NCBI GenBank assembly: GCA_026914155.1
Contig: JAPPGH010000026.1
Span: forward strand, 1-64,000
Source: Candidatus Palauibacter rhopaloidicola
Lineage (GTDB): Bacteria > Gemmatimonadota > Gemmatimonadetes > Palauibacterales > Palauibacteraceae
DNA: 64,000 nt
Reading direction: 5' to 3'
Shown here: positions 1-64,000 of the stretch, one piece after another
Position numbering within the stretch: position 1 is the stretch's first letter
Layout: each line of letters starts with the position of its first letter
Position numbers and translations under genes: made by a program
The notes under the pieces: generated by a model
Database searches by the model: none
The model's input: only the letters and a program-made list of their open reading frames with translations
Told to the model about the DNA's origin: nothing

Positions 1-544
<544 letters not shown>

Positions 545-735
545 AGAATTTGGTTTGAGTGCGCTCGACCGAAGCCGGGTCGGCACTCGAGACCTGGTTG
601 AACGCAGAGCACCCCGTCCGGTCGCAGGACCGCCGGGGCTTCACGTTCGGAAATCACTTTGGTTTCCCATCGAGCCACGAGAAGTGATGCCCATGGCTCT
701 CGATCGGGCCCACAAGTCACTCACACCTTCTTGTC
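545..735 (-). other. 16S rRNA leader region with boxA-like element
   Basis: This stretch between the 16S 5' end and the upstream terminator has no credible gene. On the minus strand it contains TGCTCTGCG (bases 603-611), which resembles the boxA antitermination element TGCTCTTTA of rRNA leaders. It also has complementary segments (ATCACTT and AAGTGAT in the 650-700 range) that could pair as a pre-rRNA processing stem. The assignments are by position and resemblance only. Confidence 0.5.
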
Positions 736-737
736 AA
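709..737 (-). promoter_or_regulatory. Candidate rRNA promoter with a perfect -35 box
   Basis: TTGACA occurs on the minus strand at 737-732, directly after the terminator T-run, which is the expected place for a 16S promoter. The -10 hexamer 17 bases downstream (709-714) is poor (TGTGGG), so this is only a candidate. A second TTGACA lies at 808-803. Confidence 0.3.
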
Positions 738-769
738 AAAGCATCGCGGAAGGGCGCACGCCCTCCCGC
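736..769 (-). terminator. Intrinsic terminator downstream of tRNA-His
   Basis: On the minus strand GCGGGAGGGCG (769-759) pairs with CGCCCTTCCGC (756-746) across a two-base centre, giving a strong GC stem with one G-T pair. GATGC and a run of five T follow (740-736). Its position between tRNA-His and the 16S leader suggests it ends the tRNA-His transcript. Confidence 0.7.
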
Positions 770-779
770 GAGGACCCCA

Positions 780-808
780 AGGCTACCTAACCGCGGGCCG
801 CTTGTCAA
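780..808 (-). promoter_or_regulatory. Candidate promoter between tRNA-His and the terminator
   Basis: TTGACA (808-803), a 17-base spacer and TAGCCT (785-780) on the minus strand. A transcript starting here would run straight into the hairpin at 736-769, so its role (attenuated rRNA promoter or chance) is uncertain. Confidence 0.35.
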
Positions 809-860
809 CGTCCCGCGAGGGGTCCGGACATCGCCCCGGGAAACGCCGAAAATGCGGAGG

Positions 861-935
861 GGTGAGCGACGGGATTCGAACCCGCGACCTCCAGGGCCAC
901 AACCTGGCGCTCTGACCACCTGAGCTACGCCCACC
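861..935 (-). tRNA. hisT: tRNA-His (anticodon GTG)
   Basis: The minus strand folds as a tRNA. The acceptor GTGGGCG pairs with CGCTCAC with one G-T pair. The anticodon stem CCAGG/CCTGG encloses TTGTGGC, giving anticodon GTG. An extra 5' G (base 935) faces C73 (base 861), the G-1:C73 signature of tRNA-His. The 3' CCA is not encoded. It lies upstream of the 16S gene on the same strand but is separated from it by a terminator. Confidence 0.95.
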
Positions 936-945
936 GCGTCGTTCG

Positions 946-962
946 CGCCCCGTCGCGGGGCG
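946..962. repeat. Perfect 7-bp inverted repeat in the tRNA-His / TM2 intergenic region
   Basis: CGCCCCG and CGGGGCG flank a three-base TCG loop. It sits in the 936-1132 intergenic stretch between divergent tRNA-His and the hemQ-hut operon. No T-run follows on either strand, so it is not an obvious terminator; it could be an operator or a leader stem. Nothing else in this stretch is clear. Confidence 0.4.
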
Positions 963-1132
963 GCGAGCGCGACAATCTAGAGGAAAGGCGTGTCCCTTGC
1001 GAGTCGCCGCCACCGGCGGCGCGCGCGCGGGGAATTCCGCTAGGGTGCGGCGGTGCGGTCTCCGTTGTAACGTGCCTCTCTGTGGGTGGCAGCCAGGAAA
1101 CCTCCGGAGTGACCGGCGCGTACGAGCGAGCG

Positions 1133-1735
1133 ATGACCGAACAGCCCAACGAACCCGGCCGCGGCGGCCCCGAAGGCCCGGTGCCTCCGTACGCCGTCGT
1201 GCCGCTCGTCACGGCTCCCCCCCAGCCGCCGGCGGAACGGACCTCCGACACCGGCGACCGGTATTCGAACGGGGTCGGCTTCGCCCTCTGGTGTTGCATG
1301 TTCGTCGGAGCGGCCGGGATCCACCGCTTCTACCTCGGCATGTACGCCACGGGCATCATTTGGCTGCTCACATTCGGTCTCTTCGGCATCGGCCAGTTCT
1401 TCGATCTCTTCCGAATGAAGCGGCTCGTGCGGACGGCGAACATCCGCGATGGGTATCTGCCCCACCCGCGCCTTGCCGGAGCCGCCGAGCCGTCCGCTCC
1501 GTCGCGGCAGCTCGCCAAGGCGGACACCCGGCAGCAGATCCTACTGAAGGCCGCGCAGGCGAACGGCGGACTGCTGACGGTGACACAGGGCGTCCTGGCC
1601 TCGGGTCTCAGCTTCGAGGAGGTGGAGGAAGCCCTGCGGGAAATGGTCGTGAAGGGGCATGTAGACGTGGACAACGCGGCCGACAGCGGCGTGATCGTGT
1701 ACCGGTTCCCGGGATTGGCCGGCCCGTTCAAGTGA
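1133..1735 (+). CDS. TM2-domain membrane protein
   Basis: A 200-residue protein. After a proline-rich N-terminus, residues about 45-95 form a TM2 domain: two hydrophobic helices around a GIHRFYLG-type turn, followed by a DLFRM motif. The C-terminal part (about 120-190) looks like a small winged-helix or helical domain of the kind seen behind TM2 in other bacteria. The function of TM2 proteins is not established. I chose ATG 1133 because it gives a short polar N-terminus before the TM2 core; an upstream in-frame ATG at 1082 adds nothing recognisable. The stop overlaps the GTG of hemQ in a GTGA arrangement, so it is probably the first gene of the hemQ-hut operon. Confidence 0.85.
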   Translation: MTEQPNEPGRGGPEGPVPPYAVVPLVTAPPQPPAERTSDTGDRYSNGVGFALWCCMFVGAAGIHRFYLGMYATGIIWLLTFGLFGIGQFFDLFRMKRLVRTANIRDGYLPHPRLAGAAEPSAPSRQLAKADTRQQILLKAAQANGGLLTVTQGVLASGLSFEEVEEALREMVVKGHVDVDNAADSGVIVYRFPGLAGPFK

Positions 1736-2577
1736 CGAGCCGTCCCCTCTCGCATGCTTCCGAACTCCCCCCCGCCTCCCTCGAGGGGTGGTACGTCCTT
1801 CATCAATCGATCGAGCTTGACTGGACCGGCCTCAGGGGCACGAATCCGGCGGAAGCCCGGGAGGCGCTGAGGAGCTTCGCCGCGCTGGCCGAGCGGTGGT
1901 CGGCCGACGCGGAGCCCGGCTGGTCCGGCGTCTACCGGGTGGCGGGGAGCGGGGTCGATTTTCTCATCCTCCATTTCCGGGACACGTTCGACCGCATCCT
2001 TGAGTCGGCGTGCGAGGTGAAGCTCTCCGCCTGGGGCGATCACGTCCTCGTCCGCGAGGAGTACCTGTCCGTGGTGGAACTGGGTCTCTACTCGCTGACC
2101 CGGGAACTCTCCGAACGGATCGACCCCGAGGACCGCGAAGCGTGGGAGGCCGCGCTGGCGGACGCCCTCGCGGAGGAGCGGCGGAAGGGGTACGTGCGGG
2201 GCCGGCTCGAGCCGAGACAGCCGGAACACATGCCGTACGTCTGCGCGTACCCGATGGACAAGCGGCGCGACCCGGGACAGAACTGGTACACGCTTTCGCT
2301 GGAGGAGCGGGCGGGGCTGATGGCGGCGCACGGCAGGTTGGGACGGCGCTTCGCGGGTCGGATCGTTCAGGTGATCAGCGGATCGATGGGTCTGGACGAC
2401 TGGGAATGGGCCGTGACCCTCTGGGCGGGGGACCCGCTCGAGTTCAAGGCCATCATCAGCGAGATGCGCTACGACGCGGCGAGCGCGGAGTACGCGGAGT
2501 TCGGTCCCTTCACCGTCGGCAAACGGATGGGGGGTGGGGAGTTCGAGGACCTGCTCCGGTCGGTGGCGGCGCGATGA
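1732..2577 (+). CDS. hemQ: Coproheme decarboxylase (HemQ / ChdC)
   Basis: 281 residues of the chlorite-dismutase superfamily, HemQ branch. The enzyme uses H2O2 to decarboxylate iron-coproporphyrin III twice, giving heme b, the last step of the coproporphyrin-dependent heme pathway. Visible signature: Y173-P-M175 (catalytic Tyr and neighbouring Met), WYTL with an EER stretch, proximal heme ligand H200 in AHGRLGR, and distal Q213 thirteen residues later in IVQVISGS. Gln rather than Arg at that place separates HemQ from true chlorite dismutase. The GTG start at 1732 overlaps the previous stop, and the stop overlaps the hutH ATG (ATGA). Co-transcription of a heme gene with histidine catabolism is unusual. 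hemC is also in this window. Confidence 0.95.
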   Translation: MTSRPLSHASELPPASLEGWYVLHQSIELDWTGLRGTNPAEAREALRSFAALAERWSADAEPGWSGVYRVAGSGVDFLILHFRDTFDRILESACEVKLSAWGDHVLVREEYLSVVELGLYSLTRELSERIDPEDREAWEAALADALAEERRKGYVRGRLEPRQPEHMPYVCAYPMDKRRDPGQNWYTLSLEERAGLMAAHGRLGRRFAGRIVQVISGSMGLDDWEWAVTLWAGDPLEFKAIISEMRYDAASAEYAEFGPFTVGKRMGGGEFEDLLRSVAAR

Positions 2578-4193
2578 GCCCGGCCGCCGTCACGCTCTCC
2601 CGGAAGCTCACGATTTCCGATGTGGTCGCCGTGGCGCGCGGGACCTCGCAGGTCCGGGAACTCGACGAGGAGGCGCGGGAGCGGGTGGAGGCGAGCCGGC
2701 ACACGGTAGTGGAGGCGCTGGCCCAGCCCGGAGCCCGGATCTACGGGATCACGACCGGTTACGGGTCGCTCGCCGGAACCCGCATCGCGGCGCCGGATGC
2801 GGCTCGGCTGTCGTGGAACCTGATCCTCAAGTGTGCGACGGGGACGGGTCCTCCGCTGCCCGAGGACTGGGTGCGGGCGATGCTCCTCGTGCGGGCAAAC
2901 TCGCTCGCGCTGGGCGCTTCGGGCGTGCGCCCGGTGATCATCGACACCCTGGTCCGGATGCTGAACCGGAGGGTCACGCCCGTGGTGCCGGGCAAGGGCT
3001 CGCTCGGGGCGAGCGGCGATCTCGCCCCGCTCGCGCACATGGCGGCGGTCGCGACCCGTGCCTCCGAGCCGGTTCCGGAGGACGATTCCGGCCAGAAGCC
3101 GGCGGCGTTCAGCGGCGAGGCCTGGTTCGAGGGCCGCCGCCTGGACGGGGCGAGCGCGATGGCCGCGGCGGGGATCTCCCGCCCGGGCCTGGAGGCCAAG
3201 GAGGGGCTGGCGCTGACGAACGGGACGACGATGATGGTCGCGGGCGCCGCGCTTCAGCTCCACGACGCGCGACGCCTGCTCCTGCACGCGGAACTCGCGG
3301 CGGCGCTGAGCTTCGAGGCGCTGCTGGCCCGTTCCGCCGCGCTGAACCCGGCGCTGCACGAGGCGAACCGCCAGCCGGGGCAGATCGGAACCGCGGCGAG
3401 GCTCCGCTCGCTCCTCTCGGGGAGCGGACTCGTCGATTCGGACGCCGACCGGGTGCAGGATGCCTACAGCCTGCGCTGCACGCCCCAGATCGCCGGTCCG
3501 GTCCACGACATGATCGGATTTCTGTGGGAACGGGTGGAAGCGTCGCTCAATGCCGTGTCGGACAACCCGCTGGTCTTCCCCGCCGCCGGGCGGGATCGGG
3601 GCGAGGTCGTCTCGGGCGGCAATTTTCACGGCGCCGGGCCGGCGCTGTGGCTCGACACGCTGGGGATCGCGCTCGCGGACATCGCGAGCCTGTCGGACCG
3701 CCGGATGTTCCGCATGCTGACGCCGGAACTCTCCGCGGGGCTGCCCGCCATGCTCGTGGAGTCGCCGGGGCTGCACGGGGGCTTGATGTCGCTCCAGTAC
3801 ACGGGGGCGGCGCTCGTATCCGACAACAAGACGCTCGCCCATCCGGACTCCGTCGACTCGATCCCGACGAGCGCGAACCAGGAGGACCACGTGAGCATGG
3901 GGGCCAATGCGGCCCGGCACACGCACGAGATCCTCGACAACACGCGCACGGTGCTCGCGATCGAACTGCTCGGCGCCGCGCAGGCGGTCTATCTCCGTCC
4001 CGGGGGCCCCGAGCGGCTGGGCGACGGCACGCGGGCCGTCTACGAGGCCGTGCGCGAGTGCGTGCCTCCCGTCATCGAGGACCGGTCGCTGGCGGCGGAT
4101 GTCGCGCACCTGGAGGCAGCCATCGACGATGGAACGCTGGAACGGGCGGCCGCCGACGCCCTCGGCAATCTCTGGCCCCCCACGCCGCTCTGA
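2574..4193 (+). CDS. hutH: Histidine ammonia-lyase (HutH)
   Basis: 539 residues. It catalyses the first step of histidine degradation, non-oxidative deamination of L-histidine to urocanate in the cytosol. The MIO cofactor forms autocatalytically from A146-S147-G148, seen here in [16 protein letters not shown]. The upstream GITTGYGSL motif with the catalytic Tyr, and the downstream [11 protein letters not shown]-type motif, are also present. Length is slightly above the usual 500-510 because of a small insertion near residue 165-180. The ATG overlaps the hemQ stop. The gene starts a full hut pathway (hutH, ftcD, hutU, hutI), although ftcD and hutU are out of pathway order. Confidence 0.96.
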
Positions 4194-5107
4194 GTCCCGC
4201 CTGGCTCCTCTGCGAGCCCAACGTGAGCGAGGGACGCAACCCGCGCAGGATGGCTCGCTTCGCGGCCGCGGTCGAGGGAATCCGAGGCATCGAGCTCCTC
4301 CACAGGTCGGCCGATCCGGACCACCACCGGATGGTGCTCGCCTACCGGGGAGCTCCGGCAGAGGTCGTTCACGCGATGACCGCACTCGCGGCGGCCGTGT
4401 ACGCGGAGGTGGACCTCCGGCGGCACCGGGGCCGACACCCCCGCATCGGCGCGCTGGACGTCGTTCCCTTCGTGCGTGGCCCCGGCTGTCCCGAGGTCGC
4501 TGCGCTCCGGGCGTCCCGATCCTTCGGCGAGTGGGCGGCGCGGCGGGGCGTCCCCGTCTTCTTCTACGAACGGGCCGCGACGACCCCCGCGCGGACTTCC
4601 CTTCCCCGCATCCGGTCCGGACAGTTCGAGGGTCTGGCCGGGAAGCTGTCGAACCCCGAATGGAGACCGGACCTCGGCCCTCCGGCGCCTCACCCGTCGC
4701 TGGGCGCCGTCGCCGTCGGGGTGCGAGAGCCGCTCGTGCGTTTCAATGTGAACCTCGACACGGCGGACCCGGGGCCGGCTCGTCGCATCGCGGCGGCGAT
4801 CCGGGAGTCGGGCGGCGGGCTCCGGCACGTCCGGGCGCTCGGCATCGCGCTCCGGCGGCGGGGGCTAACGCAGGTGTCCATGAACCTGACTCGCTACGAG
4901 ACCACGGGGATCGAACCGGTGTACGAGCGCGTCGCCGAGCGCGCGCGGGCGGAGGGTGTGGCCCTCGCGGGATGCGAGTTCATCGGTCCGGTGCCCGCCT
5001 CGGCCATCGTCGGCCTCGATCCGGCGCGGCTGGACGCGGATCTCGCGCCGGAGCAGATATTGGAGCTGCCGGGGACCGGAGACGGCGAAGAGGGAGGAGA
5101 GGCATGA
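4190..5107 (+). CDS. ftcD: Glutamate formimidoyltransferase (formiminotransferase domain), probable CTG start
   Basis: 305 residues, matching the N-terminal transferase half of mammalian FTCD. It transfers the formimino group of N-formimino-L-glutamate to tetrahydrofolate, the last step of this hut branch. Recognisable pieces are [10 protein letters not shown] at the N-terminus (family form: CVPNFSEGRN), the DPDHHRMV stretch, [14 protein letters not shown] and the VRFNVNLDT strand. The cyclodeaminase half is absent. No ATG, GTG or TTG exists in frame near the expected N-terminus. The only reasonable start is the CTG at 4190, which overlaps the hutH stop as CTGA, copying the ATGA/GTGA junctions of its neighbours. 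The first internal alternative (GTG after CEPN) would delete the conserved N-terminus. The stop overlaps hutU. Confidence 0.88.
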
Positions 5108-6762
5108 AACCGGCCGGACCGATCCGGGCGCCGCGGGGAACCACGCTCTCCTGCAGGGGATGGCACCAGGAGGCGGCGCTCCGGATGCTCATGAACAACC
5201 TCGATCCAGACGTGGCGGAGCGTCCCGGTGACCTCATCGTGTACGGGGGCGCGGGGAAGGCGGCGCGCGACTGGACGGCATACGCGAGGATCGTGGAGAC
5301 GCTCCGGCGGCTCGAAAACGACGAGACCCTGCTCGTCCAGAGCGGAAAGCCGGTCGGCGTGTTCCGCACCCACGACGAGGCGCCGCGCGTCCTCATCGCG
5401 AACGCCCACCTCGTCCCCCGCTGGGGGGATATGGACGAGTTCCGGCGGCTCGATGCGCTGGGGCTCACGATGTACGGGCAGATGACGGCGGGTTCGTGGA
5501 TCTACATCGGCACGCAGGGGATCCTCCAGGGGACGTACGAGACGTTTGCGGAACTTGCGCGGCAGCACTTCGGGGGCTCGCTCGCCGGACGGCTCGTGGT
5601 GACCGCCGGGCTGGGCGGGATGGGGGGCGCCCAGCCGCTCGCCGCGACGATGAACGGCGGGGCCTTCCTGGGAGTCGAGGTCCGGGAGGACCGCATCCGC
5701 CGCCGGATCGACACGGGCTACTGCGACCGCATGGCGACGGACCTCGACGAGGCGCTGGAGTGGCTCACCGCCGCCATGGCCCGGCGGGAGGCGCTTTCCG
5801 TGGCCCTGCTCGGTAACATCGCCGACGTCCTGCCGGCGCTCGCGGCGCGCGGCGTCGTGCCCGACGTGCTCACGGACCAGACCTCGGCGCACGACCTCCG
5901 CCTCGGATACATCCCCGCGGGGCTGTCCGTGGAAGAGGCCGAGGCCACGAGCGCCTCGGACCCGGACGGGTACGTCGAGCGGGTCCTCGATTCGATGGTG
6001 ACGCACGTGTCGGCCATGCTCGCGCTCAGGGCGAGAGGGGCGGTCGCGTTCGACTACGGGAACAATCTCCGCGGCCAGGTCGCCGATCTGCGCGGGATGG
6101 CGGAGGCCTTCGACATTCCCGGCTTCGTGCCGGCTTTCATTCGACCCCTCTTCTGCCGGGGTGCGGGACCTTTCCGCTGGGCCGCGCTCTCCGGCGACCC
6201 GGGGGACATCGCGGCGACGGACGCCGCCGTCCTCGAGACGTTCCCCGAGAAGGAGGCGCTGGGCCGCTGGATCCGCCAGGCGCGCGAACGGGTCCGCTTC
6301 CAGGGCCTCCCCTCCCGCATCTGCTGGCTCGAATACGGCGAGCGGGCGGAGATGGGCGAGCGCTTCAACTGGCTGGTGAAGACGGGACGGGTGCGCGCGC
6401 CCATCGTGATCGGGCGCGACCACCTCGACACCGGCTCCGTGGCTTCACCGAACCGGGAGACCGAGGGCATGCGGGACGGCTCCGACGCGATCGCCGACTG
6501 GCCGCTGCTCAACGCCATGCTCAACACCGCCTGCGGGGCGAGCTGGGTCTCGATCCACAACGGGGGCGGCGTGGGCATCGGGTATTCCACGCACGCGGGC
6601 ATGGTGTGCGTCGCCGACGGGACGGAATCGGGGAGCCGGCGGCTGGAGCGGGTGCTCACGGCGGATCCGGGGACGGGGGTCATGCGGCACGCTGACGCAG
6701 GGTACCCGGAAGCGATCCGGACCGCCCGCGAGCGCGGGGTCGACCTTCCCATGCTCGAATAG
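5104..6762 (+). CDS. hutU: Urocanate hydratase (urocanase, HutU)
   Basis: 552 residues, typical family length. It converts urocanate to 4-imidazolone-5-propionate using tightly bound NAD+. The family blocks are all present: [34 protein letters not shown], the NAD-binding [10 protein letters not shown] region, [30 protein letters not shown] and the C-terminal [18 protein letters not shown] with the conserved Cys. ATG 5104 overlaps the ftcD stop (ATGA). The next gene, hutI, starts 16 bases downstream. Confidence 0.97.
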
Positions 6763-6778
6763 CCGCCCGCTCCCCGCC

Positions 6779-8011
6779 ATGCCGCGCCTCGCGAATATCG
6801 GCTGTCTCGCCACCTGCGCGAACCCTGTGGGCCAGGACGACATCGGGCTCATCCGGGACGCCGCGCTCGTGTGGCGGGATGGGACCGTCCGCTGGACCGG
6901 GCCGGCCGCGGCGCTGCCGGCGGAGTACGAAGCGGAGCCCGCCCGGGACGCCGGCGGAGGGCTCGTCATTCCCGGACTCGTGGACGCACACACGCATCTC
7001 GCCTTCGGCGGCTGGCGGGCGGGCGAGTTCTCCGACCGAATCCGGGGCCGCGGCTACCTGGAGATCGCCGCGGCGGGCGGCGGAATCGCTTCCACGGTGC
7101 GGGCCACGCGGGCGCTCGACGAAGAGGCACTTCTCGCGCGGGCGCACGAGTTCCTCTCCGGGATGGTGTCCCTCGGGATCACGACGGTCGAGGCGAAGAG
7201 CGGGTACGGGCTGGACCTTGAAACCGAACTCCGACTCCTGCGGGTGTACCGACGGCTCGGTGAGATGGGACCGGCGCGGGTCGTCGCGACGTGCCTCGCG
7301 GCGCACGTCGTCCCTCCGGAATGGTCGGCGGACCGGGCGGGCTACGTGAGGCTCGTCACGGAGCGGATCCTGCCCGCCGTGGCGGAGGACGGCCTGGCGG
7401 AGTTCTGCGATGTGTTCGTCGAGGACTCGGCCTTTTCGGCGGACGAGGCGCGGCAGATCTGCGAGCGGGGATGCGAACTGGGGTTACGGCCGAAGCTCCA
7501 CGTGGACCAGCTCTCCGGGGGTGGCGGGGCCGAACTCGCCGCTTCGCTGGGGGCCGTGTCGGCGGACCACCTGGAGTACGTGTCAGAGGCCGGGATCGAG
7601 GCCCTCGCGGCGGCCGGCGTCGTCGCCGTCACGCTGCCCCTCGCCACGCTCTACCTGAACCAGGCGCCGCCCCCGGCCCGGGCGCTCATCGACGGCGGCG
7701 TCGCGGTGGCGGTGGCCAGCGACTTCAACCCCGGCACGGCCCCGTCCTGGCACCTTCCCTTCGCCATGACGCTGGCGTGCACGCGACAGCGCATGACGCC
7801 CGCCGAAGTGCTCAAGGGGGCAACGCGCTACGCGGCCCGGGCCGTGGGACGCGAAGGCGAACTGGGGTCGCTGGAACCGGGAGCCGCGGCCGATTTCACG
7901 ATCATCGATGCCCCGGACGTGGAACACTGGCTCTACCACCTGCGGCCCAACGCCTGCGTCGCCGCTGCGATCGGCGGCGAAACCCTCCACGGAATTCGCC
8001 GCAAGGCATAG
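6779..8011 (+). CDS. hutI: Imidazolonepropionase (HutI)
   Basis: 410 residues, an amidohydrolase-fold enzyme that hydrolyses imidazolone-5-propionate to N-formimino-L-glutamate. Metal-binding DAHTHLAF is near residue 67. Also present are the KSGYGLD motif, the metal-binding His in KLHVDQLS, SADHLE, and ASDFNPG with the catalytic Asp. It is the last gene of the plus-strand operon; the stop is followed by about 50 bases before the convergent phosphatase gene. No transcriptional regulator (HutC/HutP type) lies next to the operon. Confidence 0.96.
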   Translation: MPRLANIGCLATCANPVGQDDIGLIRDAALVWRDGTVRWTGPAAALPAEYEAEPARDAGGGLVIPGLVDAHTHLAFGGWRAGEFSDRIRGRGYLEIAAAGGGIASTVRATRALDEEALLARAHEFLSGMVSLGITTVEAKSGYGLDLETELRLLRVYRRLGEMGPARVVATCLAAHVVPPEWSADRAGYVRLVTERILPAVAEDGLAEFCDVFVEDSAFSADEARQICERGCELGLRPKLHVDQLSGGGGAELAASLGAVSADHLEYVSEAGIEALAAAGVVAVTLPLATLYLNQAPPPARALIDGGVAVAVASDFNPGTAPSWHLPFAMTLACTRQRMTPAEVLKGATRYAARAVGREGELGSLEPGAAADFTIIDAPDVEHWLYHLRPNACVAAAIGGETLHGIRRKA

Positions 8012-8063
8012 CGGCCCCCGGCGATAGCCCCGCCGCGTTCCGGGCGGCGCCGAGGCAGCGACG

Positions 8064-9368
8064 TCAGGTGCCGGGGTCCCCCGCGGAGTCGAGCGCCACG
8101 GTGTCCCCGTCCAGCCTGAAGACAGTACGGTTCCAGCCGCCGTCCCGTCGGCGGGTGAGGCGGAGCATCTCGGCGGCGGCGTCGAGCAGGTCCGCGGCGA
8201 TGAGCTTGCCTCCGTAGCTCTCCCGGATCGTGCGCACGGGGGTGTGTCCGACGACGTGAATGCGGGCCCCGAAACGCTCCAGGACGGCATCGAGGTGGCC
8301 ACCGAGCGTGTCGGTGAGCACGAGGTCCCGATACCAGAGCACGCTCTCCGGTCCGAAGAAGAAGTCGTACCGGCGGTAGATCTGGGCAGTATCGAGCCGG
8401 GTCTCGCGCACATATTCGCGGAGGGACGCTTCGTCCCGCCATTTCGTGAACAGGGGTTCCGCGATGAAGGTCTCCAGCGTGTCCTGGTACTCCTCGAGCG
8501 AAATGTCGACATATGCCGGACTCACGCCCCCGTGCGCGAGCAACAGATCCTCCAGTCGGACGAGTCCGGGCTTGGCGGCGATCCAGCGTCCGAGGACGGA
8601 CCTCTCCAGATCGAACAGCGTCTCGTAGGACATGCCGTGCAGTTCGCCGATCGTCTGTTCCTTCGGCGCCACGTAGCGGAGGTCGCCGGTCAGGACCATC
8701 GCTTCATGGTTGCCGAGGAGTGTGATGACGCGGCCGCCCGCCGCCATGGCCTCCCGCTCCAGGCCGTAGACGAACCAGAGGAGGCGGGTCACGTCGTTGC
8801 CCCGGTCGAACAGATCCCCGAGAAAGGCAACCACGGCGTCGCCGCCCGTCCAGCGCCGCTCCGCGTCGATCAGACCGGCCAGGCCGAGCAGCGTGATGAC
8901 GCGGTCGAACTCGCCGTGCACATCTCCGAACACGAATACCGAGTCCTGGCTCGCAAGGTCGACTTCCGCGGGCGGAGGCTCCGCCCAGATCCGGGTTCGG
9001 TGAAGGGGCGTGGCCCCGTCAGCGCCGTCCGGAGGTTCCATTCCATATTCGAGCGTGACCTCGGGCGCCCGTACGCGCAGGCGAGCTGCGTGCGCGTATC
9101 CCGGCTCCGTCGTCTGCTCATCGACCACGCGCCCCTCGACGATCGCGCGAACCCGGCCGGGCCGCTCCACCTCCGTCAGCCAGCGCACTTCGAGGCCGGC
9201 ATCGGCGAAGGCGACGTAGAGGCCGTACTCCCCCGCGATGTGCCAGCCGGGCTGCCCCGTTCGCGCGGGAGAGCCGGCCGGCGGCGTCGCGTCGCCGGAA
9301 GCGGGCGCCGAGGCGCCGGCCCACCCCGCCCCCGTAGCGGCGACGGCACAGCACAGCAGACCCGACAT
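8064..9368 (-). CDS. Exported metallophosphoesterase (PPP-type, Shewanella-like phosphatase group)
   Basis: 434 residues. The N-terminus is a hydrophobic signal-like segment (residues 1-20, Ala-rich), so the enzyme is probably periplasmic or lipid-linked. All calcineurin-type metal motifs are present in order: GDVHGEFD, GDLFDRG, GNHEAM, a late His in AHGGV and GHTPV. The spacing fits bacterial PPP-family or Shewanella-like phosphatases that act on phosphoproteins or small phosphoesters. About 110 residues before the catalytic domain form a beta-rich domain I do not recognise. It is the last gene of an operon that also encodes an exported kinase-like protein 14 bases upstream, so the two may work on the same extracytoplasmic substrate (inference). 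Confidence 0.85.
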   Translation of the reverse strand: MSGLLCCAVAATGAGWAGASAPASGDATPPAGSPARTGQPGWHIAGEYGLYVAFADAGLEVRWLTEVERPGRVRAIVEGRVVDEQTTEPGYAHAARLRVRAPEVTLEYGMEPPDGADGATPLHRTRIWAEPPPAEVDLASQDSVFVFGDVHGEFDRVITLLGLAGLIDAERRWTGGDAVVAFLGDLFDRGNDVTRLLWFVYGLEREAMAAGGRVITLLGNHEAMVLTGDLRYVAPKEQTIGELHGMSYETLFDLERSVLGRWIAAKPGLVRLEDLLLAHGGVSPAYVDISLEEYQDTLETFIAEPLFTKWRDEASLREYVRETRLDTAQIYRRYDFFFGPESVLWYRDLVLTDTLGGHLDAVLERFGARIHVVGHTPVRTIRESYGGKLIAADLLDAAAEMLRLTRRRDGGWNRTVFRLDGDTVALDSAGDPGT

Positions 9369-9382
9369 CCGACGCCGAGATC

Positions 9383-10381
9383 TCAGGGGATCAACTCGTA
9401 GCGGCCGTCATCGACCCGCTCCAGCAAACCGACGATGCGCCGGTGAATGGCCCCTATCTCCCGCTCCGTCAGGCCGAGCTGGATCCGCTCTCCCTCGCGC
9501 CGAACCCCGCGGCCGGGGTCCAGATTCTCCGTCGGCTCCACCTCCACGAAGTTCCCGTCCCGCAGCTCGAGCTGGACGAGGATCCCGAGTCGCGCCTGCA
9601 GTTCCTCGAGCGAGAGGCCGCGCAGCCGGGCGATGGCGGAGGCGGAGTAGCGGTCGAGGCGCAGATTGCGCCACTGCGTGCCGCGGTTGCTCGGCTCGCT
9701 CGCGAACGCCACGCCGTTGTCGACGCTGAACACGCGCGGCCACGCGGGATCCATCGACTGCACGAAGTTCCCCTCGTTCGAGTCGCTGTGGCGGATGATG
9801 TAGGTGAGCAGGTTGAAGTTCCCGAGCAGACGCTCGTAGACCTCGTCCTCCTCGATGCGGTCTTCGTCGGGCAACTCGTCGGGGAGGTCGACGTTGAACA
9901 TCCAGTACTGGAGCGCGACGAGGGTCATGGGCCACTCGCCGAACGTCGGTTCCGGAGGGACGGCCGTGTCTCCCGTCCGGGCGACCGTCTCCCGGACGAC
10001 ATCGATGGGGAACGCACGGATTGCGGTCGGCGGGACGACCATCTCCCGCTCGTCGAGAAAAAGGGCCTGGACAACGTAGGCCGCCAGTTCGTAACGCGGC
10101 TGGTTGTTGAACTCGTCTGCGCCCTCGGTGGCCGGGGCGTACTTGACCTGGAGCACGTGGTCGCCGGACTGCAGCGTGACGCGATACGTGCGCTCGCCGG
10201 GAAGACCGCGGGACGGGCGTACGTCGAGGACCTGCATGTCGCCCTCGCGGAGGATTCGTTCGATCTCCGCGATGGGGACGAGGAAATTGGCGTCCTGGGC
10301 CGTCGCCGGAGCCGGCATCGCAACGGCGACCGCCGCCGCGACGAGGACCAGGGCGCGGAACGGATCGGCGCGTCGCATCAT
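9383..10381 (-). CDS. Exported protein with PI3K/HipA/Fam20-like kinase signature
   Basis: 332 residues with a clear signal peptide (hydrophobic 10-22, AxA-type cleavage near 28). It has the spacing of the atypical kinase fold: a beta-strand Lys (K80 in VLQVKYA), an alpha-C Glu in YELAAYVV (E98) followed by VPPT, a catalytic-loop-like HSDSNEGNF (H198, D200, N202, N205) and a metal-binding DNGVAF (D221). This pattern is shared by PI3/4K-like, HipA and Fam20C-type kinases. I know no characterised close relative, and the activity and substrate are unknown. ATG 10381 overlaps the histidine-kinase stop as ATGA. The gene lies between a two-component pair and an exported phosphatase in one operon. 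Alternative: a degenerate binding protein with a kinase fold. Confidence 0.7.
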   Translation of the reverse strand: MMRRADPFRALVLVAAAVAVAMPAPATAQDANFLVPIAEIERILREGDMQVLDVRPSRGLPGERTYRVTLQSGDHVLQVKYAPATEGADEFNNQPRYELAAYVVQALFLDEREMVVPPTAIRAFPIDVVRETVARTGDTAVPPEPTFGEWPMTLVALQYWMFNVDLPDELPDEDRIEEDEVYERLLGNFNLLTYIIRHSDSNEGNFVQSMDPAWPRVFSVDNGVAFASEPSNRGTQWRNLRLDRYSASAIARLRGLSLEELQARLGILVQLELRDGNFVEVEPTENLDPGRGVRREGERIQLGLTEREIGAIHRRIVGLLERVDDGRYELIP

Positions 10382-11175
10382 TCTGAAGCCTCCTTCCGTG
10401 CTTGACCCGGGGGCTGCCGGAGCGGGAGGTACACGTCGAACGTCGTCCCGCGTCCCGGTTCGCTCTCGACCGAGATGTCCCCTCCGTGCTGGTGTACGAT
10501 CTGGAGTGTGATCGCGAGACCCAGCCCCATCCCGATCCGCTCGCCCTTGGTGGTGAAGCCGGGCTCGAAGATCTCTTCGATGACATCGTGCGGGATGCCC
10601 CGGCCCGTGTCGGCGACGCGGACGCAAGCGCGATCCGCTTCCGCGCGCGTCCGGATCGTGAGCACGCCGCCGTCTCCCATGGCCTGGGCCGCGTTGTGCA
10701 CGAGGTTCATGAACACCTGGTTGATTCGGTTCGGATGGCACACGACCGGCGGGAGGTCCCCGAACTCGCGGACGACCTCGATCTCCTTCAGTTCGTGTCC
10801 CAGCAGGGCCAGTGTGCCCTCGATTCCCTCGTGGAGGTCCACGGGGCGAGGCTCGGAGGTCGTGGGCCGGCCGAAGTTCCGCAGGTTGCGTACGAGGTTC
10901 ACCATGCGTTCCACCGCGATGCCGTTCGTTCGCAGCACCGACTCCGTGGCCCGCACGACCCGCCGGACTTCGTCGAGTTCGTCCGGCGTGACGACCTCGT
11001 CCTCGAGAATCTCCCCCAGTTTGAGGAGCGCGCGCTCGATGACGTGGTGGTTGCTGTTCAGCGCGCCCAGCGGAGTGTTGAGTTCGTGCGCGATCCCCGC
11101 CACGAGCATGCCGAGCGTCGCGAGCCGGGCCTGCGTGATCTCCCGGGCCGTCGGCCCGAGCCCCGGCTCGCTCAC
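10378..11175 (-). CDS. Soluble sensor histidine kinase
   Basis: 265 residues. The HisKA dimerisation helix has the phospho-acceptor H30 in VAGIAHELNTPLG. The HATPase_c domain shows the N box (NLVHNAAQAM), G1 box (DTGRGIP), F box (FEPGFTTK) and G2 box (GMGLGLAI). No transmembrane or PAS sensor region precedes it, so input must come from a partner, possibly the coiled-coil tail of the adjacent receiver protein. The GTG start at 11175 overlaps the receiver stop as GTGA; an ORF opening further upstream exists only because the frame stays open across the receiver gene. It belongs to the NtrB/HydH-like class by its HELNTPL motif. Confidence 0.93.
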   Translation of the reverse strand: MSEPGLGPTAREITQARLATLGMLVAGIAHELNTPLGALNSNHHVIERALLKLGEILEDEVVTPDELDEVRRVVRATESVLRTNGIAVERMVNLVRNLRNFGRPTTSEPRPVDLHEGIEGTLALLGHELKEIEVVREFGDLPPVVCHPNRINQVFMNLVHNAAQAMGDGGVLTIRTRAEADRACVRVADTGRGIPHDVIEEIFEPGFTTKGERIGMGLGLAITLQIVHQHGGDISVESEPGRGTTFDVYLPLRQPPGQARKEASE

Positions 11176-11657
11176 AGGAAAGCCTGTATCCAGCGCTGCC
11201 GGAGTCCGGCGAGTTCGTCGTTGGCCGCCTCGAGTTCGGCCATGCGCTCGGTCAGCGCGCGGAAGAGCAGGCTGCGCTCGACGCCGTTGCGGATGGCGAA
11301 GGCCAGCGCATCGTTGTTCCACGGCTTCTCGAGATACTGGTAGAGCCCGGCCTCGTTGATGGCGAGGATGGCGTTTTCCTTGTCGGCATAGCCCGTGAGC
11401 AGGATCCGCGTCGCCTCCGGTCTCATCCTGCGGGCCCGCGTCAGGAACTGCACCCCGTCGAGTTCAGGCATCATGAGGTCGGCCACGATCGCGTGGACCG
11501 GCTCCCGCTCCAGGTGGGCGAGCGCATCGCGCGCGGACGTGAAGGGGAGCACGAGGTGGTCCGTTTCCAGCTCCAGGAACCCCTGAATGGCGTCCACGAC
11601 CATGTCTTCGTCGTCGACGACCATCACGGTGCCGCCATCCGGCTTGATCTCATCCAT
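11172..11657 (-). CDS. Response regulator receiver protein with C-terminal coiled coil
   Basis: 161 residues. The receiver domain is complete: acidic pair D15-D16, phospho-acceptor D60 in VADLMMPELDG, the Thr in LLTGYAD and the conserved K111 in EKPW. The last 35 residues form a helix that looks like a coiled coil and contains no DNA-binding or enzymatic output domain. This build (receiver plus coiled coil, REC-EKPW subtype) is often found directly before a soluble kinase, where the receiver works as a phosphorelay or input module. It starts six bases after the stop of the large transporter fusion and overlaps the kinase gene. Confidence 0.93.
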   Translation of the reverse strand: MDEIKPDGGTVMVVDDEDMVVDAIQGFLELETDHLVLPFTSARDALAHLEREPVHAIVADLMMPELDGVQFLTRARRMRPEATRILLTGYADKENAILAINEAGLYQYLEKPWNNDALAFAIRNGVERSLLFRALTERMAELEAANDELAGLRQRWIQAFL

Positions 11658-11663
11658 GTCGGA

Positions 11664-14600
11664 TCATGTCATCGCCAAGCCGCGAACGCGACTCGCGAGT
11701 CCGCGGAGCAGGTCGAGGCCGAGTTCCGGGTGGTCGATGAGGAGGTCTCGAAAATCCTCCCGGGTGATCCGCAGCACGCGGGTGGGCTCGACGGCGCGCG
11801 CTTCGACGACGCTCGGGTGTTCGTCGATCAGCGCCCACGTCCCGAACGCTTCTCCATCGGCGATGGAGATCGATCCTTCCCCCGCCGCCTCGAGTGAGAC
11901 TTCGCCGTGGATCACCAGGTAGAGGGCGTCCGTCGGCTCCCCTCGGCGGATGAAGATGGCGTTGGGCCGCACCTCGACCTCCCTCGCGATCGAGGCGAGG
12001 AGCGCGAGTTGCCGACTCTCCACACCCGAGAGGAGATCCACGCTCTGCAGGCGGAATACCTTTTCGATCAGTTCCATCGCTTCCTCGTCCCGTTCATCTC
12101 CCTCAACCTGTGCGGAGGATTCTGCCCGTCGCGCAAGTCTGCGGGCCACCATCGCCAGCGCCGGTTCCGCCGGCGTGTAACCGGAGAGAGCCTCGCCCAG
12201 CGCGCCGCGGTCGGCTTCGAAGGATGTCCAGAGCGCGCACCGCGCGATCCAGGCGTCCTCATCGTCCCACAGCTCCCGCAGAAGCTCCCCCGTCCCGCGC
12301 GGGGGCCCCTGCGGGGCCTCCTCCGCGAGCACCGGCCTGAGGTCGGAGAACGTGCGGTGCCCGACGGTGGTCTCGATCCATTCCAGCGCGTTCGCCCGGC
12401 GGCGCGGCTGCCCGCTCTCGAGGGCCAGGTAACTGCGCCGCATCGGCTGCTCGGGGTATATGAGCCCAAGCCACCGGAAGACACTCGCCCGCCGGTCCCT
12501 CCTCGCCTCGTCGAGCGCCTGGAGGAGCAGCGTTCGGGGCATCGACGCCGGCACTCCTTCGAGCGCGGCGGCGGCGCGGGCGTAGCGCCGGGACGCCCGC
12601 ACTTCGCGCTCCACGGCCTCGAGCACCCTCTCCGCCGGAAACGTGAGGTGATCGTGCCGCGCGCGCAGCCGGTGGAGCGACACGAGCGCCTGGTCGTCGA
12701 GCGCCTGCTCGGTTTCCGGCAGCAGATAGGAGGTGATGAGGGCGTCGATCGTCGCGGGCGTCGCGATCTCGCCGAGCACGCTCGCCACCCCCCGGCGCAC
12801 CCAGGGATCGCCGGCCGGGTCGGAGAGTGCCGTGAGCAGAGGTTCGACGATCTCCTCTCCGCGCCCCGCGAGGCCGTCGCGGGCCGCGCTCCGGGTCCGC
12901 GGGATCGCCAGCGACGCGATGGCCGCCTGTACGAGGGCCGGCTGCGGCAGCCGCGATGCGCTGCGCACGGCGACCGCCGCTACATCCTCGCGGGGATCGG
13001 AGACGAGCTCGACGAGGATGCGCTCCACCGCGGGATGGCCGGGCACGAGTCCCGCCGCCATCGCCAGCTCGCGGGCGCCGGATCCCGCGAGCGTCCCCCG
13101 CTCATGTTCCCTCAGCAGGTGTTCGAAGCGGGGGGTCGCGATGCGTTCGGCCCGCTCGGCGCCGAAGTCGCTGAACAGGCAGTCGAGGGCGGCCGAGCGG
13201 GCGTTCGGCGACTCCGAGTCGAGGAGCGGGATGAGCACGTCGCGGGCGCGCGGCGCCGCCTTCAGGGCGAGGAGCCGGGCCGCGGCTCGGCGCACGCCGG
13301 AATCCGGATCCTCGAGCCGGGCCCGCACCGCCGCTTCGTTCGAAAGGCCGGGAGCGCGCGCCAGCGACCGGAGCGCTCTCGCCCGCAGACCGGGGCTCTC
13401 GTGCTCGAGGAGGCGATAAAGCTCCGGGGACAGCGCTTCGATATCCTCCGGCGTGGCGCCGCGCAGGACGTCGAAGGCGAACGCGACCTTCAGCGGCCGC
13501 TCGTCCCCGAGCGCGTCCCGCGCGAGCGCCAGCGCGCCCACGTCCTCCATCGACACGAAGGTTCCGCGCAGGCTGGCGAAGCGCCCCTCGAAGGATTGCG
13601 CGAGACTCGTGACGTACGACTTCCGCACCCTGAGGAAGGCGAGCAGCAGGACGCCCGCCAGCGCCACGCCGACGACGCCGAGGATGATGAGCCGGCCCAT
13701 GATCGAGAGGCCGGCGAGAGCGAGCGACGGGATCATGATGAGGACGCCGGAAAGCGCCTTCCCCAGCCCCTTCTCCACCGCCACGTCGATGTACGACTTC
13801 GCCTTGAGCTTGATGTCCTCCGGGACGGGGACGTAGAGGATCTCGCGACCCGTACGCTCGGCGGAATAGCGGAACGTCTTCTCCGTCGTCCGGGCCCCGA
13901 CGGCGACGGCGAGCGCGGCGGCAGACAGCCACACGGCGGCGGCGAGCGCCCCGGTCGCGAGGATCACGGCCACGGGGAAGATGATGACGGCCACCGCGGC
14001 CCCCCAGCGGCGCAGAACCGGACGCAACGCGAGGAGGACGACGATCGGGAGCCATTGCGTGAGCACATCGACGAAGGCCAGGAAGCCGGCGATCGCGCCC
14101 AGATCGGTGAAGACCTCGCGCGTGAGCGTGTTGTACTGGTAGTCGATGAACTGCTTGACGACGATCGTCAGGAGCACGGTGGCCGCGATGAGCCGCACCT
14201 GCGGGTGCGCGGCCATGCGCCGCAGGTCGCTGCGCTCGAGTTCGGGATCTTCCACGTGCGCATACTCGGATGGCGGCTCCGGCGGCTCCCGCGACCAGAC
14301 GAGAGCGAGGCCCCCCGCCAGCGCAAGGAGCGCGGCGCCCGCCACGAGAAGCAGGTTCTCGGACGGCCCGCCGCCCGAGGTGAAGACGGTCGTGAGGAGC
14401 GCTCCGAGCGTGGCCCCGGCTGAACCCGAGGCGATGACGATCGGATAGGCGCGCTTCGCGTCGCGCGCGTTGTAAAAGATCTGCGTCGCGATGTAGAAGT
14501 GCGTGACGAGCGAGGCCGCCAGCACGTCGTACCACCCGTAGAAGACCAGCCCGAACCACGCCTCCCCCGGCTGATAGAGGAGGCGGAAGGCGACCATGCT

Positions 14601-14867
14601 TAGGGCGAAGAACGCCGCCGTCAGGGGGATGAGGCGGCGCCACGAGATCCGGTCCGAGAGGAAGTTGTAGAGCGGAGCGACGACCACGACCGCCGCGCTG
14701 ATGAAGTACACCTGGTAGAAGTCGCCCGCGGCCAGCCCCGAGAGGGCGAAGGCGCTGCGGAGGGGACGCAGGATCCCGATGACGAAGAGGACGAGCGCCG
14801 CCAGCCCCATCATGGCGAACAGCTTCCCCGCCCCGGCTCTCCGCGCGAAGACCCCGCGGAGCTTCAC
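11664..14867 (-). CDS. NTT/MFS-like transporter fused to HEAT repeats and a cyclic-nucleotide-binding domain
   Basis: 1067 residues in three parts. Residues about 15-420 form a 12-helix membrane domain beginning MMGLAALVLFVIGILRPLRS, like bacterial relatives of ATP/ADP (NTT) translocases. Residues about 440-900 are alpha-helical HEAT-like repeats (ALRSLARAPG, RRAAARLLALK, GVASVLGEI). Residues about 930-1060 are a cNMP-binding domain (IFIRRGEPTDALYLVIHGEVSL, then DGEAFG and a late VVEARA strand). Likely an inner-membrane transporter of nucleotides or related ions with a cytosolic regulatory tail; substrate unknown. I chose GTG 14867; the ATG pair at 14813 is an alternative that trims 18 residues. 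The tRNA-Pro gene on the other strand limits the upstream end. It heads the operon with the receiver, kinase and phosphatase genes. Confidence 0.85.
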   Translation of the reverse strand: MKLRGVFARRAGAGKLFAMMGLAALVLFVIGILRPLRSAFALSGLAAGDFYQVYFISAAVVVVAPLYNFLSDRISWRRLIPLTAAFFALSMVAFRLLYQPGEAWFGLVFYGWYDVLAASLVTHFYIATQIFYNARDAKRAYPIVIASGSAGATLGALLTTVFTSGGGPSENLLLVAGAALLALAGGLALVWSREPPEPPSEYAHVEDPELERSDLRRMAAHPQVRLIAATVLLTIVVKQFIDYQYNTLTREVFTDLGAIAGFLAFVDVLTQWLPIVVLLALRPVLRRWGAAVAVIIFPVAVILATGALAAAVWLSAAALAVAVGARTTEKTFRYSAERTGREILYVPVPEDIKLKAKSYIDVAVEKGLGKALSGVLIMIPSLALAGLSIMGRLIILGVVGVALAGVLLLAFLRVRKSYVTSLAQSFEGRFASLRGTFVSMEDVGALALARDALGDERPLKVAFAFDVLRGATPEDIEALSPELYRLLEHESPGLRARALRSLARAPGLSNEAAVRARLEDPDSGVRRAAARLLALKAAPRARDVLIPLLDSESPNARSAALDCLFSDFGAERAERIATPRFEHLLREHERGTLAGSGARELAMAAGLVPGHPAVERILVELVSDPREDVAAVAVRSASRLPQPALVQAAIASLAIPRTRSAARDGLAGRGEEIVEPLLTALSDPAGDPWVRRGVASVLGEIATPATIDALITSYLLPETEQALDDQALVSLHRLRARHDHLTFPAERVLEAVEREVRASRRYARAAAALEGVPASMPRTLLLQALDEARRDRRASVFRWLGLIYPEQPMRRSYLALESGQPRRRANALEWIETTVGHRTFSDLRPVLAEEAPQGPPRGTGELLRELWDDEDAWIARCALWTSFEADRGALGEALSGYTPAEPALAMVARRLARRAESSAQVEGDERDEEAMELIEKVFRLQSVDLLSGVESRQLALLASIAREVEVRPNAIFIRRGEPTDALYLVIHGEVSLEAAGEGSISIADGEAFGTWALIDEHPSVVEARAVEPTRVLRITREDFRDLLIDHPELGLDLLRGLASRVRGLAMT

Positions 14868-14924
14868 GCGCGCTCCGGCGCCGGGGTGGCTTCGACCTCC
14901 CGGGCGGTCCATCTTTCGGGACTT

Positions 14925-14998
14925 CGGGGCGTGGCGCAGTCCGGTAGCGCACCTGCTTTGGGAGCAGGGGGTCGCCGGTTCAAATCCGGCCGCCCCGA
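14925..14998 (+). tRNA. proM: tRNA-Pro (anticodon TGG)
   Basis: 74 bases with a perfect acceptor stem CGGGGCG/CGCCCCG, anticodon stem CCTGC/GCAGG around TTTGGGA (anticodon TGG), and T arm GCCGG-TTCAAAT-CCGGC. The C1-G72 pair and discriminator A are usual for bacterial tRNA-Pro. CCA is not encoded. It lies between two minus-strand genes. Confidence 0.97.
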
Positions 14999-15014
14999 TT
15001 GAACGCACGCAAGG

Positions 15015-15653
15015 TCACCGCAGCACTTCCCTTTCGATCCATCCCCTGGCCTGCCGGATCGCCCTCGCACGGTGGCTCGTCGCCGTCTTCACCGCCGCGG
15101 GCAGCTCTGCGTAGGTGCGGTCGTGGCCCTCCGGCACGAATAGCGGGTCGTAACCGAAGCCTCCCGAGCCGCTCGGCCGTCGCGCGATCCGGCCGCGCAC
15201 GATGCCCTCCACGACTTCGTGGCGCAGGTCGTCGGTGAGCGCAACCGCGCAACGATAGTGCGCTCCGCGACCCCCCGCGTCTACATCTTCCAGCTGCTCG
15301 AGCAGCCAGCGGTTGTTCGCTTCATCCCGCCCCCAGCGCGTGACCCGGTCGGGCGGCGCGAAACGCCGGGTCCGCACGCCCGGGCCGCCTCCGAGGGCGT
15401 CCACGCAGAGGCCGGAATCGTCCGCGAGCACGGGGAGGCCGGACCGGCGGTGAAAGTACTTCGCCTTGGACAGGGCGTTGCGCGCGAAGGTGTCGAAGGG
15501 CTCGAGGTCGTCCTCTTCCTCACGCTCGGGGAGGCCGAGATCCTCAGGACCGAGCAGCCGGACGGGAAGATCGGCGAGGAGGCCGCGGATTTCGCGGAGT
15601 TTGTGGGCGCTGCGCGTGGCGACGAGGACCGGGGGCCGGTTCAGTCCGCCCAA
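15015..15653 (-). CDS. rdgB: dITP/XTP pyrophosphatase (RdgB/HAM1 family)
   Basis: 212 residues. It hydrolyses non-canonical purine NTPs (ITP, dITP, XTP) to monophosphates, cleaning the nucleotide pool. Motifs: ATRSAHKLREI at the N-terminus (substrate and phosphate binding), ADDSGLCVDALGG, GFGYDPLFVPEG and the C-terminal SHRARAI. I set the start at TTG 15653: GGAG lies five bases before it, and it gives the normal N-terminus MGGLNRPPVLVAT. No ATG or GTG exists in frame nearby. The start lies inside the end of the upstream membrane-protein gene, so the two are translationally coupled. Confidence 0.92.
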   Translation of the reverse strand: MGGLNRPPVLVATRSAHKLREIRGLLADLPVRLLGPEDLGLPEREEEDDLEPFDTFARNALSKAKYFHRRSGLPVLADDSGLCVDALGGGPGVRTRRFAPPDRVTRWGRDEANNRWLLEQLEDVDAGGRGAHYRCAVALTDDLRHEVVEGIVRGRIARRPSGSGGFGYDPLFVPEGHDRTYAELPAAVKTATSHRARAIRQARGWIEREVLR

Positions 15654-16603
15654 AGACTCTCCGCCGTGAGACTCTCCGCGAACTCCGGGTAGACCTTCCA
15701 CAGGTATCCGCCCATGACGAGCGCCGCGAGGATGTTCCCGACCAGAATCGACCACCAGGCGAGTTCCTCGAGGATCCAGCCGCCCAGCATCGCGACCATG
15801 GCGATGAAAAAGACCTCGAAGACGACGAACAGCACGATGATGCCGAGGGCCAGCGGCGGGAACCTGGACACCTGTCTCGCGAGGCCGGAGACCGCGACGC
15901 CGAACAGCACGAAGAAGGCGAAGTGGGCGAGCGTGTAGCCGAGGACCGGCGCGAAGGAGATCTCGACGGCGGCCGGCGTCGGGGCGCCGCGGAAGAGGAC
16001 CGTCGCCAGCGCCGCCGGCGTATAGAGCGGCTGCCGGAGCACGGCGTCGATGATGAGGAACCAGCACGCGACGACGAGCGCGCCGAGCACCCCGGCGTAG
16101 ATCCCGTGCCGCGTGACGCGGTGCGTCTGGAGGAAGTTCATCATCCCCACGATGCCGGGCTCGGAACTCACCCAGTGCATGTGGGTGAACATCACGACCC
16201 CGGCGAGCGCGTTCCCGAAAAAGACGGCCGGCCAGCCCGGCGCGGACATCACGAGTCCGGAAGGCGCCCGGATGAGTCCGATGTAGAACGCGAGCGAGCA
16301 CACGAAGAGCCCGTACAGCGCGCCGATGAACACGTTGCGCGGGAGTCCCGCCCACTGAACGAGCGCCGCGGCCAGCATCCCGAGCCCGGCCCAGGTCGTG
16401 AAGTGGATGAGGGTGAAGCCCGCGACGATCCCGGTCGTGGCCTCGACCTCCGAGCGGCTGATGATCGCACCCCAGAGGAAGGCGGGAGTCTGAAGCGGGG
16501 TCCCCTGCCCCATGTCGTAGAAGTAGAAGAGCACCGCGAGGACGAATCCGCCCAGCAGCCCTCCGACGAGCCCGGCCCGGATCCTGCGCCTGAGCGTCAG
16601 CAC
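15641..16603 (-). CDS. Unknown polytopic membrane protein, last of the cytochrome oxidase gene run
   Basis: 320 residues with about eight strongly hydrophobic helices. Several aromatic/His-rich loop motifs stand out (THMHWVSSEPG around residue 140, FLQTHRVTRHG, YTLAHFAFF, LIHFTTWAG), so it has several membrane-proximal histidines that could bind heme or metal. I do not recognise the family. It starts four bases from the small membrane protein after ctaB and is in the same direction as ctaC-D-E-F-B, so a role in oxidase assembly or membrane bioenergetics is the natural guess. It is not CtaG or Cox11: no such motifs are seen. Confidence 0.75.
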   Translation of the reverse strand: MLTLRRRIRAGLVGGLLGGFVLAVLFYFYDMGQGTPLQTPAFLWGAIISRSEVEATTGIVAGFTLIHFTTWAGLGMLAAALVQWAGLPRNVFIGALYGLFVCSLAFYIGLIRAPSGLVMSAPGWPAVFFGNALAGVVMFTHMHWVSSEPGIVGMMNFLQTHRVTRHGIYAGVLGALVVACWFLIIDAVLRQPLYTPAALATVLFRGAPTPAAVEISFAPVLGYTLAHFAFFVLFGVAVSGLARQVSRFPPLALGIIVLFVVFEVFFIAMVAMLGGWILEELAWWSILVGNILAALVMGGYLWKVYPEFAESLTAESLWAD

Positions 16604-16607
16604 GGCG

Positions 16608-16850
16608 TCAGCACCCGGAGTCCGGGTCGGCGGCGTGGGCCGCCTCCCATTCGCGCTGCTCCTCCAGGGCTCTCTCGACCTCTCGCTGGCGTTGCCGGCG
16701 GCGCGCCCGGAAGATGCCGCCTCCGATCACGACGAGAAGCAGGTAGGGCATCGCCGCCATGAACACGAACATCAGGACGTACCCCGCCTGTTCGTCGGGG
16801 GTATGCTGCATCTGCGGGGCCGCCGCGAGGACGGCGAAGGGTTTCGGCAC
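16608..16850 (-). CDS. Small single-helix membrane protein behind ctaB
   Basis: 80 residues from GTG 16850: a short N-terminus, one strong transmembrane helix (about residues 24-46, YVLMFVFMAAMPYLLLVVIGG), then a long basic/acidic amphipathic tail (RARRRQRQREVERALEEQ). An internal ATG at residue 14 is an alternative start. Small one-helix proteins of this kind often sit in terminal oxidase operons as accessory subunits. I cannot name the family. It is six bases from ctaB and four from the next membrane protein. Confidence 0.7.
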   Translation of the reverse strand: MPKPFAVLAAAPQMQHTPDEQAGYVLMFVFMAAMPYLLLVVIGGGIFRARRRQRQREVERALEEQREWEAAHAADPDSGC

Positions 16851-16855
16851 GGCTG

Positions 16856-17779
16856 CTACAGCTTGTCGAGGACGAGCACCGCCATCAGCAGTGGAAGATA
16901 CAGGATGGAGGCCCGGAACAAACCCCGGGCGTTCGCCGGCGTCGCAGCGCGGGCGAACCGGAACGCGGCCCAGAGGAAGAACCCGCCGAGGCCCAGCGCC
17001 ACCGCGAAGTAGGCGACGCCCGTGAGACCGAGGACGCTCGGGAGCAGACTCACCGGAATCAGCGTCAGCGCGTAGAGCAGCGCCTGGTGGCGCGTCCGCC
17101 GGCCCTCGAAGTCGCCGACGGAGAGCATGCGAAGCCCCGCTGCCTCGTAGTCGTCGCGGAGCAGCCACGCCAGGGCAAGAAAATGCGGCAACTGCCAGAC
17201 GAAAAGGATGGCGAACAGCGCCCAGCCGCCGGGACCGAGCTGCCCGGTAGCGGCGGTCCAGCCGCCGAGGATCGGCAGGGCCCCTGGCACCGCTCCCACA
17301 ACGGTGGAGAGCGAGTGCACGCGCTTGAGCGGCGTGTAGACGAAGTCGTAGGAGACGAAGGTGGCGAGCGCGAGGCCCGCGGTCAGCGGATTGACCGCGA
17401 TCCACAGCCAGACGATGCCCGCCGCGGCCAGGACGCCGGAGAAAGCCGCGGCCGGGGGCGTCGCGATGCGGCCGGCGGGCAGGGGCCGCGCGCGCGTGCG
17501 CCCCATGAGCGCGTCCACATCCCGCTCCAGCACCTGGTTCATCGCGCTCGTCCCCGACGCGACGAGCGCCACGCCGGCCATGGCCTGCGCAAAGAGGGCG
17601 AAGTCGAAGCTCGGCGCGCCGAGGAGGAAACCGGCGGCCGCGCTCACGACGACGAGCGCCGTGATGCGCGGCTTCGTGAGCTCCAGGTACGACGGGAGCG
17701 TCGCGCGAATCGAGCGGACCCGTCTCGAGAGCCCGCCGCGCGGGATCCCGCGGGTCTTCAGAAGCGTCCCGGCCTCCAC
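16856..17779 (-). CDS. ctaB: Protoheme IX farnesyltransferase (heme O synthase, CtaB/CyoE)
   Basis: 307 residues of the UbiA prenyltransferase superfamily. It transfers farnesyl to heme b to make heme O, the precursor of heme A for the aa3 oxidase encoded just upstream. The first acidic motif is in NQVLERDVDALMGRTRARPL (NxxxDxxxD); the second region is YEAAGLRMLSVGDFEG. The N-terminal ELTKPRIT motif is typical. About nine transmembrane helices. The GTG start at 17779 lies just after the ctaF stop; a longer reading frame overlaps ctaF and is not needed. Heme A synthase (ctaA) is not in the window. Confidence 0.95.
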   Translation of the reverse strand: MEAGTLLKTRGIPRGGLSRRVRSIRATLPSYLELTKPRITALVVVSAAAGFLLGAPSFDFALFAQAMAGVALVASGTSAMNQVLERDVDALMGRTRARPLPAGRIATPPAAAFSGVLAAAGIVWLWIAVNPLTAGLALATFVSYDFVYTPLKRVHSLSTVVGAVPGALPILGGWTAATGQLGPGGWALFAILFVWQLPHFLALAWLLRDDYEAAGLRMLSVGDFEGRRTRHQALLYALTLIPVSLLPSVLGLTGVAYFAVALGLGGFFLWAAFRFARAATPANARGLFRASILYLPLLMAVLVLDKL

Positions 17780-17793
17780 GGAGGGAGCGGCTC

Positions 17794-18099
17794 CTACACG
17801 TACTCCATCATGATCGCGATGATCATGATGGCCACCGCCGGAAGCGGCGCCAGCGCCACCAGCCGCAGGCGGTTGGGTTCGAATTTCAGGTGCATGTAGT
17901 AGAGCGCGACGAGCAGCGCCTTCCAGACGGCCATGATGAGCAGCGACACCACGATCATCCACTTCGGGATCGCCAGGAAGGCCACCAGCACCTCGAGGAT
18001 CGTGAGGATGGCGAGGTACAGCCAGATGAGCATGTACTTCGGATGCTCGTGCGCGTGGTCGTCCGCGGCGCTCGCCGCGTGTCCTCCGGCTTCACTCAT
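17794..18099 (-). CDS. ctaF: Cytochrome c oxidase subunit IV (prokaryotic type)
   Basis: 101 residues with a His-rich N-terminus (GGHAASAADDHAHEHP) and three hydrophobic helices, ending MMEYV. Helix 2 contains KALLVALYYMHLKFE, the pattern of bacterial oxidase subunit IV (CtaF/CoxD). GGAG stands eight bases before the ATG. It follows ctaE and precedes ctaB in the usual ctaC-D-E-F order. Confidence 0.9.
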   Translation of the reverse strand: MSEAGGHAASAADDHAHEHPKYMLIWLYLAILTILEVLVAFLAIPKWMIVVSLLIMAVWKALLVALYYMHLKFEPNRLRLVALAPLPAVAIMIIAIMMEYV

Positions 18100-18141
18100 T
18101 CGTTCGCTCCATATCTCCCGACCGCAGTTGCCGGACGCCGC

Positions 18142-18756
18142 CTAGATGAGATAGACGATCGTGAACAGGATGATCCACACGAGGTCGACGAAGTGCCAGT
18201 AGAGGCCGAGCACCTCGATCCCGTGCGTGTTGTCCGCACCCCAGTGCCCCCGCCAGGCGCGAATCGTGGCCCACGCGAGGCAGATCACGCCGAGCAGGAC
18301 GTGGAAGCCGTGGAAGCCCGTCATCGTGAAGAACGTGGCCCCGTACAGCCCCGCGGCGGGCGTGAACCCGTGGCTTCCCTGCCAGGACTTGTGCAGCACG
18401 AGTTCGATGTACTCGTAGACCTGTACGCCGAGGAACGTGGCGCCGAGCAGGGTCGTCAGCAGCAGATAGAGCTTGATCCCGCGCTGGTCGCCCTCCTGCG
18501 CGGCCGCGAACGCCTTCACCATCGTCACCGAGCTGCAGATGAGGAGGAAGGTGTTGAAGGCCGTCACCGGGACGTTCAATACGTCCCCGGGCTCCGCCCA
18601 CGTGTCGGCGGCCCCGAAGCGGAGGACGACGTACGAGCCGATGAGGCCCGCGAAGAACATCACCTCCGAGCACAGAAACACCCACATTCCCACCTTCTGG
18701 GTGTAGACATCGAGCCCTCTCTCGGGGACCCGGCCCGCGGTCGCGGCGTGTGCCAT
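18142..18756 (-). CDS. ctaE: Cytochrome c oxidase subunit III
   Basis: 204 residues, seven transmembrane helices. Family motifs: KVGMWVFLCSEVMFFAGLIGSY near the N-terminus, MTGFHGFHVLLG with the conserved His residues, and YWHFVDLVWIILFTIVYL at the C-terminus. The Glu in CSEVMFF is the conserved acidic residue of the lipid cavity. It forms part of the A-type heme-copper oxidase with ctaD and ctaC, in the inner membrane. Confidence 0.96.
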   Translation of the reverse strand: MAHAATAGRVPERGLDVYTQKVGMWVFLCSEVMFFAGLIGSYVVLRFGAADTWAEPGDVLNVPVTAFNTFLLICSSVTMVKAFAAAQEGDQRGIKLYLLLTTLLGATFLGVQVYEYIELVLHKSWQGSHGFTPAAGLYGATFFTMTGFHGFHVLLGVICLAWATIRAWRGHWGADNTHGIEVLGLYWHFVDLVWIILFTIVYLI

Positions 18757-18780
18757 CTCGTCAGTTCCCTTCCGTGCGAT

Positions 18781-20547
18781 TTAGTGGCTGCCGGCGGCCG
18801 GGCTCACGACATCCGGCCGTTCGTTCTGCGCCAGCCAGTCCTTGTCCTCCACATCCGGGTGGCTGTACTCGTGCGGACCGTGGTAGACGACCGGGATTTC
18901 CTCCCAGTTGCCGTGCTTGGGCGGCGAGGGCGTCTGCCACTCCAGCGTCGTCGCGTTCCACGGATTCGCCTCGGCCTTCCTCCCCTTCTTCAGGCTCCAG
19001 AAGAAGTTGAACGCGAACAGGAAGCCGGACGCGAAGAGCCCGAACGCCGCCCACGTGATGATCGCGTTCGTGTCCTCGATGCCCTGCAGGTGCGCGTAGC
19101 CGGTGGAGTCGTAGATGCGCCGCATCATCCCCACCATCCCCACGCCGTGCATCGGGAAGAAGACCAGGTTGAAGAAGACGAAGGTGAGCCAGAAGTGGAT
19201 CTTCCCCATCGTCTCGTTCATCATCCGGCCGAACATCTTCGGATACCAGAAGTAGATGGCCCCGAAGAGCGCGAACAGGCTTCCCCCGAAGAGCACGTAG
19301 TGGATGTGCGCCACGATGAAGTACGTGTCGTGGATGTAGATATCGACCGGCGTCGAGGCCATGAAGACGCCCGACAGGCCGCCGATCGCGAACATCGCCA
19401 CGAACCCGATCGCGAACAGCATGGCCGAGTGGAGCTGTAGGTTCCCGCGCCACATCGTGCCCATCCAGTTGAACGTCTTGATCGCCGACGGCACGGCGAT
19501 GAAGAGCGTCGAAACCGTGAAGGTGAGCCCCAGCATCGGGTTCATCCCGCTCTGGAACATGTGGTGGCCCCACACGATGAAGCCGAGAAAGGCGATCGAG
19601 ACGAGCGCCAGGACCATCGCCTTGTAGCCGAACACCGGCTTCCGCGATCCTACGGAGAGGATCTCGGAGGTGAAGCCCATGGCCGGGAGGATGAGGATGT
19701 AGACCTCCGGGTGGCCGAAGAACCAGAACAGGTGCTGCCAGAGGAGCGGCTGTCCGCCGCCCTCCGGGAGGAAGAAGCTCGTGCCGATCGTCTGGTCGAA
19801 GATGAGCATGATCCCGGCCGCCGACAGCACCGGCATCGCGAGCAGCGCGAGGATGGCCGTGATGAACAGCGACCAGATCGTGAGCGGCATGCGCATCCAG
19901 GTCATGCCGGGCGCGCGCATGTTGATCGTCGTCGTGATGTAGTTCACCGACCCCAGGATCGAGGAGAGGCCTATGAAGACGAGCGCCGCCAGCCACATGA
20001 CCTGGCCCAGGCCGACCCCGGTGAGGTCGGGGCGGGCGCTGAGCGGCGCGTAGAGCGTCCAGCCGGCCCCCGCCGCGCCTCCCACGACGAAGAAGCTGGC
20101 CAGCGTGAGGATGCCCGCCGGCACCATGGCCCAGAAGGAGAGCATGTTGAGCCGCGGGAACGCCATGTCGTGCGTGCCCAGCTGCAGCGGGATGAGGTAG
20201 TTCGCCCACACCCCGACGAGCATCGGCATGATGGCGAGGAAGACCATCACCGAGCCGTGCATCGTCACGAGCGCATTGTAGAACTCCGGCAGGATGTACC
20301 CGCTCGCGACCATGCTCTCGGGGAAGATCCCGCCCAGCGGCAGCTCGCCCCGTGCCGGCCACGCGATCTGGTATCGCATGAGCATCGCGAGCAATCCGCC
20401 GATCATGAGGAAGAACAGCGTGTAGATCAGGAACTGGATCGCGATGACCTTGTGGTCGGTCGAGAAGATGTACTTGCGCAGGAAGGACTGCTCGTGCTCC
20501 TCGTGCAGGATCGCCTGCCCGGTCGCCTCCGCTACGATCGTCGCCAT
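18781..20547 (-). CDS. ctaD: Cytochrome c oxidase subunit I (A-type heme-copper oxidase)
   Basis: 588 residues, 12 core helices. It carries heme a, heme a3 and CuB, reduces O2 to water and pumps protons. Seen: FSTDHKVIAIQF at the N-terminus; GHPEVYILILPAMG with the CuB-ligand His and the cross-linked Tyr of the K channel; WGHHMFQSGMNP with the CuB His pair; and DTYFIVAHIHYVLFGG with the heme a3 and heme a ligands. HPEVY defines the A family. The C-terminal 60 residues are soluble. It lies between ctaC and ctaE with short gaps, in one operon. Confidence 0.97.
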   Translation of the reverse strand: MATIVAEATGQAILHEEHEQSFLRKYIFSTDHKVIAIQFLIYTLFFLMIGGLLAMLMRYQIAWPARGELPLGGIFPESMVASGYILPEFYNALVTMHGSVMVFLAIMPMLVGVWANYLIPLQLGTHDMAFPRLNMLSFWAMVPAGILTLASFFVVGGAAGAGWTLYAPLSARPDLTGVGLGQVMWLAALVFIGLSSILGSVNYITTTINMRAPGMTWMRMPLTIWSLFITAILALLAMPVLSAAGIMLIFDQTIGTSFFLPEGGGQPLLWQHLFWFFGHPEVYILILPAMGFTSEILSVGSRKPVFGYKAMVLALVSIAFLGFIVWGHHMFQSGMNPMLGLTFTVSTLFIAVPSAIKTFNWMGTMWRGNLQLHSAMLFAIGFVAMFAIGGLSGVFMASTPVDIYIHDTYFIVAHIHYVLFGGSLFALFGAIYFWYPKMFGRMMNETMGKIHFWLTFVFFNLVFFPMHGVGMVGMMRRIYDSTGYAHLQGIEDTNAIITWAAFGLFASGFLFAFNFFWSLKKGRKAEANPWNATTLEWQTPSPPKHGNWEEIPVVYHGPHEYSHPDVEDKDWLAQNERPDVVSPAAGSH

Positions 20548-20562
20548 ATCAGCCTTTCTCGA

Positions 20563-21234
20563 TCACTGGGCGGCGGCCGGCGCCTGGCTGGCCTGCCAGG
20601 CGTCGAAATCCGCCGCGCTGTGCACGGTCACGCTCGCCATCATGTAATAGTGGCCGAGGCCACACAGTTCGGCGCACGCGATCTCGAAGTTCCCGGTCTG
20701 GGTTGCGTCGAACCACACCGGGATGGTCATGCCCGGCACCGCATCCTGCTTCACGCGCAGTTCGGGGATGAAGAAGGAGTGGATCACGTCCTCGGATTCC
20801 AGCAGGATCGTGATGTCCTCGTTCACCGGGAAGTGAAACTGGTTGCGGACGGTGAAATCGTCCGCCGTCCCCAGCGTCTCGTCCACTCCCGGGTAGGTGA
20901 TGTTCCACTCGAACTGCTTGCCGACGACGAGGAACTCGAGCGCGTCCGCGGGGCGGTTGGAGCTTCCCTTGATGTCGTCCCACACGAGGGCCGAGTATGC
21001 GCCGAGGACCGCGATGATGATCGCGGGGACCACCGTCCAGATGATCTCCAGCCGGTTCGATCCGTGTGTGTAGTGCGCTCTGGCTCCTTCGCGTCCCCGG
21101 TACTTGAAGCAGAACCAGACGATCCCGCCCTCCACGAGGAGGAACGCGATGCCGGTGATGACGAGGATGATCCAGAACAGCTGGTCGATCACGACGCCGA
21201 ATGTCGAGTAGTTCGGGGGCAGCGCCCAATCCAC
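20563..21234 (-). CDS. ctaC: Cytochrome c oxidase subunit II (CuA)
   Basis: 223 residues. Two N-terminal transmembrane helices precede a periplasmic cupredoxin domain that receives electrons from a cytochrome c or cupredoxin. The CuA ligands are a first His in DVIHSFFIPEL and the CAELCGLGHYYM cluster (Cys, Glu backbone, Cys, His, Met). There is no C-terminal cytochrome c domain, so this is an aa3 rather than a caa3 enzyme, and the electron donor must be separate. Candidates are the cytochromes c and the cupredoxin-like lipoprotein encoded just upstream. Confidence 0.96.
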   Translation of the reverse strand: MDWALPPNYSTFGVVIDQLFWIILVITGIAFLLVEGGIVWFCFKYRGREGARAHYTHGSNRLEIIWTVVPAIIIAVLGAYSALVWDDIKGSSNRPADALEFLVVGKQFEWNITYPGVDETLGTADDFTVRNQFHFPVNEDITILLESEDVIHSFFIPELRVKQDAVPGMTIPVWFDATQTGNFEIACAELCGLGHYYMMASVTVHSAADFDAWQASQAPAAAQ

Positions 21235-21280
21235 GAGCGATCTCCTTCCAGGTGAGCCCTTCGGGTGAACGGGAACGCGA

Positions 21281-21317
21281 GCGGGACCGGGCGGCCGCTC
21301 GGGCCGCCCGGTCCCGC
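21281..21317 (-). terminator. 16-bp perfect hairpin between the cupredoxin-like lipoprotein gene and ctaC
   Basis: GCGGGACCGGGCGGCC pairs perfectly with GGCCGCCCGGTCCCGC across a five-base loop. No T-run follows on the minus strand, so it may be a Rho-assisted terminator, an attenuator or an mRNA-stability stem separating the upstream cytochrome operon from ctaC-D-E-F. It is one of the strongest hairpins I noticed in the window. Confidence 0.6.
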
Positions 21318-21324
21318 CCAGGAG

Positions 21325-22185
21325 TTACTGGGTGCGCTCCACCCGGATGCGGTTCGTTCCGTGCTCAAGGACGAGCGCGTCGCCCATAGGGACCTCGGCG
21401 CCCGTCATCTCGCCGTTGTAATCGAACGAGGCCATGGCCGTCTCGCCCGCCGTGACGGTCACGTTCGCCGTCATCGTGCCGAACTCCTCGTGCCACGCCG
21501 TCATCGTGTAGTCACCGGCGGGGACGTTGGCGATCGAGTAGCTCCCGTCGGCGCCCGTCACCGCGAAGTACGGGTGGTCGACGACGCCGATGTACGCCTG
21601 CATCCAGCCGTGCACGTCGCAGCGCACGGGCACCATCACCTCGGCCACCTGGAAGCGCTGCGTGCTCGTGATCCCCGCCCGGGGCTGGCTGATATTGAAG
21701 CCGCGGTTCTCGGTCGGGGTGGCGTTGATGTTGTGGAGCAGGTTGTCGCTGTTCGAGATCTCGATGTCCTGGCCGCTCTGCACGCCGAGCACGTGCGGCG
21801 TGTAGCGGCAGTTCACCTGGTCGAGCGCCGCGGCGCCGGATGCGGCCGGCGCGCCGGAGACACCCTCGCTCAGGTAGACGAACACGTTGGCGAGGCCGCC
21901 ATCGGACACGAGGACGTTCTGGGCCATGGGCCCGTCCGCACCGTAGCCGGCGGCGCAGTCCGCCTCGGCCGCCATGTCGATGGCCTCCATCGTCGGGACC
22001 ATCCCGCCGAAGTTCGCCATGCCCGATATGGTGCCGACGGTCGACGGATCCACCGCGGCGGCGGCCGGCGCCGCTTCGCCCGCGTCGTCCGCCGCTTCCG
22101 ACGAACCGCCATCGCCGCCACCACAGGCGGCCATCGCCGTGACGGCCAGCAGGGCGGCCGAACGGTTCCAGAAATGCGATCGCAT
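21325..22185 (-). CDS. Cupredoxin-like lipoprotein with carboxypeptidase-regulatory-like fold region
   Basis: 286 residues. The signal peptide ends in a lipobox (VTAMAAC), followed by an acidic/Ala linker, so it is an exported lipoprotein. Residues about 120-215 resemble a cupredoxin: YTPHVLGVQSGQDIEISNSD, then a His in NLLHNINA, then VPVRCDVHGWMQAYIGV with Cys-His-Met in type-1-copper spacing. A short carboxypeptidase-regulatory-like segment (GADGSYSIANVPAGDYTMTAWHE) follows. The likely role is carrying electrons between the cytochrome complex upstream and the CuA oxidase downstream. Copper binding is inferred from the ligand pattern. A GGAGG lies eight bases before the ATG. Confidence 0.8.
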   Translation of the reverse strand: MRSHFWNRSAALLAVTAMAACGGGDGGSSEAADDAGEAAPAAAAVDPSTVGTISGMANFGGMVPTMEAIDMAAEADCAAGYGADGPMAQNVLVSDGGLANVFVYLSEGVSGAPAASGAAALDQVNCRYTPHVLGVQSGQDIEISNSDNLLHNINATPTENRGFNISQPRAGITSTQRFQVAEVMVPVRCDVHGWMQAYIGVVDHPYFAVTGADGSYSIANVPAGDYTMTAWHEEFGTMTANVTVTAGETAMASFDYNGEMTGAEVPMGDALVLEHGTNRIRVERTQ

Positions 22186-22247
22186 TGACTTACCTCCGTA
22201 CTGAAAGCTGTTGCGCTATCGGCTGTTGAGAGCCCTTCCCCGTTGTT

Positions 22248-23828
22248 TCATCCATCTCTCCGGCGATCCTGGGCCCGGCGCACGAGAACGAGACCGAAGG
22301 CCCCCGTCAAGAGCATGGCCAGCAGGGGCGTCACGACGACCGTGCTGGATGCCGGAGGTTCGAGCAGAATGTAGTACCACGTGCTCACGGAACTTCGCTT
22401 TCCGACCTCGGCGCTGGACCCGTCCCACGCCTGGAACGCGATGGGCGTCGGCGTCCCCTCGGCGAAGTCGAGGCCGTCGCTTTCGACCTCGATCGGACGG
22501 CGGAGATAGAGCGTCCAGCGCCCTTCCTCCCACGTCGCTTCTCCCGTTACCGGGTCCTCCGCGAGCGGTTCGACGGAGTCGAGGCCGCGGCCGCGTCCCG
22601 CGCCGACCCCGGTCCCCGAATCCCACGTCCACAGGTAGACCGGCTCGCGGGCGTCTCCCATCAGGAAGTACGGCCGGTCGGTGCCCTCCGGCATTTCGAA
22701 GGGGAACTGGAGGAGCACCGCATCCGGGGGGCGCACGGTCGGCGCGCCGGCGCTGTCGAGGGCGATGGGTTCCGCGCCGTCCAGGTCGAGCGCGGCCGTG
22801 ATCTTGTCCTGCCACTCGTCCCAGTTCGGGTCCGGGCTGTTCGACGGGTCGTTCCACTGCACGCGCAGCGCGATGTCGTTTCCGTCGTGGAGCCCCTGGA
22901 CCCAGAGTCCGTCGACCGTCGGCGCGAAGTTGCGCGGCACCTGCACGACCTGGCCCGACATCGGGAAGTAGAAGGCCTCGACGCCCGCCCACGCCTCCTC
23001 GCCGCCATCCGCCGGCAGCCCGCCTTCGGCGCGGCCCACGCGGATCACTTCCCGCAGCGGCGGCATCTCGCGCGGCCCCATCGAGGCGAGGTAGTGCGCC
23101 AGTTGCCAGACCTCATCGGGCGAGACGACGCCCGAGTTCATGGCGTCGATCGCCGACGGCATCGGCGTGCCGTCGAGCCCCGTCAACATCCGGGTGTGCA
23201 TGTCCTCGACGCTGCTGCCGCCGTTCAGGACCCATGCCTCCGTGAGGTCGGCGGCGCGAATGGGGAGGCCACGCCAGTCCTCCAGCGTCGGCGCCGAGGT
23301 CCCATCGCCGCGCCCGGACAGGCCGTGGCACTCCTCGCACAGCATCGTGAGGTAGGCCGCCGCCCCCGCCTCGATCGCGGCGGGACCGCCGCCGGGGTCC
23401 GAGCCGAATTCCAGCGGCTCCGGGGCCGGGCCCTGGCCGAAGAACCTCGAGAAGCTCTTCAGGTAGACGATGAGGTCGTCGATCTCCCCGTCCGTGAGGT
23501 TGGGCCAGCCCGGCATCGTCGTACCGGGGAGCCCGTTCTCGATCGCGAACCGGATGTCCGCGTCCGTCGGGAGCTGTCCGCTCCCGGTCGTCCGGATCTG
23601 GTAGAGCGCCTGCGTGAAGTCCCGTGGCCGGGGCAGCATCGAGGCGGCGGCGGAGCCATCGCCCTGCCCCGTCTCGCCATGACATTCCGCGCACCAGCGG
23701 TCGTACACGACCTTGCCCGCGGCGGCCGCGTCCTCCTGCGCCGACAGCGGGGGCGCGGCGGAAAGGGCGAGGATGGCGAACCCGCCAAGCGCGAGCGTCC
23801 CGAGGGTCCCGCGTCGGAGCGCCCTCAT
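22248..23828 (-). CDS. Diheme cytochrome c fused to an ethylbenzene-dehydrogenase-type heme-b-binding domain
   Basis: 526 residues. The signal peptide (cleavage near 31) is followed by two cytochrome c domains (C46-AE-C49-H50 and C164-EE-C167-H168). Residues about 280-490 match the EB_dh fold that binds heme b in the gamma subunit of ethylbenzene dehydrogenase relatives; candidate axial ligands are a Met in YFLMGDA and a Lys in EVGKRSSVSTWY. A C-terminal transmembrane helix (about 497-518) anchors it, facing the periplasm. Fusing two c-type hemes to a b-type heme domain gives a wired electron-transfer subunit. ATG 23828 overlaps the upstream cytochrome stop (ATGA). It is the last gene of the three-cytochrome run. 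Confidence 0.85.
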   Translation of the reverse strand: MRALRRGTLGTLALGGFAILALSAAPPLSAQEDAAAAGKVVYDRWCAECHGETGQGDGSAAASMLPRPRDFTQALYQIRTTGSGQLPTDADIRFAIENGLPGTTMPGWPNLTDGEIDDLIVYLKSFSRFFGQGPAPEPLEFGSDPGGGPAAIEAGAAAYLTMLCEECHGLSGRGDGTSAPTLEDWRGLPIRAADLTEAWVLNGGSSVEDMHTRMLTGLDGTPMPSAIDAMNSGVVSPDEVWQLAHYLASMGPREMPPLREVIRVGRAEGGLPADGGEEAWAGVEAFYFPMSGQVVQVPRNFAPTVDGLWVQGLHDGNDIALRVQWNDPSNSPDPNWDEWQDKITAALDLDGAEPIALDSAGAPTVRPPDAVLLQFPFEMPEGTDRPYFLMGDAREPVYLWTWDSGTGVGAGRGRGLDSVEPLAEDPVTGEATWEEGRWTLYLRRPIEVESDGLDFAEGTPTPIAFQAWDGSSAEVGKRSSVSTWYYILLEPPASSTVVVTPLLAMLLTGAFGLVLVRRAQDRRRDG

Positions 23829-24622
23829 TCGTGGCCCCCTTCCCCTTCTTCCTCCCACGTGCGCGGCGTGAACCCGGTCTGGTCGTAGAGATAGAGGATC
23901 GTTGCCCAGATTTCGTCCTGCTCGAGGATCGTCTCCCAGGCCGGCATGGCCGAATCCCACGGCGTCCCCTCGCGCGGGAGGCCGGGGCCGCCCTTGACGA
24001 TGCGCCAGAACACGTAGCTCTCGGTGAGCTGGGGCAGGTTGCCCGAACTCGTGAAGTCGGCGGGGACCGGGTTGAAGGCCGGCGCGTAGTGTCCCTGGCC
24101 GTCGAGCAGGTCGCCGTGGCAGGGCACGCAGTTGCGGACGTAGATCCGCTTTCCGACCGCCAGGTGCTCCTCGATGGAGCCTTCCTCGTGCAGCGGGTTC
24201 TCGAGCCCCGTGAGTTCGATCGTCTCCCCCCGGAAGGTGAGCTGGTTCGGCGGCGCGGGGTGCACGGAGCGCAACGTGGCCGGCGCCGCGTAGCTCGGCC
24301 TCACGTTCTGATAGGCGAGCCAGCCGATGAGAACCGGAAGCGCGACCATGAGGATCCCCCGCAGCGTCTTCCGGTCGCGCGCGACCATGGTCTCGTGGAT
24401 CGGTTTCTTGAAGCTCTTCCAGCGCGCTTCGTCCGCGCTCATGTAGAGGACGATGCCGACCAGGACGGTGAGCATGTACTGGAGGATGACCGAACTCGGC
24501 ACGGGAGCGCTCGCCACGCCGATCACCGGGAGCACGTATCCGATCACCCACTCGAACGCCACGTAGGACACGACGATGACGATCGCGCCCTGCCAGAACG
24601 GATGGGACAGGTAACGCTTCAT
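23825..24622 (-). CDS. Membrane-anchored monoheme cytochrome c
   Basis: 265 residues. The N-terminal part has three hydrophobic helices (about 11-30, 43-61, 89-104) with a basic cytosolic loop, followed by a periplasmic cytochrome c domain with C165-VP-C168-H169. A distal Met is available in SAMPAWETIL. The membrane part resembles the anchors of quinol- or oxidase-linked cytochromes rather than a simple signal anchor. The gene overlaps both neighbours by four bases, so the three cytochromes are probably made in fixed ratio and assembled together. It could act as the docking subunit for the CydA-like protein, in place of the missing CydB (inference). Confidence 0.88.
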   Translation of the reverse strand: MKRYLSHPFWQGAIVIVVSYVAFEWVIGYVLPVIGVASAPVPSSVILQYMLTVLVGIVLYMSADEARWKSFKKPIHETMVARDRKTLRGILMVALPVLIGWLAYQNVRPSYAAPATLRSVHPAPPNQLTFRGETIELTGLENPLHEEGSIEEHLAVGKRIYVRNCVPCHGDLLDGQGHYAPAFNPVPADFTSSGNLPQLTESYVFWRIVKGGPGLPREGTPWDSAMPAWETILEQDEIWATILYLYDQTGFTPRTWEEEGEGGHE

Positions 24623-25464
24623 CGGCTACCTCCCGCGCTGTCGGGCGGGACTTCCGCCGCGTCGCCCGGAGCCTCCGCGCCGCCTCCCGCGCCGACCCCG
24701 CCGGTGGCGAGGAATTCCACCAGAGCATCCAGCTCCGCAGGCGACATCATTTGGGCCAGAGCGGGCGACATCGTTCCGGCAAACGCTTGGTAGTCGGGGT
24801 TGATGGTCGCGTTCGGGTCGACGATGCTCTCGCGAATGAACGCCGGATCCTGGCCGCGCAGATCTTCAAATGGGGGAGCGACCATGCCGCCCACGCCGCC
24901 AATGGCGTGACACGCCAGACACTGCTGAGCCTCGATGATCGCCATCCCATCCAACTGGCTCGGGTCGGTGACGGCGACAGGCGGCGGTGCGGATTCGGCC
25001 GCGTCGTCGGCCGCCAGCGCCGCGGCGAAGTCGTCCGCGCTCACCGTGATCTCGCCGCCCTGCGATTCCAGGAAGGCGACGAGCGTCCACAGTTCGGCCT
25101 GCGACGAAAGGATGCTCTGATCGATCATGATGGGGTCGAAGCCCTCCACGATGTAGGCCGTCGGGTTGACCAGAGACTCCCAGAGATAGTCCTTGCAGCT
25201 TTGCCCCGGGACGCGCGTCGCGCACACGCCGCCCACCACCCCGAGGAGGTCCGGAGCGCGCGTGCCGAGGCCGTGGCACGCCGTGCAGCCGCCCGCCCCG
25301 GCGTAGATCTCCTCGCCGATCGCCGCCAGTTCCTCGGGCGGCATGTCCGCGCTGAGCACGATCTCCCGGGGGACCGCCGACTGGACCTGCGGGATCACGT
25401 TCGCCACGAAGGTGAACACCGCCAGCGTCGCCACGACCGTGAACAGGATCTTCAGGTTCGTCAT
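24619..25464 (-). CDS. Membrane-anchored diheme cytochrome c
   Basis: 281 residues. One N-terminal helix (about 5-25) anchors two cytochrome c domains: C60-TA-C63-H64 and C181-LA-C184-H185. Candidate distal Met residues lie in MIDQSILS and GTMSPALAQMMSPAE. Two extra cysteines (about 80 and 89) between the domains could form a disulfide. It starts the cytochrome run 79 bases after the CydA-like gene, in the same direction. The start is the ATG at 25464. Confidence 0.88.
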   Translation of the reverse strand: MTNLKILFTVVATLAVFTFVANVIPQVQSAVPREIVLSADMPPEELAAIGEEIYAGAGGCTACHGLGTRAPDLLGVVGGVCATRVPGQSCKDYLWESLVNPTAYIVEGFDPIMIDQSILSSQAELWTLVAFLESQGGEITVSADDFAAALAADDAAESAPPPVAVTDPSQLDGMAIIEAQQCLACHAIGGVGGMVAPPFEDLRGQDPAFIRESIVDPNATINPDYQAFAGTMSPALAQMMSPAELDALVEFLATGGVGAGGGAEAPGDAAEVPPDSAGGSR

Positions 25465-25543
25465 CTACTCTTCCCGTCCTCGCACCACCGTCGTCGAGTC
25501 CCCGCTCCGGGCCATCGTCCGTCCCCGCTCCCGGTCATCGCCG

Positions 25544-27364
25544 CTAATCCACGTCGCCCAGGGAGGGCGCCGGCATCGCGTCTCCGAGCGCGGCGCGCCC
25601 CTCCCGTCCGGCCGTCACCTTCGCCTCCGCCTCCTGGTACACGGAGCGTTCGGCCAGGCCGCCGAGCCAGAATATGAATCCGACGAGCGCGAAGAAGATG
25701 AGCACACAGATGCTGATGATCGTCGCCGCGGGCCCGAGAGCCGGCGTGAACGCCTGCTCGCTCGTGTCCCGGATCACTTCGTAGACGTGCCAGTGCTGCC
25801 GGATCCCGCTGCGCGCGAAGCCCATCAGCCCCATGAGCCACGTAAACGTGACGGCCAGGATGAGGAGCGCGTACTGGGACCGATCCGGCATCCGCCCCCA
25901 CCGGATCTCGCCCCGGGATTTGGCGCCCCGCAGCATCGCCATGTCGATCCCGATGACGAACAGGATCGTCGCCAGGACCGCGAGCACCTGGTAGACGGAG
26001 AAGCCGATCCGCACGATCGCGGTCACGAAGTATCCGTACACGCCGTAGAACACGACGATGACGGCGCACAGCGCGAAGGCCGCCCCCTGCAGCATCGTTC
26101 CCGCGCGCGCCCACGGCACCACGGGATCCTTGTTCGCCCTCCGGTACATGAGGAAGGAGAGGAATGTCGTCAGGATCATCAGGTTGACGGCCGTGTTCTT
26201 CGCGCTCATCACCCCGAGCACCTGCAGGAACGGGTGCCGGATCCCTCCCATGGCCGCGATCTCGTCCCGGTCTGCGATCATCGTGTTCGGCGTGGCCCAC
26301 ACGATGACCCCGAGGACCAGCACGAGCAGCATCCACTTGATGTAGGGCTGGAACCGTTCCGCCCCCGGAATCCGCCCCATCCCGATCCAGAGGTAGTAGT
26401 TGCCCGCGAGGAAGAGGATGCCGATGAGGAAGGCCTGGATGATCCAGAGCCAGCTCATGAAGCCGCCCATCATCGTGATGCCCATCTGCTGGCTGAACTC
26501 GTAGATCTCGCGTCCGAGCCAGTAGCCGGCGAAGGGGAGCACGATGAGCGCGCCGATCGCGATCAGGTTGCCGGTGTAGCCCATCCAGTCGTAGTGCGCG
26601 CGTTCCTCGTCGGTCTTGCTCGTGAGGAAGCGGTACGCCGCGTAGGCGCCGACGATCGCGCCGCCGAACACCACGTTCGCCAGCAACCGGTGGATGTTGA
26701 TCGGCATCCAGGTCGCGTTGTTGATCGCGCTCCACAGCTGGACGGTCTGCGGGGCCGTGTCCGCCGTGAGTCCCTCGGGCGGACTCATCATGTAGGTGAG
26801 CCACCCGTTCGCGATGAACATGACGATCGTGCCCCACACGTTGAGCATGATCCCCAGGCACCAGTGGGCCTTCTTCGCCGCGCCCTTCTTCCACGCGTCC
26901 CACCCGTAGTAGTAGAGGTAGAGCGTGAACGATTCGAGGAAGAAGAGGCCGGCGTACACCCACATCGACGGCGCGAAGATCGCCGTCAGGTACGCCCAGA
27001 AGCGCGGGTAGAGCGTCGAGAGGAAGAAGACGAGGATCGCGCCCCAGATCGCGGTCGCGCTGTAGGCCACGAGCAGGAGGCGGGTGAATTCCTTCGCGAG
27101 CTTGTCGTACTTCTCATCCCCGCCGAACATCCCGATCGCCTCGATGACGACGGCGAACATCGGCACGCCGAGGACGAAGGCGGCGAACAGCAGGTGGAGC
27201 TGGGCCGCGATCCAGACCGCGCCGCGACGGTCGAGCCCGAGGAAGTTGAACTCCCCGTAGTCGGGTCCCGGCGCCTGCGCGAGGAGCGGGATGGCAACCG
27301 CCAGCGCGAGGGCGGCGAGCAGCACGCCGCGGGTCGCGACGCCACGGGTAAACCAGCGCTTCAT
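25544..27364 (-). CDS. CydA-like bd-family oxidase subunit I, non-canonical
   Basis: 606 residues. The N-terminus adds a signal-like helix (about 13-29) before the bd-type core. Conserved with CydA: a His in AQLHLLFAAFVLGVP (H57), a Glu in FFLESFTLYLYYYGW (E144), the ANGW stretch, and a His in NIHRLLANVVFG (H225). Departures: where CydA has the heme b558 Met (FRIMVG) this protein has VRIGFS, and where CydA has the AEYGRQPW quinol-loop motif this one has ARSGIRQHW. No CydB is encoded nearby; cytochromes c follow instead. It is probably a membrane oxidase or electron-transfer subunit that takes electrons from c-type hemes. The ATG overlaps the radical-SAM stop (ATGA), an intimate coupling with a cofactor-type enzyme. 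Confidence 0.85.
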   Translation of the reverse strand: MKRWFTRGVATRGVLLAALALAVAIPLLAQAPGPDYGEFNFLGLDRRGAVWIAAQLHLLFAAFVLGVPMFAVVIEAIGMFGGDEKYDKLAKEFTRLLLVAYSATAIWGAILVFFLSTLYPRFWAYLTAIFAPSMWVYAGLFFLESFTLYLYYYGWDAWKKGAAKKAHWCLGIMLNVWGTIVMFIANGWLTYMMSPPEGLTADTAPQTVQLWSAINNATWMPINIHRLLANVVFGGAIVGAYAAYRFLTSKTDEERAHYDWMGYTGNLIAIGALIVLPFAGYWLGREIYEFSQQMGITMMGGFMSWLWIIQAFLIGILFLAGNYYLWIGMGRIPGAERFQPYIKWMLLVLVLGVIVWATPNTMIADRDEIAAMGGIRHPFLQVLGVMSAKNTAVNLMILTTFLSFLMYRRANKDPVVPWARAGTMLQGAAFALCAVIVVFYGVYGYFVTAIVRIGFSVYQVLAVLATILFVIGIDMAMLRGAKSRGEIRWGRMPDRSQYALLILAVTFTWLMGLMGFARSGIRQHWHVYEVIRDTSEQAFTPALGPAATIISICVLIFFALVGFIFWLGGLAERSVYQEAEAKVTAGREGRAALGDAMPAPSLGDVD

Positions 27365-28773
27365 CGCTTCTCCCCCCGTCCCGCGCTCCGCCGCCTCCGG
27401 GCGAAGAAGGGCATCCGTTTCGAGAAGTCCACCGGCATGGCCCGGCGGACCTCGGTCATCGCGTCGATCGTCACCTCGGCGTGCCCGCGCTCGCGCGCGA
27501 ACTTCTCCACCCGTTCCGCCACCACGCCGCGCACGAAGCTGGGGATGGCGTTGAGCCGGGCGGCGGCCTCGGCGCTCCACGGAAGCTCCCGCTCGACCGC
27601 CGCACCGTAGGTGACCGGCTGCGGAGGCTGGATCGCGTCCGCGATGCCGGGCGCCGGCTCGTAGCCGCAGGAAGGATCGGGACCGAGCAGGTCTCCGTCC
27701 ACCGCGTAGGCGCGGGCGCGGCAGCCGCCGCACAGCGCGCGGTACTCGCAGCGTCCGCACTTTCCGCCCGGTTCACCCTCGCGCAGCAGGCGGAAGACGG
27801 TCGCCTCGCGCCAGATCTCGCCGAAGGACGCGTCCGAGAGGTCGCCGGCGACCTCCGGCATGTACGGACACGGCGTCACCTTGCCCTCGGGCGTGATGCG
27901 GCAGTACTGGACGCCGCAGGGGCAGCGCGTCCGGTAGTTCAGGAGCGGCGAGTCCGGATCCTGTTCGTACACGTGCCGCATGAGTTGCGGCTGGCACTTG
28001 GAGCGGATCATGAGCCGCCCGCGGTAGTCTCGCTGGAGTTCGGTCAGCCGGGCCACGATCTCGTCGTTCTCCGCGGGGGCGAGGCCGCGCATCCGCTCTC
28101 CCCGGCCCGTCTCGACGAGGAAGTAGACGTTGAGGCAGACCGCGCCCTTCGCATCCGCCCAGGCGGCGATGGCATCGAGTTCGCCCCGGTTCCCGCGCGT
28201 GACGGTGAACTGGATGAGGAAGTCGAGACGGTGCTCCGCCAGCCGGTCCACTGCGGCGAGCGTGTCCTCGAGCGCGCCCTCGCCGTGCCGGAAACGGTCG
28301 TGATAGCGCGGGTCGAGGGAGTCGACGCTCAGGGCGACGCCCTGCACGCCGGCCGCCTTCAGCGAGGCGATGCGGTCATCGGTGAGCCGGGTGCCGTTCG
28401 TGCCCACGGTCACGGTGGCGCCGCGTTCGGAGGCATAGCCCGCGATCTCCTCGAGGTCGGAGCGCACGAGGGGCTCGCCCCCGCTGAGGATGAGGAGCGG
28501 CGACGGGCTCGTTTCGAGGATCTGGTCGATGACGCGGAAGCAGGTCGCGGTATCGAGTTCCTCCTCGGACGCGTGCCACGACCCGGCCGAGATGTAGCAG
28601 TGGGAGCAGGCGAGGTTGCAGCGGCGCGTCAGGTTCCACGCGATCACGTGAGGGATCGCGACATCGGGTTCGGCCCGCGGAGACGCGGCGGCGGGGGCGC
28701 CGTCCCAGAGCGGACCAGGTGCGGCGGGGCTCCGGTGCGTGACGGCTTCCGCGGCCAGCGGGGCCCCGGTCAC
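27361..28773 (-). CDS. NirJ/AhbD-like radical SAM protein with SPASM cysteines and a PCP_red-type C-terminal domain
   Basis: 470 residues. The radical SAM Fe-S site is C52-x3-C56-x2-C59. A GGEPL motif follows near 98-102. A rich C-terminal Cys set (284, 286, 291, 302, 339, 342, 348, 351, 369) fits a SPASM or twitch domain with auxiliary Fe-S clusters, as in the heme d1 and siroheme-pathway enzymes NirJ and AhbD that alter tetrapyrrole side chains. Residues 398-450 (PWSAEAAARLNAIPSFVRG onward) match a small domain also present in two neighbours and similar to the C-terminus of light-independent protochlorophyllide reductase. Substrate unknown; a modified heme for the adjacent CydA-like subunit is my proposal. 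GTG 28773 overlaps the upstream stop as GTGA. Confidence 0.88.
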   Translation of the reverse strand: MTGAPLAAEAVTHRSPAAPGPLWDGAPAAASPRAEPDVAIPHVIAWNLTRRCNLACSHCYISAGSWHASEEELDTATCFRVIDQILETSPSPLLILSGGEPLVRSDLEEIAGYASERGATVTVGTNGTRLTDDRIASLKAAGVQGVALSVDSLDPRYHDRFRHGEGALEDTLAAVDRLAEHRLDFLIQFTVTRGNRGELDAIAAWADAKGAVCLNVYFLVETGRGERMRGLAPAENDEIVARLTELQRDYRGRLMIRSKCQPQLMRHVYEQDPDSPLLNYRTRCPCGVQYCRITPEGKVTPCPYMPEVAGDLSDASFGEIWREATVFRLLREGEPGGKCGRCEYRALCGGCRARAYAVDGDLLGPDPSCGYEPAPGIADAIQPPQPVTYGAAVERELPWSAEAAARLNAIPSFVRGVVAERVEKFARERGHAEVTIDAMTEVRRAMPVDFSKRMPFFARRRRSAGRGEKR

Positions 28774-31031
28774 TTCGGGCGCGGTCCCTGCTCCGAAGCG
28801 GGACGGACGTCCGCTCCCGACTCTTCTCCCAGTTCCGTACGCGCGAACTTCTCGACCGCCGCTCGGGCATCGTCGGGCGACACCATCTTGAAGTCGACGG
28901 GACAGTCCGCCGCCTGCTGCTCGATGTCGCGGATCGGACAGCGCGTCACACCGGAGGCCTTCGCCTCCTCGATGAAGCGCTTCATCTCCTCGCTCATGCC
29001 GTCGACGCCGGCGGCTTCGGCCCGCGCCTGCTTCGCCTTCAACTCGTTGAACATCACGAGCATCGTGTCGAGGTCGAACTCGTCGGCCGCGATCATCGCG
29101 TCCTTGTTCTCGTCCATCACGACGGTGGTCACGCGCCACATGCCCTGGTCGCGGGCGAAGCGCTCCACCGTGTTCCGGGCGAGGGGACGGGCGATCAGCG
29201 GCACGCGCCCCAGGCGTTCGAACGCCTCGTGCGTCCAGACGATCGGGTCGGCGGCCGTGCGGTCGCGCGGAATCTGGTTGTCCGTGACCGGGCACTGCGC
29301 CATCACGGGCAGCGGGGCCTCGAAGGCGTCGGCGTCGCTCGTCTCCACGACCGTCCGCTTCATCGCCTCGTCCGCCTTCACCTCGGCGAGGGCGAGTTCC
29401 TCCGCATCGCCGATCCCCATCACGAGCTGCATGTGGGTCGGAAGAAGCTTCTTGATCGCCTCGTCGAGGCGTTCGTTCGTCACGACGGGCAACTGGTCGC
29501 GATTCCAGAGTTCCGACTTGTCGGCGCTCGCGCGCCCGTTGGCGGCCTGTCCGACCTCCGCGATCGACGGGGCCGCGCCGGTCTCCAGCGCATCGCGCGC
29601 CACCTGCGCCGTGCCGCTCGCCCCGTTGCCGGCCGCGGCGTCTCCATCGGCCGGCGGCGACGCCGCCCGGTACTGCTTCTCGTCCTTCGGATTCGGGACG
29701 AAGGCGGCGGCATAACGGCTTCCGGGGCCGTAGTGTTCGAGGACGAACTCCTCGACGGCCTTGCGCGCGATCCCGAGGGCGAACGGCGGCACGCGCAGGA
29801 TCCTCACCTCCGCTTCGGGCGCCCACTCGAGCCCGGCTTCGCCATCCTCCTCGATCCAGGGGATCTCCTCGGGCCGGACGTTCCCGGTGCCGAGGAGGAG
29901 GATGTTCGTGTCCGCAAGGGAGACGAGGTTGTCGGCCTGCGAGCCGAGGTCCGTGCCCTCGATGCGGTGCGAGCCGTGACGGGCCACGACGATGAGGGAT
30001 GGATCGATCTCCTCGGCCCATTTGAGGAGTACGTCGAACGGCTTCCCGACCAGCACCTGGGTCTCGATCTCGACGTCGGGATACTCGCTCGCCATCACCT
30101 GGGCCCGCTTGATGTTCGCCTTGCAGAGACGGAGGAGGCCCTTGTCGATGATGTTGTTATGGAGCTCTTCCTGTTCCTCGAACTTGAACACCTTCGAGGC
30201 CTGGACGGAGAGCACGTCCTTGATGTTGTGGAAGACGACGTGGTGGTACTGCACGTCGAAGGCGCTCGCGATGTAGACCTTGGCGCCGTACTCGCGGGCC
30301 ATCTCGAGCGCGATTCGCAGTCCCTTGTAGGCGTAGGCCGACCCGTCCACGCCGACGAGCCACTTCCCGCCGTCGAGGGGCCGCCCGTCGCGGACGATGA
30401 GCGCATCCTTCTCGATCCCGCGGAGCGCGCGCGCCACAACGCCGCCGAGGCGGCTCCGCTCCTGCCGCCCGAGACCATGGGCGCCGATGGCGACGAGGTC
30501 GTAGTCGCGGCCGGAGGTGCCCGCGAGCTTGTCCTCCTCCTCTTCGTCCTCGGCCACGAGCCGGCCGTTATCGCCCAGCTTGACGTCCGTGCGCTGTTTC
30601 TCGCTGCCGTCGTAGTTGTGGGCGATGTTGGGGTCGAAGCCAATGAGGCTGGGGAGACGTCCGCCGCCGCGGTTCGCCTCGTTGATGATCTCCTCGTAGT
30701 TGATGCCTTCGAGGAGCTGCCGCGTGAGCGTCACCCCGGCTTCGGCGCAGCGGCGGTGGAGCTGGTCCAGGAAGCTGTCGGAGATGAGCTGCAGCCCCTT
30801 CTCGATCAGCTTGTCGTGGATCTTGCGCTGCCTGCGGATCTCCGCCGGTTCCTGGAACTGGGCCGGGAGCCCGATCTCGAGCTGGCGGAACCGGATGTCG
30901 TGGAGACGTGCGGCGTAGACATGAGAGCCGGTGATGCGGCCTTCGGAGCGAGCGCAAAGTTCGATGGCTCGGTCCACGGCCCAGTCCGACTCGCGCGAGT
31001 TATCGACCGGGACGAATACCTCTCGATACAT
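28770..31031 (-). CDS. Tandem universal-stress-protein domains fused to PCP_red-like domains
   Basis: 753 residues. Two USP (UspA) folds occupy about 2-215 and 222-382; the second ends in VVARHGSHRIEGTDLGS and NILLLG, like ATP-binding USPs. The first contains a charged insert (about 140-172). Behind them come one weak (401-435, RILRVPPFALGIARKAVEEF) and one clear copy (599-650, HEAFERLGRVPLIARPLARN and beyond) of the PCP_red-like module, then a tail with CP motifs near 580 and in the last 60 residues. Such fusions may regulate or chaperone tetrapyrrole chemistry; no function is proven. I chose ATG 31031; an upstream in-frame ATG adds 12 unlikely residues. The stop overlaps the radical SAM gene. 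Confidence 0.85.
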   Translation of the reverse strand: MYREVFVPVDNSRESDWAVDRAIELCARSEGRITGSHVYAARLHDIRFRQLEIGLPAQFQEPAEIRRQRKIHDKLIEKGLQLISDSFLDQLHRRCAEAGVTLTRQLLEGINYEEIINEANRGGGRLPSLIGFDPNIAHNYDGSEKQRTDVKLGDNGRLVAEDEEEEDKLAGTSGRDYDLVAIGAHGLGRQERSRLGGVVARALRGIEKDALIVRDGRPLDGGKWLVGVDGSAYAYKGLRIALEMAREYGAKVYIASAFDVQYHHVVFHNIKDVLSVQASKVFKFEEQEELHNNIIDKGLLRLCKANIKRAQVMASEYPDVEIETQVLVGKPFDVLLKWAEEIDPSLIVVARHGSHRIEGTDLGSQADNLVSLADTNILLLGTGNVRPEEIPWIEEDGEAGLEWAPEAEVRILRVPPFALGIARKAVEEFVLEHYGPGSRYAAAFVPNPKDEKQYRAASPPADGDAAAGNGASGTAQVARDALETGAAPSIAEVGQAANGRASADKSELWNRDQLPVVTNERLDEAIKKLLPTHMQLVMGIGDAEELALAEVKADEAMKRTVVETSDADAFEAPLPVMAQCPVTDNQIPRDRTAADPIVWTHEAFERLGRVPLIARPLARNTVERFARDQGMWRVTTVVMDENKDAMIAADEFDLDTMLVMFNELKAKQARAEAAGVDGMSEEMKRFIEEAKASGVTRCPIRDIEQQAADCPVDFKMVSPDDARAAVEKFARTELGEESGADVRPASEQGPRPK

Positions 31032-31173
31032 GGCGCTCCGTTGGACGGCGTGCTGCGGCCGGTTCACGCTGCTCGCACCAGCCTCGCCCGGGTGCCAAGC
31101 CCGGATGTACGCAGTCCGCGAGAATCGGCCACGGACGAGGAATTCGGCGACGCTGGGCCAAGGTTGTCGGGGC

Positions 31174-31190
31174 TTCCGGAAGGTCCGGAA
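31174..31190. repeat. Inverted repeat upstream of the USP/radical SAM/CydA-like operon
   Basis: TTCCGG and CCGGAA flank a five-base centre in the 213-base gap between the ABC permease end and the USP gene start. No T-run adjoins it. Its place about 145 bases before the start codon suits an operator or a small leader stem. I see no clear promoter in the gap. Confidence 0.4.
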
Positions 31191-31244
31191 CTCCTCTTAT
31201 GCGCCAAGAAGGTGCGGCTGCCCATAGGGAAAGTCAAACGGGGA

Positions 31245-31952
31245 CTAGGGAGTCCGCGGCCAGCGGAGGCGGCGGCTCCAATCCGAGGCGAAAACGGCGG
31301 CCCCGAAGGTCACGCCGGCCGCGACGAGAAGGCTGCGGAGCCAGACGGAAGTGTCCATGGGCATCCCGACGGTGCCCGCCGTGAGCGCGGCCCGAAGCGG
31401 CGTGTACGGATTCCACTCGGCGACCAGGGATGTCCAGCCCGGAGCGGGGGTCCGAAAGAAGCCGGCGAAGTGCAGGAGGAGGAGGGAAAACGCGGCGGAG
31501 GCGAGGGCCGCTTCGGCGAGCGAACGCACCGCGGCGGCCACCAGCGGACCCAGCAGATTCGCGAACCACAGCGTCGCGAGGACCGACAGGAGGACAACGG
31601 GTCCAGCGCCGGCGCCGCCGGCAGACCACAGGAGGACGAGAACCGCGGGCGCGAGTTGCAGCGCGTCGATGGTCGTGCCGGCGAGGGTGCGCTCGAGGAG
31701 CCAGCGGGGCGCGGAGTAACCGGTGCGAAGGATCTCGTCGAGCCAGCCGTCGCGGGCGTCGCGCACGGCGGGGATGGCCGAGCCGAAAGCCCCGAAGAAG
31801 ACGATGAACACGCCGAAGACGGCGACCCGGTGCGGCGCCGCGGCTGCGCTGAGGGCGACGGGCGTGAGGAGGAGGAGCGGGACCGCGACGTTCCACAGGA
31901 ACAACCGCCGCCGCCGGAGGGCGGTCCGCCACGCCAGGCGCCAGATCGTCAC
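31245..31952 (-). CDS. ABC transporter permease of the heme-exporter (CcmB/ABC-2) type
   Basis: 235 residues, six hydrophobic helices, starting with a basic WRLAWRTALRRRR segment. Size, topology and a partner ATPase without extra domains resemble CcmB of the cytochrome c maturation exporter. There is an extracytoplasmic DARDGWLDEILRTG loop after helix 2. CcmB has a comparable amphipathic stretch, but I cannot exclude a general ABC-2 permease. The GTG start overlaps the ATPase stop as GTGA. Its position among tetrapyrrole and cytochrome genes supports export or insertion of a heme-type cofactor. Confidence 0.8.
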   Translation of the reverse strand: MTIWRLAWRTALRRRRLFLWNVAVPLLLLTPVALSAAAAPHRVAVFGVFIVFFGAFGSAIPAVRDARDGWLDEILRTGYSAPRWLLERTLAGTTIDALQLAPAVLVLLWSAGGAGAGPVVLLSVLATLWFANLLGPLVAAAVRSLAEAALASAAFSLLLLHFAGFFRTPAPGWTSLVAEWNPYTPLRAALTAGTVGMPMDTSVWLRSLLVAAGVTFGAAVFASDWSRRLRWPRTP

Positions 31953-32896
31953 GGGGCGCGCGCTTCCAGACGTCGGCCCGTGAGCGTCGCGAAGGCGTCC
32001 GCGAGATCGGGCTCCCGGACGTCGACCGAGGCGACGGAGGCGCCGCCGCGCAGGACCCAGGCCAGCGTCTCGGGGAGGGCCCGGCTCGGGTCCTCGACCT
32101 CGAGTATCACCGCGCCCTCGTCCCGGGACGACGCGCACACCGCCTCCGGGGCGGGGCCGAGGGTGTCGGGATCGGGACTCTGCCCGGCGGCAAATCGGAT
32201 CTCCACGCGCGGACGGGCGCCGACGCGCTCCAGAAGGCGCGCCGGGGTGTCCGCCACCGCGCAACGGCCGTCGACGATGAAGGCGACCCGGTCGCAGTAC
32301 GCCGCGGCGAAAACGGGATCATGGGCGGACAGCACGGCGGTTCCCCCGGCCGCGCGGTGGTCGGCGAGGACCTCGGCGAAGGCCTCCCGCCCGCCGGGGT
32401 CGAGTCCGGCCAGCGGTTCGTCGAGGAGGAGGAGCGGGGCCGCGGTACCGAACGCGGTCGCCAGCGCAAGCCGTCTCCGCATGCCGCTCGAATAGGCCCC
32501 CGCGGGGCGGTCCGCGTCCGCCTCGAGCCCGAAGCGGGCGAGCCATGCGTCCGCCGTGGCCCGCGCCTCACCGGGTCGGGCGCCGTGCAGTTCGAGCAGG
32601 ATGGCCGCGTTCTCCCGCCCGCTGAGCCATGTGCGGAGGGCGGGCCGGTCGGGGGCGAGCCAGCGCTGTCCGGCGTCATCGACCCCGGGGTCCCGCCGAA
32701 TCCCCGGTGCGCCGTCGCCGCCGAGCAGGCGGAGGAAGGTGGACTTACCGGATCCGTTCGGGCCGAGGAGGGCGAGGCGTTCTCCCGTCTGAACCTCGAG
32801 CGAGAGATCCCGCAGGGCGGGACTCCCATCGGGGTAGCGGTAGGCGACCGCCTCCACCGTCACCAGCGGCAGCTTCACCCCTGGTCCGGGGTTCAC
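31949..32896 (-). CDS. ABC transporter ATP-binding protein (CcmA-like) with C-terminal extension
   Basis: 315 residues. Walker A LLGPNGSGKST, signature AYSSGMRRRLALA, Walker B LLLLDEPLAGLD and H-loop LSAHD are all intact. The short P-loop to signature distance and the bare ATPase-permease pair recall CcmA. About 100 residues follow the ATPase core (RPRVEIRFAAG onward, ending in DLADAFATLTGRRLEA), as in ABC-2 drug/polysaccharide exporters rather than CcmA, so the family call is open. GTG 32896 overlaps the ferredoxin stop; a second GTG seven codons on is an alternative. Confidence 0.88.
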   Translation of the reverse strand: MNPGPGVKLPLVTVEAVAYRYPDGSPALRDLSLEVQTGERLALLGPNGSGKSTFLRLLGGDGAPGIRRDPGVDDAGQRWLAPDRPALRTWLSGRENAAILLELHGARPGEARATADAWLARFGLEADADRPAGAYSSGMRRRLALATAFGTAAPLLLLDEPLAGLDPGGREAFAEVLADHRAAGGTAVLSAHDPVFAAAYCDRVAFIVDGRCAVADTPARLLERVGARPRVEIRFAAGQSPDPDTLGPAPEAVCASSRDEGAVILEVEDPSRALPETLAWVLRGGASVASVDVREPDLADAFATLTGRRLEARAP

Positions 32897-33183
32897 GGAA
32901 CGATCTCGATCCCGTCTTCCAGGACGGTGATCGCGTCGACCGGACAGGACGCGCACGCCTCGACGAAACGCTTCCGCGAGGCATGCTCCGGTTCGGTGAA
33001 CACGGCCACCCCATCCTCGTCGAGGTCGAAGGCCTCCGGCGCTTCCTCGATGCAGTCCCCGAAGCCGACGCACAGGTCGCGGTCGATGACGGCGCGGAGT
33101 CCGTGCACTTCCCGTTCCACGGTCGGGTCCGGCGCCGCCGCCCCTTCACGCGCATCTGCCACGCCTCCGCCGCCGTCCGTCAT
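32893..33183 (-). CDS. Small ferredoxin, probably 3Fe-4S type
   Basis: 96 residues. The motif C38-VGFGD-C44 lacks the middle Cys of a 4Fe-4S site (F at that place), and the C-terminal part has C77-x2-C80-P81. Three cysteines (38, 44, 80) in this pattern are typical of 3Fe-4S ferredoxins of the P450-reducing kind; C77 is an extra that could complete a cubane. The AFDLDEDG stretch in the middle is a family hallmark. It is a likely electron donor for the radical SAM enzyme or for a redox step in cofactor making. The stop overlaps the ABC ATPase start as GTGA; it begins six bases after the zinc-ribbon gene. Confidence 0.9.
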   Translation of the reverse strand: MTDGGGGVADAREGAAAPDPTVEREVHGLRAVIDRDLCVGFGDCIEEAPEAFDLDEDGVAVFTEPEHASRKRFVEACASCPVDAITVLEDGIEIVP

Positions 33184-33189
33184 CGCCGG

Positions 33190-33633
33190 CTACATGCCTT
33201 CCAGTCCGAGATCGGACCGGGCCCGGTCCATGACGGCGGGCGTCATCTCCTCGATCCCGCGCTCACGGGCGTATTCGTTGTAGATCTTCTTCACCATCCC
33301 CCGCACGAAGGAGGGTACGTGGCCGAGGCGCTCGACCGCGTCCACGTTCCAGCGCACGGGTCCGGGGTTCGTCAACGGCGGTGCGGGCAAGGCTTCGTCG
33401 CGCGCCTCCGCCACGCCGGCGCGGATGCCCTCGAAGTTCTCGTTCGGGACGGTGCGGCCTCCCACCTTCACGCCGAGCGAACTCACGAGTTGCGTCTCCA
33501 TGGGGTTGGCGAGCATCGCCGTCTTGCGCCCGCAGGCGGGACACCTGAAGACGGCGGCCATCGTGCCGTCGCCGGGCACGGCCCGCTCGTCGAAGGCCAT
33601 CTGCCGGTCGCAGTCCACGCAGAGGAACTTCAT
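33190..33633 (-). CDS. Zinc-ribbon protein with PCP_red-type C-terminal domain
   Basis: 147 residues. The N-terminal treble-clef-like ribbon has C5-VD-C8 and C31-PA-C34. Residues about 95-140 (RWNVDAVERLGHVPSFVRGM and on to YARERGIEEMT) form the same module seen in the radical SAM and USP proteins of this cluster, close to the protochlorophyllide reductase 57-kDa domain. It is perhaps a small carrier or adaptor for a tetrapyrrole; no function is known to me. The ATG overlaps the Mrp ATPase stop (ATGA), suggesting those two work together. Confidence 0.85.
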   Translation of the reverse strand: MKFLCVDCDRQMAFDERAVPGDGTMAAVFRCPACGRKTAMLANPMETQLVSSLGVKVGGRTVPNENFEGIRAGVAEARDEALPAPPLTNPGPVRWNVDAVERLGHVPSFVRGMVKKIYNEYARERGIEEMTPAVMDRARSDLGLEGM

Positions 33634-34520
33634 TGCGCCCTGGGCGCCGCGCGAAGAACGTCGGCCACCTGCCGAAGCGCATCCGCGGCTCCGCCCCCGC
33701 CGGCCAGCCACCCCTCGAGCCGCCCCTCGTCCGCCGCGGCCCCCAGCGCCGCGTCGAACGGGATGCGCGCGAGCAGCGGGACCCGAAACCGTCCCGCCAG
33801 CTCGGCCCCCGCGTCGCCGGCGTGCAGCGGAGCGAGCGCTCCGCAGGCGTCGCAGCGAACTCCCGACAGGTTCTCGACGAGTCCCAGGATGGGGAGGCCG
33901 CGGCTCCGGGCGAGATCGAGCGAGCGGGCCACAGCATCGCGGGACGCCGCGCTCGGGATGGTGACCGCGACGATGCCCGCCAGTCCGGGGACGAGCGCGT
34001 GGAGTTCCGCGAGCCGCTGGGTGCCCGGCGGCAGGTCCACGATGAGCGCGTCCAGTTCTCCCCACGCGACATCCCCCAGGAATTCCCGCAGGGCCCCCCG
34101 CTCCTGGGCGCCCCGCCACACGAAGCCGGCGTCGGCCGGCTCGCGCCAGGTGAGCGCGCGGTCCGGCTCCACGAGGAACGCCATCGACATGACGCGGACC
34201 CCGGCGCGCGAAGCGGGCGGCGCAAATCCGTCCCGGGATTCGGCGAGGGGTTCCGGTTCGACGCCGAGAAGGCGCGGCACGCTGGGGCCGTTGAGGTCCG
34301 CATCGACCAGGCCCACGCGATCCCCGCGGTGGGCAAGCGCGGTCGCGAGGAGGGCGGAGACGAGGCTCTTCCCCACGCCGCCCTTGCCGCTCATCACCGC
34401 GACGACGCGGGCGACGGAGGCGAGCCGCACGGACACGCGCTCGTCCCCGGCCGCGATCTGATCCGGGAGATCGGAACGCAGTTCGTCCACTTCGTGGTAG
34501 GTGCGAAATCCGGAACTCAT
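33630..34520 (-). CDS. Mrp/NBP35-family P-loop ATPase
   Basis: 296 residues. The deviant Walker A motif SGKGGVGKS (about 44-52) carries the two lysines of the MinD/Mrp class. A DADLNGPSVPRLLG block, the IVDLPPGT motif and a CDAC pair (VRCDACGAL) near residue 220, as in Fe-S carrier ATPases of the NBP35/ApbC group, are also seen. Such proteins load Fe-S clusters or act as nucleotide-dependent chaperones. A leading ATG at 34538 would add MELPLP; I prefer ATG 34520 because the extension has no match to the family. It is the promoter-proximal gene of the block that runs to ctaB. Confidence 0.9.
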   Translation of the reverse strand: MSSGFRTYHEVDELRSDLPDQIAAGDERVSVRLASVARVVAVMSGKGGVGKSLVSALLATALAHRGDRVGLVDADLNGPSVPRLLGVEPEPLAESRDGFAPPASRAGVRVMSMAFLVEPDRALTWREPADAGFVWRGAQERGALREFLGDVAWGELDALIVDLPPGTQRLAELHALVPGLAGIVAVTIPSAASRDAVARSLDLARSRGLPILGLVENLSGVRCDACGALAPLHAGDAGAELAGRFRVPLLARIPFDAALGAAADEGRLEGWLAGGGGAADALRQVADVLRAAPRAQ

Positions 34521-34567
34521 GGGGAGTGGAAGCTCCAATCGGGCCGGCAGAGGGTCAACAGGCGAAG

Positions 34568-34596
34568 TTTCGGCTCGCGTCCCGCCTTCGTACGAT
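34568..34596 (+). promoter_or_regulatory. Candidate promoter for the small membrane protein and HmuY-like gene
   Basis: TTTCGG, a 17-base spacer and TACGAT, about 44 bases before the ATG at 34640, in the divergent gap with the Mrp ATPase gene. The -10 box is fair and the -35 is poor. Confidence 0.3.
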
Positions 34597-34639
34597 GTTC
34601 GACAGACGGACCGAAGTCCACCGTGAATCGGAACATCCC

Positions 34640-34867
34640 ATGTCGATCATCGGGTTTCACCGTTTTCTCATCGCAACGGCCATCGTCTTCTGCGCCGTCT
34701 TCGCCGCGTGGGAGTTCCGGATCTTCGCGAGCGCCGGGAGTCTCGGCGCGCTCGCGATCGGCGTGGTCTTTGCGCTCGCGGCGGCAGCGCTGGCCTACTA
34801 TCTCGCCAACCTGACGAGATTCCTGCACGGAACGCGGCACGAGTCCCCGTGGCACCGGGGGCGGTGA
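34640..34867 (+). CDS. Small two-helix membrane protein
   Basis: 75 residues with two hydrophobic helices (about 8-27 and 35-57) and a polar, His-containing tail (TRFLHGTRHESPWHRGR). I do not recognise it. It is transcribed away from the Mrp ATPase and overlaps the next gene by GTGA, so it is coupled to the HmuY-like protein. An upstream in-frame ATG (start of MFDRRTEVHRESEHP) is possible but less likely. Confidence 0.7.
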   Translation: MSIIGFHRFLIATAIVFCAVFAAWEFRIFASAGSLGALAIGVVFALAAAALAYYLANLTRFLHGTRHESPWHRGR

Positions 34868-35493
34868 GGGGCGAGGGCCGGGCAGACGGAGGCCGGCCGG
34901 TAGCACTGTACGTCGCGGGGGCCGTGTTCCTGTTCATCCTCGTCGTCGTCGTCGCCGGCTCGTTCACGAGGCCCGACCCCGTCACCTTCGTTCCCACGCC
35001 CGTCGCCCCGCGCCCCGCCGTGGACCGGTTCATCGTGGACACCGTCACCGTCGATGCCCGGGACGGCTCGCAGTGGGTTTACTTCGACTTCGACAGGGGG
35101 AGCGCGGTCGGCGGTCCGCTCGCGGGCTGGGATCTCGCGCTCAACCGGTACCACGTCGTCGTGAACGGGGGCGCCGGATACCCCGGGGCCGGCGGGGCGA
35201 TCGCCATCGGCGCGCCGTGGGAGGCCGTGACGGAGGCGCCGGCGTCCGGTTACGCGACAACCGAGGGCGCGCTGGAGGATGGCCCGGCGACGCCCGGACT
35301 CGAACGTTGGTACCGGTACGGGTTCTTCTCCCACCTCCTCGAACCGAAGGACGAGACGTACGTGATCCGGACGGCGGAGGGGCGCTACGCGAAGCTGAGG
35401 ATCCTGAGCTATTACTGCCCGCAGGCGACGCCCGGATGCGTGACCCTCATGTACGGTTTTCAGGGAGACGGTTCGCGGCGCCTCACGGACTGA
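34864..35493 (+). CDS. HmuY-family (heme-binding type) membrane-anchored protein
   Basis: 209 residues. One N-terminal helix (about 14-34) anchors an extracytoplasmic beta-rich domain. Family traits: QWVYFDFDRGSAV, WDLALNRYHVVVNGG, then near the C-terminus WYRYGFFSHLLEPKDETYVI and KLRILSYYC with GCVTLMYGFQGDG. HmuY of Porphyromonas binds heme for uptake; most HmuY-like proteins are uncharacterised and heme binding here is inference, though the surroundings are heme genes. Its last 11 bases overlap the end of hemC on the other strand. Confidence 0.82.
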   Translation: MRGEGRADGGRPVALYVAGAVFLFILVVVVAGSFTRPDPVTFVPTPVAPRPAVDRFIVDTVTVDARDGSQWVYFDFDRGSAVGGPLAGWDLALNRYHVVVNGGAGYPGAGGAIAIGAPWEAVTEAPASGYATTEGALEDGPATPGLERWYRYGFFSHLLEPKDETYVIRTAEGRYAKLRILSYYCPQATPGCVTLMYGFQGDGSRRLTD

Positions 35494-36445
35494 GCCGCCG
35501 CGCCCGCTCCACGAGGCCGGACGCCCCCGCCTCGAGCAACTGTTCCGCCAGCCGGCGGCCGAGTGCGCCGGGCGAAGCGCAAGACCCCGTTCCGGCCGCT
35601 TCGACCGGGGGCCCACCGTCCACGTCGTAGACCGCCGCGCGCAGCACCAGGTCCTCCCCCCGCAGCGACGCGCGGGCGGCGATGGGAACCCGGCACCCAC
35701 CCTCGAGCACCGCGAGCAGCGTCCGCTCGGCGGTCGTCTCCGCCCGGGCGGCCGGATCGTCGAGCGCCCCGATGCGCGCGGCCGCTCCGTCCGGCCCAGC
35801 GCGACACTGGAGCCCGAGCGCACCCTGCCCGGGGGCCGGTAGCCAGTCCTCATCGAGGACGTGGGCACCGGAGGGCCACACGCCGAGCCGCCGGAGCCCG
35901 GCCGCCGCCAGGATCAGCGCCTCGAAGCGGCCGTCCTCCAGCTTGCGGAGCCGGGTGTCGACGTTCCCGCGGATCGGCCGCGGATGCAGGTCGGCCCGGG
36001 AGGCGCGCAACTGTGCGGCGCGGCGCAGCGACGATGTGCCGACGCGCGCGCCGGAGGGCAGACGCCTCAGAGGGTCGCGTCCGTCCCCGTCCCGGGGCGC
36101 GGAAACCGGCGCGTCCCGGATCACGAGCACGTCACGGGGATCTTCGCGGGCAGGGACCGCTCCCAGCATCAAGCCATCGGGCAGGTCCGTCGGCAGATCC
36201 TTCAGGGAATGCACTGCGACATCGATGTCTCCTTCCCGGAGCGCGCGTTCGAGGTCTTCGGTGAACAGCCCCTTCCCCCCGATCTCCGGCAGCGGCGTCG
36301 CGGGATCCCGATCCCCGGCGGTCGTGATGAACCGGTATTCGACGGCCAGCTCGGGCCAGCGTTCGCGCAGCCGTTCGCCCACCCAGGCGGCCTGCGCCCG
36401 GGAGAGCGGCGACCGCCGCGCCCCGACCACGAGCGGCGCCTTCAC
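35483..36445 (-). CDS. hemC: Porphobilinogen deaminase (hydroxymethylbilane synthase)
   Basis: 320 residues. It joins four porphobilinogens to hydroxymethylbilane, upstream of uroporphyrinogen. Motifs: GARRSPLSRAQA (N-terminal substrate region), ITTAGDRDP, GKGLFTEDLERAL, AVHSLKDLPTDLP with the catalytic Asp, GTSSLRR, IRGNVDTRLRKL, and the dipyrromethane-cofactor Cys in LEGGCRVPIAA. GTG 36445 overlaps the acyl-CoA ligase stop (GTGA). It is the last gene of the long Mrp-thioesterase-ligase operon. With hemQ at the left it shows that heme biosynthesis genes are scattered here. Confidence 0.96.
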   Translation of the reverse strand: MKAPLVVGARRSPLSRAQAAWVGERLRERWPELAVEYRFITTAGDRDPATPLPEIGGKGLFTEDLERALREGDIDVAVHSLKDLPTDLPDGLMLGAVPAREDPRDVLVIRDAPVSAPRDGDGRDPLRRLPSGARVGTSSLRRAAQLRASRADLHPRPIRGNVDTRLRKLEDGRFEALILAAAGLRRLGVWPSGAHVLDEDWLPAPGQGALGLQCRAGPDGAAARIGALDDPAARAETTAERTLLAVLEGGCRVPIAARASLRGEDLVLRAAVYDVDGGPPVEAAGTGSCASPGALGRRLAEQLLEAGASGLVERARRLSP

Positions 36446-38034
36446 CCCAGGTCGGCCTGTCCCAGCACGCCGAGAATCGCCGTTCGGTCGACCTTCCCCA
36501 CCCCGGTGAGCGGCATCTCCTCCACGATCGCAATGCGCCGGGGGTGCGCGTACGCGGGTCCCCGCTCGAGCGTGTAGCGCTTGAGCGATTCGGCCGTGGC
36601 CCTCGCCTCCGGCCCGAGCCTGACCACCGCGGCCGGGACCGCGCCCTTGAGGGCGTGGGGCACGGGCACGACGGCCGCCTCGCGGACATCGGGATGGGAC
36701 AGCAGCAGGTCCTCCACCTCCTTGGGATAGATGTTCTCGCCGCCCGAGTTGAACATGTCGTCGGTGCGGCCGCGGAAGTAGTAGAAGCCCTCCGCGTCGC
36801 GGAAGAAGAGGTCGCCCGTGGCGAGCCAGCCGTCCCGGATCCGGGCCGCGTTGACCGCGGGCAGGTTGTGATAGCCGGTCGTGACGCCGGGATTCCGGAC
36901 CCACAGCTCTCCGTGCTCCGGATCTTCGCGGCCGTCGCGCACGAGCCTGATTTCTCCCTCGGGCCACGCCGTGCCGCAGCTTCCCCTCGGGGTCGGGCGT
37001 CCGTCGGGCGCAGGCCCGATCATGACCGGTCCGCCCTCGGTGAGCCCGTAGCTCTCGCCGACTTCGACGTCGAACGCGCGCTCGACCGCGTGCATCAGCT
37101 CGGGCTGCACCGGGGCGGATCCCAGCGTGACCTTCCGGAGTGCCGAGAAATCCAGCTCCGCGATCAGGTCCATGTGATCCAGGACCATCGCGAACACGGC
37201 GGGGACGGCGCTCACCTGCGTACACCGGTACTCGCTGAGGGCCCGCAGGAAGGATTCCGGGGAGAAGCCGGGCAGGACGACGACCGACGCCCCGGCCTGC
37301 AGCAGGGGCTTGATGGCCCCGGCCATCGCGTTCTTGTGGTAAAGGGGTACGGCGACGAGTGCCCGGTCGCCGGGGTCGGCGGGCCAGTACTTCCGCAGGC
37401 AGCGCACCCACCAGAGCTGCCCTTCGTGGGAGAGGACGACACCCTTGGGCTTGCCGGTCGATCCCGACGTGTAGGGCTGGAACGCCGGGTGGCCGGCGCC
37501 GAGCCGGGGTGGGTCGAAGCGGGACGACGATCCCGCGAGCGCGCTCTCGTAGTCCGGCCAGTCGGCGCCTTCCCGCCCCGGCCTCTTGCCGTCTCCGCCG
37601 ACGTCCCACCTTCTCTCGATCCCCAACCGTTCGACGACCGTGGCCGACCGCTCCGTCACGGCGGTCTCGACGAAGGCCGCCCGGCAGGCCGCGTCCCGCA
37701 CGATGTGGGCGAGCGACGCCTCCGACAGCTTGAAGTTGAGGGGCACCGGGACCGCCCCGCGGCGCATCCCGCCGAAGAGGATTTCGACGAACTCGAACCG
37801 GTTCCCGACGCTCAGCGCAAACCGGTCGCCGGCTCCGATACCGGCATCCGAGAGCAGGTTGGCCACGCGATCCATCCGCTCGTTCAGTTCGGCGTAGGTG
37901 ACCTCGCGGGGGACGGGACGCGAAAGGTCGATCAGCGCGACGCGGCCGGGGAAGGCCTCGGCCGCTTCGCGGAGCCAGTATCCGAGGTTGGCATCGGGGC
38001 CGCGGAAGCCGTCGGCCGGCCCTGCGCGGCTCAC
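36442..38034 (-). CDS. Acyl-CoA synthetase / AMP-dependent ligase
   Basis: 530 residues of the ANL superfamily. Present are the P-loop YTSGSTGKPKG, ESYGLTEGG, the WLATGDLFFRDAEG hinge region and the C-terminal catalytic Lys in PLTGVGKVDR. It activates a carboxylate to acyl-AMP and then acyl-CoA; the chain-length class is unclear. The GTG start at 38034 overlaps the stop of the small membrane gene. Together with the thioesterase and MDR reductase two genes upstream, it suggests an acyl-CoA salvage or degradation role. Confidence 0.92.
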   Translation of the reverse strand: MSRAGPADGFRGPDANLGYWLREAAEAFPGRVALIDLSRPVPREVTYAELNERMDRVANLLSDAGIGAGDRFALSVGNRFEFVEILFGGMRRGAVPVPLNFKLSEASLAHIVRDAACRAAFVETAVTERSATVVERLGIERRWDVGGDGKRPGREGADWPDYESALAGSSSRFDPPRLGAGHPAFQPYTSGSTGKPKGVVLSHEGQLWWVRCLRKYWPADPGDRALVAVPLYHKNAMAGAIKPLLQAGASVVVLPGFSPESFLRALSEYRCTQVSAVPAVFAMVLDHMDLIAELDFSALRKVTLGSAPVQPELMHAVERAFDVEVGESYGLTEGGPVMIGPAPDGRPTPRGSCGTAWPEGEIRLVRDGREDPEHGELWVRNPGVTTGYHNLPAVNAARIRDGWLATGDLFFRDAEGFYYFRGRTDDMFNSGGENIYPKEVEDLLLSHPDVREAAVVPVPHALKGAVPAAVVRLGPEARATAESLKRYTLERGPAYAHPRRIAIVEEMPLTGVGKVDRTAILGVLGQADLG

Positions 38035-38255
38035 TCCTCCGACCCCGGGGACCGCGAGGGGCGCGCGAGCACGGCGATGCAGGCGACGGTGGCGGCGCAG
38101 CCGATGACGACCCACGTCCAGCCGCCTCCCGTCCGCATGACCGACGAGACGCCCCACAGCGCCACCGCGTTCGCGACCAGGTTGAGAACGAGTCCCCAGA
38201 CCCGCCCCGACCAGGGTCCGACCCGTCGTGCGAGAAGCCGGTCCACGGCGCTCAT
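38031..38255 (-). CDS. Small two-helix membrane protein downstream of the NRAMP-like gene
   Basis: 74 residues, two hydrophobic helices (about 18-38 and 46-63), then a polar tail. Its ATG shares a base with the upstream stop (TGATG), and its stop overlaps the ligase start, so it is tightly coupled to the NRAMP-like transporter. It may be a small subunit of that transporter; family not recognised. Confidence 0.7.
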   Translation of the reverse strand: MSAVDRLLARRVGPWSGRVWGLVLNLVANAVALWGVSSVMRTGGGWTWVVIGCAATVACIAVLARPSRSPGSEE

Positions 38256-39592
38256 CACCACCACCCCAGCCGATTGAAGACGTACGTGACGGCGATCGCG
38301 TTGAGGAGGGTCACCTGGAGCAGGATCCCGAGGTTCCACAGGTAGGACCGGCAGCGGTCCGCGCCGAGGAGTTCGCGGTCGTTCAGCAACAGGTACATCG
38401 ACCATCCGACGACGTTGTTCGCCAGCGAGAGAAAGGCCGCGATCGCGATCACGAGCCAGACCGGACGGGCGTTCCAGGCGGCCAGAAAGGCGATCTGCGG
38501 CAGCAGCGCGCTGACCTTCCAGCGCCACGACGACGTATCGGGCTCCCAGCCGAAGGCCTCGTGGACGGCCATCGCTCCGGCCAGGCTCATCCCGACCGTC
38601 GTCGTGATCGGCACGGCCAGGAAACCCGCGTAGAAGAGGATCTGCGACCACGTGGGTCCGAGGAGCGGCATGAGCGCAGCCGCCAGTTCGGGCGCCGAGT
38701 CGGGCGTGATCCCCTGCGGAAACAGCGTCGCCGCGAACACGCCGATCATCAGGAAGTTGATGACCACGAACGGGAGGAAGAGCCCCGCGATCAGGTCGAA
38801 GCGGGCCAGCGATTCGTGGTTCCGTCCCCAGCCGCGACCGAGTCCGGCGTAGTGGAAGAACACCCAGTCCATGACGCCGACGGCGGCGGCGGACGACGCG
38901 ATGAAGAGGTCCAGACCCTCCCCGCCGCCGGGCAGCCACGGGATGAAGAAGCCGCGTGCCGCCGCGCCCCAGTCGACGCCCACCAGCAGCAGGACGGCTC
39001 CGAACGCGAGGATCATGACGGCGATCCCGCTCTTCATGACCGCTTCGACGAGCCGCGTCCCCCGGCCGCCCCGCCGCCCGTAGCTGAGGATGAGCGCGCT
39101 CGTGACCCCACAGTAGATGAGCCAGTTGTACTCGGCGGGGAACGCGAAGCCGGCGAACGGCGCCAGCGACTCGATGAGATGGGTGCCGAGCGCGACCTGG
39201 CCGAAGTTGAAGATCACGGCGACCGCGGCCGTGCCGACGAGGCCGGTCATCAGCGACCCGATGACCCATGAGTGGCGCCGGTTCTGGGTCGGGATGACGC
39301 GGAAGCCGCCCCTGCAGGTGAAACGGGCCATCGCGGCCATCATGAACAGGCCCAACCCCGCGCTCAGCCAGATGAGCCACAGGGTGCGGTAGCCGAACGT
39401 GGCGCCCGACAGCATCGAGGAGGTGAGCGTCCCGGCACCGAGCGTTAGGGCCGCGCCCATGAACCCCGGACCGGCCAGGCGGGCGTAGCCGCCGAGCTTG
39501 CGGTGCAGCGGCGCCGCGCCGAGCGCCGTCAGCCGGTCAGCCTCGGCGTCGAGGACCGCCCGCGGGATCTTGCGGGCGATCGGATAGTTCAC
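38255..39592 (-). CDS. Divergent NRAMP-like transporter
   Basis: 445 residues, about 11 helices. The helix-1 region GPGFMGAALTLGAGTLTSSM lines up with the NRAMP pattern up to LSGATFGY, but the metal-binding DPGN is replaced by GAGT. The helix-6 MPHN-type motif is also not seen (MDWVFFHYAG instead). Substrate therefore is probably not the classical Mn/Fe site; a Mg-type or unrelated solute is possible, as in NRAMP-related proteins that lost the Asp and Asn. It starts with an ATGA overlap and precedes a small membrane protein. Confidence 0.8.
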   Translation of the reverse strand: MNYPIARKIPRAVLDAEADRLTALGAAPLHRKLGGYARLAGPGFMGAALTLGAGTLTSSMLSGATFGYRTLWLIWLSAGLGLFMMAAMARFTCRGGFRVIPTQNRRHSWVIGSLMTGLVGTAAVAVIFNFGQVALGTHLIESLAPFAGFAFPAEYNWLIYCGVTSALILSYGRRGGRGTRLVEAVMKSGIAVMILAFGAVLLLVGVDWGAAARGFFIPWLPGGGEGLDLFIASSAAAVGVMDWVFFHYAGLGRGWGRNHESLARFDLIAGLFLPFVVINFLMIGVFAATLFPQGITPDSAPELAAALMPLLGPTWSQILFYAGFLAVPITTTVGMSLAGAMAVHEAFGWEPDTSSWRWKVSALLPQIAFLAAWNARPVWLVIAIAAFLSLANNVVGWSMYLLLNDRELLGADRCRSYLWNLGILLQVTLLNAIAVTYVFNRLGWW

Positions 39593-40599
39593 GGAGTCAG
39601 AATCGATTTTCCGAATACGGCGCGCTCCATGAGTTCACGCATCGCGGTGCGGACCTCGTCGACCGGTCTGACAGCGTGGATGACCGGGTCGAGTTCGCCG
39701 CCCGCCACCATGTCGAGCAGCCGCGCCAGCCCCTCGCGGCTCCACCCGTCCGATCCGATGATCGACTGCTCGAAGCTCCAGATGTAGCGGATGTCCGTGC
39801 GCGGGTCGTAGCCGGCGGTGGCCCCGCAGGTAACCATGCGGCCCTGGAAGCGCAGCGCCTTCAGGCTGGCGGCCCACGTGGTTCCGCCGATGTAGTTGAT
39901 CACGGCGTCCACGCCCCCGGCGTCGGGATCGTGGTAGCGGGGCCGGCCCGCGATCGCCCGCACCTGGCGCACCAGTTCGGCGGAGTCGGAGGGCAGCACG
40001 TGGTCCGCCCCCAGCGCGCGGAGCCGTTCGAGGTTCCAGCGCGAGCCCCCGGTGGCGATGATCCGCGCCCCGATTCGCTTGCAGAGCTGGACGCAGCCAC
40101 AGCCCACGCCGCCCGTCGCGCCCAGGATCAGCACGGTCTCGCCCGGCTGTATCCGGGCGCGGTCCTCGATCATGCGCAGGGCGGTCCCGTACGCGACCGG
40201 GAGTGCCGCGGCCTGCTCGAACGAAACGCCGTCGGGAACGGGCAGCAGATTCTCGAGGGGGACGGCCAGGTACTCGGCGGCCGCGCCCGGAGCCTTCTCG
40301 CCCAGCATGCCGCGGCGCTCGATCAACGGGTCGATCAGCACGCGGTCCCCCACCCGCCGTCCGGCCGCGTCCGTCCCGGGCCCGAAGCCGGCGATCTCTC
40401 CCGCCGCGTCGCCGCACGGCGTCATGGGGAGCGGGACCCGCAGCCCCGTCGTGCCGCCCAGCATCATCGGATCGAAGCCGTTGAGCCCGCAGGCCCGGAC
40501 CCGGACCTGGGCTTCCCCGCGCGCGGGTTCCGGGTCGGGGACCTCGCCCACGTATAGTTGGTCGGCGTCGCCGTGGGCGTCGTAAAGGACCGCCTTCAC
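39589..40599 (-). CDS. MDR-superfamily NAD(P)H oxidoreductase (quinone/enoyl reductase-like)
   Basis: 336 residues. A GroES-like N-terminal half (ACGLNGFDPMMLGG, PCGDAAGEI) precedes a Rossmann fold with ILGATGGVGCGCVQ. The structural zinc cysteines are missing, so it belongs with zinc-free quinone oxidoreductases or enoyl reductases, though the annotation 'zinc-binding alcohol dehydrogenase' is often attached. The GTG start at 40599 begins MKAVLYDAHGDADQLYVGEV, a normal MDR N-terminus. It is preceded by a hotdog thioesterase. Confidence 0.9.
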   Translation of the reverse strand: MKAVLYDAHGDADQLYVGEVPDPEPARGEAQVRVRACGLNGFDPMMLGGTTGLRVPLPMTPCGDAAGEIAGFGPGTDAAGRRVGDRVLIDPLIERRGMLGEKAPGAAAEYLAVPLENLLPVPDGVSFEQAAALPVAYGTALRMIEDRARIQPGETVLILGATGGVGCGCVQLCKRIGARIIATGGSRWNLERLRALGADHVLPSDSAELVRQVRAIAGRPRYHDPDAGGVDAVINYIGGTTWAASLKALRFQGRMVTCGATAGYDPRTDIRYIWSFEQSIIGSDGWSREGLARLLDMVAGGELDPVIHAVRPVDEVRTAMRELMERAVFGKSILTP

Positions 40600-40603
40600 C
40601 GCA

Positions 40604-41044
40604 TCAGCCCACCAGCGACGAGTAGGTCCCCCGTCCGACCGCGCAGAGGCGCCCCTGGTCGTCGTGCACGTCGACATCCGACACCGAGATCGTGCGGCCG
40701 TGACGCCGCAGGCGGGCCGTGGCCAGCAGGTACGGGCCGGTGCAGGGGCGCAGGTAGTCGACCCGCAGCGAGATCGTCGGGACCCCGCCCCCGGCCCGCA
40801 CGGCGACGACCATGTCCCCGGCAATGTCGATCAGGGAAGCGACCGGACCGCCGTGATACATCGTGCCGTTGCGGGTAAGGTCGGGACGCATGGCCATCCT
40901 GAGGACTGCGGTGTCCTCCCCCAACTCCTCGAGCGTGACGCCGAGCGCCACGATCGCCTCCGAGTCGGCGAGGATGGCCTCGATCAGGGCTCGCGCGCCC
41001 AAATCTCGAGCCCCGTCCGTCCGCGCCGCGCGGGACTTCGTCAT
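40604..41044 (-). CDS. PaaI-type hotdog thioesterase
   Basis: 146 residues. Typical hotdog pattern RNGTMYHGGPVASLIDIAGD, then SLRVDYLRPC and RHGRTISVSDVDVHDDQG. The HGG motif corresponds to the catalytic surround of phenylacetyl-CoA-type thioesterases (PaaI/YdiI group). It probably hydrolyses small acyl-CoA. ATG 41044 overlaps the stop of the antiporter-like subunit gene (ATGA). Confidence 0.9.
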   Translation of the reverse strand: MTKSRAARTDGARDLGARALIEAILADSEAIVALGVTLEELGEDTAVLRMAMRPDLTRNGTMYHGGPVASLIDIAGDMVVAVRAGGGVPTISLRVDYLRPCTGPYLLATARLRRHGRTISVSDVDVHDDQGRLCAVGRGTYSSLVG

Positions 41045-42768
41045 GGGGGCGGCGGCCCCCCCGTGAGCGGGGTACTCGCGTAGTAGAGGAGCAGGAACAC
41101 CAGGAGCAGGATCGCGACCCAGATGACGGCGGTGCCGGTGGGCCAGGTGCGCCCCAGCACCCCGCTCGGGCCCATGTAGCGCCGCGCCGATCCGATGGCG
41201 CCGCCGGCGGCCGCCACGGCACGCGTCGCGACGGCATCCCGCAGCCGCGACGCGACGCCGCCGGCCGCGAGCGCCAACCCCCTGCCGAAGCGGCGGTAGA
41301 ACCAGTCCGCGTCCAGGTTCGTCGAGGGCAGCTCGTGCGGCTCCCGGTCGGAGAGTCGGAGCCACACGAAGGCGAGCACGGCGAAGAAGAGCAGCTGCAG
41401 CTGGCTGATCACGTGCGAGGGCGTGAACGGCTCGTACGTCACCTCGTAGGGCAGGTTCGGATACAGGAACAGCGTCGGCCACGTCCCGTTGAACACGCAC
41501 AGGAAGGCCGCCATCCCCATCGCGATGAGCATGCTCGTCGGCGCCTCCTTCGTGCGGATCCCGGAATCGGGGCCGAAGAAGCCGTAGAACGGGATCTTGA
41601 TCCCCGCGTGGTGGAGCACGCCGGCGGAGGCGAAGAGGAGGAAGAGCCACACGATGTCGAGGTTCATCTCCAGCGCGGCCGCCATCACCATCGACTTGCT
41701 CACGAACCCGCTGAAGAGCGGGAAGGCGGAGATGGAGGCGGCGCCGACGACGCACAGACCCGCCGTCTTCGGCATGCTCTTGTAGAGTCCGCCCAACTCG
41801 CTGCACTTCGTCGTGCCGGTGCGATAGAGCAGCGCCCCCGTCGACATGAAGAGGAGCCCCTTGAAGAGCACGTCGTTGAAGGCGTGCGCGACCGCCCCGT
41901 TCACGGCCATCTCGGTGCCGATCCCGACGCCGCACACCATGAAGCCGATCTGGTTGATCATGCTGTAGCCGAGCACCCGGCGCAGATCGTTCTCGATCAC
42001 GGCGTAGAAGATCGGGAACATCGTCATGATGACGCCGACCCAGATCAGCAGATCCTCTCCCTGGTATCCCCGCGCCAGGGCGTAGACGGCGACCTTCGTC
42101 GTGAACGCGCTCAGGAAGACGGCGCCGCTGTAGGTGGCCTCGGGATAGGCATCCGTCAGCCAGTTGTGGAGCAGCGGGAAGGCCGCCTTGATCCCGATTC
42201 CGAGCAGGATGAGGTTCGTCCCCAGCGTCCCCGTCTCCATGGGTCCGAAGGCGACGGAGCCCGTGGCCCGCGCGTGGGCGATGATCCCCGCCAGGAGGAC
42301 GACGCCCGATCCGACCTGCACGAGGAGGTAGCGGATCCCCGCCCGGTAGGAGCGCTCCGTGCCGCGCGCCCACACGAGGAAGACGGAACTCAGCGCCAGA
42401 AGCTCCCAGAAGACGAAGAGCGTGATCAGGTCGCCGGCCTGGACGGCTCCGATGGCGGCGCCCGCGTAGACCAGCGCCGCGGCATCTTCCAGCGCGCTCC
42501 CCCCGCGCCGCGCGAAGATGAGCCCGATGAAGGCCGCGATGTGGAAGAGCCATCCGAAGATCCGGCTCAGCCCGTCGATCCGGACGAGCGTCAACTCGTA
42601 GGAGAAGATCGAGATCCGCCCGAACTCTCCTTCGCCCAGCGCAAGAAGGGCGGCGAGGCTCGCGGCGGGGAGCAGGAGGACCCAGCCCGTACGCGCCCGG
42701 CCCCGGAGGAAGGGTACGAGCAAAGCCCCGAGGATCATGACCGCGGCGGGAGGAAGGCTACCGATCAT
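41041..42768 (-). CDS. Mrp/complex-I-like proton-conducting membrane subunit (ND5/ND4-type), third copy
   Basis: 575 residues, about 14 helices plus a C-terminal extension. The conserved core has FVFWELLALSSVFL (Glu of helix 5), a lysine helix (GIGIKAAFPLLHNWLTDAYPEA), LRRVLGYSMINQIGFM, and HAFNDVLFKGLLFMS. The C-terminal 150 residues contain a soluble stretch between helices (EPHELPSTNLDADW onward) and a last hydrophobic anchor. It probably carries protons or Na+ in the Mrp complex and may be the functional equivalent of the N-terminal half of MrpA. It overlaps its small neighbour by 11 bases. Confidence 0.9.
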   Translation of the reverse strand: MIGSLPPAAVMILGALLVPFLRGRARTGWVLLLPAASLAALLALGEGEFGRISIFSYELTLVRIDGLSRIFGWLFHIAAFIGLIFARRGGSALEDAAALVYAGAAIGAVQAGDLITLFVFWELLALSSVFLVWARGTERSYRAGIRYLLVQVGSGVVLLAGIIAHARATGSVAFGPMETGTLGTNLILLGIGIKAAFPLLHNWLTDAYPEATYSGAVFLSAFTTKVAVYALARGYQGEDLLIWVGVIMTMFPIFYAVIENDLRRVLGYSMINQIGFMVCGVGIGTEMAVNGAVAHAFNDVLFKGLLFMSTGALLYRTGTTKCSELGGLYKSMPKTAGLCVVGAASISAFPLFSGFVSKSMVMAAALEMNLDIVWLFLLFASAGVLHHAGIKIPFYGFFGPDSGIRTKEAPTSMLIAMGMAAFLCVFNGTWPTLFLYPNLPYEVTYEPFTPSHVISQLQLLFFAVLAFVWLRLSDREPHELPSTNLDADWFYRRFGRGLALAAGGVASRLRDAVATRAVAAAGGAIGSARRYMGPSGVLGRTWPTGTAVIWVAILLLVFLLLYYASTPLTGGPPPP

Positions 42769-43069
42769 AGTAGTCCTCGTCCCGCATCACGCCCTTCCGG
42801 AGCGCCTTGGCGGTGTAGACGATCGCCGTGTATGCGAGGAAGCCGTAGAACGCGTAGTAGCCGGGGAAGCCCTCCCAGTCGCGCTCCGGGTGGCGCAGTT
42901 CCGGCCAGCCCATTTGCAGCTGGACGAAGTTGACGAGATCCAGCCCGAAGACGACGGCGCAGACGGCGATCAGGATCGCGATCAGCCGCTTCCAGCGCTT
43001 CGGATCGTCGAAGTAATGCCGGCCCCGGTCCTTCACCTGTCCGCCCGTGTCGTGCGTGTCAGAGGCCAT
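42758..43069 (-). CDS. Small two-helix membrane protein of the Mrp operon
   Basis: 103 residues with a polar N-terminus (DRGRHYFDDPKRWKRL), one strong helix (about 28-47), a periplasmic-type loop rich in Trp/Tyr (WEGFPGYYAFYG), a second short helix and a charged tail (MRDEDYYDR). Family not recognised. It sits between two antiporter-like subunits and is likely an accessory subunit. Confidence 0.7.
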   Translation of the reverse strand: MASDTHDTGGQVKDRGRHYFDDPKRWKRLIAILIAVCAVVFGLDLVNFVQLQMGWPELRHPERDWEGFPGYYAFYGFLAYTAIVYTAKALRKGVMRDEDYYDR

Positions 43070-43072
43070 GGC

Positions 43073-44539
43073 TTACCCTCCGCCCAGGGGGACGAGCAGG
43101 CGATAGACATCGTCCGCGAGGAAGAAGAGGACGATGCAGCCGACCGCCGTAAACGAGAGCGCCGCGACGCAGAACGCCGGCGCCTCGTTGAAGCGCGGCG
43201 GGTCCGATCCATCAGCGGGCTTCGAGAAGAACGCCCGGATGGGGATCGGGACGAGGTACGCGATGTTCAGCAGCGAACTGACCATGAGGATCGCGACAAA
43301 GACGATCTGCCCGGCGTCGAGCGCCCCGAGCGCGAGATACCACTTGCTCCAGCTCCCGCCGAGGGGCGGGACGCCGATGACGCTGAGTGCCCCGATGAGA
43401 AATGCCGCCATCGTGATCGGCATGGCGCGGCCCAGCCCGCGCATGTCGCTGATCTCCGTCTTGTGCGCCGCGACGTAGATCGCGCCGGCGCAGAAGAAGA
43501 GGGTGATCTTGCCGAAGGCGTGCATGAGGATGTGCATGCTGCCGCCGACCACGCCCCAGGCGTTCGCGAGCGCCGCCCCGAGGACGATGTAGGAGAGCTG
43601 GCTCACCGTGGAGTAGGCGAGCCGCCGCTTGAGGTTGTCCTGCGCCATGGCGACGAGCGAACCCGCGATGACCGTGAAGCCGGCGGCGTACATGAGCCAG
43701 ACGCTGATCCCCGTCGCGCTCAGCAGATCGAGGCCGAAGATGTAGATGACGACCTTCATGATCGTGAACACGCCGGCCTTCACGACCGCGACCGCGTGCA
43801 GGAGCGCGCTCACCGGCGTGGGCGCGACCATGGCCGCGGGAAGCCAGCGGTGGACCGGCATGAGGGCGGCCTTCCCGGTCCCGAACACGAAGAGCGCGAG
43901 CAGGACGAGGAGGACGCCATCGCTCGCCCGGCCGGCCAGGATCCCCCCCACGCGGAAGTCCAGCGTACCCGCGAGGACCCAGGTCCACGCCACCGCGAGG
44001 AGGAGAAACGCGACGGACGTGCTGACGAGGATGCCCAGATAGGTGCGGGCGCCCTTCATCGCCTTCGGCGTTCCGTGGTGCGAGACGAGCGGGTAGGTCG
44101 AGAGCGTCAGCACCTCGTAGAAGAGGAACAGCGTGAGCAGGTTGCCCGCCAGCGCCACGCCCATGGCCGCGCAGATGGAGACCGCGAAACAGACGTAGAA
44201 CCGCGTCTGGTGCGCTTCCGCGTGGCCCCGCATGTAACCGATCGAGTACAGCGACGTGACGATCCAGAGCCCGGAGGCCACCAGGGCGAAGAGCATGCCG
44301 AGGGGCTCCAGGCGGAGCACGAGAGAAAGGCCGCCCGGGAGCAGCTGCACCATCAGCACCTCGGGGGTCGCACCGGCGAGGACGTGCGGCAGCAGCGACG
44401 AGACGAACCAGAAGAGCGCCACGCCGGTGGCGAGCGTGACGGCTTCGCGGACGTTGGGCCACCGGCCGAGCAGCGCGATGAGCACGGCGCCGGCGAGCGG
44501 AATCGCCAGCGCCCAGTACAGCGGGACCATGCCGCTCAC
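43073..44539 (-). CDS. Mrp/complex-I-like proton-conducting membrane subunit (MrpD/NuoM-type), second copy
   Basis: 488 residues, about 14 helices. Signature stretches: LFLFYEVLTLSTYPLVSH, GKAALMPVHRWLPAAMVAPTPVSALLHAVAVVKAG (TM7-8 lysine region), NLKRRLAYSTVSQLSYI and HAFGKITLFFCAGAI. I take GTG 44539 (GTG-AGC-GGC-ATG) because it overlaps the upstream stop; the ATG three codons later is equally possible. The HRWLPAAMVAPTPVSALLHA block is closer to NuoL/MrpA and formate-hydrogenlyase HyfB-like subunits than to MrpD. Confidence 0.9.
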   Translation of the reverse strand: MSGMVPLYWALAIPLAGAVLIALLGRWPNVREAVTLATGVALFWFVSSLLPHVLAGATPEVLMVQLLPGGLSLVLRLEPLGMLFALVASGLWIVTSLYSIGYMRGHAEAHQTRFYVCFAVSICAAMGVALAGNLLTLFLFYEVLTLSTYPLVSHHGTPKAMKGARTYLGILVSTSVAFLLLAVAWTWVLAGTLDFRVGGILAGRASDGVLLVLLALFVFGTGKAALMPVHRWLPAAMVAPTPVSALLHAVAVVKAGVFTIMKVVIYIFGLDLLSATGISVWLMYAAGFTVIAGSLVAMAQDNLKRRLAYSTVSQLSYIVLGAALANAWGVVGGSMHILMHAFGKITLFFCAGAIYVAAHKTEISDMRGLGRAMPITMAAFLIGALSVIGVPPLGGSWSKWYLALGALDAGQIVFVAILMVSSLLNIAYLVPIPIRAFFSKPADGSDPPRFNEAPAFCVAALSFTAVGCIVLFFLADDVYRLLVPLGGG

Positions 44540-46026
44540 CGGAGCCCTCCGAGCACGGCCTCGGCCGCCTGCTCCGCCACGCCCGCCGAGTACGCCGTGT
44601 AGATGCCGAAGAAGACCGTCGCCCCGAGGAGCACCCAGGTCGGGATCAGCATCGAGAGCGGCGCCTCGCGCGCCTCGCGAGCCCGCGCGCTCGGTTCGTG
44701 GAAGAAGGCGGTTTCGACCACGCGCCACACGTAGACGAGGGCCAGCAGCGAACTGAGGAGCAGCAGGATCGCGACGAGCACGCTACCCTGCTCCAGCGCC
44801 GCCTCGATCAGGTACCACTTGCTGATGAAGCCGGCCGTCGCCGGCACTCCGATGAGGCCGAGACCTCCGAGGGCCCACGCCGCCATCGTCCACGGCATCG
44901 CGCGCCCGATCCCCGCCATGTCATCGAGGTCGACCGAGTGCAGTTGCAGCATGATGCACCCCATCGCCATGAAGAGCCCGCCCTTGATGAGCGCGTGGTT
45001 GAACAGGTGAACGATGCCGCCCGTGAGCCCCGTCGCGGTCGCGAAACTGATGCCGAGCACCATGTAGCCGATCTGCGCCACCGAGGAGTAGGCGAGCATG
45101 CGTTTCACGTTGCGCTGGAAGATCGCCGCCGTGGAGGCGACGAAGATCCCGGCCAGGGCCAGCGGCATGAGCGCGCGCCCGAGCCCGAGCTGCTCGAAGG
45201 AAAACTCGAGGCCGAACACGCTGAACATGAAGCGCAGCAGGATGTAGACGGAGACTTTCGTGGCCGTGGCCGCGATGAAGGCGCTCACGACCGAAGGCGC
45301 GTACGCGTAGGCGTTCGGGAGCCAGACGTGGAGCGGGAAGAGCGCCATCTTGAGCGCGATCCCGACGGTGAGGAAACCGAAGGCGACGAGCGCGGTCCGC
45401 ATGCCCTCGACGGCGGGAAGCCGTGCCGCCATGTCCGCCATGTTCAGCGTACCGGTCATCTGGTACATGAGACCGATGCCGATGAGGATGAACGTGGCCC
45501 CGATCGTGCCCATCACGAGGTACTGGAACGCCGCGGGCAGCGCCTGCCGGCGGCCCCCGAGCGCGATGAGCGCGTAGGACGAGAGCGCCGAGACCTCGAG
45601 GAAGACGAAGACGTTGAACAGGTCCCCGGTGATCGCGATGCCGAGCAGTCCCGTGAGGCAGAGGAGATAGAGGGTGCAGAAGAGATAGTGCCGGCTGGCC
45701 GGAATCTCGTCGGTCAGGCTGCGCGGCGCGTAGGTCAGAACGAGCGCGGCGATCCCGGACACGAAGAGGAGGACGAAGGCGGCCAGCGCGTCGACCCTGT
45801 ACTCGATTCCCCACGGCGCCGCCCAGCCCCCGAGTGCGTAGCTGATGACGCCCGCCTCCAGCACGTCGCCCAGGAGGAAGACGGAGACCAGGAAGGTGAG
45901 CCAGCACACGCCCGTCGCGAACGGGAGCACCAGCGAGCGCCGCCGCAGGATGATGCAGAGGGGCGCCGCGAGCAGCGGGATGACGACCTGCAGGACCGGC
46001 AACTGGGCCTGGATCGCCTCCATCAT
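44536..46026 (-). CDS. mrpD: Na+/H+ antiporter subunit MrpD
   Basis: 496 residues, about 14 helices. MrpD features: LFNVFVFLEVSALSSYALIA, KMALFPLHVWLPNAYAYAPS, NVKRMLAYSSVAQIGYM, HLFNHALIKGGLFMAMG. It follows mrpC with an overlapping start (two ATG in a row; the second also fits). It forms the antiporter core with MrpC and the DUF4040 subunit. Confidence 0.92.
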   Translation of the reverse strand: MMEAIQAQLPVLQVVIPLLAAPLCIILRRRSLVLPFATGVCWLTFLVSVFLLGDVLEAGVISYALGGWAAPWGIEYRVDALAAFVLLFVSGIAALVLTYAPRSLTDEIPASRHYLFCTLYLLCLTGLLGIAITGDLFNVFVFLEVSALSSYALIALGGRRQALPAAFQYLVMGTIGATFILIGIGLMYQMTGTLNMADMAARLPAVEGMRTALVAFGFLTVGIALKMALFPLHVWLPNAYAYAPSVVSAFIAATATKVSVYILLRFMFSVFGLEFSFEQLGLGRALMPLALAGIFVASTAAIFQRNVKRMLAYSSVAQIGYMVLGISFATATGLTGGIVHLFNHALIKGGLFMAMGCIMLQLHSVDLDDMAGIGRAMPWTMAAWALGGLGLIGVPATAGFISKWYLIEAALEQGSVLVAILLLLSSLLALVYVWRVVETAFFHEPSARAREAREAPLSMLIPTWVLLGATVFFGIYTAYSAGVAEQAAEAVLGGLR

Positions 46027-46394
46027 CGGGCCTCGTCGTGCGCCTGGATCTCATCCTCCTCGATCGTCTCGTACGCCTCGCGGATGCGGACGACGAGCGA
46101 CAGCGCGACGGAGGTCGTCGCGACGCCCACGACGATCGCCGTCAGGATGAGGACGCTGGGCAGCGGGTTGCTGTAGACCTCCAACCCCTCGGCCACGATG
46201 GGCGCCGAACCCCCGCTCACCTTCCCCACCGTGATGTAGAAGAGGAAGACCGAGGTCTGGAAGATGTTGAGCCCGATGACCTTCTTGATGAGGTTCCCGC
46301 GCGAGATGACGATGTAGAACCCCGTCATCATCAGGAAGATGACGACCCAGTAGTTGTAGAGGCCAAGGACGGAGTCGACGAGGGTCTCGGTCAT
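46023..46394 (-). CDS. mrpC: Na+/H+ antiporter subunit MrpC (NuoK-like)
   Basis: 123 residues, three transmembrane helices like NuoK. Motifs: GLYNYWVVIFLMMTGFYIVISRGNLIKKVIGL and PLPSVLILTAIVVGVATTSVALSLVVRI. The start overlaps the mrpB stop (ATGA). Confidence 0.94.
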   Translation of the reverse strand: MTETLVDSVLGLYNYWVVIFLMMTGFYIVISRGNLIKKVIGLNIFQTSVFLFYITVGKVSGGSAPIVAEGLEVYSNPLPSVLILTAIVVGVATTSVALSLVVRIREAYETIEEDEIQAHDEAR

Positions 46395-46813
46395 GCGCGC
46401 CCTCGCCCCGCGAAGGTCGAATAGACCGCGATCATCACCGCGGCCACCGTCATCCCGACGCCGAGTTCGACGACGAGGATTCCGTAGTGCTGCCCCGCCG
46501 CCGGGTCCGCGGCGTAGAGGAAGTCGTAGTCGAGGAAGTTCCCGCCCAGGAGCATCGTCGCGACCCCGGTGCCCGCGTAGACGAGCACGCCGGTCGCGAT
46601 GACGAGTTCGATCATGCGGGCCGGGGCCACGCGGCGCACCGCGGTGAGCCCGAAGATGAGCCCGTACAGCACGAAACCGGCCGCGAAGATCACGCCCGCC
46701 TGGAAGCCGCCGCCGGGCCCGTAGTCGCCGTGGAACTGCACGTAGAGGGCGAAGAGGAGGACGTACGGCAGCAGGAGTTTGCTGACGACGCGCAGAATCG
46801 TGTGGTCGGTCAT
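46391..46813 (-). CDS. mrpB: Na+/H+ antiporter subunit MrpB
   Basis: 140 residues, four helices. MrpB/MnhB hallmark: VSKLLLPYVLLFALYVQFHGDYGPGGGFQAGV in the N-terminal half, and DYDFLYAADPAAGQHYGILVVELGVG in the second half. It overlaps the genes on both sides by four bases. Confidence 0.94.
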   Translation of the reverse strand: MTDHTILRVVSKLLLPYVLLFALYVQFHGDYGPGGGFQAGVIFAAGFVLYGLIFGLTAVRRVAPARMIELVIATGVLVYAGTGVATMLLGGNFLDYDFLYAADPAAGQHYGILVVELGVGMTVAAVMIAVYSTFAGRGRA

Positions 46814-47388
46814 CCCGCGTCCTCCCCTCCCCCGCCCGTGGGCCGGCGTTTGCGGCTCCCCCGCAGGAGCACCAGCACGGCGATGCCGGCCGTGAAGATC
46901 ACGACCGTCTCGCCGAGCGTGTCGTAGCCCCGGTAGCTGGCCAGCACCGCCGTGACCACGTTCGGCACGTGGATGTCGTGCTCCGTGCGCTCGACGTACG
47001 ACGGGTGCGGGTAGTTGCTGGCCGGAGCCTCGGGATCGCCGAAGTGCGGCATGTCCAGCGTCCCGTAGATCAGCGCCGCCCCGGTGACGGCGACGATGAG
47101 GAGGGGCAGCGCGGGCCGCCGAGCCGGGGTCTTCGCCTTGCGCGTGGTCAGCGCGAGCGTGGCCAGCGCGAGGATGGTCGAGATCCCGGCGCCGACCGAG
47201 GCCTCCGTGAAGGCGACGTCGGGGGCGTCGAGCAGGAGCATCCAGGAGGCGCCGAGGAAGCTGTAGATCCCCATCAGCATCACGGCGGCGAACAGGCCGC
47301 GCATGCGCACGACGGCGACCGCCGTCGCGCACAGAAGCGTGAGGAGGAGCGCCGTGACGATCTGGACCTCGATGGCTACGAACCCGAT
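46810..47388 (-). CDS. Stand-alone DUF4040 (MbhD/MrpA C-terminal-like) subunit, apparent ATC start
   Basis: About 192 residues if started at ATC 47388. The middle (RGLFAAVMLMGIYSFLGASWMLLLDAPDVAFTEASVGAGI, positions about 27-66) is the DUF4040/MbhD motif found in the C-terminal half of MrpA and in membrane hydrogenases. The second half (IYGTLDMPHFGDPEAPASN, then VVTAVLASYRGYDTLGETVVIFTAGI) matches the MrpB-like tail of MrpA (MbhE type). The first ATG or GTG in frame (47310-47316) would remove the first transmembrane helix. A perfect GGAGGAGG lies four bases before ATC 47388, and a stop codon is just upstream, so a non-ATG start seems real. It overlaps mrpG. Confidence 0.8.
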   Translation of the reverse strand: MGFVAIEVQIVTALLLTLLCATAVAVVRMRGLFAAVMLMGIYSFLGASWMLLLDAPDVAFTEASVGAGISTILALATLALTTRKAKTPARRPALPLLIVAVTGAALIYGTLDMPHFGDPEAPASNYPHPSYVERTEHDIHVPNVVTAVLASYRGYDTLGETVVIFTAGIAVLVLLRGSRKRRPTGGGGEDAG

Positions 47389-47702
47389 GTGGCCTCCTCC
47401 GTCTCATCGACGTGCGGCCGGAGCCCGGTCTCGAGCGCCGCGTTGGCGAGGGCGTGGGTGGCCGTGGGGCTCGTGGTCCAGAGCAGGACGAGGATCGCGA
47501 GGAGCTTCACCGCCACGATCCAGTGGGGCGAGAGGAACATGAGCCCGGTCAGAATCAAGCCCGCCCCGAGCGTGTCCGTGATCCCCGCCCCGTGGATGCG
47601 GCAGAAGAAGTCGGGCAGGCGGACGATGCCGATCCCGCCGATGACCGCGAAGATCGCGCCGGCGATCACGAGTACCGAACTCACGATCTCGAGCGCCATC
47701 AC
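47376..47702 (-). CDS. mrpG: Na+/H+ antiporter subunit MrpG
   Basis: 108 residues, three helices, with the family stretches GAIFAVIGGIGIVRLPDFFCRIHGAGITDTLGAG and LLAILVLLWTTSPTATHALANAA. Two ATG in tandem open it; the first (47702) overlaps the mrpF stop. The C-terminus (HVDETEEATSGS) overlaps the DUF4040 gene. Confidence 0.95.
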   Translation of the reverse strand: MMALEIVSSVLVIAGAIFAVIGGIGIVRLPDFFCRIHGAGITDTLGAGLILTGLMFLSPHWIVAVKLLAILVLLWTTSPTATHALANAALETGLRPHVDETEEATSGS

Positions 47703-47977
47703 GTTCTCTCGCGGTCCGGGTCGGCGAAGTTCCCGTACTTGGAGAACCTCAGGACGGCGATGACGCCGATGAAGTTGATGAGGGCGTACACGAGTCCGAG
47801 ATCGAGGAAGTCGGGCCGGTCCGTCACGAACCCGATCACGGCGATCAGGAGGACCGTCTTCGTGCCGAACATGTTCAGCGCGAGAATCCGGTCGAAGACG
47901 GTCGGCCCCTTCCCCGCCCGCACGAGCGCGAGCGCCATCGTGACAATGATCGCGGCGACGACGGCGGCGAGGATCAT
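47699..47977 (-). CDS. mrpF: Na+/H+ antiporter subunit MrpF
   Basis: 92 residues, three helices. MrpF features: ALALVRAGKGPTVFDRILALNMFGTKTVLLIAV and DLGLVYALINFIGVIAVLRFSKYG. The ATG overlaps the mrpE stop (ATGA). Confidence 0.95.
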   Translation of the reverse strand: MILAAVVAAIIVTMALALVRAGKGPTVFDRILALNMFGTKTVLLIAVIGFVTDRPDFLDLGLVYALINFIGVIAVLRFSKYGNFADPDRERT

Positions 47978-48453
47978 CCGCGCCCCTCGACGCGGGCGAC
48001 CCGCCGGTCCATCTCGCCCGAGAGGACGCCCTCGGCCGCCTCCTCCGTGAGGGCGTGGACCGTGATGTGGTCGCCCTCCGTGTCGATCGTCACCGTACCG
48101 GGCGTGAGCGTGATGGAGTTGGCGTAGATGACGCGGCCGACATCCGTGCGCTGCCCCGCCCGCACGCGGATCACGCGGGGACGGATCGGCAGACCCGGCC
48201 TCAGGATGCGCCGGGCGACATCGACGTTCGCCTTCACGATCTCGACGACGAGCCACGGCAGGTAGCGGACGAGCCCCGCCGGGAGCTGGATCGGCATGCC
48301 CTCGTCATCGACGATCCGCATGCGGAGGGAGATGAATACGACGAACGCCACCGAGGCCGCGCCGAGGCCCAGGAGCAACGGTTTGTCGAAGTACCCCGAC
48401 AACAGGAGCCAGACGGCCGCCAGGATGGCGACGAGACCGGCGGTGTACGTCAC
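47974..48453 (-). CDS. mrpE: Na+/H+ antiporter subunit MrpE
   Basis: 159 residues. Two N-terminal helices are followed by a cytosolic ferredoxin-like domain. MrpE features: LVRYLPWLVVEIVKANVDVARRIL, and YANSITLTPGTVTIDTEGDHITVHAL. It is the first gene of the Mrp operon; the 162-base gap to lptE upstream presumably holds the operon promoter, but I see no convincing hexamers there. Confidence 0.95.
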   Translation of the reverse strand: MTYTAGLVAILAAVWLLLSGYFDKPLLLGLGAASVAFVVFISLRMRIVDDEGMPIQLPAGLVRYLPWLVVEIVKANVDVARRILRPGLPIRPRVIRVRAGQRTDVGRVIYANSITLTPGTVTIDTEGDHITVHALTEEAAEGVLSGEMDRRVARVEGRG

Positions 48454-48615
48454 AGGTTCGGCGTGGCGGGTCGAGCGGCTAGCGGCATGTCGGCGCCCGG
48501 ACGTTGAGTGAGAGTTATCGGCCCGTGTGAACGATCGACCACAGAATGGCGAACCGATCGCGCGGGCGCGAGGGGCTCCCGCACGATCCGTCGCGGCGGT
48601 CGACGGACGGTCAGC

Positions 48616-49140
48616 CTACCACTGCGATTGCGCTCCGTCGACGATCTGCTGGACGAGGTTCTCGAGCGCGACGATCAGGGCCTGGTCTTCGGTTTCCGCT
48701 CCGGGTTCGTACTCCCCGGTCCCGGTCAGGCTCTGATTCCCCCAGATGATGAGGTTCTCGGCCACATCCAGGATCTCCACGGAGACGCTGACGGTCACGC
48801 GGCGCTGGAAGACGTCCGCGCCGACTCCCCCGACGGCGTCGAAGTTGACCGCCTCATCGGCGTAGCGCCGGATCTGCGCCGTGATGACCGCATCGGCTTC
48901 CTCCTCGGACGCGAGCCGCAGCCCCAGCCGCTGGCGCGCCGCCGTGAGGAGTTCGTCCATCAGCGACTCCGCGATGCCGAACTGCGTGCTCTCGTTTTCG
49001 ATCGGGGCGACCCACACGGTGCGCATGTGGCTGGGCAGCCCGCCGCCGCCGGAGAAGCCGTAGCACCCCGCCAGCACGGCGAGCATCGCGATCGCGGCCA
49101 TCGCTCCGGCGCGGAATCGGCAGGACATAGTCTTCCTCAT
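48616..49140 (-). CDS. lptE: LptE-family LPS-assembly lipoprotein
   Basis: 174 residues. The signal peptide ends in lipobox LAVLAGC. The rest shows the LptE pattern: VWVAPIENESTQFGIAESLMDELLTAARQRLGL, then a domain of alternating strands and QALIVALENLVQQIVDG at the end. LptE plugs the outer-membrane LptD barrel. The ATG at 49140 overlaps the frame of the interrupted lipoprotein gene; the ATG at residue 5 or 14 could also be used. Confidence 0.85.
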   Translation of the reverse strand: MRKTMSCRFRAGAMAAIAMLAVLAGCYGFSGGGGLPSHMRTVWVAPIENESTQFGIAESLMDELLTAARQRLGLRLASEEEADAVITAQIRRYADEAVNFDAVGGVGADVFQRRVTVSVSVEILDVAENLIIWGNQSLTGTGEYEPGAETEDQALIVALENLVQQIVDGAQSQW

Positions 49141-49801
49141 CGTATGGCTGTGATTGAGCCGTCGCGCTCACCAACTCCCACAGTACCCCGGTCGAGTCCA
49201 CGATGTCCCGATACCGGGCTTCCCGGGGCCAGCGTCGGTCGCCCCCCCACTCGAGTTCGATCCAACGCTCGCGGCGCCCGGCCCGCCGCTCCTCGAGGCG
49301 GGTGAGCCGTCCCTCGCCAAGATAGTAGCTTCGCGTCGCGCCTCCTTCGACCGCAAACTCGAGGACGCGGGAGCCGGGGATCTCGTAACCGCCGGCGGGA
49401 GGCGTGTCTCCGGGCCGGAACACGCCCGCCATGGCGTACAGGAAGACGGTCGGGGGCAGTTCGACGCCTTCGAGGTCGCCCGACGTGGCCAGAACCCCGT
49501 CGACGAGCGTGGCCTGAAGGCTTCCCTCCCCCGTCGAGAAGAGGTCGAGCCGAAAGCGGTCGGGAGGATTGACCCGGGCCGCGCCGTCGCCGCGGAAGTT
49601 CCCGCTCTCGCCGGCGTATTACCACCTGAAGACGACGTGCATCGCCTGCTCCGTGCCCGAGGTCGCGCGCGCCCGCCGCGCGACCTCTTCCGCATCGGGC
49701 ATCGGGGCCCCGCGCTCGAAACCGCCACCGCACGCGGCGAGGGGCAGGAGCAGGATGGGGAGGAGCAGCCGCAGGACGCGGCGCGCCGGCGCATGGCTCA
49801 T
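49141..49801 (-). pseudogene. Interrupted outer-membrane-type lipoprotein gene (in-frame TAA)
   Basis: From ATG 49801 the reading frame gives a lipoprotein signal (LLPLAAC) and about 60 residues to MHVVFRW, then a TAA (tta at 49619-49621 on the plus strand). The same frame then continues with normal-looking coding sequence: YAGESGNFRGDGAARVN, PDRFRLDLFSTGEGSLQ, LYAMAGVFRPGDTPPAG, RYRDIVDSTGVLWELV. It resembles lipoproteins of the DUF4292/LolA-like kind. That frame has no stop before it runs far into lptE, so the C-terminal end is also unclear. Either a recent pseudogene, a read-through gene or a sequence error. The ATG overlaps the YbgC-type gene stop, showing it was once part of the operon. 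Confidence 0.7.
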
Positions 49802-50241
49802 GTGGCGGCCGGTGGGGCCGTGACGGCCGGAAGGGTCTCCAGTTGCCGCTTCACGGCCGCCGGAAACCGGTGCGGACGACCCCGCGCATCGGTACACACG
49901 AGGGCGGTGCGGGCGCGGGCGAGCGTCGCGTCGTCGGAGGCGCGCGCGATCCGGTAGGCGAACACGACCTCGCGGCTCCGGACGCGTTCCACGCGGGTGT
50001 GAATCCGGATGAGCTCGTCGTACTCGACCGGGATCCGGTACTCGACTTCGACCCGGGATACCGGGAGCCAGAGGCCTCCGCGCTCGAGTTCCGCGTACGA
50101 CACGCCGCGCTCGCGCATGAGCGTCGTGCGCCCGAGTTCGCACCACACGAGGTAGTGGCGGTGGTGCGCACGTCCCATCTGGTCGGTCTCCGCATACCGT
50201 ACCCGTACTTCCGTCGTTCCGACGCCGTTCGCGGCTTCCAT
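49798..50241 (-). CDS. Acyl-CoA thioesterase, YbgC/4HBT type
   Basis: 147 residues. Hotdog fold with RVRYAETDQMGRAHHRHYLVWCELGRT, where Asp of AETD is the catalytic residue of 4-hydroxybenzoyl-CoA thioesterase relatives. Then ERGVSYAELERGGLWLPV and EYRIPVEYDELIRIHTRV follow. In many bacteria YbgC belongs to the Tol-Pal cluster; here it neighbours envelope genes lptE and lpxH. I chose ATG 50241. Confidence 0.9.
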   Translation of the reverse strand: MEAANGVGTTEVRVRYAETDQMGRAHHRHYLVWCELGRTTLMRERGVSYAELERGGLWLPVSRVEVEYRIPVEYDELIRIHTRVERVRSREVVFAYRIARASDDATLARARTALVCTDARGRPHRFPAAVKRQLETLPAVTAPPAAT

Positions 50242-50357
50242 GTCCGCAATATGCTCCCGCGACGCACCGGGTGTCGAACTTTCGCCGGTCACGCGTTCGC
50301 CGCGGCCCGCCGCCGAGGGTTTGACGGGCTGCGCCCGGCGCGCCGAGCTTCGGCCCC

Positions 50358-51095
50358 ATGCCCGAACGCACCGTCGTCGTGTCCGACATCCACCTCGGGG
50401 CCGTCGCCGAGGAGAACGCGCGCGCATTCCTCGCCTTCCTCGAGGAGGCCGACCGCTGGGGCGACGAACTCCTCATCAACGGCGACCTGTTCGACTTCTG
50501 GTTCGAATACCGGCAGGTAATCCCGCGCGGCCAGCTCGACGTGCTCGCCCGCCTGCGGAGGCTCGTGGAGGGCGGCATGCCGGTCCTGTTCATGGGCGGA
50601 AATCACGACGCGTGGGGGGGGAGCTTCCTCCGCGACGAGGTCGGAGTCGAGATCCTCGAAGAACCGGCGCGCCGACGGATCGCGGGGCGGCGTGCGTGGA
50701 TCGCGCACGGCGACGGACTCGGCCCCGCGGACCGGGGGTACCGGATCCTGCGCCGGGCCGCCCGCAGCCCGGTGGGACGCGGACTCTTCCGGTGGGTCCA
50801 CCCCGATCTCGGGCTCCCGCTCGCGCGGCTGGCCAGCGGGACGCGACGGACCCAGGCGGGAGGAGCCGGGAACGAATCGCCCCGGGCTTCGCTCCTCGCG
50901 CGGCACGCGGAGGAGGTGCTGGCCGCCCACGAAGATGTGGACCTCGTCGTGTTCGGACACTCGCACCGGCCGGAAGTCACCGAGCTTTCGCCGGGGAGGT
51001 TCTACCTCAACTCCGGGGACTGGCTCCATCACAACAGCTTCGCCGTCGTGACGCCGGACGAGATCCGCCTGGAGTCGTACCGGGGCCCCGGCTAG
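50358..51095 (+). CDS. lpxH: UDP-2,3-diacylglucosamine diphosphatase (LpxH-like)
   Basis: 245 residues of the calcineurin-like metallophosphoesterase fold. Metal motifs: VSDIHLG (residues 8-14), NGDLFDFWFEYR (typical LpxH), GGNHD, HGDG and FGHSHRP. LpxH cleaves UDP-2,3-diacylglucosamine to lipid X and UMP on the inner face of the inner membrane, a step of lipid A synthesis. Its stop (TAG 51093-51095) shares bases with the stop of the DUF5683 gene on the other strand. It diverges from the thioesterase gene. Confidence 0.9.
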   Translation: MPERTVVVSDIHLGAVAEENARAFLAFLEEADRWGDELLINGDLFDFWFEYRQVIPRGQLDVLARLRRLVEGGMPVLFMGGNHDAWGGSFLRDEVGVEILEEPARRRIAGRRAWIAHGDGLGPADRGYRILRRAARSPVGRGLFRWVHPDLGLPLARLASGTRRTQAGGAGNESPRASLLARHAEEVLAAHEDVDLVVFGHSHRPEVTELSPGRFYLNSGDWLHHNSFAVVTPDEIRLESYRGPG

Positions 51096-51592
51096 GGGAA
51101 ATCGACCTTGAAGCCGAGGGCGATGCCGACGGACCCATCGGCGGGCGGGCCGATCGAAGGCTCGAAGTCCCAGAACTGCGTGGACACCCAGGCGTCGAGA
51201 CCGCTCAGAAAGGCGAAGAACCCGGCGAGGACGATCCAGTTTTCCCGCTGCCCCGTGCGGTTGGAGATTCGCTCTTCGTTCGGCGGCAACTCCTCCTTCG
51301 CCGCGGAGAGCCGCGCGTCCGACTTGAAGACCATGAACAGGAAGACGGACTCCGCCGCAAAATAGAAGGCGCCGCGGGCCGGACGCCCGACCTCCAGTTG
51401 TCCCCAGCCCGGCAGGATCAGAGAGCGTCCGAAGGCGCCGAGCGGGGAGATGGGCGGGCGCCGGCCCCCCGTCGTGTCGGCGACGGGGCTCATCTCGGCG
51501 GCGGCCGAATCGGGAACCGCCACCGGAGGCGGAGGATCCTGAGCCTGCAGCGGCGACGGATCCAGGGCCTGACCCGACAGAAGCAGGACCAC
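51092..51592 (-). CDS. DUF5683-type membrane protein
   Basis: 166 residues from GTG 51592. After a short signal-like N-terminus and a Pro-rich linker, the core shows SPLGAFGRSLILPGWGQLEVGRPARGAFYFAAES, the typical pattern of DUF5683, followed by further hydrophobic stretches. Role unknown. No ATG or GTG exists upstream before the tRNA-Sec gene, whose 3' end is 12 bases away, so the start is limited to this GTG and the signal peptide is unusually short. Confidence 0.75.
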   Translation of the reverse strand: MVLLLSGQALDPSPLQAQDPPPPVAVPDSAAAEMSPVADTTGGRRPPISPLGAFGRSLILPGWGQLEVGRPARGAFYFAAESVFLFMVFKSDARLSAAKEELPPNEERISNRTGQRENWIVLAGFFAFLSGLDAWVSTQFWDFEPSIGPPADGSVGIALGFKVDFP

Positions 51593-51603
51593 GAGCGCGA
51601 AGG

Positions 51604-51699
51604 TGGCGGGAACGTGTGGGAATCGAACCCACCCGGGACGCGCGAACGCCCCGTAACGGTTTTGAAGACCGCAGGCGACACCAGTCACCATCCGCTCCC
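51604..51699 (-). tRNA. selC: tRNA-Sec (selenocysteine, anticodon TCA)
   Basis: 96 bases including an encoded CCA. The anticodon stem GCGGT/ACCGT encloses CTTCAAA with anticodon TCA. The six-base D stem (GGTGAC/GTCGCC with a four-base loop) and a long variable arm (TTACGGGGCGTTCGCGCGTC region) are hallmarks of tRNA-Sec. The acceptor stem is extended (GGGAGCGG/ACGTTCCC, last pair mismatched). The T arm is GTGGG-TTCGATT-CCCAC. This decodes UGA together with SelB, encoded about 5.4 kb to the right. Confidence 0.93.
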
Positions 51700-51738
51700 G
51701 GTCATCCGCTTGGTTCGTCGGTTCCGATCCGGTCGACC

Positions 51739-52128
51739 TCACGCCGGCCGCGCCCGCCCGATCACCTCGATTTCGACCCGGGCCCCCAGGGGCAGCGCGC
51801 CCACGGCGACCGTCGAGCGCGCGGGATACGGAGGCTCGAAGTGGCGGGCGTAGACCTCGTTCACGGCGGCGAAATCGCCCATGTCCGCGAGGAAGATCGT
51901 CGTCTTCACGACATCTCCGAAGGCGAGCCCCGCCTCGCCCAGCACGGCCGCGAGGTTCGTCATCACGCGCTCCGCCTGGGACACGACATCGGGGCCCACC
52001 AGTTGGCCGGTCGACGGGACCAACCCCACCTGCCCTGCGGAGTAGAACAGCTCGCCGGCCCAGTACCCCTGGGAATAGGGGCCGACGGCGGCGGGTGCAT
52101 GGTCCGTGTGGACCGGTCCGGTCTGCAT
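51739..52128 (-). CDS. ridA: RidA-family reactive-intermediate deaminase
   Basis: 129 residues. RidA pattern: HAPAAVGPYSQGYWAGELFYSAGQVGLVP, VMTNLAAVLGEAGLAFGDVVKTTIFLADMGDFAAVNEVYARHF, PARSTVAVGALPLGARVEIE. The Arg in ARSTVAV is the carboxylate-binding residue. It hydrolyses enamine/imine intermediates made by PLP enzymes. I set the start at ATG 52128 because AGGAG lies eight bases upstream; a longer reading frame adds 26 unlikely residues. Confidence 0.95.
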   Translation of the reverse strand: MQTGPVHTDHAPAAVGPYSQGYWAGELFYSAGQVGLVPSTGQLVGPDVVSQAERVMTNLAAVLGEAGLAFGDVVKTTIFLADMGDFAAVNEVYARHFEPPYPARSTVAVGALPLGARVEIEVIGRARPA

Positions 52129-52388
52129 GCTCGAGGCTCCTTTCGGGGGCGGGCGATCGGCCGTCGCCGCCGGGCAGGACGTGGCGCAATCGCCGTTGCC
52201 TTGCATCGGATCGGTGGGAGCCGGTAACCTCGCCCGTACGCCTCATCGCTGGAGGCGAGTCGTTGCGTTCGAACGCGTGCTGGCGGTCGGGCGAACATAC
52301 TTCGATCCCCCGGAGAGCGCCAAAGATCGTGCCCGACGGCTCCGCCCGCCGTTCCGCCGCAAGACTCGCCCGCGATGCCGTACTCCGC

Positions 52389-53159
52389 ATGGCCTTCGCG
52401 GTCGAGGCCTATTTCAGGCTCCTCGTGCGCGTGGCGAGGGCCTGTTTGAGCCGGCCCTTCTACCGCGGCGACCTCGTGCAGCAGATGGACACGATCGGCG
52501 TCGCCTCGATCTTCATCGTCATGCTGACGGGCCTCTTCACGGGGATGGTGCTCGCCCTGCAGGCCGCCGTGGAGATGGAACGCTTCGGGGCGACCGTCTA
52601 CATCGGCCGCCTGGTGGGGGCCAGCACGATCCGCGAACTCGGCCCCGTCCTCACGGCGCTCATCGTCACGGGGCGGGCGGGGGCGGGCATGGCGGCCGCC
52701 CTGGGCGCGATGCGGGTCACGGAGCAGGTCGACGCGCTCCGCACGATGGGCGTGGACCCGATCCGAAAACTCGTCGTGCCGCGTTTCCTGGCCGCGCTCG
52801 TGATGCTCCCCGTGGTCACGATCATCGGCAATGCCATCGCCATCCTGGGCGGGCTCCTCATCGCGGTGCTGACGCTGGACTTCACGGCCGAACTGTACAT
52901 CAACTCCGTGTGGGAAACCCTCGCGCAGACCGGCTTCGTGCTCACGATCGTCCCCATCGACCTGATTCAGGGGCTGGTGAAGCCCTTCGCGTTCGGCGGG
53001 ATCATCGCACTGACGAGCTGCTTCCACGGTCTCAGGGCGGAGGGTGGCACGGAAGGCGTCGGACGCGCGACGACGCGGGCCGTGGTGACCTCATCCATCC
53101 TCATACTCGCGGTGGATTACTTCCTCACCCAGATCCTGCTCACCATGTTCCAATGGTGA
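52389..53159 (+). CDS. mlaE: MlaE-family ABC lipid transporter permease
   Basis: 256 residues. The MlaE core has the conserved TIGVASIFIVMLTGLFTGMVLALQ, ELGPVLTALIVTGRAGAGMAAALGAMRVTEQVDALRTMGVDP and PFAFGGIIALTSCFHGLRAEGGTEGVGRATTRAVV. Five to six helices. With MlaF and MlaD it moves phospholipids between the membranes. ATG 52389 is used; GTG 52329 upstream is an alternative. The first of three mla genes in order. Confidence 0.93.
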   Translation: MAFAVEAYFRLLVRVARACLSRPFYRGDLVQQMDTIGVASIFIVMLTGLFTGMVLALQAAVEMERFGATVYIGRLVGASTIRELGPVLTALIVTGRAGAGMAAALGAMRVTEQVDALRTMGVDPIRKLVVPRFLAALVMLPVVTIIGNAIAILGGLLIAVLTLDFTAELYINSVWETLAQTGFVLTIVPIDLIQGLVKPFAFGGIIALTSCFHGLRAEGGTEGVGRATTRAVVTSSILILAVDYFLTQILLTMFQW

Positions 53160-53172
53160 GCGAGGATCCGAC

Positions 53173-54015
53173 ATGAGCGACCGCAGTCCCCCCGGCGCGC
53201 CGGAGCCGGGCAGCGAGGCCTTCGAGGCGGAGTTGCGCGACGAGATTCGCCGCGAGCTGGAAACCCACGGAGGCGGGCCCGGGGAGCCCGAAATCGTCGA
53301 ACTCCGGGACGTATGGCTCTCGTTCGGCGATCACGAGGTGCTGCGGGGCGTCTCGCTGGGCGTGGCGAGGGGCGGGACGCTCTGCATCCTCGGCGGGTCG
53401 GGGGTCGGGAAGTCCACGATCCTGCGCCTCATGCTTCGGCTACTGCTCCCCGACCGCGGCGAGGTCCTCATCGAGGGACGCGACATCAGCGCGGTCTCGC
53501 GTCCGGAGGCTCTGGCCCTGCGGGAACGGATGGGGATGGTGTTCCAGGGATCCGCCCTCTTCGATTCGCTGAACGTGTTCGACAACGTGGCCTTTCCGCT
53601 CTACGAGCATACCAGGCTGGGAGATGGCGAAGTCCGGGACCGCGTCGAGGAGGTGCTGTCCTTCGTGGATCTCGACCCGGCGGTGGTTCTCCCTCTGCTC
53701 CCGTCCGCGCTGTCCGGAGGCATGCGCAAGCGCGTCGCCATCGCGCGGGCGATCGTGCACCGCCCCCCCATCCTCCTCTTCGACGAACCGACGAGCGGGC
53801 TCGACCCGATCACGACGCGGAGGATCGATGAACTGATCCTGAAGCTGCGGCGGGAACTTCACGTCTGCGTGGTCGTCGTGACCCACGATGTGCGGTCCGC
53901 AGCGAGAATCGCGACCGAAACCGCGCTCCTGAAGGACGGGAAGATTATCTTCAGCGGAACTCCGGAGGAGATGCACGCCACGGAAGACCGTTATGTTCGG
54001 GCCTTCCGCGGCTAA
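53173..54015 (+). CDS. mlaF: MlaF-family ABC ATPase
   Basis: 280 residues. Walker A GGSGVGKST, Q-loop MVFQGSALFDSLNVFDNVAFPL (an MlaF signature), LSGGMRKRVAIARA, Walker B PPILLFDEPTSGLDP and the H-loop VTHD are intact. About 40 N-terminal polar residues precede the domain. It supplies ATP hydrolysis for MlaE-driven lipid transport. Confidence 0.95.
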   Translation: MSDRSPPGAPEPGSEAFEAELRDEIRRELETHGGGPGEPEIVELRDVWLSFGDHEVLRGVSLGVARGGTLCILGGSGVGKSTILRLMLRLLLPDRGEVLIEGRDISAVSRPEALALRERMGMVFQGSALFDSLNVFDNVAFPLYEHTRLGDGEVRDRVEEVLSFVDLDPAVVLPLLPSALSGGMRKRVAIARAIVHRPPILLFDEPTSGLDPITTRRIDELILKLRRELHVCVVVVTHDVRSAARIATETALLKDGKIIFSGTPEEMHATEDRYVRAFRG

Positions 54016-54074
54016 CCGCGCGGGCGGCTAGACCGGTCAGACAGGGGGCATCAGACAGGGGGCAGAGGGAGACG

Positions 54075-55055
54075 ATGCGACGATCGGAACCGATCACATG
54101 GGACCAGATGCGCGTGGGGTTCGTCCTCATCGTCTCCCTCATCCTGCTCGCGTTGTGCGTGCTGTTCGTGGGCCGGATCGGCGACGTATTCGGCGAGCGT
54201 TACCAGCTTGTCGCGCTGATGGAATCCGCTTCGGGGCTCCGCCCCGGGGCCCCCGTCCAGGTGGCCGGGCGGGGTGTCGGCCAAGTCGAGCGCGTGGAGT
54301 TCATCGCACCGGAGGAGCGCGGTGACTCGGAAGCGGCGGTCGCGGTCTGGCTCGGGGTCAACGTGGACGTCCGGGAGCAGATCCGGCGCGGCTCGACGGC
54401 CCGCGTGCGGACGCAGGGACTGCTCGGCGACCGTCTCATCGACATCCAGCCGGGATCTCCCGATTCGGCGATCCTCGTTCCGGGAGACACCATCGGAACG
54501 GCACCGGCGCTGAGCTACGACGAACTCCTCGGCCAGGCGGCCGAAGCCGTCCTCGGCCTCACGCAGCTCTCGAACGATCTTTCGGCGACGCTGGCCCGCG
54601 TATCGAGCGGCGAGGGTTCGCTTGGACGGCTCCTCGTCGATGAAGCGCTCTACGACGGCCTCGTCGACCTCAACGAGAACCTCGCGGCCGTGCTGGGGCC
54701 GATCGCGGACGGGGAGGGTTCTCTGGCCCGCCTGCTCGAGGATCCCGAGTTGTACGATCGCCTCGTGGCCTCCACCGCTCGCTTCGACACGGTGACGGCG
54801 GCGCTGGCGGCCGGCGAAGGGACGCTCGGGCGTCTGCTGGCGTCGGACTCCCTGTATCGCGCGGTCGCCTCATCCGCGACGCGGGCCAACGCCATCCTGG
54901 GCCTCATCGAGGACGGCGAAGGGGCGGTCGGGCAGCTCATCGGCGATGAGACGCTCTACGAGGAGTTGCTTAAGATCGCAGTGGACCTGAACGCGTTTCT
55001 TGCCGAGGTGCGGGCCAACCCCGGCAAGTTCATCCCGCCGATCCGGGTCTTCTAG
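54075..55055 (+). CDS. mlaD: MlaD/MCE-domain lipid-transport protein with C-terminal GEGSLGRLL repeats
   Basis: 326 residues. One N-terminal helix (about 12-33), an MCE domain (about 40-145: ESASGLRPGAPVQVAGRGVGQVERVEF, GSTARVRTQGLLGDRLIDIQPG), then a long helical tail with four repeats of the form GEGSLGRLLVDEALYD (residues about 175-310, at spacing of about 40). The tail likely forms the periplasmic needle or binds an outer-membrane partner. The stop shares its CTAG with the greA stop on the other strand. Confidence 0.93.
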   Translation: MRRSEPITWDQMRVGFVLIVSLILLALCVLFVGRIGDVFGERYQLVALMESASGLRPGAPVQVAGRGVGQVERVEFIAPEERGDSEAAVAVWLGVNVDVREQIRRGSTARVRTQGLLGDRLIDIQPGSPDSAILVPGDTIGTAPALSYDELLGQAAEAVLGLTQLSNDLSATLARVSSGEGSLGRLLVDEALYDGLVDLNENLAAVLGPIADGEGSLARLLEDPELYDRLVASTARFDTVTAALAAGEGTLGRLLASDSLYRAVASSATRANAILGLIEDGEGAVGQLIGDETLYEELLKIAVDLNAFLAEVRANPGKFIPPIRVF

Positions 55056-55519
55056 AGGTCGTGCAGCGTCTCGAAACCGACGACCTCGAACTCGCGCGCG
55101 CCGGCGGGGAGCCTCACGCTCACGTGTTCGCCCTTCCTTCTTCCGAGCAGCGCTCGGCCGATGGGCGACTCCATCGAGATGTCGTTGTTCTCGATGTCGA
55201 CGTCGTCGCCGATCGTGAGGTTGAAGGACTCGATCTCGTCGTCCTCCAAATCGCGCACCGCGACTCTCGAACCGAACCCGACGCGGTCCGTCGGGATGTT
55301 CTCGATATCGAGTTCCCCGAGCTGCGACATTCGGCGTGCCAGGTAGTCGAGCCGCGCCCGCACGAAGCCCTGCCGCTCCAGGGCGGCGGTGTACTCGGAG
55401 TTCTCCCGCAAATCGCCCTGGGCGACGGCCTTCTCGATCTCTCTCGGAAGGATGACGTTCAGCTCGTGGAGGAGCGTCTCCGCTTCGTCTCCGATCTTTC
55501 GCTGCAGTTCTTCGATCAT
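55052..55519 (-). CDS. greA: Transcription elongation factor GreA
   Basis: 155 residues. The N-terminal coiled coil carries the acidic tip (VAQGDLRENSEYTAALERQ, family DLSENAEY), then a C-terminal FKBP-like part (DVDIENNDISMESPIGRALLGRRKGEHVSVRLPAG). It rescues backtracked RNA polymerase. GGAGG stands six bases before the ATG. A longer open frame overlaps the tmRNA terminator and is not used. The gene follows the tmRNA terminator by about 35 bases, so it needs its own promoter in that gap or read-through. Confidence 0.95.
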   Translation of the reverse strand: MIEELQRKIGDEAETLLHELNVILPREIEKAVAQGDLRENSEYTAALERQGFVRARLDYLARRMSQLGELDIENIPTDRVGFGSRVAVRDLEDDEIESFNLTIGDDVDIENNDISMESPIGRALLGRRKGEHVSVRLPAGAREFEVVGFETLHDL

Positions 55520-55554
55520 CCGGAACCTCCTCGACCCGTCGACGGGCCGGCCGC

Positions 55555-55590
55555 AAAAAAAGCCGAGGCGCTCCCGGAAAGGGAGGCGCC
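55555..55590 (-). terminator. Intrinsic terminator of the tmRNA gene
   Basis: On the minus strand GGCG(C)CTCCC pairs with GGGAGCGCC around a TTTCC loop and is followed by TCGGC and seven T. The stem has one bulged base. It lies about 50 bases after the tmRNA 3' end. Confidence 0.85.
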
Positions 55591-55638
55591 CCGGGCGGAG
55601 CACTGCCGGCGCAGGCATTTGCAAGGCCCTGCACCTGA

Positions 55639-56006
55639 TGGAGGCGGCGGGAATCGAACCCGCGTCCGCGAGCCCATCCGCCACGGCATCTACGTGCGTA
55701 GTCCGTGATCAAGTCTCGTCCCGCGAGGGTTCACGAACAACCCCTCACGAAACCAGCCGTGTACGCGGCTCTCGCCGTGCTCTCGTCACCCGCGGCTCAC
55801 GGCGCGCCGGGGCGACCAGCCCGATTCATCGACGTCCGCCGGGAGGTCCTCGGGCCCGGATCTCTCGGGGACGGGCTACGTGGATTTACGCAGCCAGAGC
55901 CAAACCGTTGTTGGCACCTGAAGATTTCCCGGTGTTTAACGAGGCCCCGGGCACCTCGGCACGCTTCCGCGGCTTCCGGTTCACGCGTCGAAGCCGTGTC
56001 GCCCCC
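55639..56006 (-). ncRNA. ssrA: Transfer-messenger RNA (tmRNA)
   Basis: About 368 bases. The tRNA-like ends pair as GGGGGCG with CGCCTCC, including a G3-T70 wobble pair that is the alanine identity element, and the T arm is GCGGG-TTCGATT-CCCGC. The tag reading frame (minus strand, 55915-55886) encodes ANNGLALAA then TAA, a good proteolysis tag ending in LAA. The 3' CCA is not encoded. tmRNA rescues stalled ribosomes with SmpB, which is not in the window. Confidence 0.95.
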
Positions 56007-56086
56007 CTGATACTCGCAAAGGCTACCCCACACGGTCGTTTATCCCGTCGTGCCGCGCAAGTTCCGGGGGCGGCTCCGGAGGTTCT

Positions 56087-56116
56087 TTGACAGCCGGAAA
56101 CCGGCACGGGTATACT
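56087..56116 (+). promoter_or_regulatory. Strong sigma-70-type promoter of the PTS EIIA / zinc-ribbon operon
   Basis: TTGACA (56087-56092), 18-base spacer, TATACT (56111-56116). The spacer itself contains an inverted repeat GCCGG-AAA-CCGGC (56093-56105), a likely operator or a chance palindrome. The start site would be near 56123, about 75 bases before the GTG start of the EIIA gene. This is the best promoter match I found in the window. Confidence 0.8.
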
Positions 56117-56197
56117 CGGGGTTTGCCGGGTCCGGCGGCGCCGGCGCCCGTTGATTCGATATGCGCCCCGCGCTCGCGGGGAGGAGATATAGATCCA

Positions 56198-56650
56198 GTG
56201 CAGCTTCGAGAATTTTTCGTCCCGTCCGCCATCAAGCTCGACCTGGCGGCCGAGACGAAGGATGAGGCCCTGAAGGAACTCGTGTCGTGTATGGGCCTCG
56301 ACGGAAAGTCCGAAGGGATCCTCTACAAGATGTTGAAGCGGCGGGAGAACCTCGGTTCGACCGGGATCGGCCGCGGCATCGCGATCCCGCACTGCCGTTC
56401 GCTCGTCGTGACCCGGCTGAGGGTCGCGTTCGGCCGCAAGCTCTCGGGTCTGGACTTCAAGGCGATCGACGAGAAACCCGTGCGGTACGTCTTCCTCATC
56501 GTCGCGCCTCCGCTGGAGGTCTCGAATCAGTATCTCCCGGTGCTGGGCAAGATCGCCCAGTTCGGCAAGGAGGCCGACGTGCCGGAATCGCTCGCGGAGA
56601 TATCGAGTCCCGAACAGTTCATCGAGTTGCTCGATGCGAAGGATCTCTAG
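56198..56650 (+). CDS. PTS EIIA protein (fructose/PtsN type)
   Basis: 150 residues. A single EIIA domain with the phospho-accepting H65 in GIAIPHCRSLVV, and the downstream GLDFKAIDEKPVRYVFLIVAPP. There is no EIIB or EIIC nearby, so it may be regulatory (PtsN-like), phosphorylated through enzyme I, whose C-terminal part lies at the right end of the window. I take GTG 56198, where MQLREFFVPSAI gives a normal N-terminus. The stop overlaps the next start as TAGTG. Confidence 0.88.
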   Translation: MQLREFFVPSAIKLDLAAETKDEALKELVSCMGLDGKSEGILYKMLKRRENLGSTGIGRGIAIPHCRSLVVTRLRVAFGRKLSGLDFKAIDEKPVRYVFLIVAPPLEVSNQYLPVLGKIAQFGKEADVPESLAEISSPEQFIELLDAKDL

Positions 56651-57006
56651 TGGACCAGCAACTCGAACTGCTCCTTGAGATCCAGGACCTGCGGATGCAG
56701 CGTCGAGGTCTCACGGACGGCACGCTGACGGATCTGGAGGCCGAGGTCTTCGACATCAAGATCGAAGACGCGATCCGGTCGCTCGACGAGAAGGTCGAGG
56801 AGCTCGCGGAGCGACTGACGCGGGGGATCCGGGAGCGCTATCGCCGCATCGCCGACAAGGCGCCGCGCGTCGTCGCGCCGGTCATCAACGGCATCTGCTA
56901 CGGCTGTTTCGTGGCGGTTTCCACGGCCCGCGCCTCCGAGGCGGATCGCAATCTCCGCGTCGAATCGTGCGAGTACTGCGGCTGCTTCCTCTACCACGTC
57001 GGCTGA
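56650..57006 (+). CDS. Short C4-type zinc-ribbon protein
   Basis: 118 residues. A coiled-coil-like first part (MDQQLELLLEIQDLRMQRRG, EDAIRSLDEKVEELAERLTRGI) and a C-terminal ribbon with CYGCF and CEYCGCFLYH, the two Cys pairs of the C4 zinc-ribbon (DUF164 / zf-RING_7) family. It is much shorter than usual members (about 240 residues), with the long coiled coil cut down. The function of this family is not firmly known; RNA-related roles are suggested. It is translationally coupled to the EIIA gene by TAGTG. Confidence 0.82.
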   Translation: MDQQLELLLEIQDLRMQRRGLTDGTLTDLEAEVFDIKIEDAIRSLDEKVEELAERLTRGIRERYRRIADKAPRVVAPVINGICYGCFVAVSTARASEADRNLRVESCEYCGCFLYHVG

Positions 57007-57029
57007 ACCCGAACTGAGCCGCGTCCACT

Positions 57030-58961
57030 TCACGCGGGCGGGGGGACGAGGACTCTTCCTTCCGCGGTTCGCCGGGTCACGCCTTCCCGGTCGAGGTATT
57101 CGAGGAGCGGGATCAGGTACTTCCGGGAGAGCCCGAACGTTTCCTTGAACCGCGCGGGAGGGGCCGGAGCGCCATCGGCGAGAAGCTCCCTCGTTCGCGC
57201 CTCCACCTCCTCCAGAGCCCCGACGGCGACGTGCAGTTCCGGCGTGACCGCCTTCGTCACGCCAGAGTCCTGCAGCAGCCGCAGGAGGTCGTCGAGCACG
57301 GCGCGCTCCAGACGCAGCTTCTTCCCCAGTTCCGTGACGAGCGGCGGCTGCAGTCCGGCGGCCACGATCGTCCCGGCGAGTTGCGCGCGCCCCTCCTCCT
57401 CGCGCGGAGTGAGGCGGGGCGCGTGGTCCGGAAGCGCGAGCCGCGGCCCGCTCTCGAGGAGGCGGCCGTCCGCCAGGAGTCGGCGGACGGCGGTCTCCGC
57501 CAGTTCGAGGTCGCAGACCGGCGCCATCGCGGAGCGCACGGCTTCCTTCGACACCCCCGGGGCGCGGCGGTCCGCGGCGTGGAGGCGGGCCATGCTTCCC
57601 TCCACGACCTCCATGGCCTCGGCTACCGCGTCGGCCGCGAACCAGCGGTCGCCGATGCGCACGCACCCCGCCTTCTCCGCGGCTGTCGCGAGCGTGGCGT
57701 CGCGCCGCCCGAGGCGGATCGATGATGTCGCGACGGGGAGCCCGCGCAGGCCCTCCAGCGCTACGGCCGCCGCGATCGCCTCCGCCGGGACGCCGTCGAG
57801 AATCCGTCGCCACGCCTCCGTCCGCACTGGCCAGTCGGCCGGCGGGTCCGGTTCCGCCACTCGGATCCCGCCGATGGTCGTCACCGGCGAGTAGAAACGA
57901 AGGATGGCCCGATCGCGGGTCCGGGCGAGGAGCGGCGCCTCGAGGGCAAGCACGGCCCAGGCGGTCGCTCCGGGGACGACGGCCCGGCGATCGGCCGTTT
58001 GCAGTCGGGCCATGACTTCGCGCGTGCCCAGGTAGACCCTTAGACGCTGTCCATGGCGGAGGGGCCGGTCGCGGCCTCCGAGTGCTCGCACCCGGACGCC
58101 GAGACGCTCGCTCGACCTCCATTCGGTCAGGTCCACGAGCACGCTCCCCCGCTCCACCGCGGCCGGCGCGACGCCGACGAGCGCGACGGCGCACCGGCGA
58201 CCGGCGGTGACGCGGCGGCGGGGATCTTCATGCACCTGGAGTGCGCGCACCCGGGCCGAGTCGCCCCCCGGGAAGACGCGCACGGTGTCGCCCACGCCGA
58301 CGGAGCCGCTCCACACGGTGCCGGTCACCACGGTCCCCGTGCCCCGGATCGAGAAGGACCGGTCGACCGGGAGCCGGAAGCGGTCGTCGACGCTGTGCGC
58401 GCGGATCCCCGCCGTCGACCTGCGGAGGGCGTCCCGCAGCGGTTCGATCCCGTCGCCTGCGAGGGCGGAGACGGGCACGATCTCCCACGACGCCCGGACG
58501 GGGTCCTCGTCCAGGAGTTCACGGGTCGTCTCGGTCGCGAGGTCGAGCCAGTCCTCATCCACGCGGTCGCTCTTCGTGAGCGCGACGACGCCGCGCCGGA
58601 TGTTCAGAAGACGTGCGATCGCAAGGTGCTCGTGCGTCTGCGGCATCGGACCCTCGTCCGCCGCCACGACGAGGAGGAGGACGTCGATGCCCGTGGCCCC
58701 GGCGAGCATGTTCTTGAGAAAGTCCTCGTGTCCGGGCACGTCCACGATCCCCGTCTCCAGGCCTGGATCGAGGTCGAGCCGCGCGAAGCCCAGGTCAATC
58801 GTGAGCCCCCGCTTCCGCTCCTCCAGCCAACGGTCCGTCTCGACCCCTGTCAACGCCCGCACGAGGGCGGTCTTGCCGTGATCCACGTGACCGGCCGTCC
58901 CGATCACGATCCCGCGCCGATCGCTCGCGCCCCCGCTCACCGTGCGCTCACGGTCGTTCAC
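57030..58961 (-). CDS. selB: Selenocysteine-specific elongation factor SelB
   Basis: 643 residues. The EF-Tu-like GTPase domain has [34 protein letters not shown] and TKSD, followed by the two barrel domains and the C-terminal winged-helix domains that bind the SECIS hairpin ([31 protein letters not shown] and [28 protein letters not shown]). SelB delivers Sec-tRNA-Sec to UGA codons. tRNA-Sec is in the same window; SelA and SelD are not. The start is the ATG at 58961; recO follows upstream with eight bases between. Confidence 0.96.
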
Positions 58962-58968
58962 GGATCCT

Positions 58969-59700
58969 TCAGTCCAGCCGACTCAGAAAAGGCAGGGACT
59001 TCAACTGTGCCCCCTCCGCCACGTGGTGCCGGATGAACTCGGCCAGCCAGCGGCCCTGGCGGCCGTTGGCGCGCCTCCGTTCCGCCGGCCCGCCGGACAC
59101 GAGGATGCGAAGGGCATCCAGCTCTCCCGGATCGAGTTCTGGCCCGACCGGACCGCAAGAGCCGCAGCGAAGCCCGCCGGCCTCGAAGTCGAAGCGCGCA
59201 CCCCCCGCCCCGATGGGATTCCGGCAACCGACGCAACGTTCGATCTCCGGGCGGAACCCCAGGGCGTTGACCACGCCCCAGACGTACTCGAGCCCGCCGG
59301 CCGGCGCCCTCTCCCGGACCCGGCCGTGGAGCCCGTCGAGACCCTCCGTCAGCGTGCGGTACAACTCGGCATCGCTGTGCTCCGGGGCGAGGCGCATCAC
59401 GAGTTCGCAGAGGACGGATGCGATCGTGAAGAGTTCGATCGAACGGTCGAGTCCCCGCCGGTCACGGAGGAGTTCGAAGTTGGAGAGGGTATGCAGGTCG
59501 CGTCCCTCCCGGCTGTAGAACGTCGCCTCCCCTTCCACGAAGGGCTCCAGCAGGCCGCCGAAGCGGCTTCGAGGTCGCAGCGCCCCCCGGGCAAGCGCGG
59601 AGCAGGGGCCGAGTTCCCACGTCATCAGGCGCAGGATCTTGCTGGTTTCGCTGTACCGGTACGTCTGTAGAACCACCGCACGGGTCGTTACGAGCCCCAC
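58969..59700 (-). CDS. recO: DNA repair protein RecO
   Basis: 243 residues. The N-terminal OB fold begins TTRAVVLQTYRYSETSKILRLMT, then the helical part, and a zinc site C-VG-C ... C-GS-C near residues 157-181. It works in RecFOR gap repair, helping RecA displace SSB. It ends eight bases before the selB start. Confidence 0.95.
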   Translation of the reverse strand: MGLVTTRAVVLQTYRYSETSKILRLMTWELGPCSALARGALRPRSRFGGLLEPFVEGEATFYSREGRDLHTLSNFELLRDRRGLDRSIELFTIASVLCELVMRLAPEHSDAELYRTLTEGLDGLHGRVRERAPAGGLEYVWGVVNALGFRPEIERCVGCRNPIGAGGARFDFEAGGLRCGSCGPVGPELDPGELDALRILVSGGPAERRRANGRQGRWLAEFIRHHVAEGAQLKSLPFLSRLD

Positions 59701-59725
59701 TCGGCCCTGCTACCGCGGGCCGCGG

Positions 59726-60862
59726 TCAGCTGGGACGAAGCAGGATATCGGTCGTTCCCGCCCCGATCGGCGCCTCGTCGATGAACTCGCCCTCGGCCGA
59801 GAGGAGGACGAGACGTCCCTGGCCCGCCGCCACGTAGGTGGCGCAGAGGATCTGGCCGTCAAGGAATCCGGCTGCGACCCGGCAGTTGAGGTTCGACCCA
59901 TCTCGGTCGCGCGGCTGGATCGGGTTTTCCGGCCCGTTCACCCATGACCGAATCGCGAAGCTGAACGTCAGTACGTCCGTTTCCGCCGCCGCGGTACCCT
60001 TCGTGCGCACGACATAGACGAGTCCGTCGCGCCCGGCTTCCATGGAGACTCCGTTCCCGCCGAGGGCGTTCACGTCCTGCACGCTCCGGGCCGACATGTC
60101 GATCTCGACGAGATTCCCGTCCCCCAGCCCGGCGGACGTCGCCGGATCGACGCCCCCGCCGGCCAGCAGGAGCATGTTGTCTTCGAGCACTATGGCCTCG
60201 GTGACTCCGACCGTGCCTTCCGGGAGCCTCAACTCGTCGAAGTAGCTGCCGCTGATGAACTCGTGGAGGACGATACGGGGCGGGCCGAGGGGTTCTCGTC
60301 CGCCGTCCGCGTCGTCGAGGTTGCCATCGACGGAGACGAGGAACTGCCCCGCCGGAATCACCCTCTCCACGAAGGTGCCCACCGCCTCAACGGTGATCTG
60401 CGCCATCGGAGTGCCCGGGAAGGCCACGTACACCTCGTCCAGCGCCCGGGCGGGGATGAGCGCGCCCACCGTACCGCCCGCATCGAAGACCACGGTGGGT
60501 TTACCGGGGTCCACGATGGCGTTGTTCGGAAAAACGGCCGTCGTCCGTTCGTCGGTGGAGAAGGACCCGAAGAGGACTTTGCTCCCCTCCGGATCATCCC
60601 ACGCCGTCACCCACAGATCCTGAATGAAATCCGCCGTCTGGCCCCTGAACCCCGCCCCCAGCTGAATGTCGCGCCCGAAGGGGACGATCTCGCCGCCGAT
60701 CCGGTTGAACTGCTGCAGGGTCCCGGAGATGGAGTTGAGAACGGCGAATTCCGAGCGCGCGGGAGTTACGACGCCGGGGTCGTCCGGCCCCGTCCCGTTC
60801 GAACCGCCACATCCGGCGACGATCGCCAGCGCTCCAATCCAGATCCAGCTACGTCTCCGCAT
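59726..60862 (-). CDS. Unknown secreted lipoprotein
   Basis: 378 residues. The signal peptide ends in lipobox AIVAGC, then Gly/Asp-rich residues. The rest is rich in short beta strands with turns (GGEIVPFGRDIQLGAG, VLEDNMLLLAGGGVD, DGLVYVVRTKG, GFLDGQILCATYV), which fits a beta-propeller-like repeat protein. I do not recognise a family or function. An AGGAG lies eight bases before the ATG at 60862. The 234-base gap between this gene and the DUF151 gene contains GTGGC/GCCAC inverted repeats but no clear promoter. Confidence 0.75.
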   Translation of the reverse strand: MRRRSWIWIGALAIVAGCGGSNGTGPDDPGVVTPARSEFAVLNSISGTLQQFNRIGGEIVPFGRDIQLGAGFRGQTADFIQDLWVTAWDDPEGSKVLFGSFSTDERTTAVFPNNAIVDPGKPTVVFDAGGTVGALIPARALDEVYVAFPGTPMAQITVEAVGTFVERVIPAGQFLVSVDGNLDDADGGREPLGPPRIVLHEFISGSYFDELRLPEGTVGVTEAIVLEDNMLLLAGGGVDPATSAGLGDGNLVEIDMSARSVQDVNALGGNGVSMEAGRDGLVYVVRTKGTAAAETDVLTFSFAIRSWVNGPENPIQPRDRDGSNLNCRVAAGFLDGQILCATYVAAGQGRLVLLSAEGEFIDEAPIGAGTTDILLRPS

Positions 60863-61096
60863 GATCCGCTCCTCTGATGCCCAACCTGTGCGGACGGCGA
60901 CCCGTCGCCGCCCGTGAGCCCGTCGGCGCCCCGGCGGTTGGGTGCGTCCCGGCAAGGTCCGCTCGCGGGTCGTGAACGGCAAGCGGACGCCGCCCCGCCC
61001 GTCCGGGTCCGGCGGCCTTCCTCCAGAATAACGTTTAGAGGGCTTCCATCGGCGACGACGCGCCACTCGACCGCGGTGGCGTTTTGCCACGGACGG

Positions 61097-61636
61097 CTAG
61101 GGCTCGAAGCGGCCGAAGTCCTCCGGGTCCAACCCCTTGAGGTAATCGCTCAGCGGCTCCTCGGGGGCTCGGGATGGCCCAGGCCCGGAAGGCGGCGTTT
61201 CGCCCTCGGCGACCCCGGTCTCCTCGATCTCGAACCCGCTCGCCTCGAGGAGGCTCTCCGCCGCATGAATCGGGACGCCGGCTCGAAGCGCCAGCGCGAT
61301 GCTGTCGCTGGGACGGGCGTCGATGGAGATGAACTCGTCCTCTCGCCGGAACACGAGCGACGCGTAGTAGGTGTTGTCCACGACCTTCGTGATGAGTACG
61401 CGGACGAAGGCGCTGTCCAGCCCGCGCACCACGGCGTTGAAGAGATCGTGCGTGAGGGGACGCGTAAACTGGACGCCGGCGAGTTCCATCGCGATGGCCG
61501 AGGCCTCGCCGGGTCCGATCCAGATCGGGAGGAAACGCTCGCCGCCCTTCTCCTTGAGAATGACGACGGGAGCGCCCGTCGTCTTGTCGAGTCCAAGGCT
61601 GGCCACGGCGACCTCCCGCATCCCGGACTCCGTCAT
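61097..61636 (-). CDS. DUF151 (bifunctional nuclease-type) protein
   Basis: 179 residues. The BFN domain (about 8-135) has LGLDKTTGAPVVILKEKGGERFLPIWIGPGEASAIAMEL and the late DARPSDSIALALRAGVPIHA. Members of this family were described as nucleases with DNase and RNase activity in plants and are common in bacteria. The tail (GETPPSGPGPSRAPEEPLSDYLKGLDPEDFG) is acidic. It ends shortly before the lipoprotein gene and starts 36 bases after metK. Confidence 0.88.
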   Translation of the reverse strand: MTESGMREVAVASLGLDKTTGAPVVILKEKGGERFLPIWIGPGEASAIAMELAGVQFTRPLTHDLFNAVVRGLDSAFVRVLITKVVDNTYYASLVFRREDEFISIDARPSDSIALALRAGVPIHAAESLLEASGFEIEETGVAEGETPPSGPGPSRAPEEPLSDYLKGLDPEDFGRFEP

Positions 61637-61672
61637 TCCGGCCCTCTCCGGATCCTGCCCTGACGCGGACTG

Positions 61673-62815
61673 CTATCCGGCGAGGGCATCGATCCGGTCG
61701 GTTCTCTCCCACGTGAACGCATCGCCTTCGGGCTCGCGGCCGAAATGCCCGTAGGCGGCGGTCCGGCGGTAGATGGGTTTCCGGAGCCCGAGCCGCTCGA
61801 TGATCGCTTGGGGCCGAAGGTCGAAGACCTCCGTCACGCGACGGGCGAGTTCGTCGTCCGGCCGGCGCCCGGTGCCGAAGGTGTCGACCCTCACGCTGAC
61901 CGGTTCGTCGACCCCGATGGCGTAGGCGAGCTGGACCTCGGCGCGCCGCGCGAGTTCCGCCGCGACGAGGTTCTTGGCGATCCAGCGCGCCGCATACGCC
62001 GCCGAGCGGTCGACCTTCGACGGGTCCTTCCCGGAAAAGGCGCCGCCCCCGTGCCGGCCCACCCCCCCGTACGTGTCCACGATGATCTTGCGCCCGGTGA
62101 GGCCCGCATCGCCCTGCGGTCCCCCGATCTCGAACCGGCCCGTCGGGTTGATGTGGCACTGCGCCCGATCTTCGTCATAGAGGTCGCCCGGCAACACGGG
62201 CCCGATGACCTCTTCCCTGATCGCCGCTTCGATCTCATCCTGCGCGATGTCGCCGTCGTGCTGGGCCGCGACGACCACCGTGGTGATCCGGGCCGGTTCG
62301 CCGTCCCGGTATTCGACCGAGACCTGCGCCTTCCCGTCCGGCCGCAGCCAGGCGATGCCCCCGGACCGCCGCACGTCGGCCAGGCGCTTCGCCAGCGCGT
62401 GCGCCAGCATGATGGGGAGCGGCATCAACTCCGGCGTTTCGTCGGTCGCGTATCCGAACATCATCCCCTGATCTCCGGCGCCACCGTCATCCACCCCCTG
62501 GGCGATGTCGGGGGACTGCTCGTCGACCGCGGTGAGCACGCTGCACGTGTCCCATTGGATGCCGTGCTCCGCGCGCGTGTAGCCGATGTCGCGCAGCACT
62601 TCCCGGGCGACGGCGGCGATGTCGATCCCGGCGACCGTGGTGATCTCGCCGGTTACGAGGACGAGGCCCGTCGTCACGAGCGTCTCGCATGCGACCCGGC
62701 CCCGATCATCCTCCGCCAGGATGCGGTCGAGGACGGCGTCAGAGATCTGGTCCGCGATCTTGTCAGGGTGTCCCTCGGTCACGGATTCCGAGGAAAAGGG
62801 TTGTATCCCCTTCAC
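61673..62815 (-). CDS. metK: S-adenosylmethionine synthetase
   Basis: 380 residues. It makes SAM from methionine and ATP; the radical SAM enzyme here depends on that supply. Motifs: [35 protein letters not shown] and [24 protein letters not shown] use GTG 62815 because [17 protein letters not shown] is a normal N-terminus; the upstream open frame (62816-63010) has no family match and reads through the ptsI end. The 106-base gap before ptsI shows no clear riboswitch to me. Confidence 0.96.
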
Positions 62816-62921
62816 GAGGCTGGTTCTCCCACTTGGAGGTTCGCGGCGGAACGCCGCAGGAGGCGTAGCGGCCAAGATAGTGGCCGCCCGGCCGGGTGGA
62901 GGCAACGTCGCCGCCGCGGGA

Positions 62922-64000
62922 TCAGGAGATGTACAGCGGCGACGGCTCCACCGGAATCGCGTCCTCCAGCCGCGCGAGGAGCTCTCCGGGCATCCCGGAG
63001 AGGGAACCATCGCGGCCGACGCGGCTCCAGAGTTCCGACAGCTCCGCCACGGACAGGAGGCCCAGGAGTTCCCTCACTTCCGGGATCGACGCCGGCGCCA
63101 GACTGAAATCCCGGTAACCGAGGGCGAGCAGGAGGGCGAGCCCCACCGGCTCGGCGGCCAGGTCTCCGCAGACGCCGATGTCGAGGTCGAGGGCGCTGGC
63201 CGTCTTGAAGATCCGCTCGTAGCTCCGGAGGAGCGCCGGGTGCATGGGGTTCGAGAGGTGCTGGAGCCGGGCGTTGCCGCGGTCCACGGCCAGGGAGTAC
63301 TGCGTCAGGTCGTTCGTGCCGAGACTGATGAAGTCGAGGTGCCGGCCCACGAGATCGAGCGTGTCCGCGAGCGCGGGCGTCTCCACCATCACGCCGAAGG
63401 AGACGGGTTCCGTCTGACCCAGCTCGCGGCCGACTTCCGCCACGATTTCCTTCGTGCGCAGGATCTCGGTCTCGCAGATGACGAAGGGGACGAGGATTCG
63501 CATGCGGGCTTCCGGTCCGCCGGCCCGGATCGCGGCGCGCAACTGGTTGCGGAAGAGCTGCGGCCGGTCCAGGCAGACGCGGATGGCGCGCCAGCCCAGG
63601 TAGGGGTTTTCCTCCGGAGGCAGGTCGAGAAAGAGCGGGAACTTGTCGCCGCCGATATCGAACGTCCGGAGCGTCACGGGCTGGTTGGGGAAGCCATCCA
63701 CGACCTCGCGGTAGGCTTCGTACTGCTCCTCCTCGCTTGGAATCACCCTCCGTCCGATGACGAGAAATTCGGACCGGAAGAGCCCGACCCCCTCGGCGCC
63801 CACACGCCGGGCCGCCGGCACATCGTGCGGCTGATCTATGTTGGCGCGAAGATGGACTCGCACCCCGTCCGCCGTCAGCAGAGGTGTGGGCTCGCTCGCA
63901 AGGTCAGGGGCGGGACGTCCGGACAGGCGGCGGACCATCCGCAGGTGCGCGGCCTTCTCCGCCTCCGTGGGCTCGATCAGGACGCGACCGTTACCTCCAT
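62922..64000 (-). CDS. ptsI: Phosphoenolpyruvate-protein phosphotransferase (PTS enzyme I), C-terminal part
   Basis: About 359 residues; the 5' part lies beyond the right edge. The PEP-binding barrel is complete: [73 protein letters not shown] and CGDLAAEP with the active Cys. The frame is open to the last base ([20 protein letters not shown]), so the true start is outside. The His-domain and HPr are not visible. It probably phosphorylates the EIIA at 56.2 kb through HPr. Confidence 0.95.

Follow-up and report, generated by a model that had tools for sequence, protein, structure and literature searches.

The question raised by this locus is what a CydA-like membrane protein does beside an aa3 oxidase, and whether the tetrapyrrole-handling genes next to it serve its heme. 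A 13-kb block of the window (the window being the whole stretch of DNA that was analysed, 64 000 nucleotides) had been read in a first-pass annotation as encoding a bd-like oxidase or electron-transfer complex with its own tetrapyrrole-modifying machinery. Genes were located from open reading frame coordinates and their domains were assigned with Pfam. All 12 genes of the block (34520..21325) were recovered on the minus strand, with the domains first described for them.

The block starts with an Mrp/NBP35-type P-loop ATPase of the Fe-S carrier family (33630..34520; ParA/NUBPL, E = 1.4e-62), a zinc-ribbon protein with a C-terminal PCP_red domain (33190..33633; PCP_red E = 1.6e-12, over the cut-off; two CxxC pairs in its sequence) and a single-cluster ferredoxin (32893..33183; Fer4_13, E = 1.3e-10). 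An optional ABC pair follows, made of an ATPase whose start codon is provisional (31949..32875; ABC_tran, E = 6.4e-21) and an ABC-2 permease (31245..31952; ABC2_membrane, E = 1.7e-11). Then come a USP/PCP_red protein of 753 aa (28770..31031; Usp E = 4.7e-30 in three stretches, PCP_red E = 5.1e-14 in two), a radical SAM/SPASM protein of 470 aa with a C-terminal PCP_red domain (27361..28773; Radical_SAM E = 3.6e-26, SPASM E = 1.5e-7, PCP_red E = 1.2e-13) and the CydA-like, OR-N-like membrane subunit of 606 aa (25544..27364; Cyt_bd_oxida_I, E = 1.9e-21). The next three genes encode cytochromes c, which together carry five CXXCH motifs and one EB_dh domain: a membrane-anchored diheme protein (cytc1, 24619..25464; Cytochrom_C, E = 2.3e-10; CXXCH at 60 and 182), a membrane-anchored monoheme protein (cytc2, 23825..24622; Cytochrome_CBB3, E = 3.9e-8; one CXXCH) and a diheme protein with a C-terminal anchor (cytcEB, EbdC/NxrC-like, 22248..23828; Cytochrom_C, E = 5.6e-19). 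In the last of these, two heme-c motifs are fused to EB_dh of the DMSO-reductase-II gamma type (E = 2.1e-14, above the cut-off), a domain that probably binds heme b. The block ends with a blue-copper-like lipoprotein (cupr, 21325..22185). Its CxxHxxM motif was spotted by eye, and its Pfam matches are beta-sandwich families only, all in the C-terminal half.

The aa3 oxidase and heme O synthase genes described after the block were also found on the minus strand. They are CoxB, subunit II of cytochrome c oxidase (20563..21234; COX2, E = 4.1e-16), CoxA, haem-copper oxidase subunit I (18781..20547; COX1, E = 1.3e-151), CoxC, subunit III (18142..18756; COX3, E = 1.5e-27), and CtaB, a heme O synthase-like UbiA protein (16856..17962; UbiA, E = 4.1e-52). 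CoxB has a CuA-like motif, CAELCGLGHYYM, and no CXXCH in its sequence, hence no fused heme c. Coupling by 4-base overlaps, claimed for most genes of the block, was overstated: according to the coordinates it concerns 6 of the 11 junctions, about half (Mrp/zinc-ribbon, ABC/ABC, USP/radical SAM, radical SAM/CydA-like, cytc1/cytc2 and cytc2/cytcEB).

Conservation was followed in two surveys. The first covered 200 Gemmatimonadota genomes, with orthologues accepted at E < 1e-130 for the radical SAM protein and E < 1e-200 for the CydA-like protein. The second covered 80 named loci, the best 80 of 295 relatives from a contig scan; these are close relatives, and there is overlap among the genomes, the loci and 20 neighbourhoods, which have some contigs in common. 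Titles among the best 80 bear Gemmatimonadota names, the BD2-11 clade, HR33 and three 'Gammaproteobacteria' bins. Each locus was counted from its best CydA-like copy and on the correct side, and the denominator for each gene is the number of loci with enough flank. The search for relatives covered Gemmatimonadota and all the evidence lies within this phylum; no relatives were found on viral contigs.

Orthologues of the CydA-like and radical SAM genes occur in an identical set of 52 of the 200 genomes, and in 52/52 they share one contig and are separated by no more than 239 bases (for G084, whose radical SAM gene is broken over two contigs, the piece adjoining CydA was counted). The pairing is therefore not due to chance, and the co-occurrence first proposed was borne out. 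The counts are not independent events, because the 52 genomes share descent. At loci with enough flank among the best 80 of 295, the radical SAM gene was kept in 74/74 and the USP/PCP_red gene stood upstream of the CydA-like gene in 65/65; the zinc-ribbon/PCP_red gene was present in 54/56, the ferredoxin gene in 51/53 and Mrp, upstream, in 51/54. The pattern that would have counted against the first reading, in which most genomes have the CydA-like gene but lack those for the radical SAM, USP and zinc-ribbon proteins, was thus not found. The remaining partners are equally constant in these loci: cytc1 74/74, cytc2 72/72, cytcEB 65/65, cupr 61/61, CoxB 58/59, CoxA 51/51 and CoxC 49/49.

The ABC pair was present in only 22 of 56 such loci. 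It is missing from 34 and so cannot be a core cofactor mover, a part first given to it together with the Mrp/zinc-ribbon proteins; it was rejected as a core component. Loci without the pair mostly have a short gap in its stead, and a small membrane protein is encoded in some of the longer ones.

The two main genes are also missing together from related genomes: both are absent from G125 (beside G120 and G176), G077 (beside G114), G101 and G117 (beside G100) and G151 (beside G192), and G206, of the same genus as the window, is without both. In G223 (locus L160) the set is kept in a changed order, with a CydA-like protein 74% identical and a radical SAM protein 43% identical. The five-gene core is in tandem duplicate at L086 (tandem CydA copy, 54%). 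No Mrp, zinc-ribbon or ferredoxin gene was found within 10 kb upstream at L086 and L136, and no Mrp gene at L065. In G016, where the CydA-like gene was not found, a 9.6-kb contig carries a divergent module (USP/PCP_red, Mrp, zinc-ribbon/PCP_red and radical SAM); the module may therefore act on other targets. G160 has a radical SAM protein at 45% and, on a separate contig, an Mrp–zinc-ribbon–ferredoxin set running to the contig edge; the CydA-like gene was not found in this genome either.

The CydA-like subunit was compared with canonical CydA. At E ≤ 0.001 the fold search returned cytochrome bd oxidase chains only, and hhalign aligned the N-terminal ~260 residues (99.3% probability, 24% identity). 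The alignment stops near residue 302 and the Q-loop region is unaligned. H57, E144, H167, H225, H377 and H526 are invariant in 32 CydA-like sequences; in the alignment, H57, E144 and H225 fall on H18, E106 and H183 of canonical CydA, corresponding to E. coli H19, E107 and H186. Tyr137, invariant in the same 32 rows, aligns beside a one-residue gap to canonical E98, presumably E. coli E99. GRQPW is invariant in 11 canonical CydA relatives, whereas GRQP is absent from 32/32 CydA-like rows. No Q-loop or recognisable quinol site was seen in the alignment, and CydB was not found among the block genes scanned. Of the 200 genomes, 41 have other CydA matches (25–31% identity, E ≤ 1e-10), and 36 of these genomes lack the cluster; the matches examined (n = 11) are all canonical, with GRQPW. 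A canonical bd oxidase was rejected for want of GRQPW and a Q-loop and for the Tyr at the E99 position. What stands of the CydA assignment is a bd-type N-terminal half with its ligand histidines; as the protein departs from canonical CydA, heme d does not follow from the resemblance.

Judged by its sequence, the protein fits the known OR-N (bd-like) kind, which in Nitrospina, Nitrospira and Kuenenia is found next to nitrite oxidoreductase (NXR). OR-N enzymes are described in excerpts of PMC10839748 and PMC12342949 as putative cytochrome-c-oxidising O2 reductases; in these excerpts O2 reduction by the family is called unproven, the subunit make-up of the complexes, their activity and their affinity for oxygen are described as unconfirmed, and the pairing of the CydA-type subunits OR-N1 and OR-N2 is a hypothesis. 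As far as the excerpts go, the OR-N proteins of Nitrospira and Nitrospina share with the present one a CydA-type N-terminal half with ligand His (here H57 and H225, in 32/32 rows), the lack of a Q-loop, adjacent cytochrome c genes (here three) and extra helices, about 14 being predicted in a medium-confidence AlphaFold model (pLDDT 63.9, pTM 0.53) that is too weak for heme placement. They differ in that the window's genome has one CydA-like protein (a single PF01654 match) and not an OR-N1/OR-N2 pair, and in its linkage to CoxBAC and a radical SAM/PCP_red module, unmentioned in the OR-N excerpts.

The NXR-linked set of Nitrospina, Nitrospira and Kuenenia is also similar. Excerpts of PMC3578206 list for it a bd-like protein, mono- and diheme cytochromes c, a zinc-finger protein, cupredoxin-like proteins and an NxrC-type subunit, all of which have counterparts here. 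The block differs in that no NxrA- or NxrB-like gene was found among its genes scanned with Pfam. The best NCBIfam match of cytcEB, TIGR03477, scores 85.4 bits (E = 3.3e-24) against a cut-off of 169.85, and the best match to a type II DMSO reductase alpha subunit in the window's genome scores 108.5 bits, none exceeding the cut-off of 984.75. No paper describing such a cluster was found among the titles and abstract openings of the matches listed, and it is not mentioned in excerpts of the Gemmatimonadota papers PMC9426454 and PMC10469786.

We favour, at a little under an even chance, an OR-N-like electron-transfer complex coupled to the aa3 oxidase and forming one functional unit with a dedicated tetrapyrrole-handling module. 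The membrane core would be the CydA-like protein, with the five c-type heme motifs of the three anchored cytochromes around it and the EB_dh domain and blue-copper-like lipoprotein as further parts; electrons would pass to the CuA site of the neighbouring aa3 oxidase. An electron-transfer or energy-coupling complex is more likely than a free-standing bd oxidase. That oxygen is reduced by the CydA-like complex itself, as a cytochrome-c-oxidising OR-N enzyme separate from the aa3 oxidase, is rather unlikely. The description of the family in PMC10839748 and PMC12342949 speaks for this, but the same excerpts call its O2 reduction unproven and suggest that OR-N enzymes pair two CydA-type proteins, of which one was found in the window's genome. 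Likewise His and Glu are conserved at ligand positions, but GRQPW is lacking, a Tyr occupies the E99 position and CoxA is linked in all 51 loci with enough flank (best 80 of 295). Upstream of cox genes there is often an act or bc operon. The block occupies just such a place and might replace complex III, passing quinol electrons via cytochrome c to aa3; cytochrome b (PF00033) is indeed rarer in cluster genomes (16/52 versus 96/148; Fisher p = 3.7e-5, which ignores kinship), and an ACIII-like role has been floated for the NXR-linked relatives in excerpts of PMC3578206. However, 50/52 cluster genomes encode ActD of alternative complex III, and no quinol site is recognisable, so a stand-in for a missing complex III is not favoured and appears very improbable.

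As to the module, the radical SAM protein has SPASM and a CxxxCxxC motif (C52, C56 and C59, invariant in 18 rows). Its best NCBIfam models are NirJ2 (269.6 bits) and AhbD (266.2 bits), both with cut-offs of 500; TIGR04053, with no function in its family name, is nearly equal (248 bits), and NirJ gives 176.7 bits (cut-off 515.45). The NirJ/AhbD likeness thus stands as the best match, but none of the equivalog cut-offs shown was reached. Unlike NirJ/AhbD, the protein has an extra C-terminal PCP_red domain and no PF17805 partner in the 52 genomes. This 45-residue domain, present here in three proteins, is shared with BchB/ChlB (dark-operative protochlorophyllide reductase), the match being confined to that C-terminal domain. 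PCP_red matches occur in 73 of the 200 genomes: the 52 cluster genomes, the two module-bearing outliers G160 and G016, and 19 others, 16 of which have frames of 528–657 or 766 aa, a BchB-like length, among the matches listed.

Heme b synthesis is, on gene content, independent of this enzyme. HemQ and ferrochelatase are each found in 49/52 cluster genomes (~9–11 kb beyond the CydA-like gene in G022, G111 and G114), and PF17805 (AhbA/B, NirDL type) in 0/52. A role in siroheme-dependent heme synthesis was rejected on the AhbA/B and HemQ counts. As nearly all cluster genomes have their own heme b pathway, the radical SAM enzyme is free for another task. HemQ acts on coproheme. So does AhbD, according to excerpts of PMC7242693, and the task could be oxygen-independent coproheme decarboxylation (the AhbD reaction), a low-oxygen backup for HemQ giving ordinary heme b and no new heme. 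This would agree with AhbD being among the two best matches, with HemQ being commoner in cluster genomes than in the others (49/52 versus 40/148), and with G160 and G016 having ferrochelatase and no HemQ match. We nevertheless find it unlikely: the radical SAM gene adjoins the CydA-like gene in 52/52 genomes, HemQ and ferrochelatase being located elsewhere, 40 HemQ genomes have no radical SAM orthologue, and the AhbD cut-off was not reached. SPASM maturases often alter protein residues, and the enzyme could make a cross-link or attach a cofactor in the CydA-like or a cytochrome subunit; mycofactocin (147 bits), WgkB (128) and PqqE (118) maturases do match it. This is improbable, since NirJ2 and AhbD score about 120 bits above mycofactocin, the best peptide-maturase model, and about 150 above PqqE, and PCP_red is otherwise found matching protochlorophyllide reductase subunit B.

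In the favoured complex with its dedicated module, the ferredoxin would feed the radical SAM/SPASM/PCP_red enzyme, possibly supplied by Mrp as iron-sulfur carrier. This enzyme and the zinc-ribbon and USP PCP_red proteins would between them modify and/or insert a tetrapyrrole that the CydA-like subunit requires. We infer that the substrate is a heme and the CydA-like protein its destination, and we also infer which way electrons flow. The pairing of complex and module suggests, rather than proves, that the heme in the complex is specially made or put in place in a special way. Possibly, though we hold this tentatively and well below an even chance, the CydA-like core, and perhaps other OR-N complexes, holds a heme whose side chains have been altered by the radical SAM enzyme with its PCP_red domain. 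PCP_red would then be a general tetrapyrrole-handling domain, and the three proteins bearing it here would hand the pigment on from the enzyme to the complex.

The cluster is tightly conserved in uncultured Gemmatimonadota, and OR-N bd-like complexes belong to major nitrite oxidisers. A maturation gene inherited jointly with an OR-N-like complex gives a direct handle on its cofactor. If a new heme is indeed made, the respiratory chemistry of these organisms would have to be reconsidered, and PCP_red would have a role beyond chlorophyll synthesis.

All genes named in the first-pass annotation were found on the minus strand, in this reading order: Mrp (34520-33630), a zinc-ribbon/PCP_red protein (33633-33190), ferredoxin (33183-32893), an ABC ATPase and permease (about 32875-31245), a USP/PCP_red protein (31031-28770), a radical SAM/SPASM/PCP_red protein (28773-27361), the CydA-like protein (27364-25544), a diheme cytochrome c (25464-24619), a monoheme cytochrome c (24622-23825), a diheme cytochrome c/EB_dh protein (23828-22248) and a blue-copper-like lipoprotein (22185-21325), followed by CoxB, CoxA, CoxC and CtaB. 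By gene coordinates, 4-base overlaps occur at 6 of the 11 junctions of the block delimited in that annotation.

Each of the two proteins, radical SAM and CydA-like, served as a query against the same 200 Gemmatimonadota genomes, and orthologues were retained at E<1e-130 and E<1e-200, respectively. The two proteins had been expected to co-occur, and their orthologues were found in the same 52 genomes (hereafter cluster genomes). The genes lay on one contig, at most 239 bases apart, in all 52; for G084, whose radical SAM gene is divided between two contigs, the piece beside the CydA-like gene was used. Weaker radical SAM matches in 13 further genomes, including G160 and G016, were left out of the count. 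Six genomes (G125, G077, G101, G117, G151 and G206) lack both genes though they are near carriers. Since close relatives miss both in several places, presence and absence of the two genes coincide. Further CydA matches (25-31% identity) were detected in at least 41 genomes (a lower bound, counted at E<=1e-10), 36 of them without the cluster; all 11 such sequences read contain GRQPW.

Gene order was compared on contigs of the best 80 of 295 relatives, a set biased to close relatives and overlapping the 200 genomes. Only loci with sufficient flank on the correct side of the best CydA-like copy were counted. The radical SAM gene was present in 74/74 loci. USP/PCP_red (65/65), zinc-ribbon/PCP_red (54/56), Mrp (51/54), ferredoxin (51/53), the diheme (74/74), monoheme (72/72) and EB_dh (65/65) cytochromes, lipoprotein (61/61), CoxB (58/59), CoxA (51/51) and CoxC (49/49) were similarly counted. 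The median junction was -4 for Mrp/zinc-ribbon (57 loci), USP/radical SAM (74) and radical SAM/CydA (79). The ABC pair was present in only 22/56 loci and is therefore optional; its proposed role as a cofactor mover was not borne out. In L077, L079-L083, L087, L090, L116 and L118, which lack the pair, the zinc-ribbon and USP genes are separated by similar frames of about 120-150 aa that look like small membrane proteins. No Mrp, zinc-ribbon or ferredoxin gene was found within the upstream stretch examined in L136 and L086. Nineteen neighbourhoods from CydA-positive genomes, on contigs partly shared with these loci, were concordant over their extent; a twentieth, from G160, was treated as an exception. 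The Mrp frame of L042 (3231-4712) is 494 aa long, versus 260-325 aa in the other loci compared. Three records titled Gammaproteobacteria (L081, L082 and L083) bear the cluster with a 77% identical CydA-like protein and are probably misnamed bins.

The association persists even when gene order has changed and the enzyme has diverged strongly, as in G223 (L160), where the set is reordered and the CydA-like protein is 74% but the radical SAM protein only 43% identical. In L086, the genes for the lipoprotein, the CydA-like protein (54%) and the three cytochromes c occur a second time, as a divergent tandem copy (5-6204) upstream of the USP gene; the locus starts at this copy, and neither maturation nor cox genes lie between it and the USP gene. 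Holding just these genes, the copy marks a five-protein core. Genome G016 carries divergent versions of four module genes (USP/PCP_red, Mrp, zinc-ribbon/PCP_red, radical SAM) on contig C1 (L161, 1-9644, 9.6 kb), and a search of the genome found no CydA-like gene, which counts against the module being exclusive to the CydA-like complex. G160 has a 45% identical radical SAM protein and, on a separate contig, an Mrp-zinc-ribbon-ferredoxin set running to the contig edge; the search for a CydA-like gene in this genome also found none.

In a profile alignment, only the N-terminal region of the CydA-like protein matched canonical Gemmatimonadota CydA (99.3% probability, 24% identity). H57, E144 and H225 aligned to canonical H18, E106 and H183, which correspond to E. 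coli H19, E107 and H186. H167 aligned to an invariant canonical His, and Tyr137 fell at the E99 position, adjacent to a one-residue gap. The Q-loop region was unaligned, and the GRQP motif was absent from 32/32 CydA-like sequences; H377 and H526 are additional invariant histidines. The predicted model (medium confidence, pLDDT 63.9) has about 14 helices; all of its structural matches at E<=0.001 are chains of cytochrome bd oxidases. PMC3578206 describes bd-like proteins adjacent to nitrite oxidoreductase (NXR) with 14 helices, retained heme ligands, a replaced Q-loop and missing quinol residues; their neighbours include cytochromes c with one or two hemes, cupredoxins and a zinc-finger protein. 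In later papers, such proteins are assigned to the OR-N family, with subunits, activity or oxygen affinity called unconfirmed (PMC10839748 and PMC12342949). The CydA-like protein and its neighbours fit the description of the NXR-adjacent proteins, and we read the complex as a variant of the OR-N or NXR-linked type. Among the papers listed in the literature searches, which covered few subscription papers, none was found to report that such a complex is inherited together with a radical SAM/PCP_red module, as seen here within Gemmatimonadota.

All 18 radical SAM proteins scanned matched AhbD (best E-value 7.5e-92), NirJ2 (6e-90) and TIGR04053 (1.4e-79), and mycofactocin and PqqE maturase models scored weaker. 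The window protein scored 266.2 bits against AhbD, 269.6 against NirJ2 and 247.6 against TIGR04053, each short of the model's equivalog cut-off (500, 500 and 395, respectively). Its C-terminal PCP_red domain is common to the zinc-ribbon and USP proteins and, outside these, is matched by BchB. Of the 200 genomes, 73 had PCP_red matches: every one of the 52 cluster genomes, both G160 and G016, and a further 19. For 16 of these 19 the listed matches fall in frames measuring 528-657 or 766 aa, BchB-like in length; in G028 the frame is 143 aa long, and the matches in G093 and G140 are weak. The radical SAM protein, PCP_red proteins, ferredoxin and Mrp would act as a team altering or installing a tetrapyrrole, with its substrate, product and destination all inferred.

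The strongest rival is that the radical SAM protein is a low-oxygen backup for HemQ, which is possible. AhbA/B was found in 0/52 cluster genomes, and ferrochelatase and HemQ each in 49/52, so ordinary heme is made independently of the radical SAM protein in nearly all of them. The window genome carries hemE and hemH on contig C7, and the frame between them resembles, by eye, protoporphyrinogen oxidase. Besides the cluster, the window contains a HemQ gene (chlorite-dismutase family, E=4.7e-46) at 1861-2526 on the plus strand, directly preceding an aromatic amino acid lyase gene (PF00221). Past the cox genes, L180 (5594-10917) and L182 (5775-10172) carry CtaB, a HemQ-Rieske-type ferredoxin fusion, HemE and ferrochelatase, with protoporphyrinogen oxidase also in L180.

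Across the phylum, ActD (alternative complex III, ACIII) was matched in 192/200 genomes, whereas a KEGG-based survey of the phylum places ACIII in <10% of the genomes it covers (PMC9426454). Cytochrome b was rarer in cluster genomes (16/52 versus 96/148, raw counts from genomes related by descent). Five c-type heme motifs, EB_dh and a blue-copper-like motif, on anchored or lipobox proteins, adjoin CoxB, which suggests that electrons would pass through these carriers to the adjacent aa3 oxidase. CoxB itself has a CuA-like motif and no fused heme c. The CydA-like core may itself reduce O2; we read it as an electron-transfer or coupling subunit. As ActD is present in 50/52 cluster genomes, the complex does not simply fill a gap.
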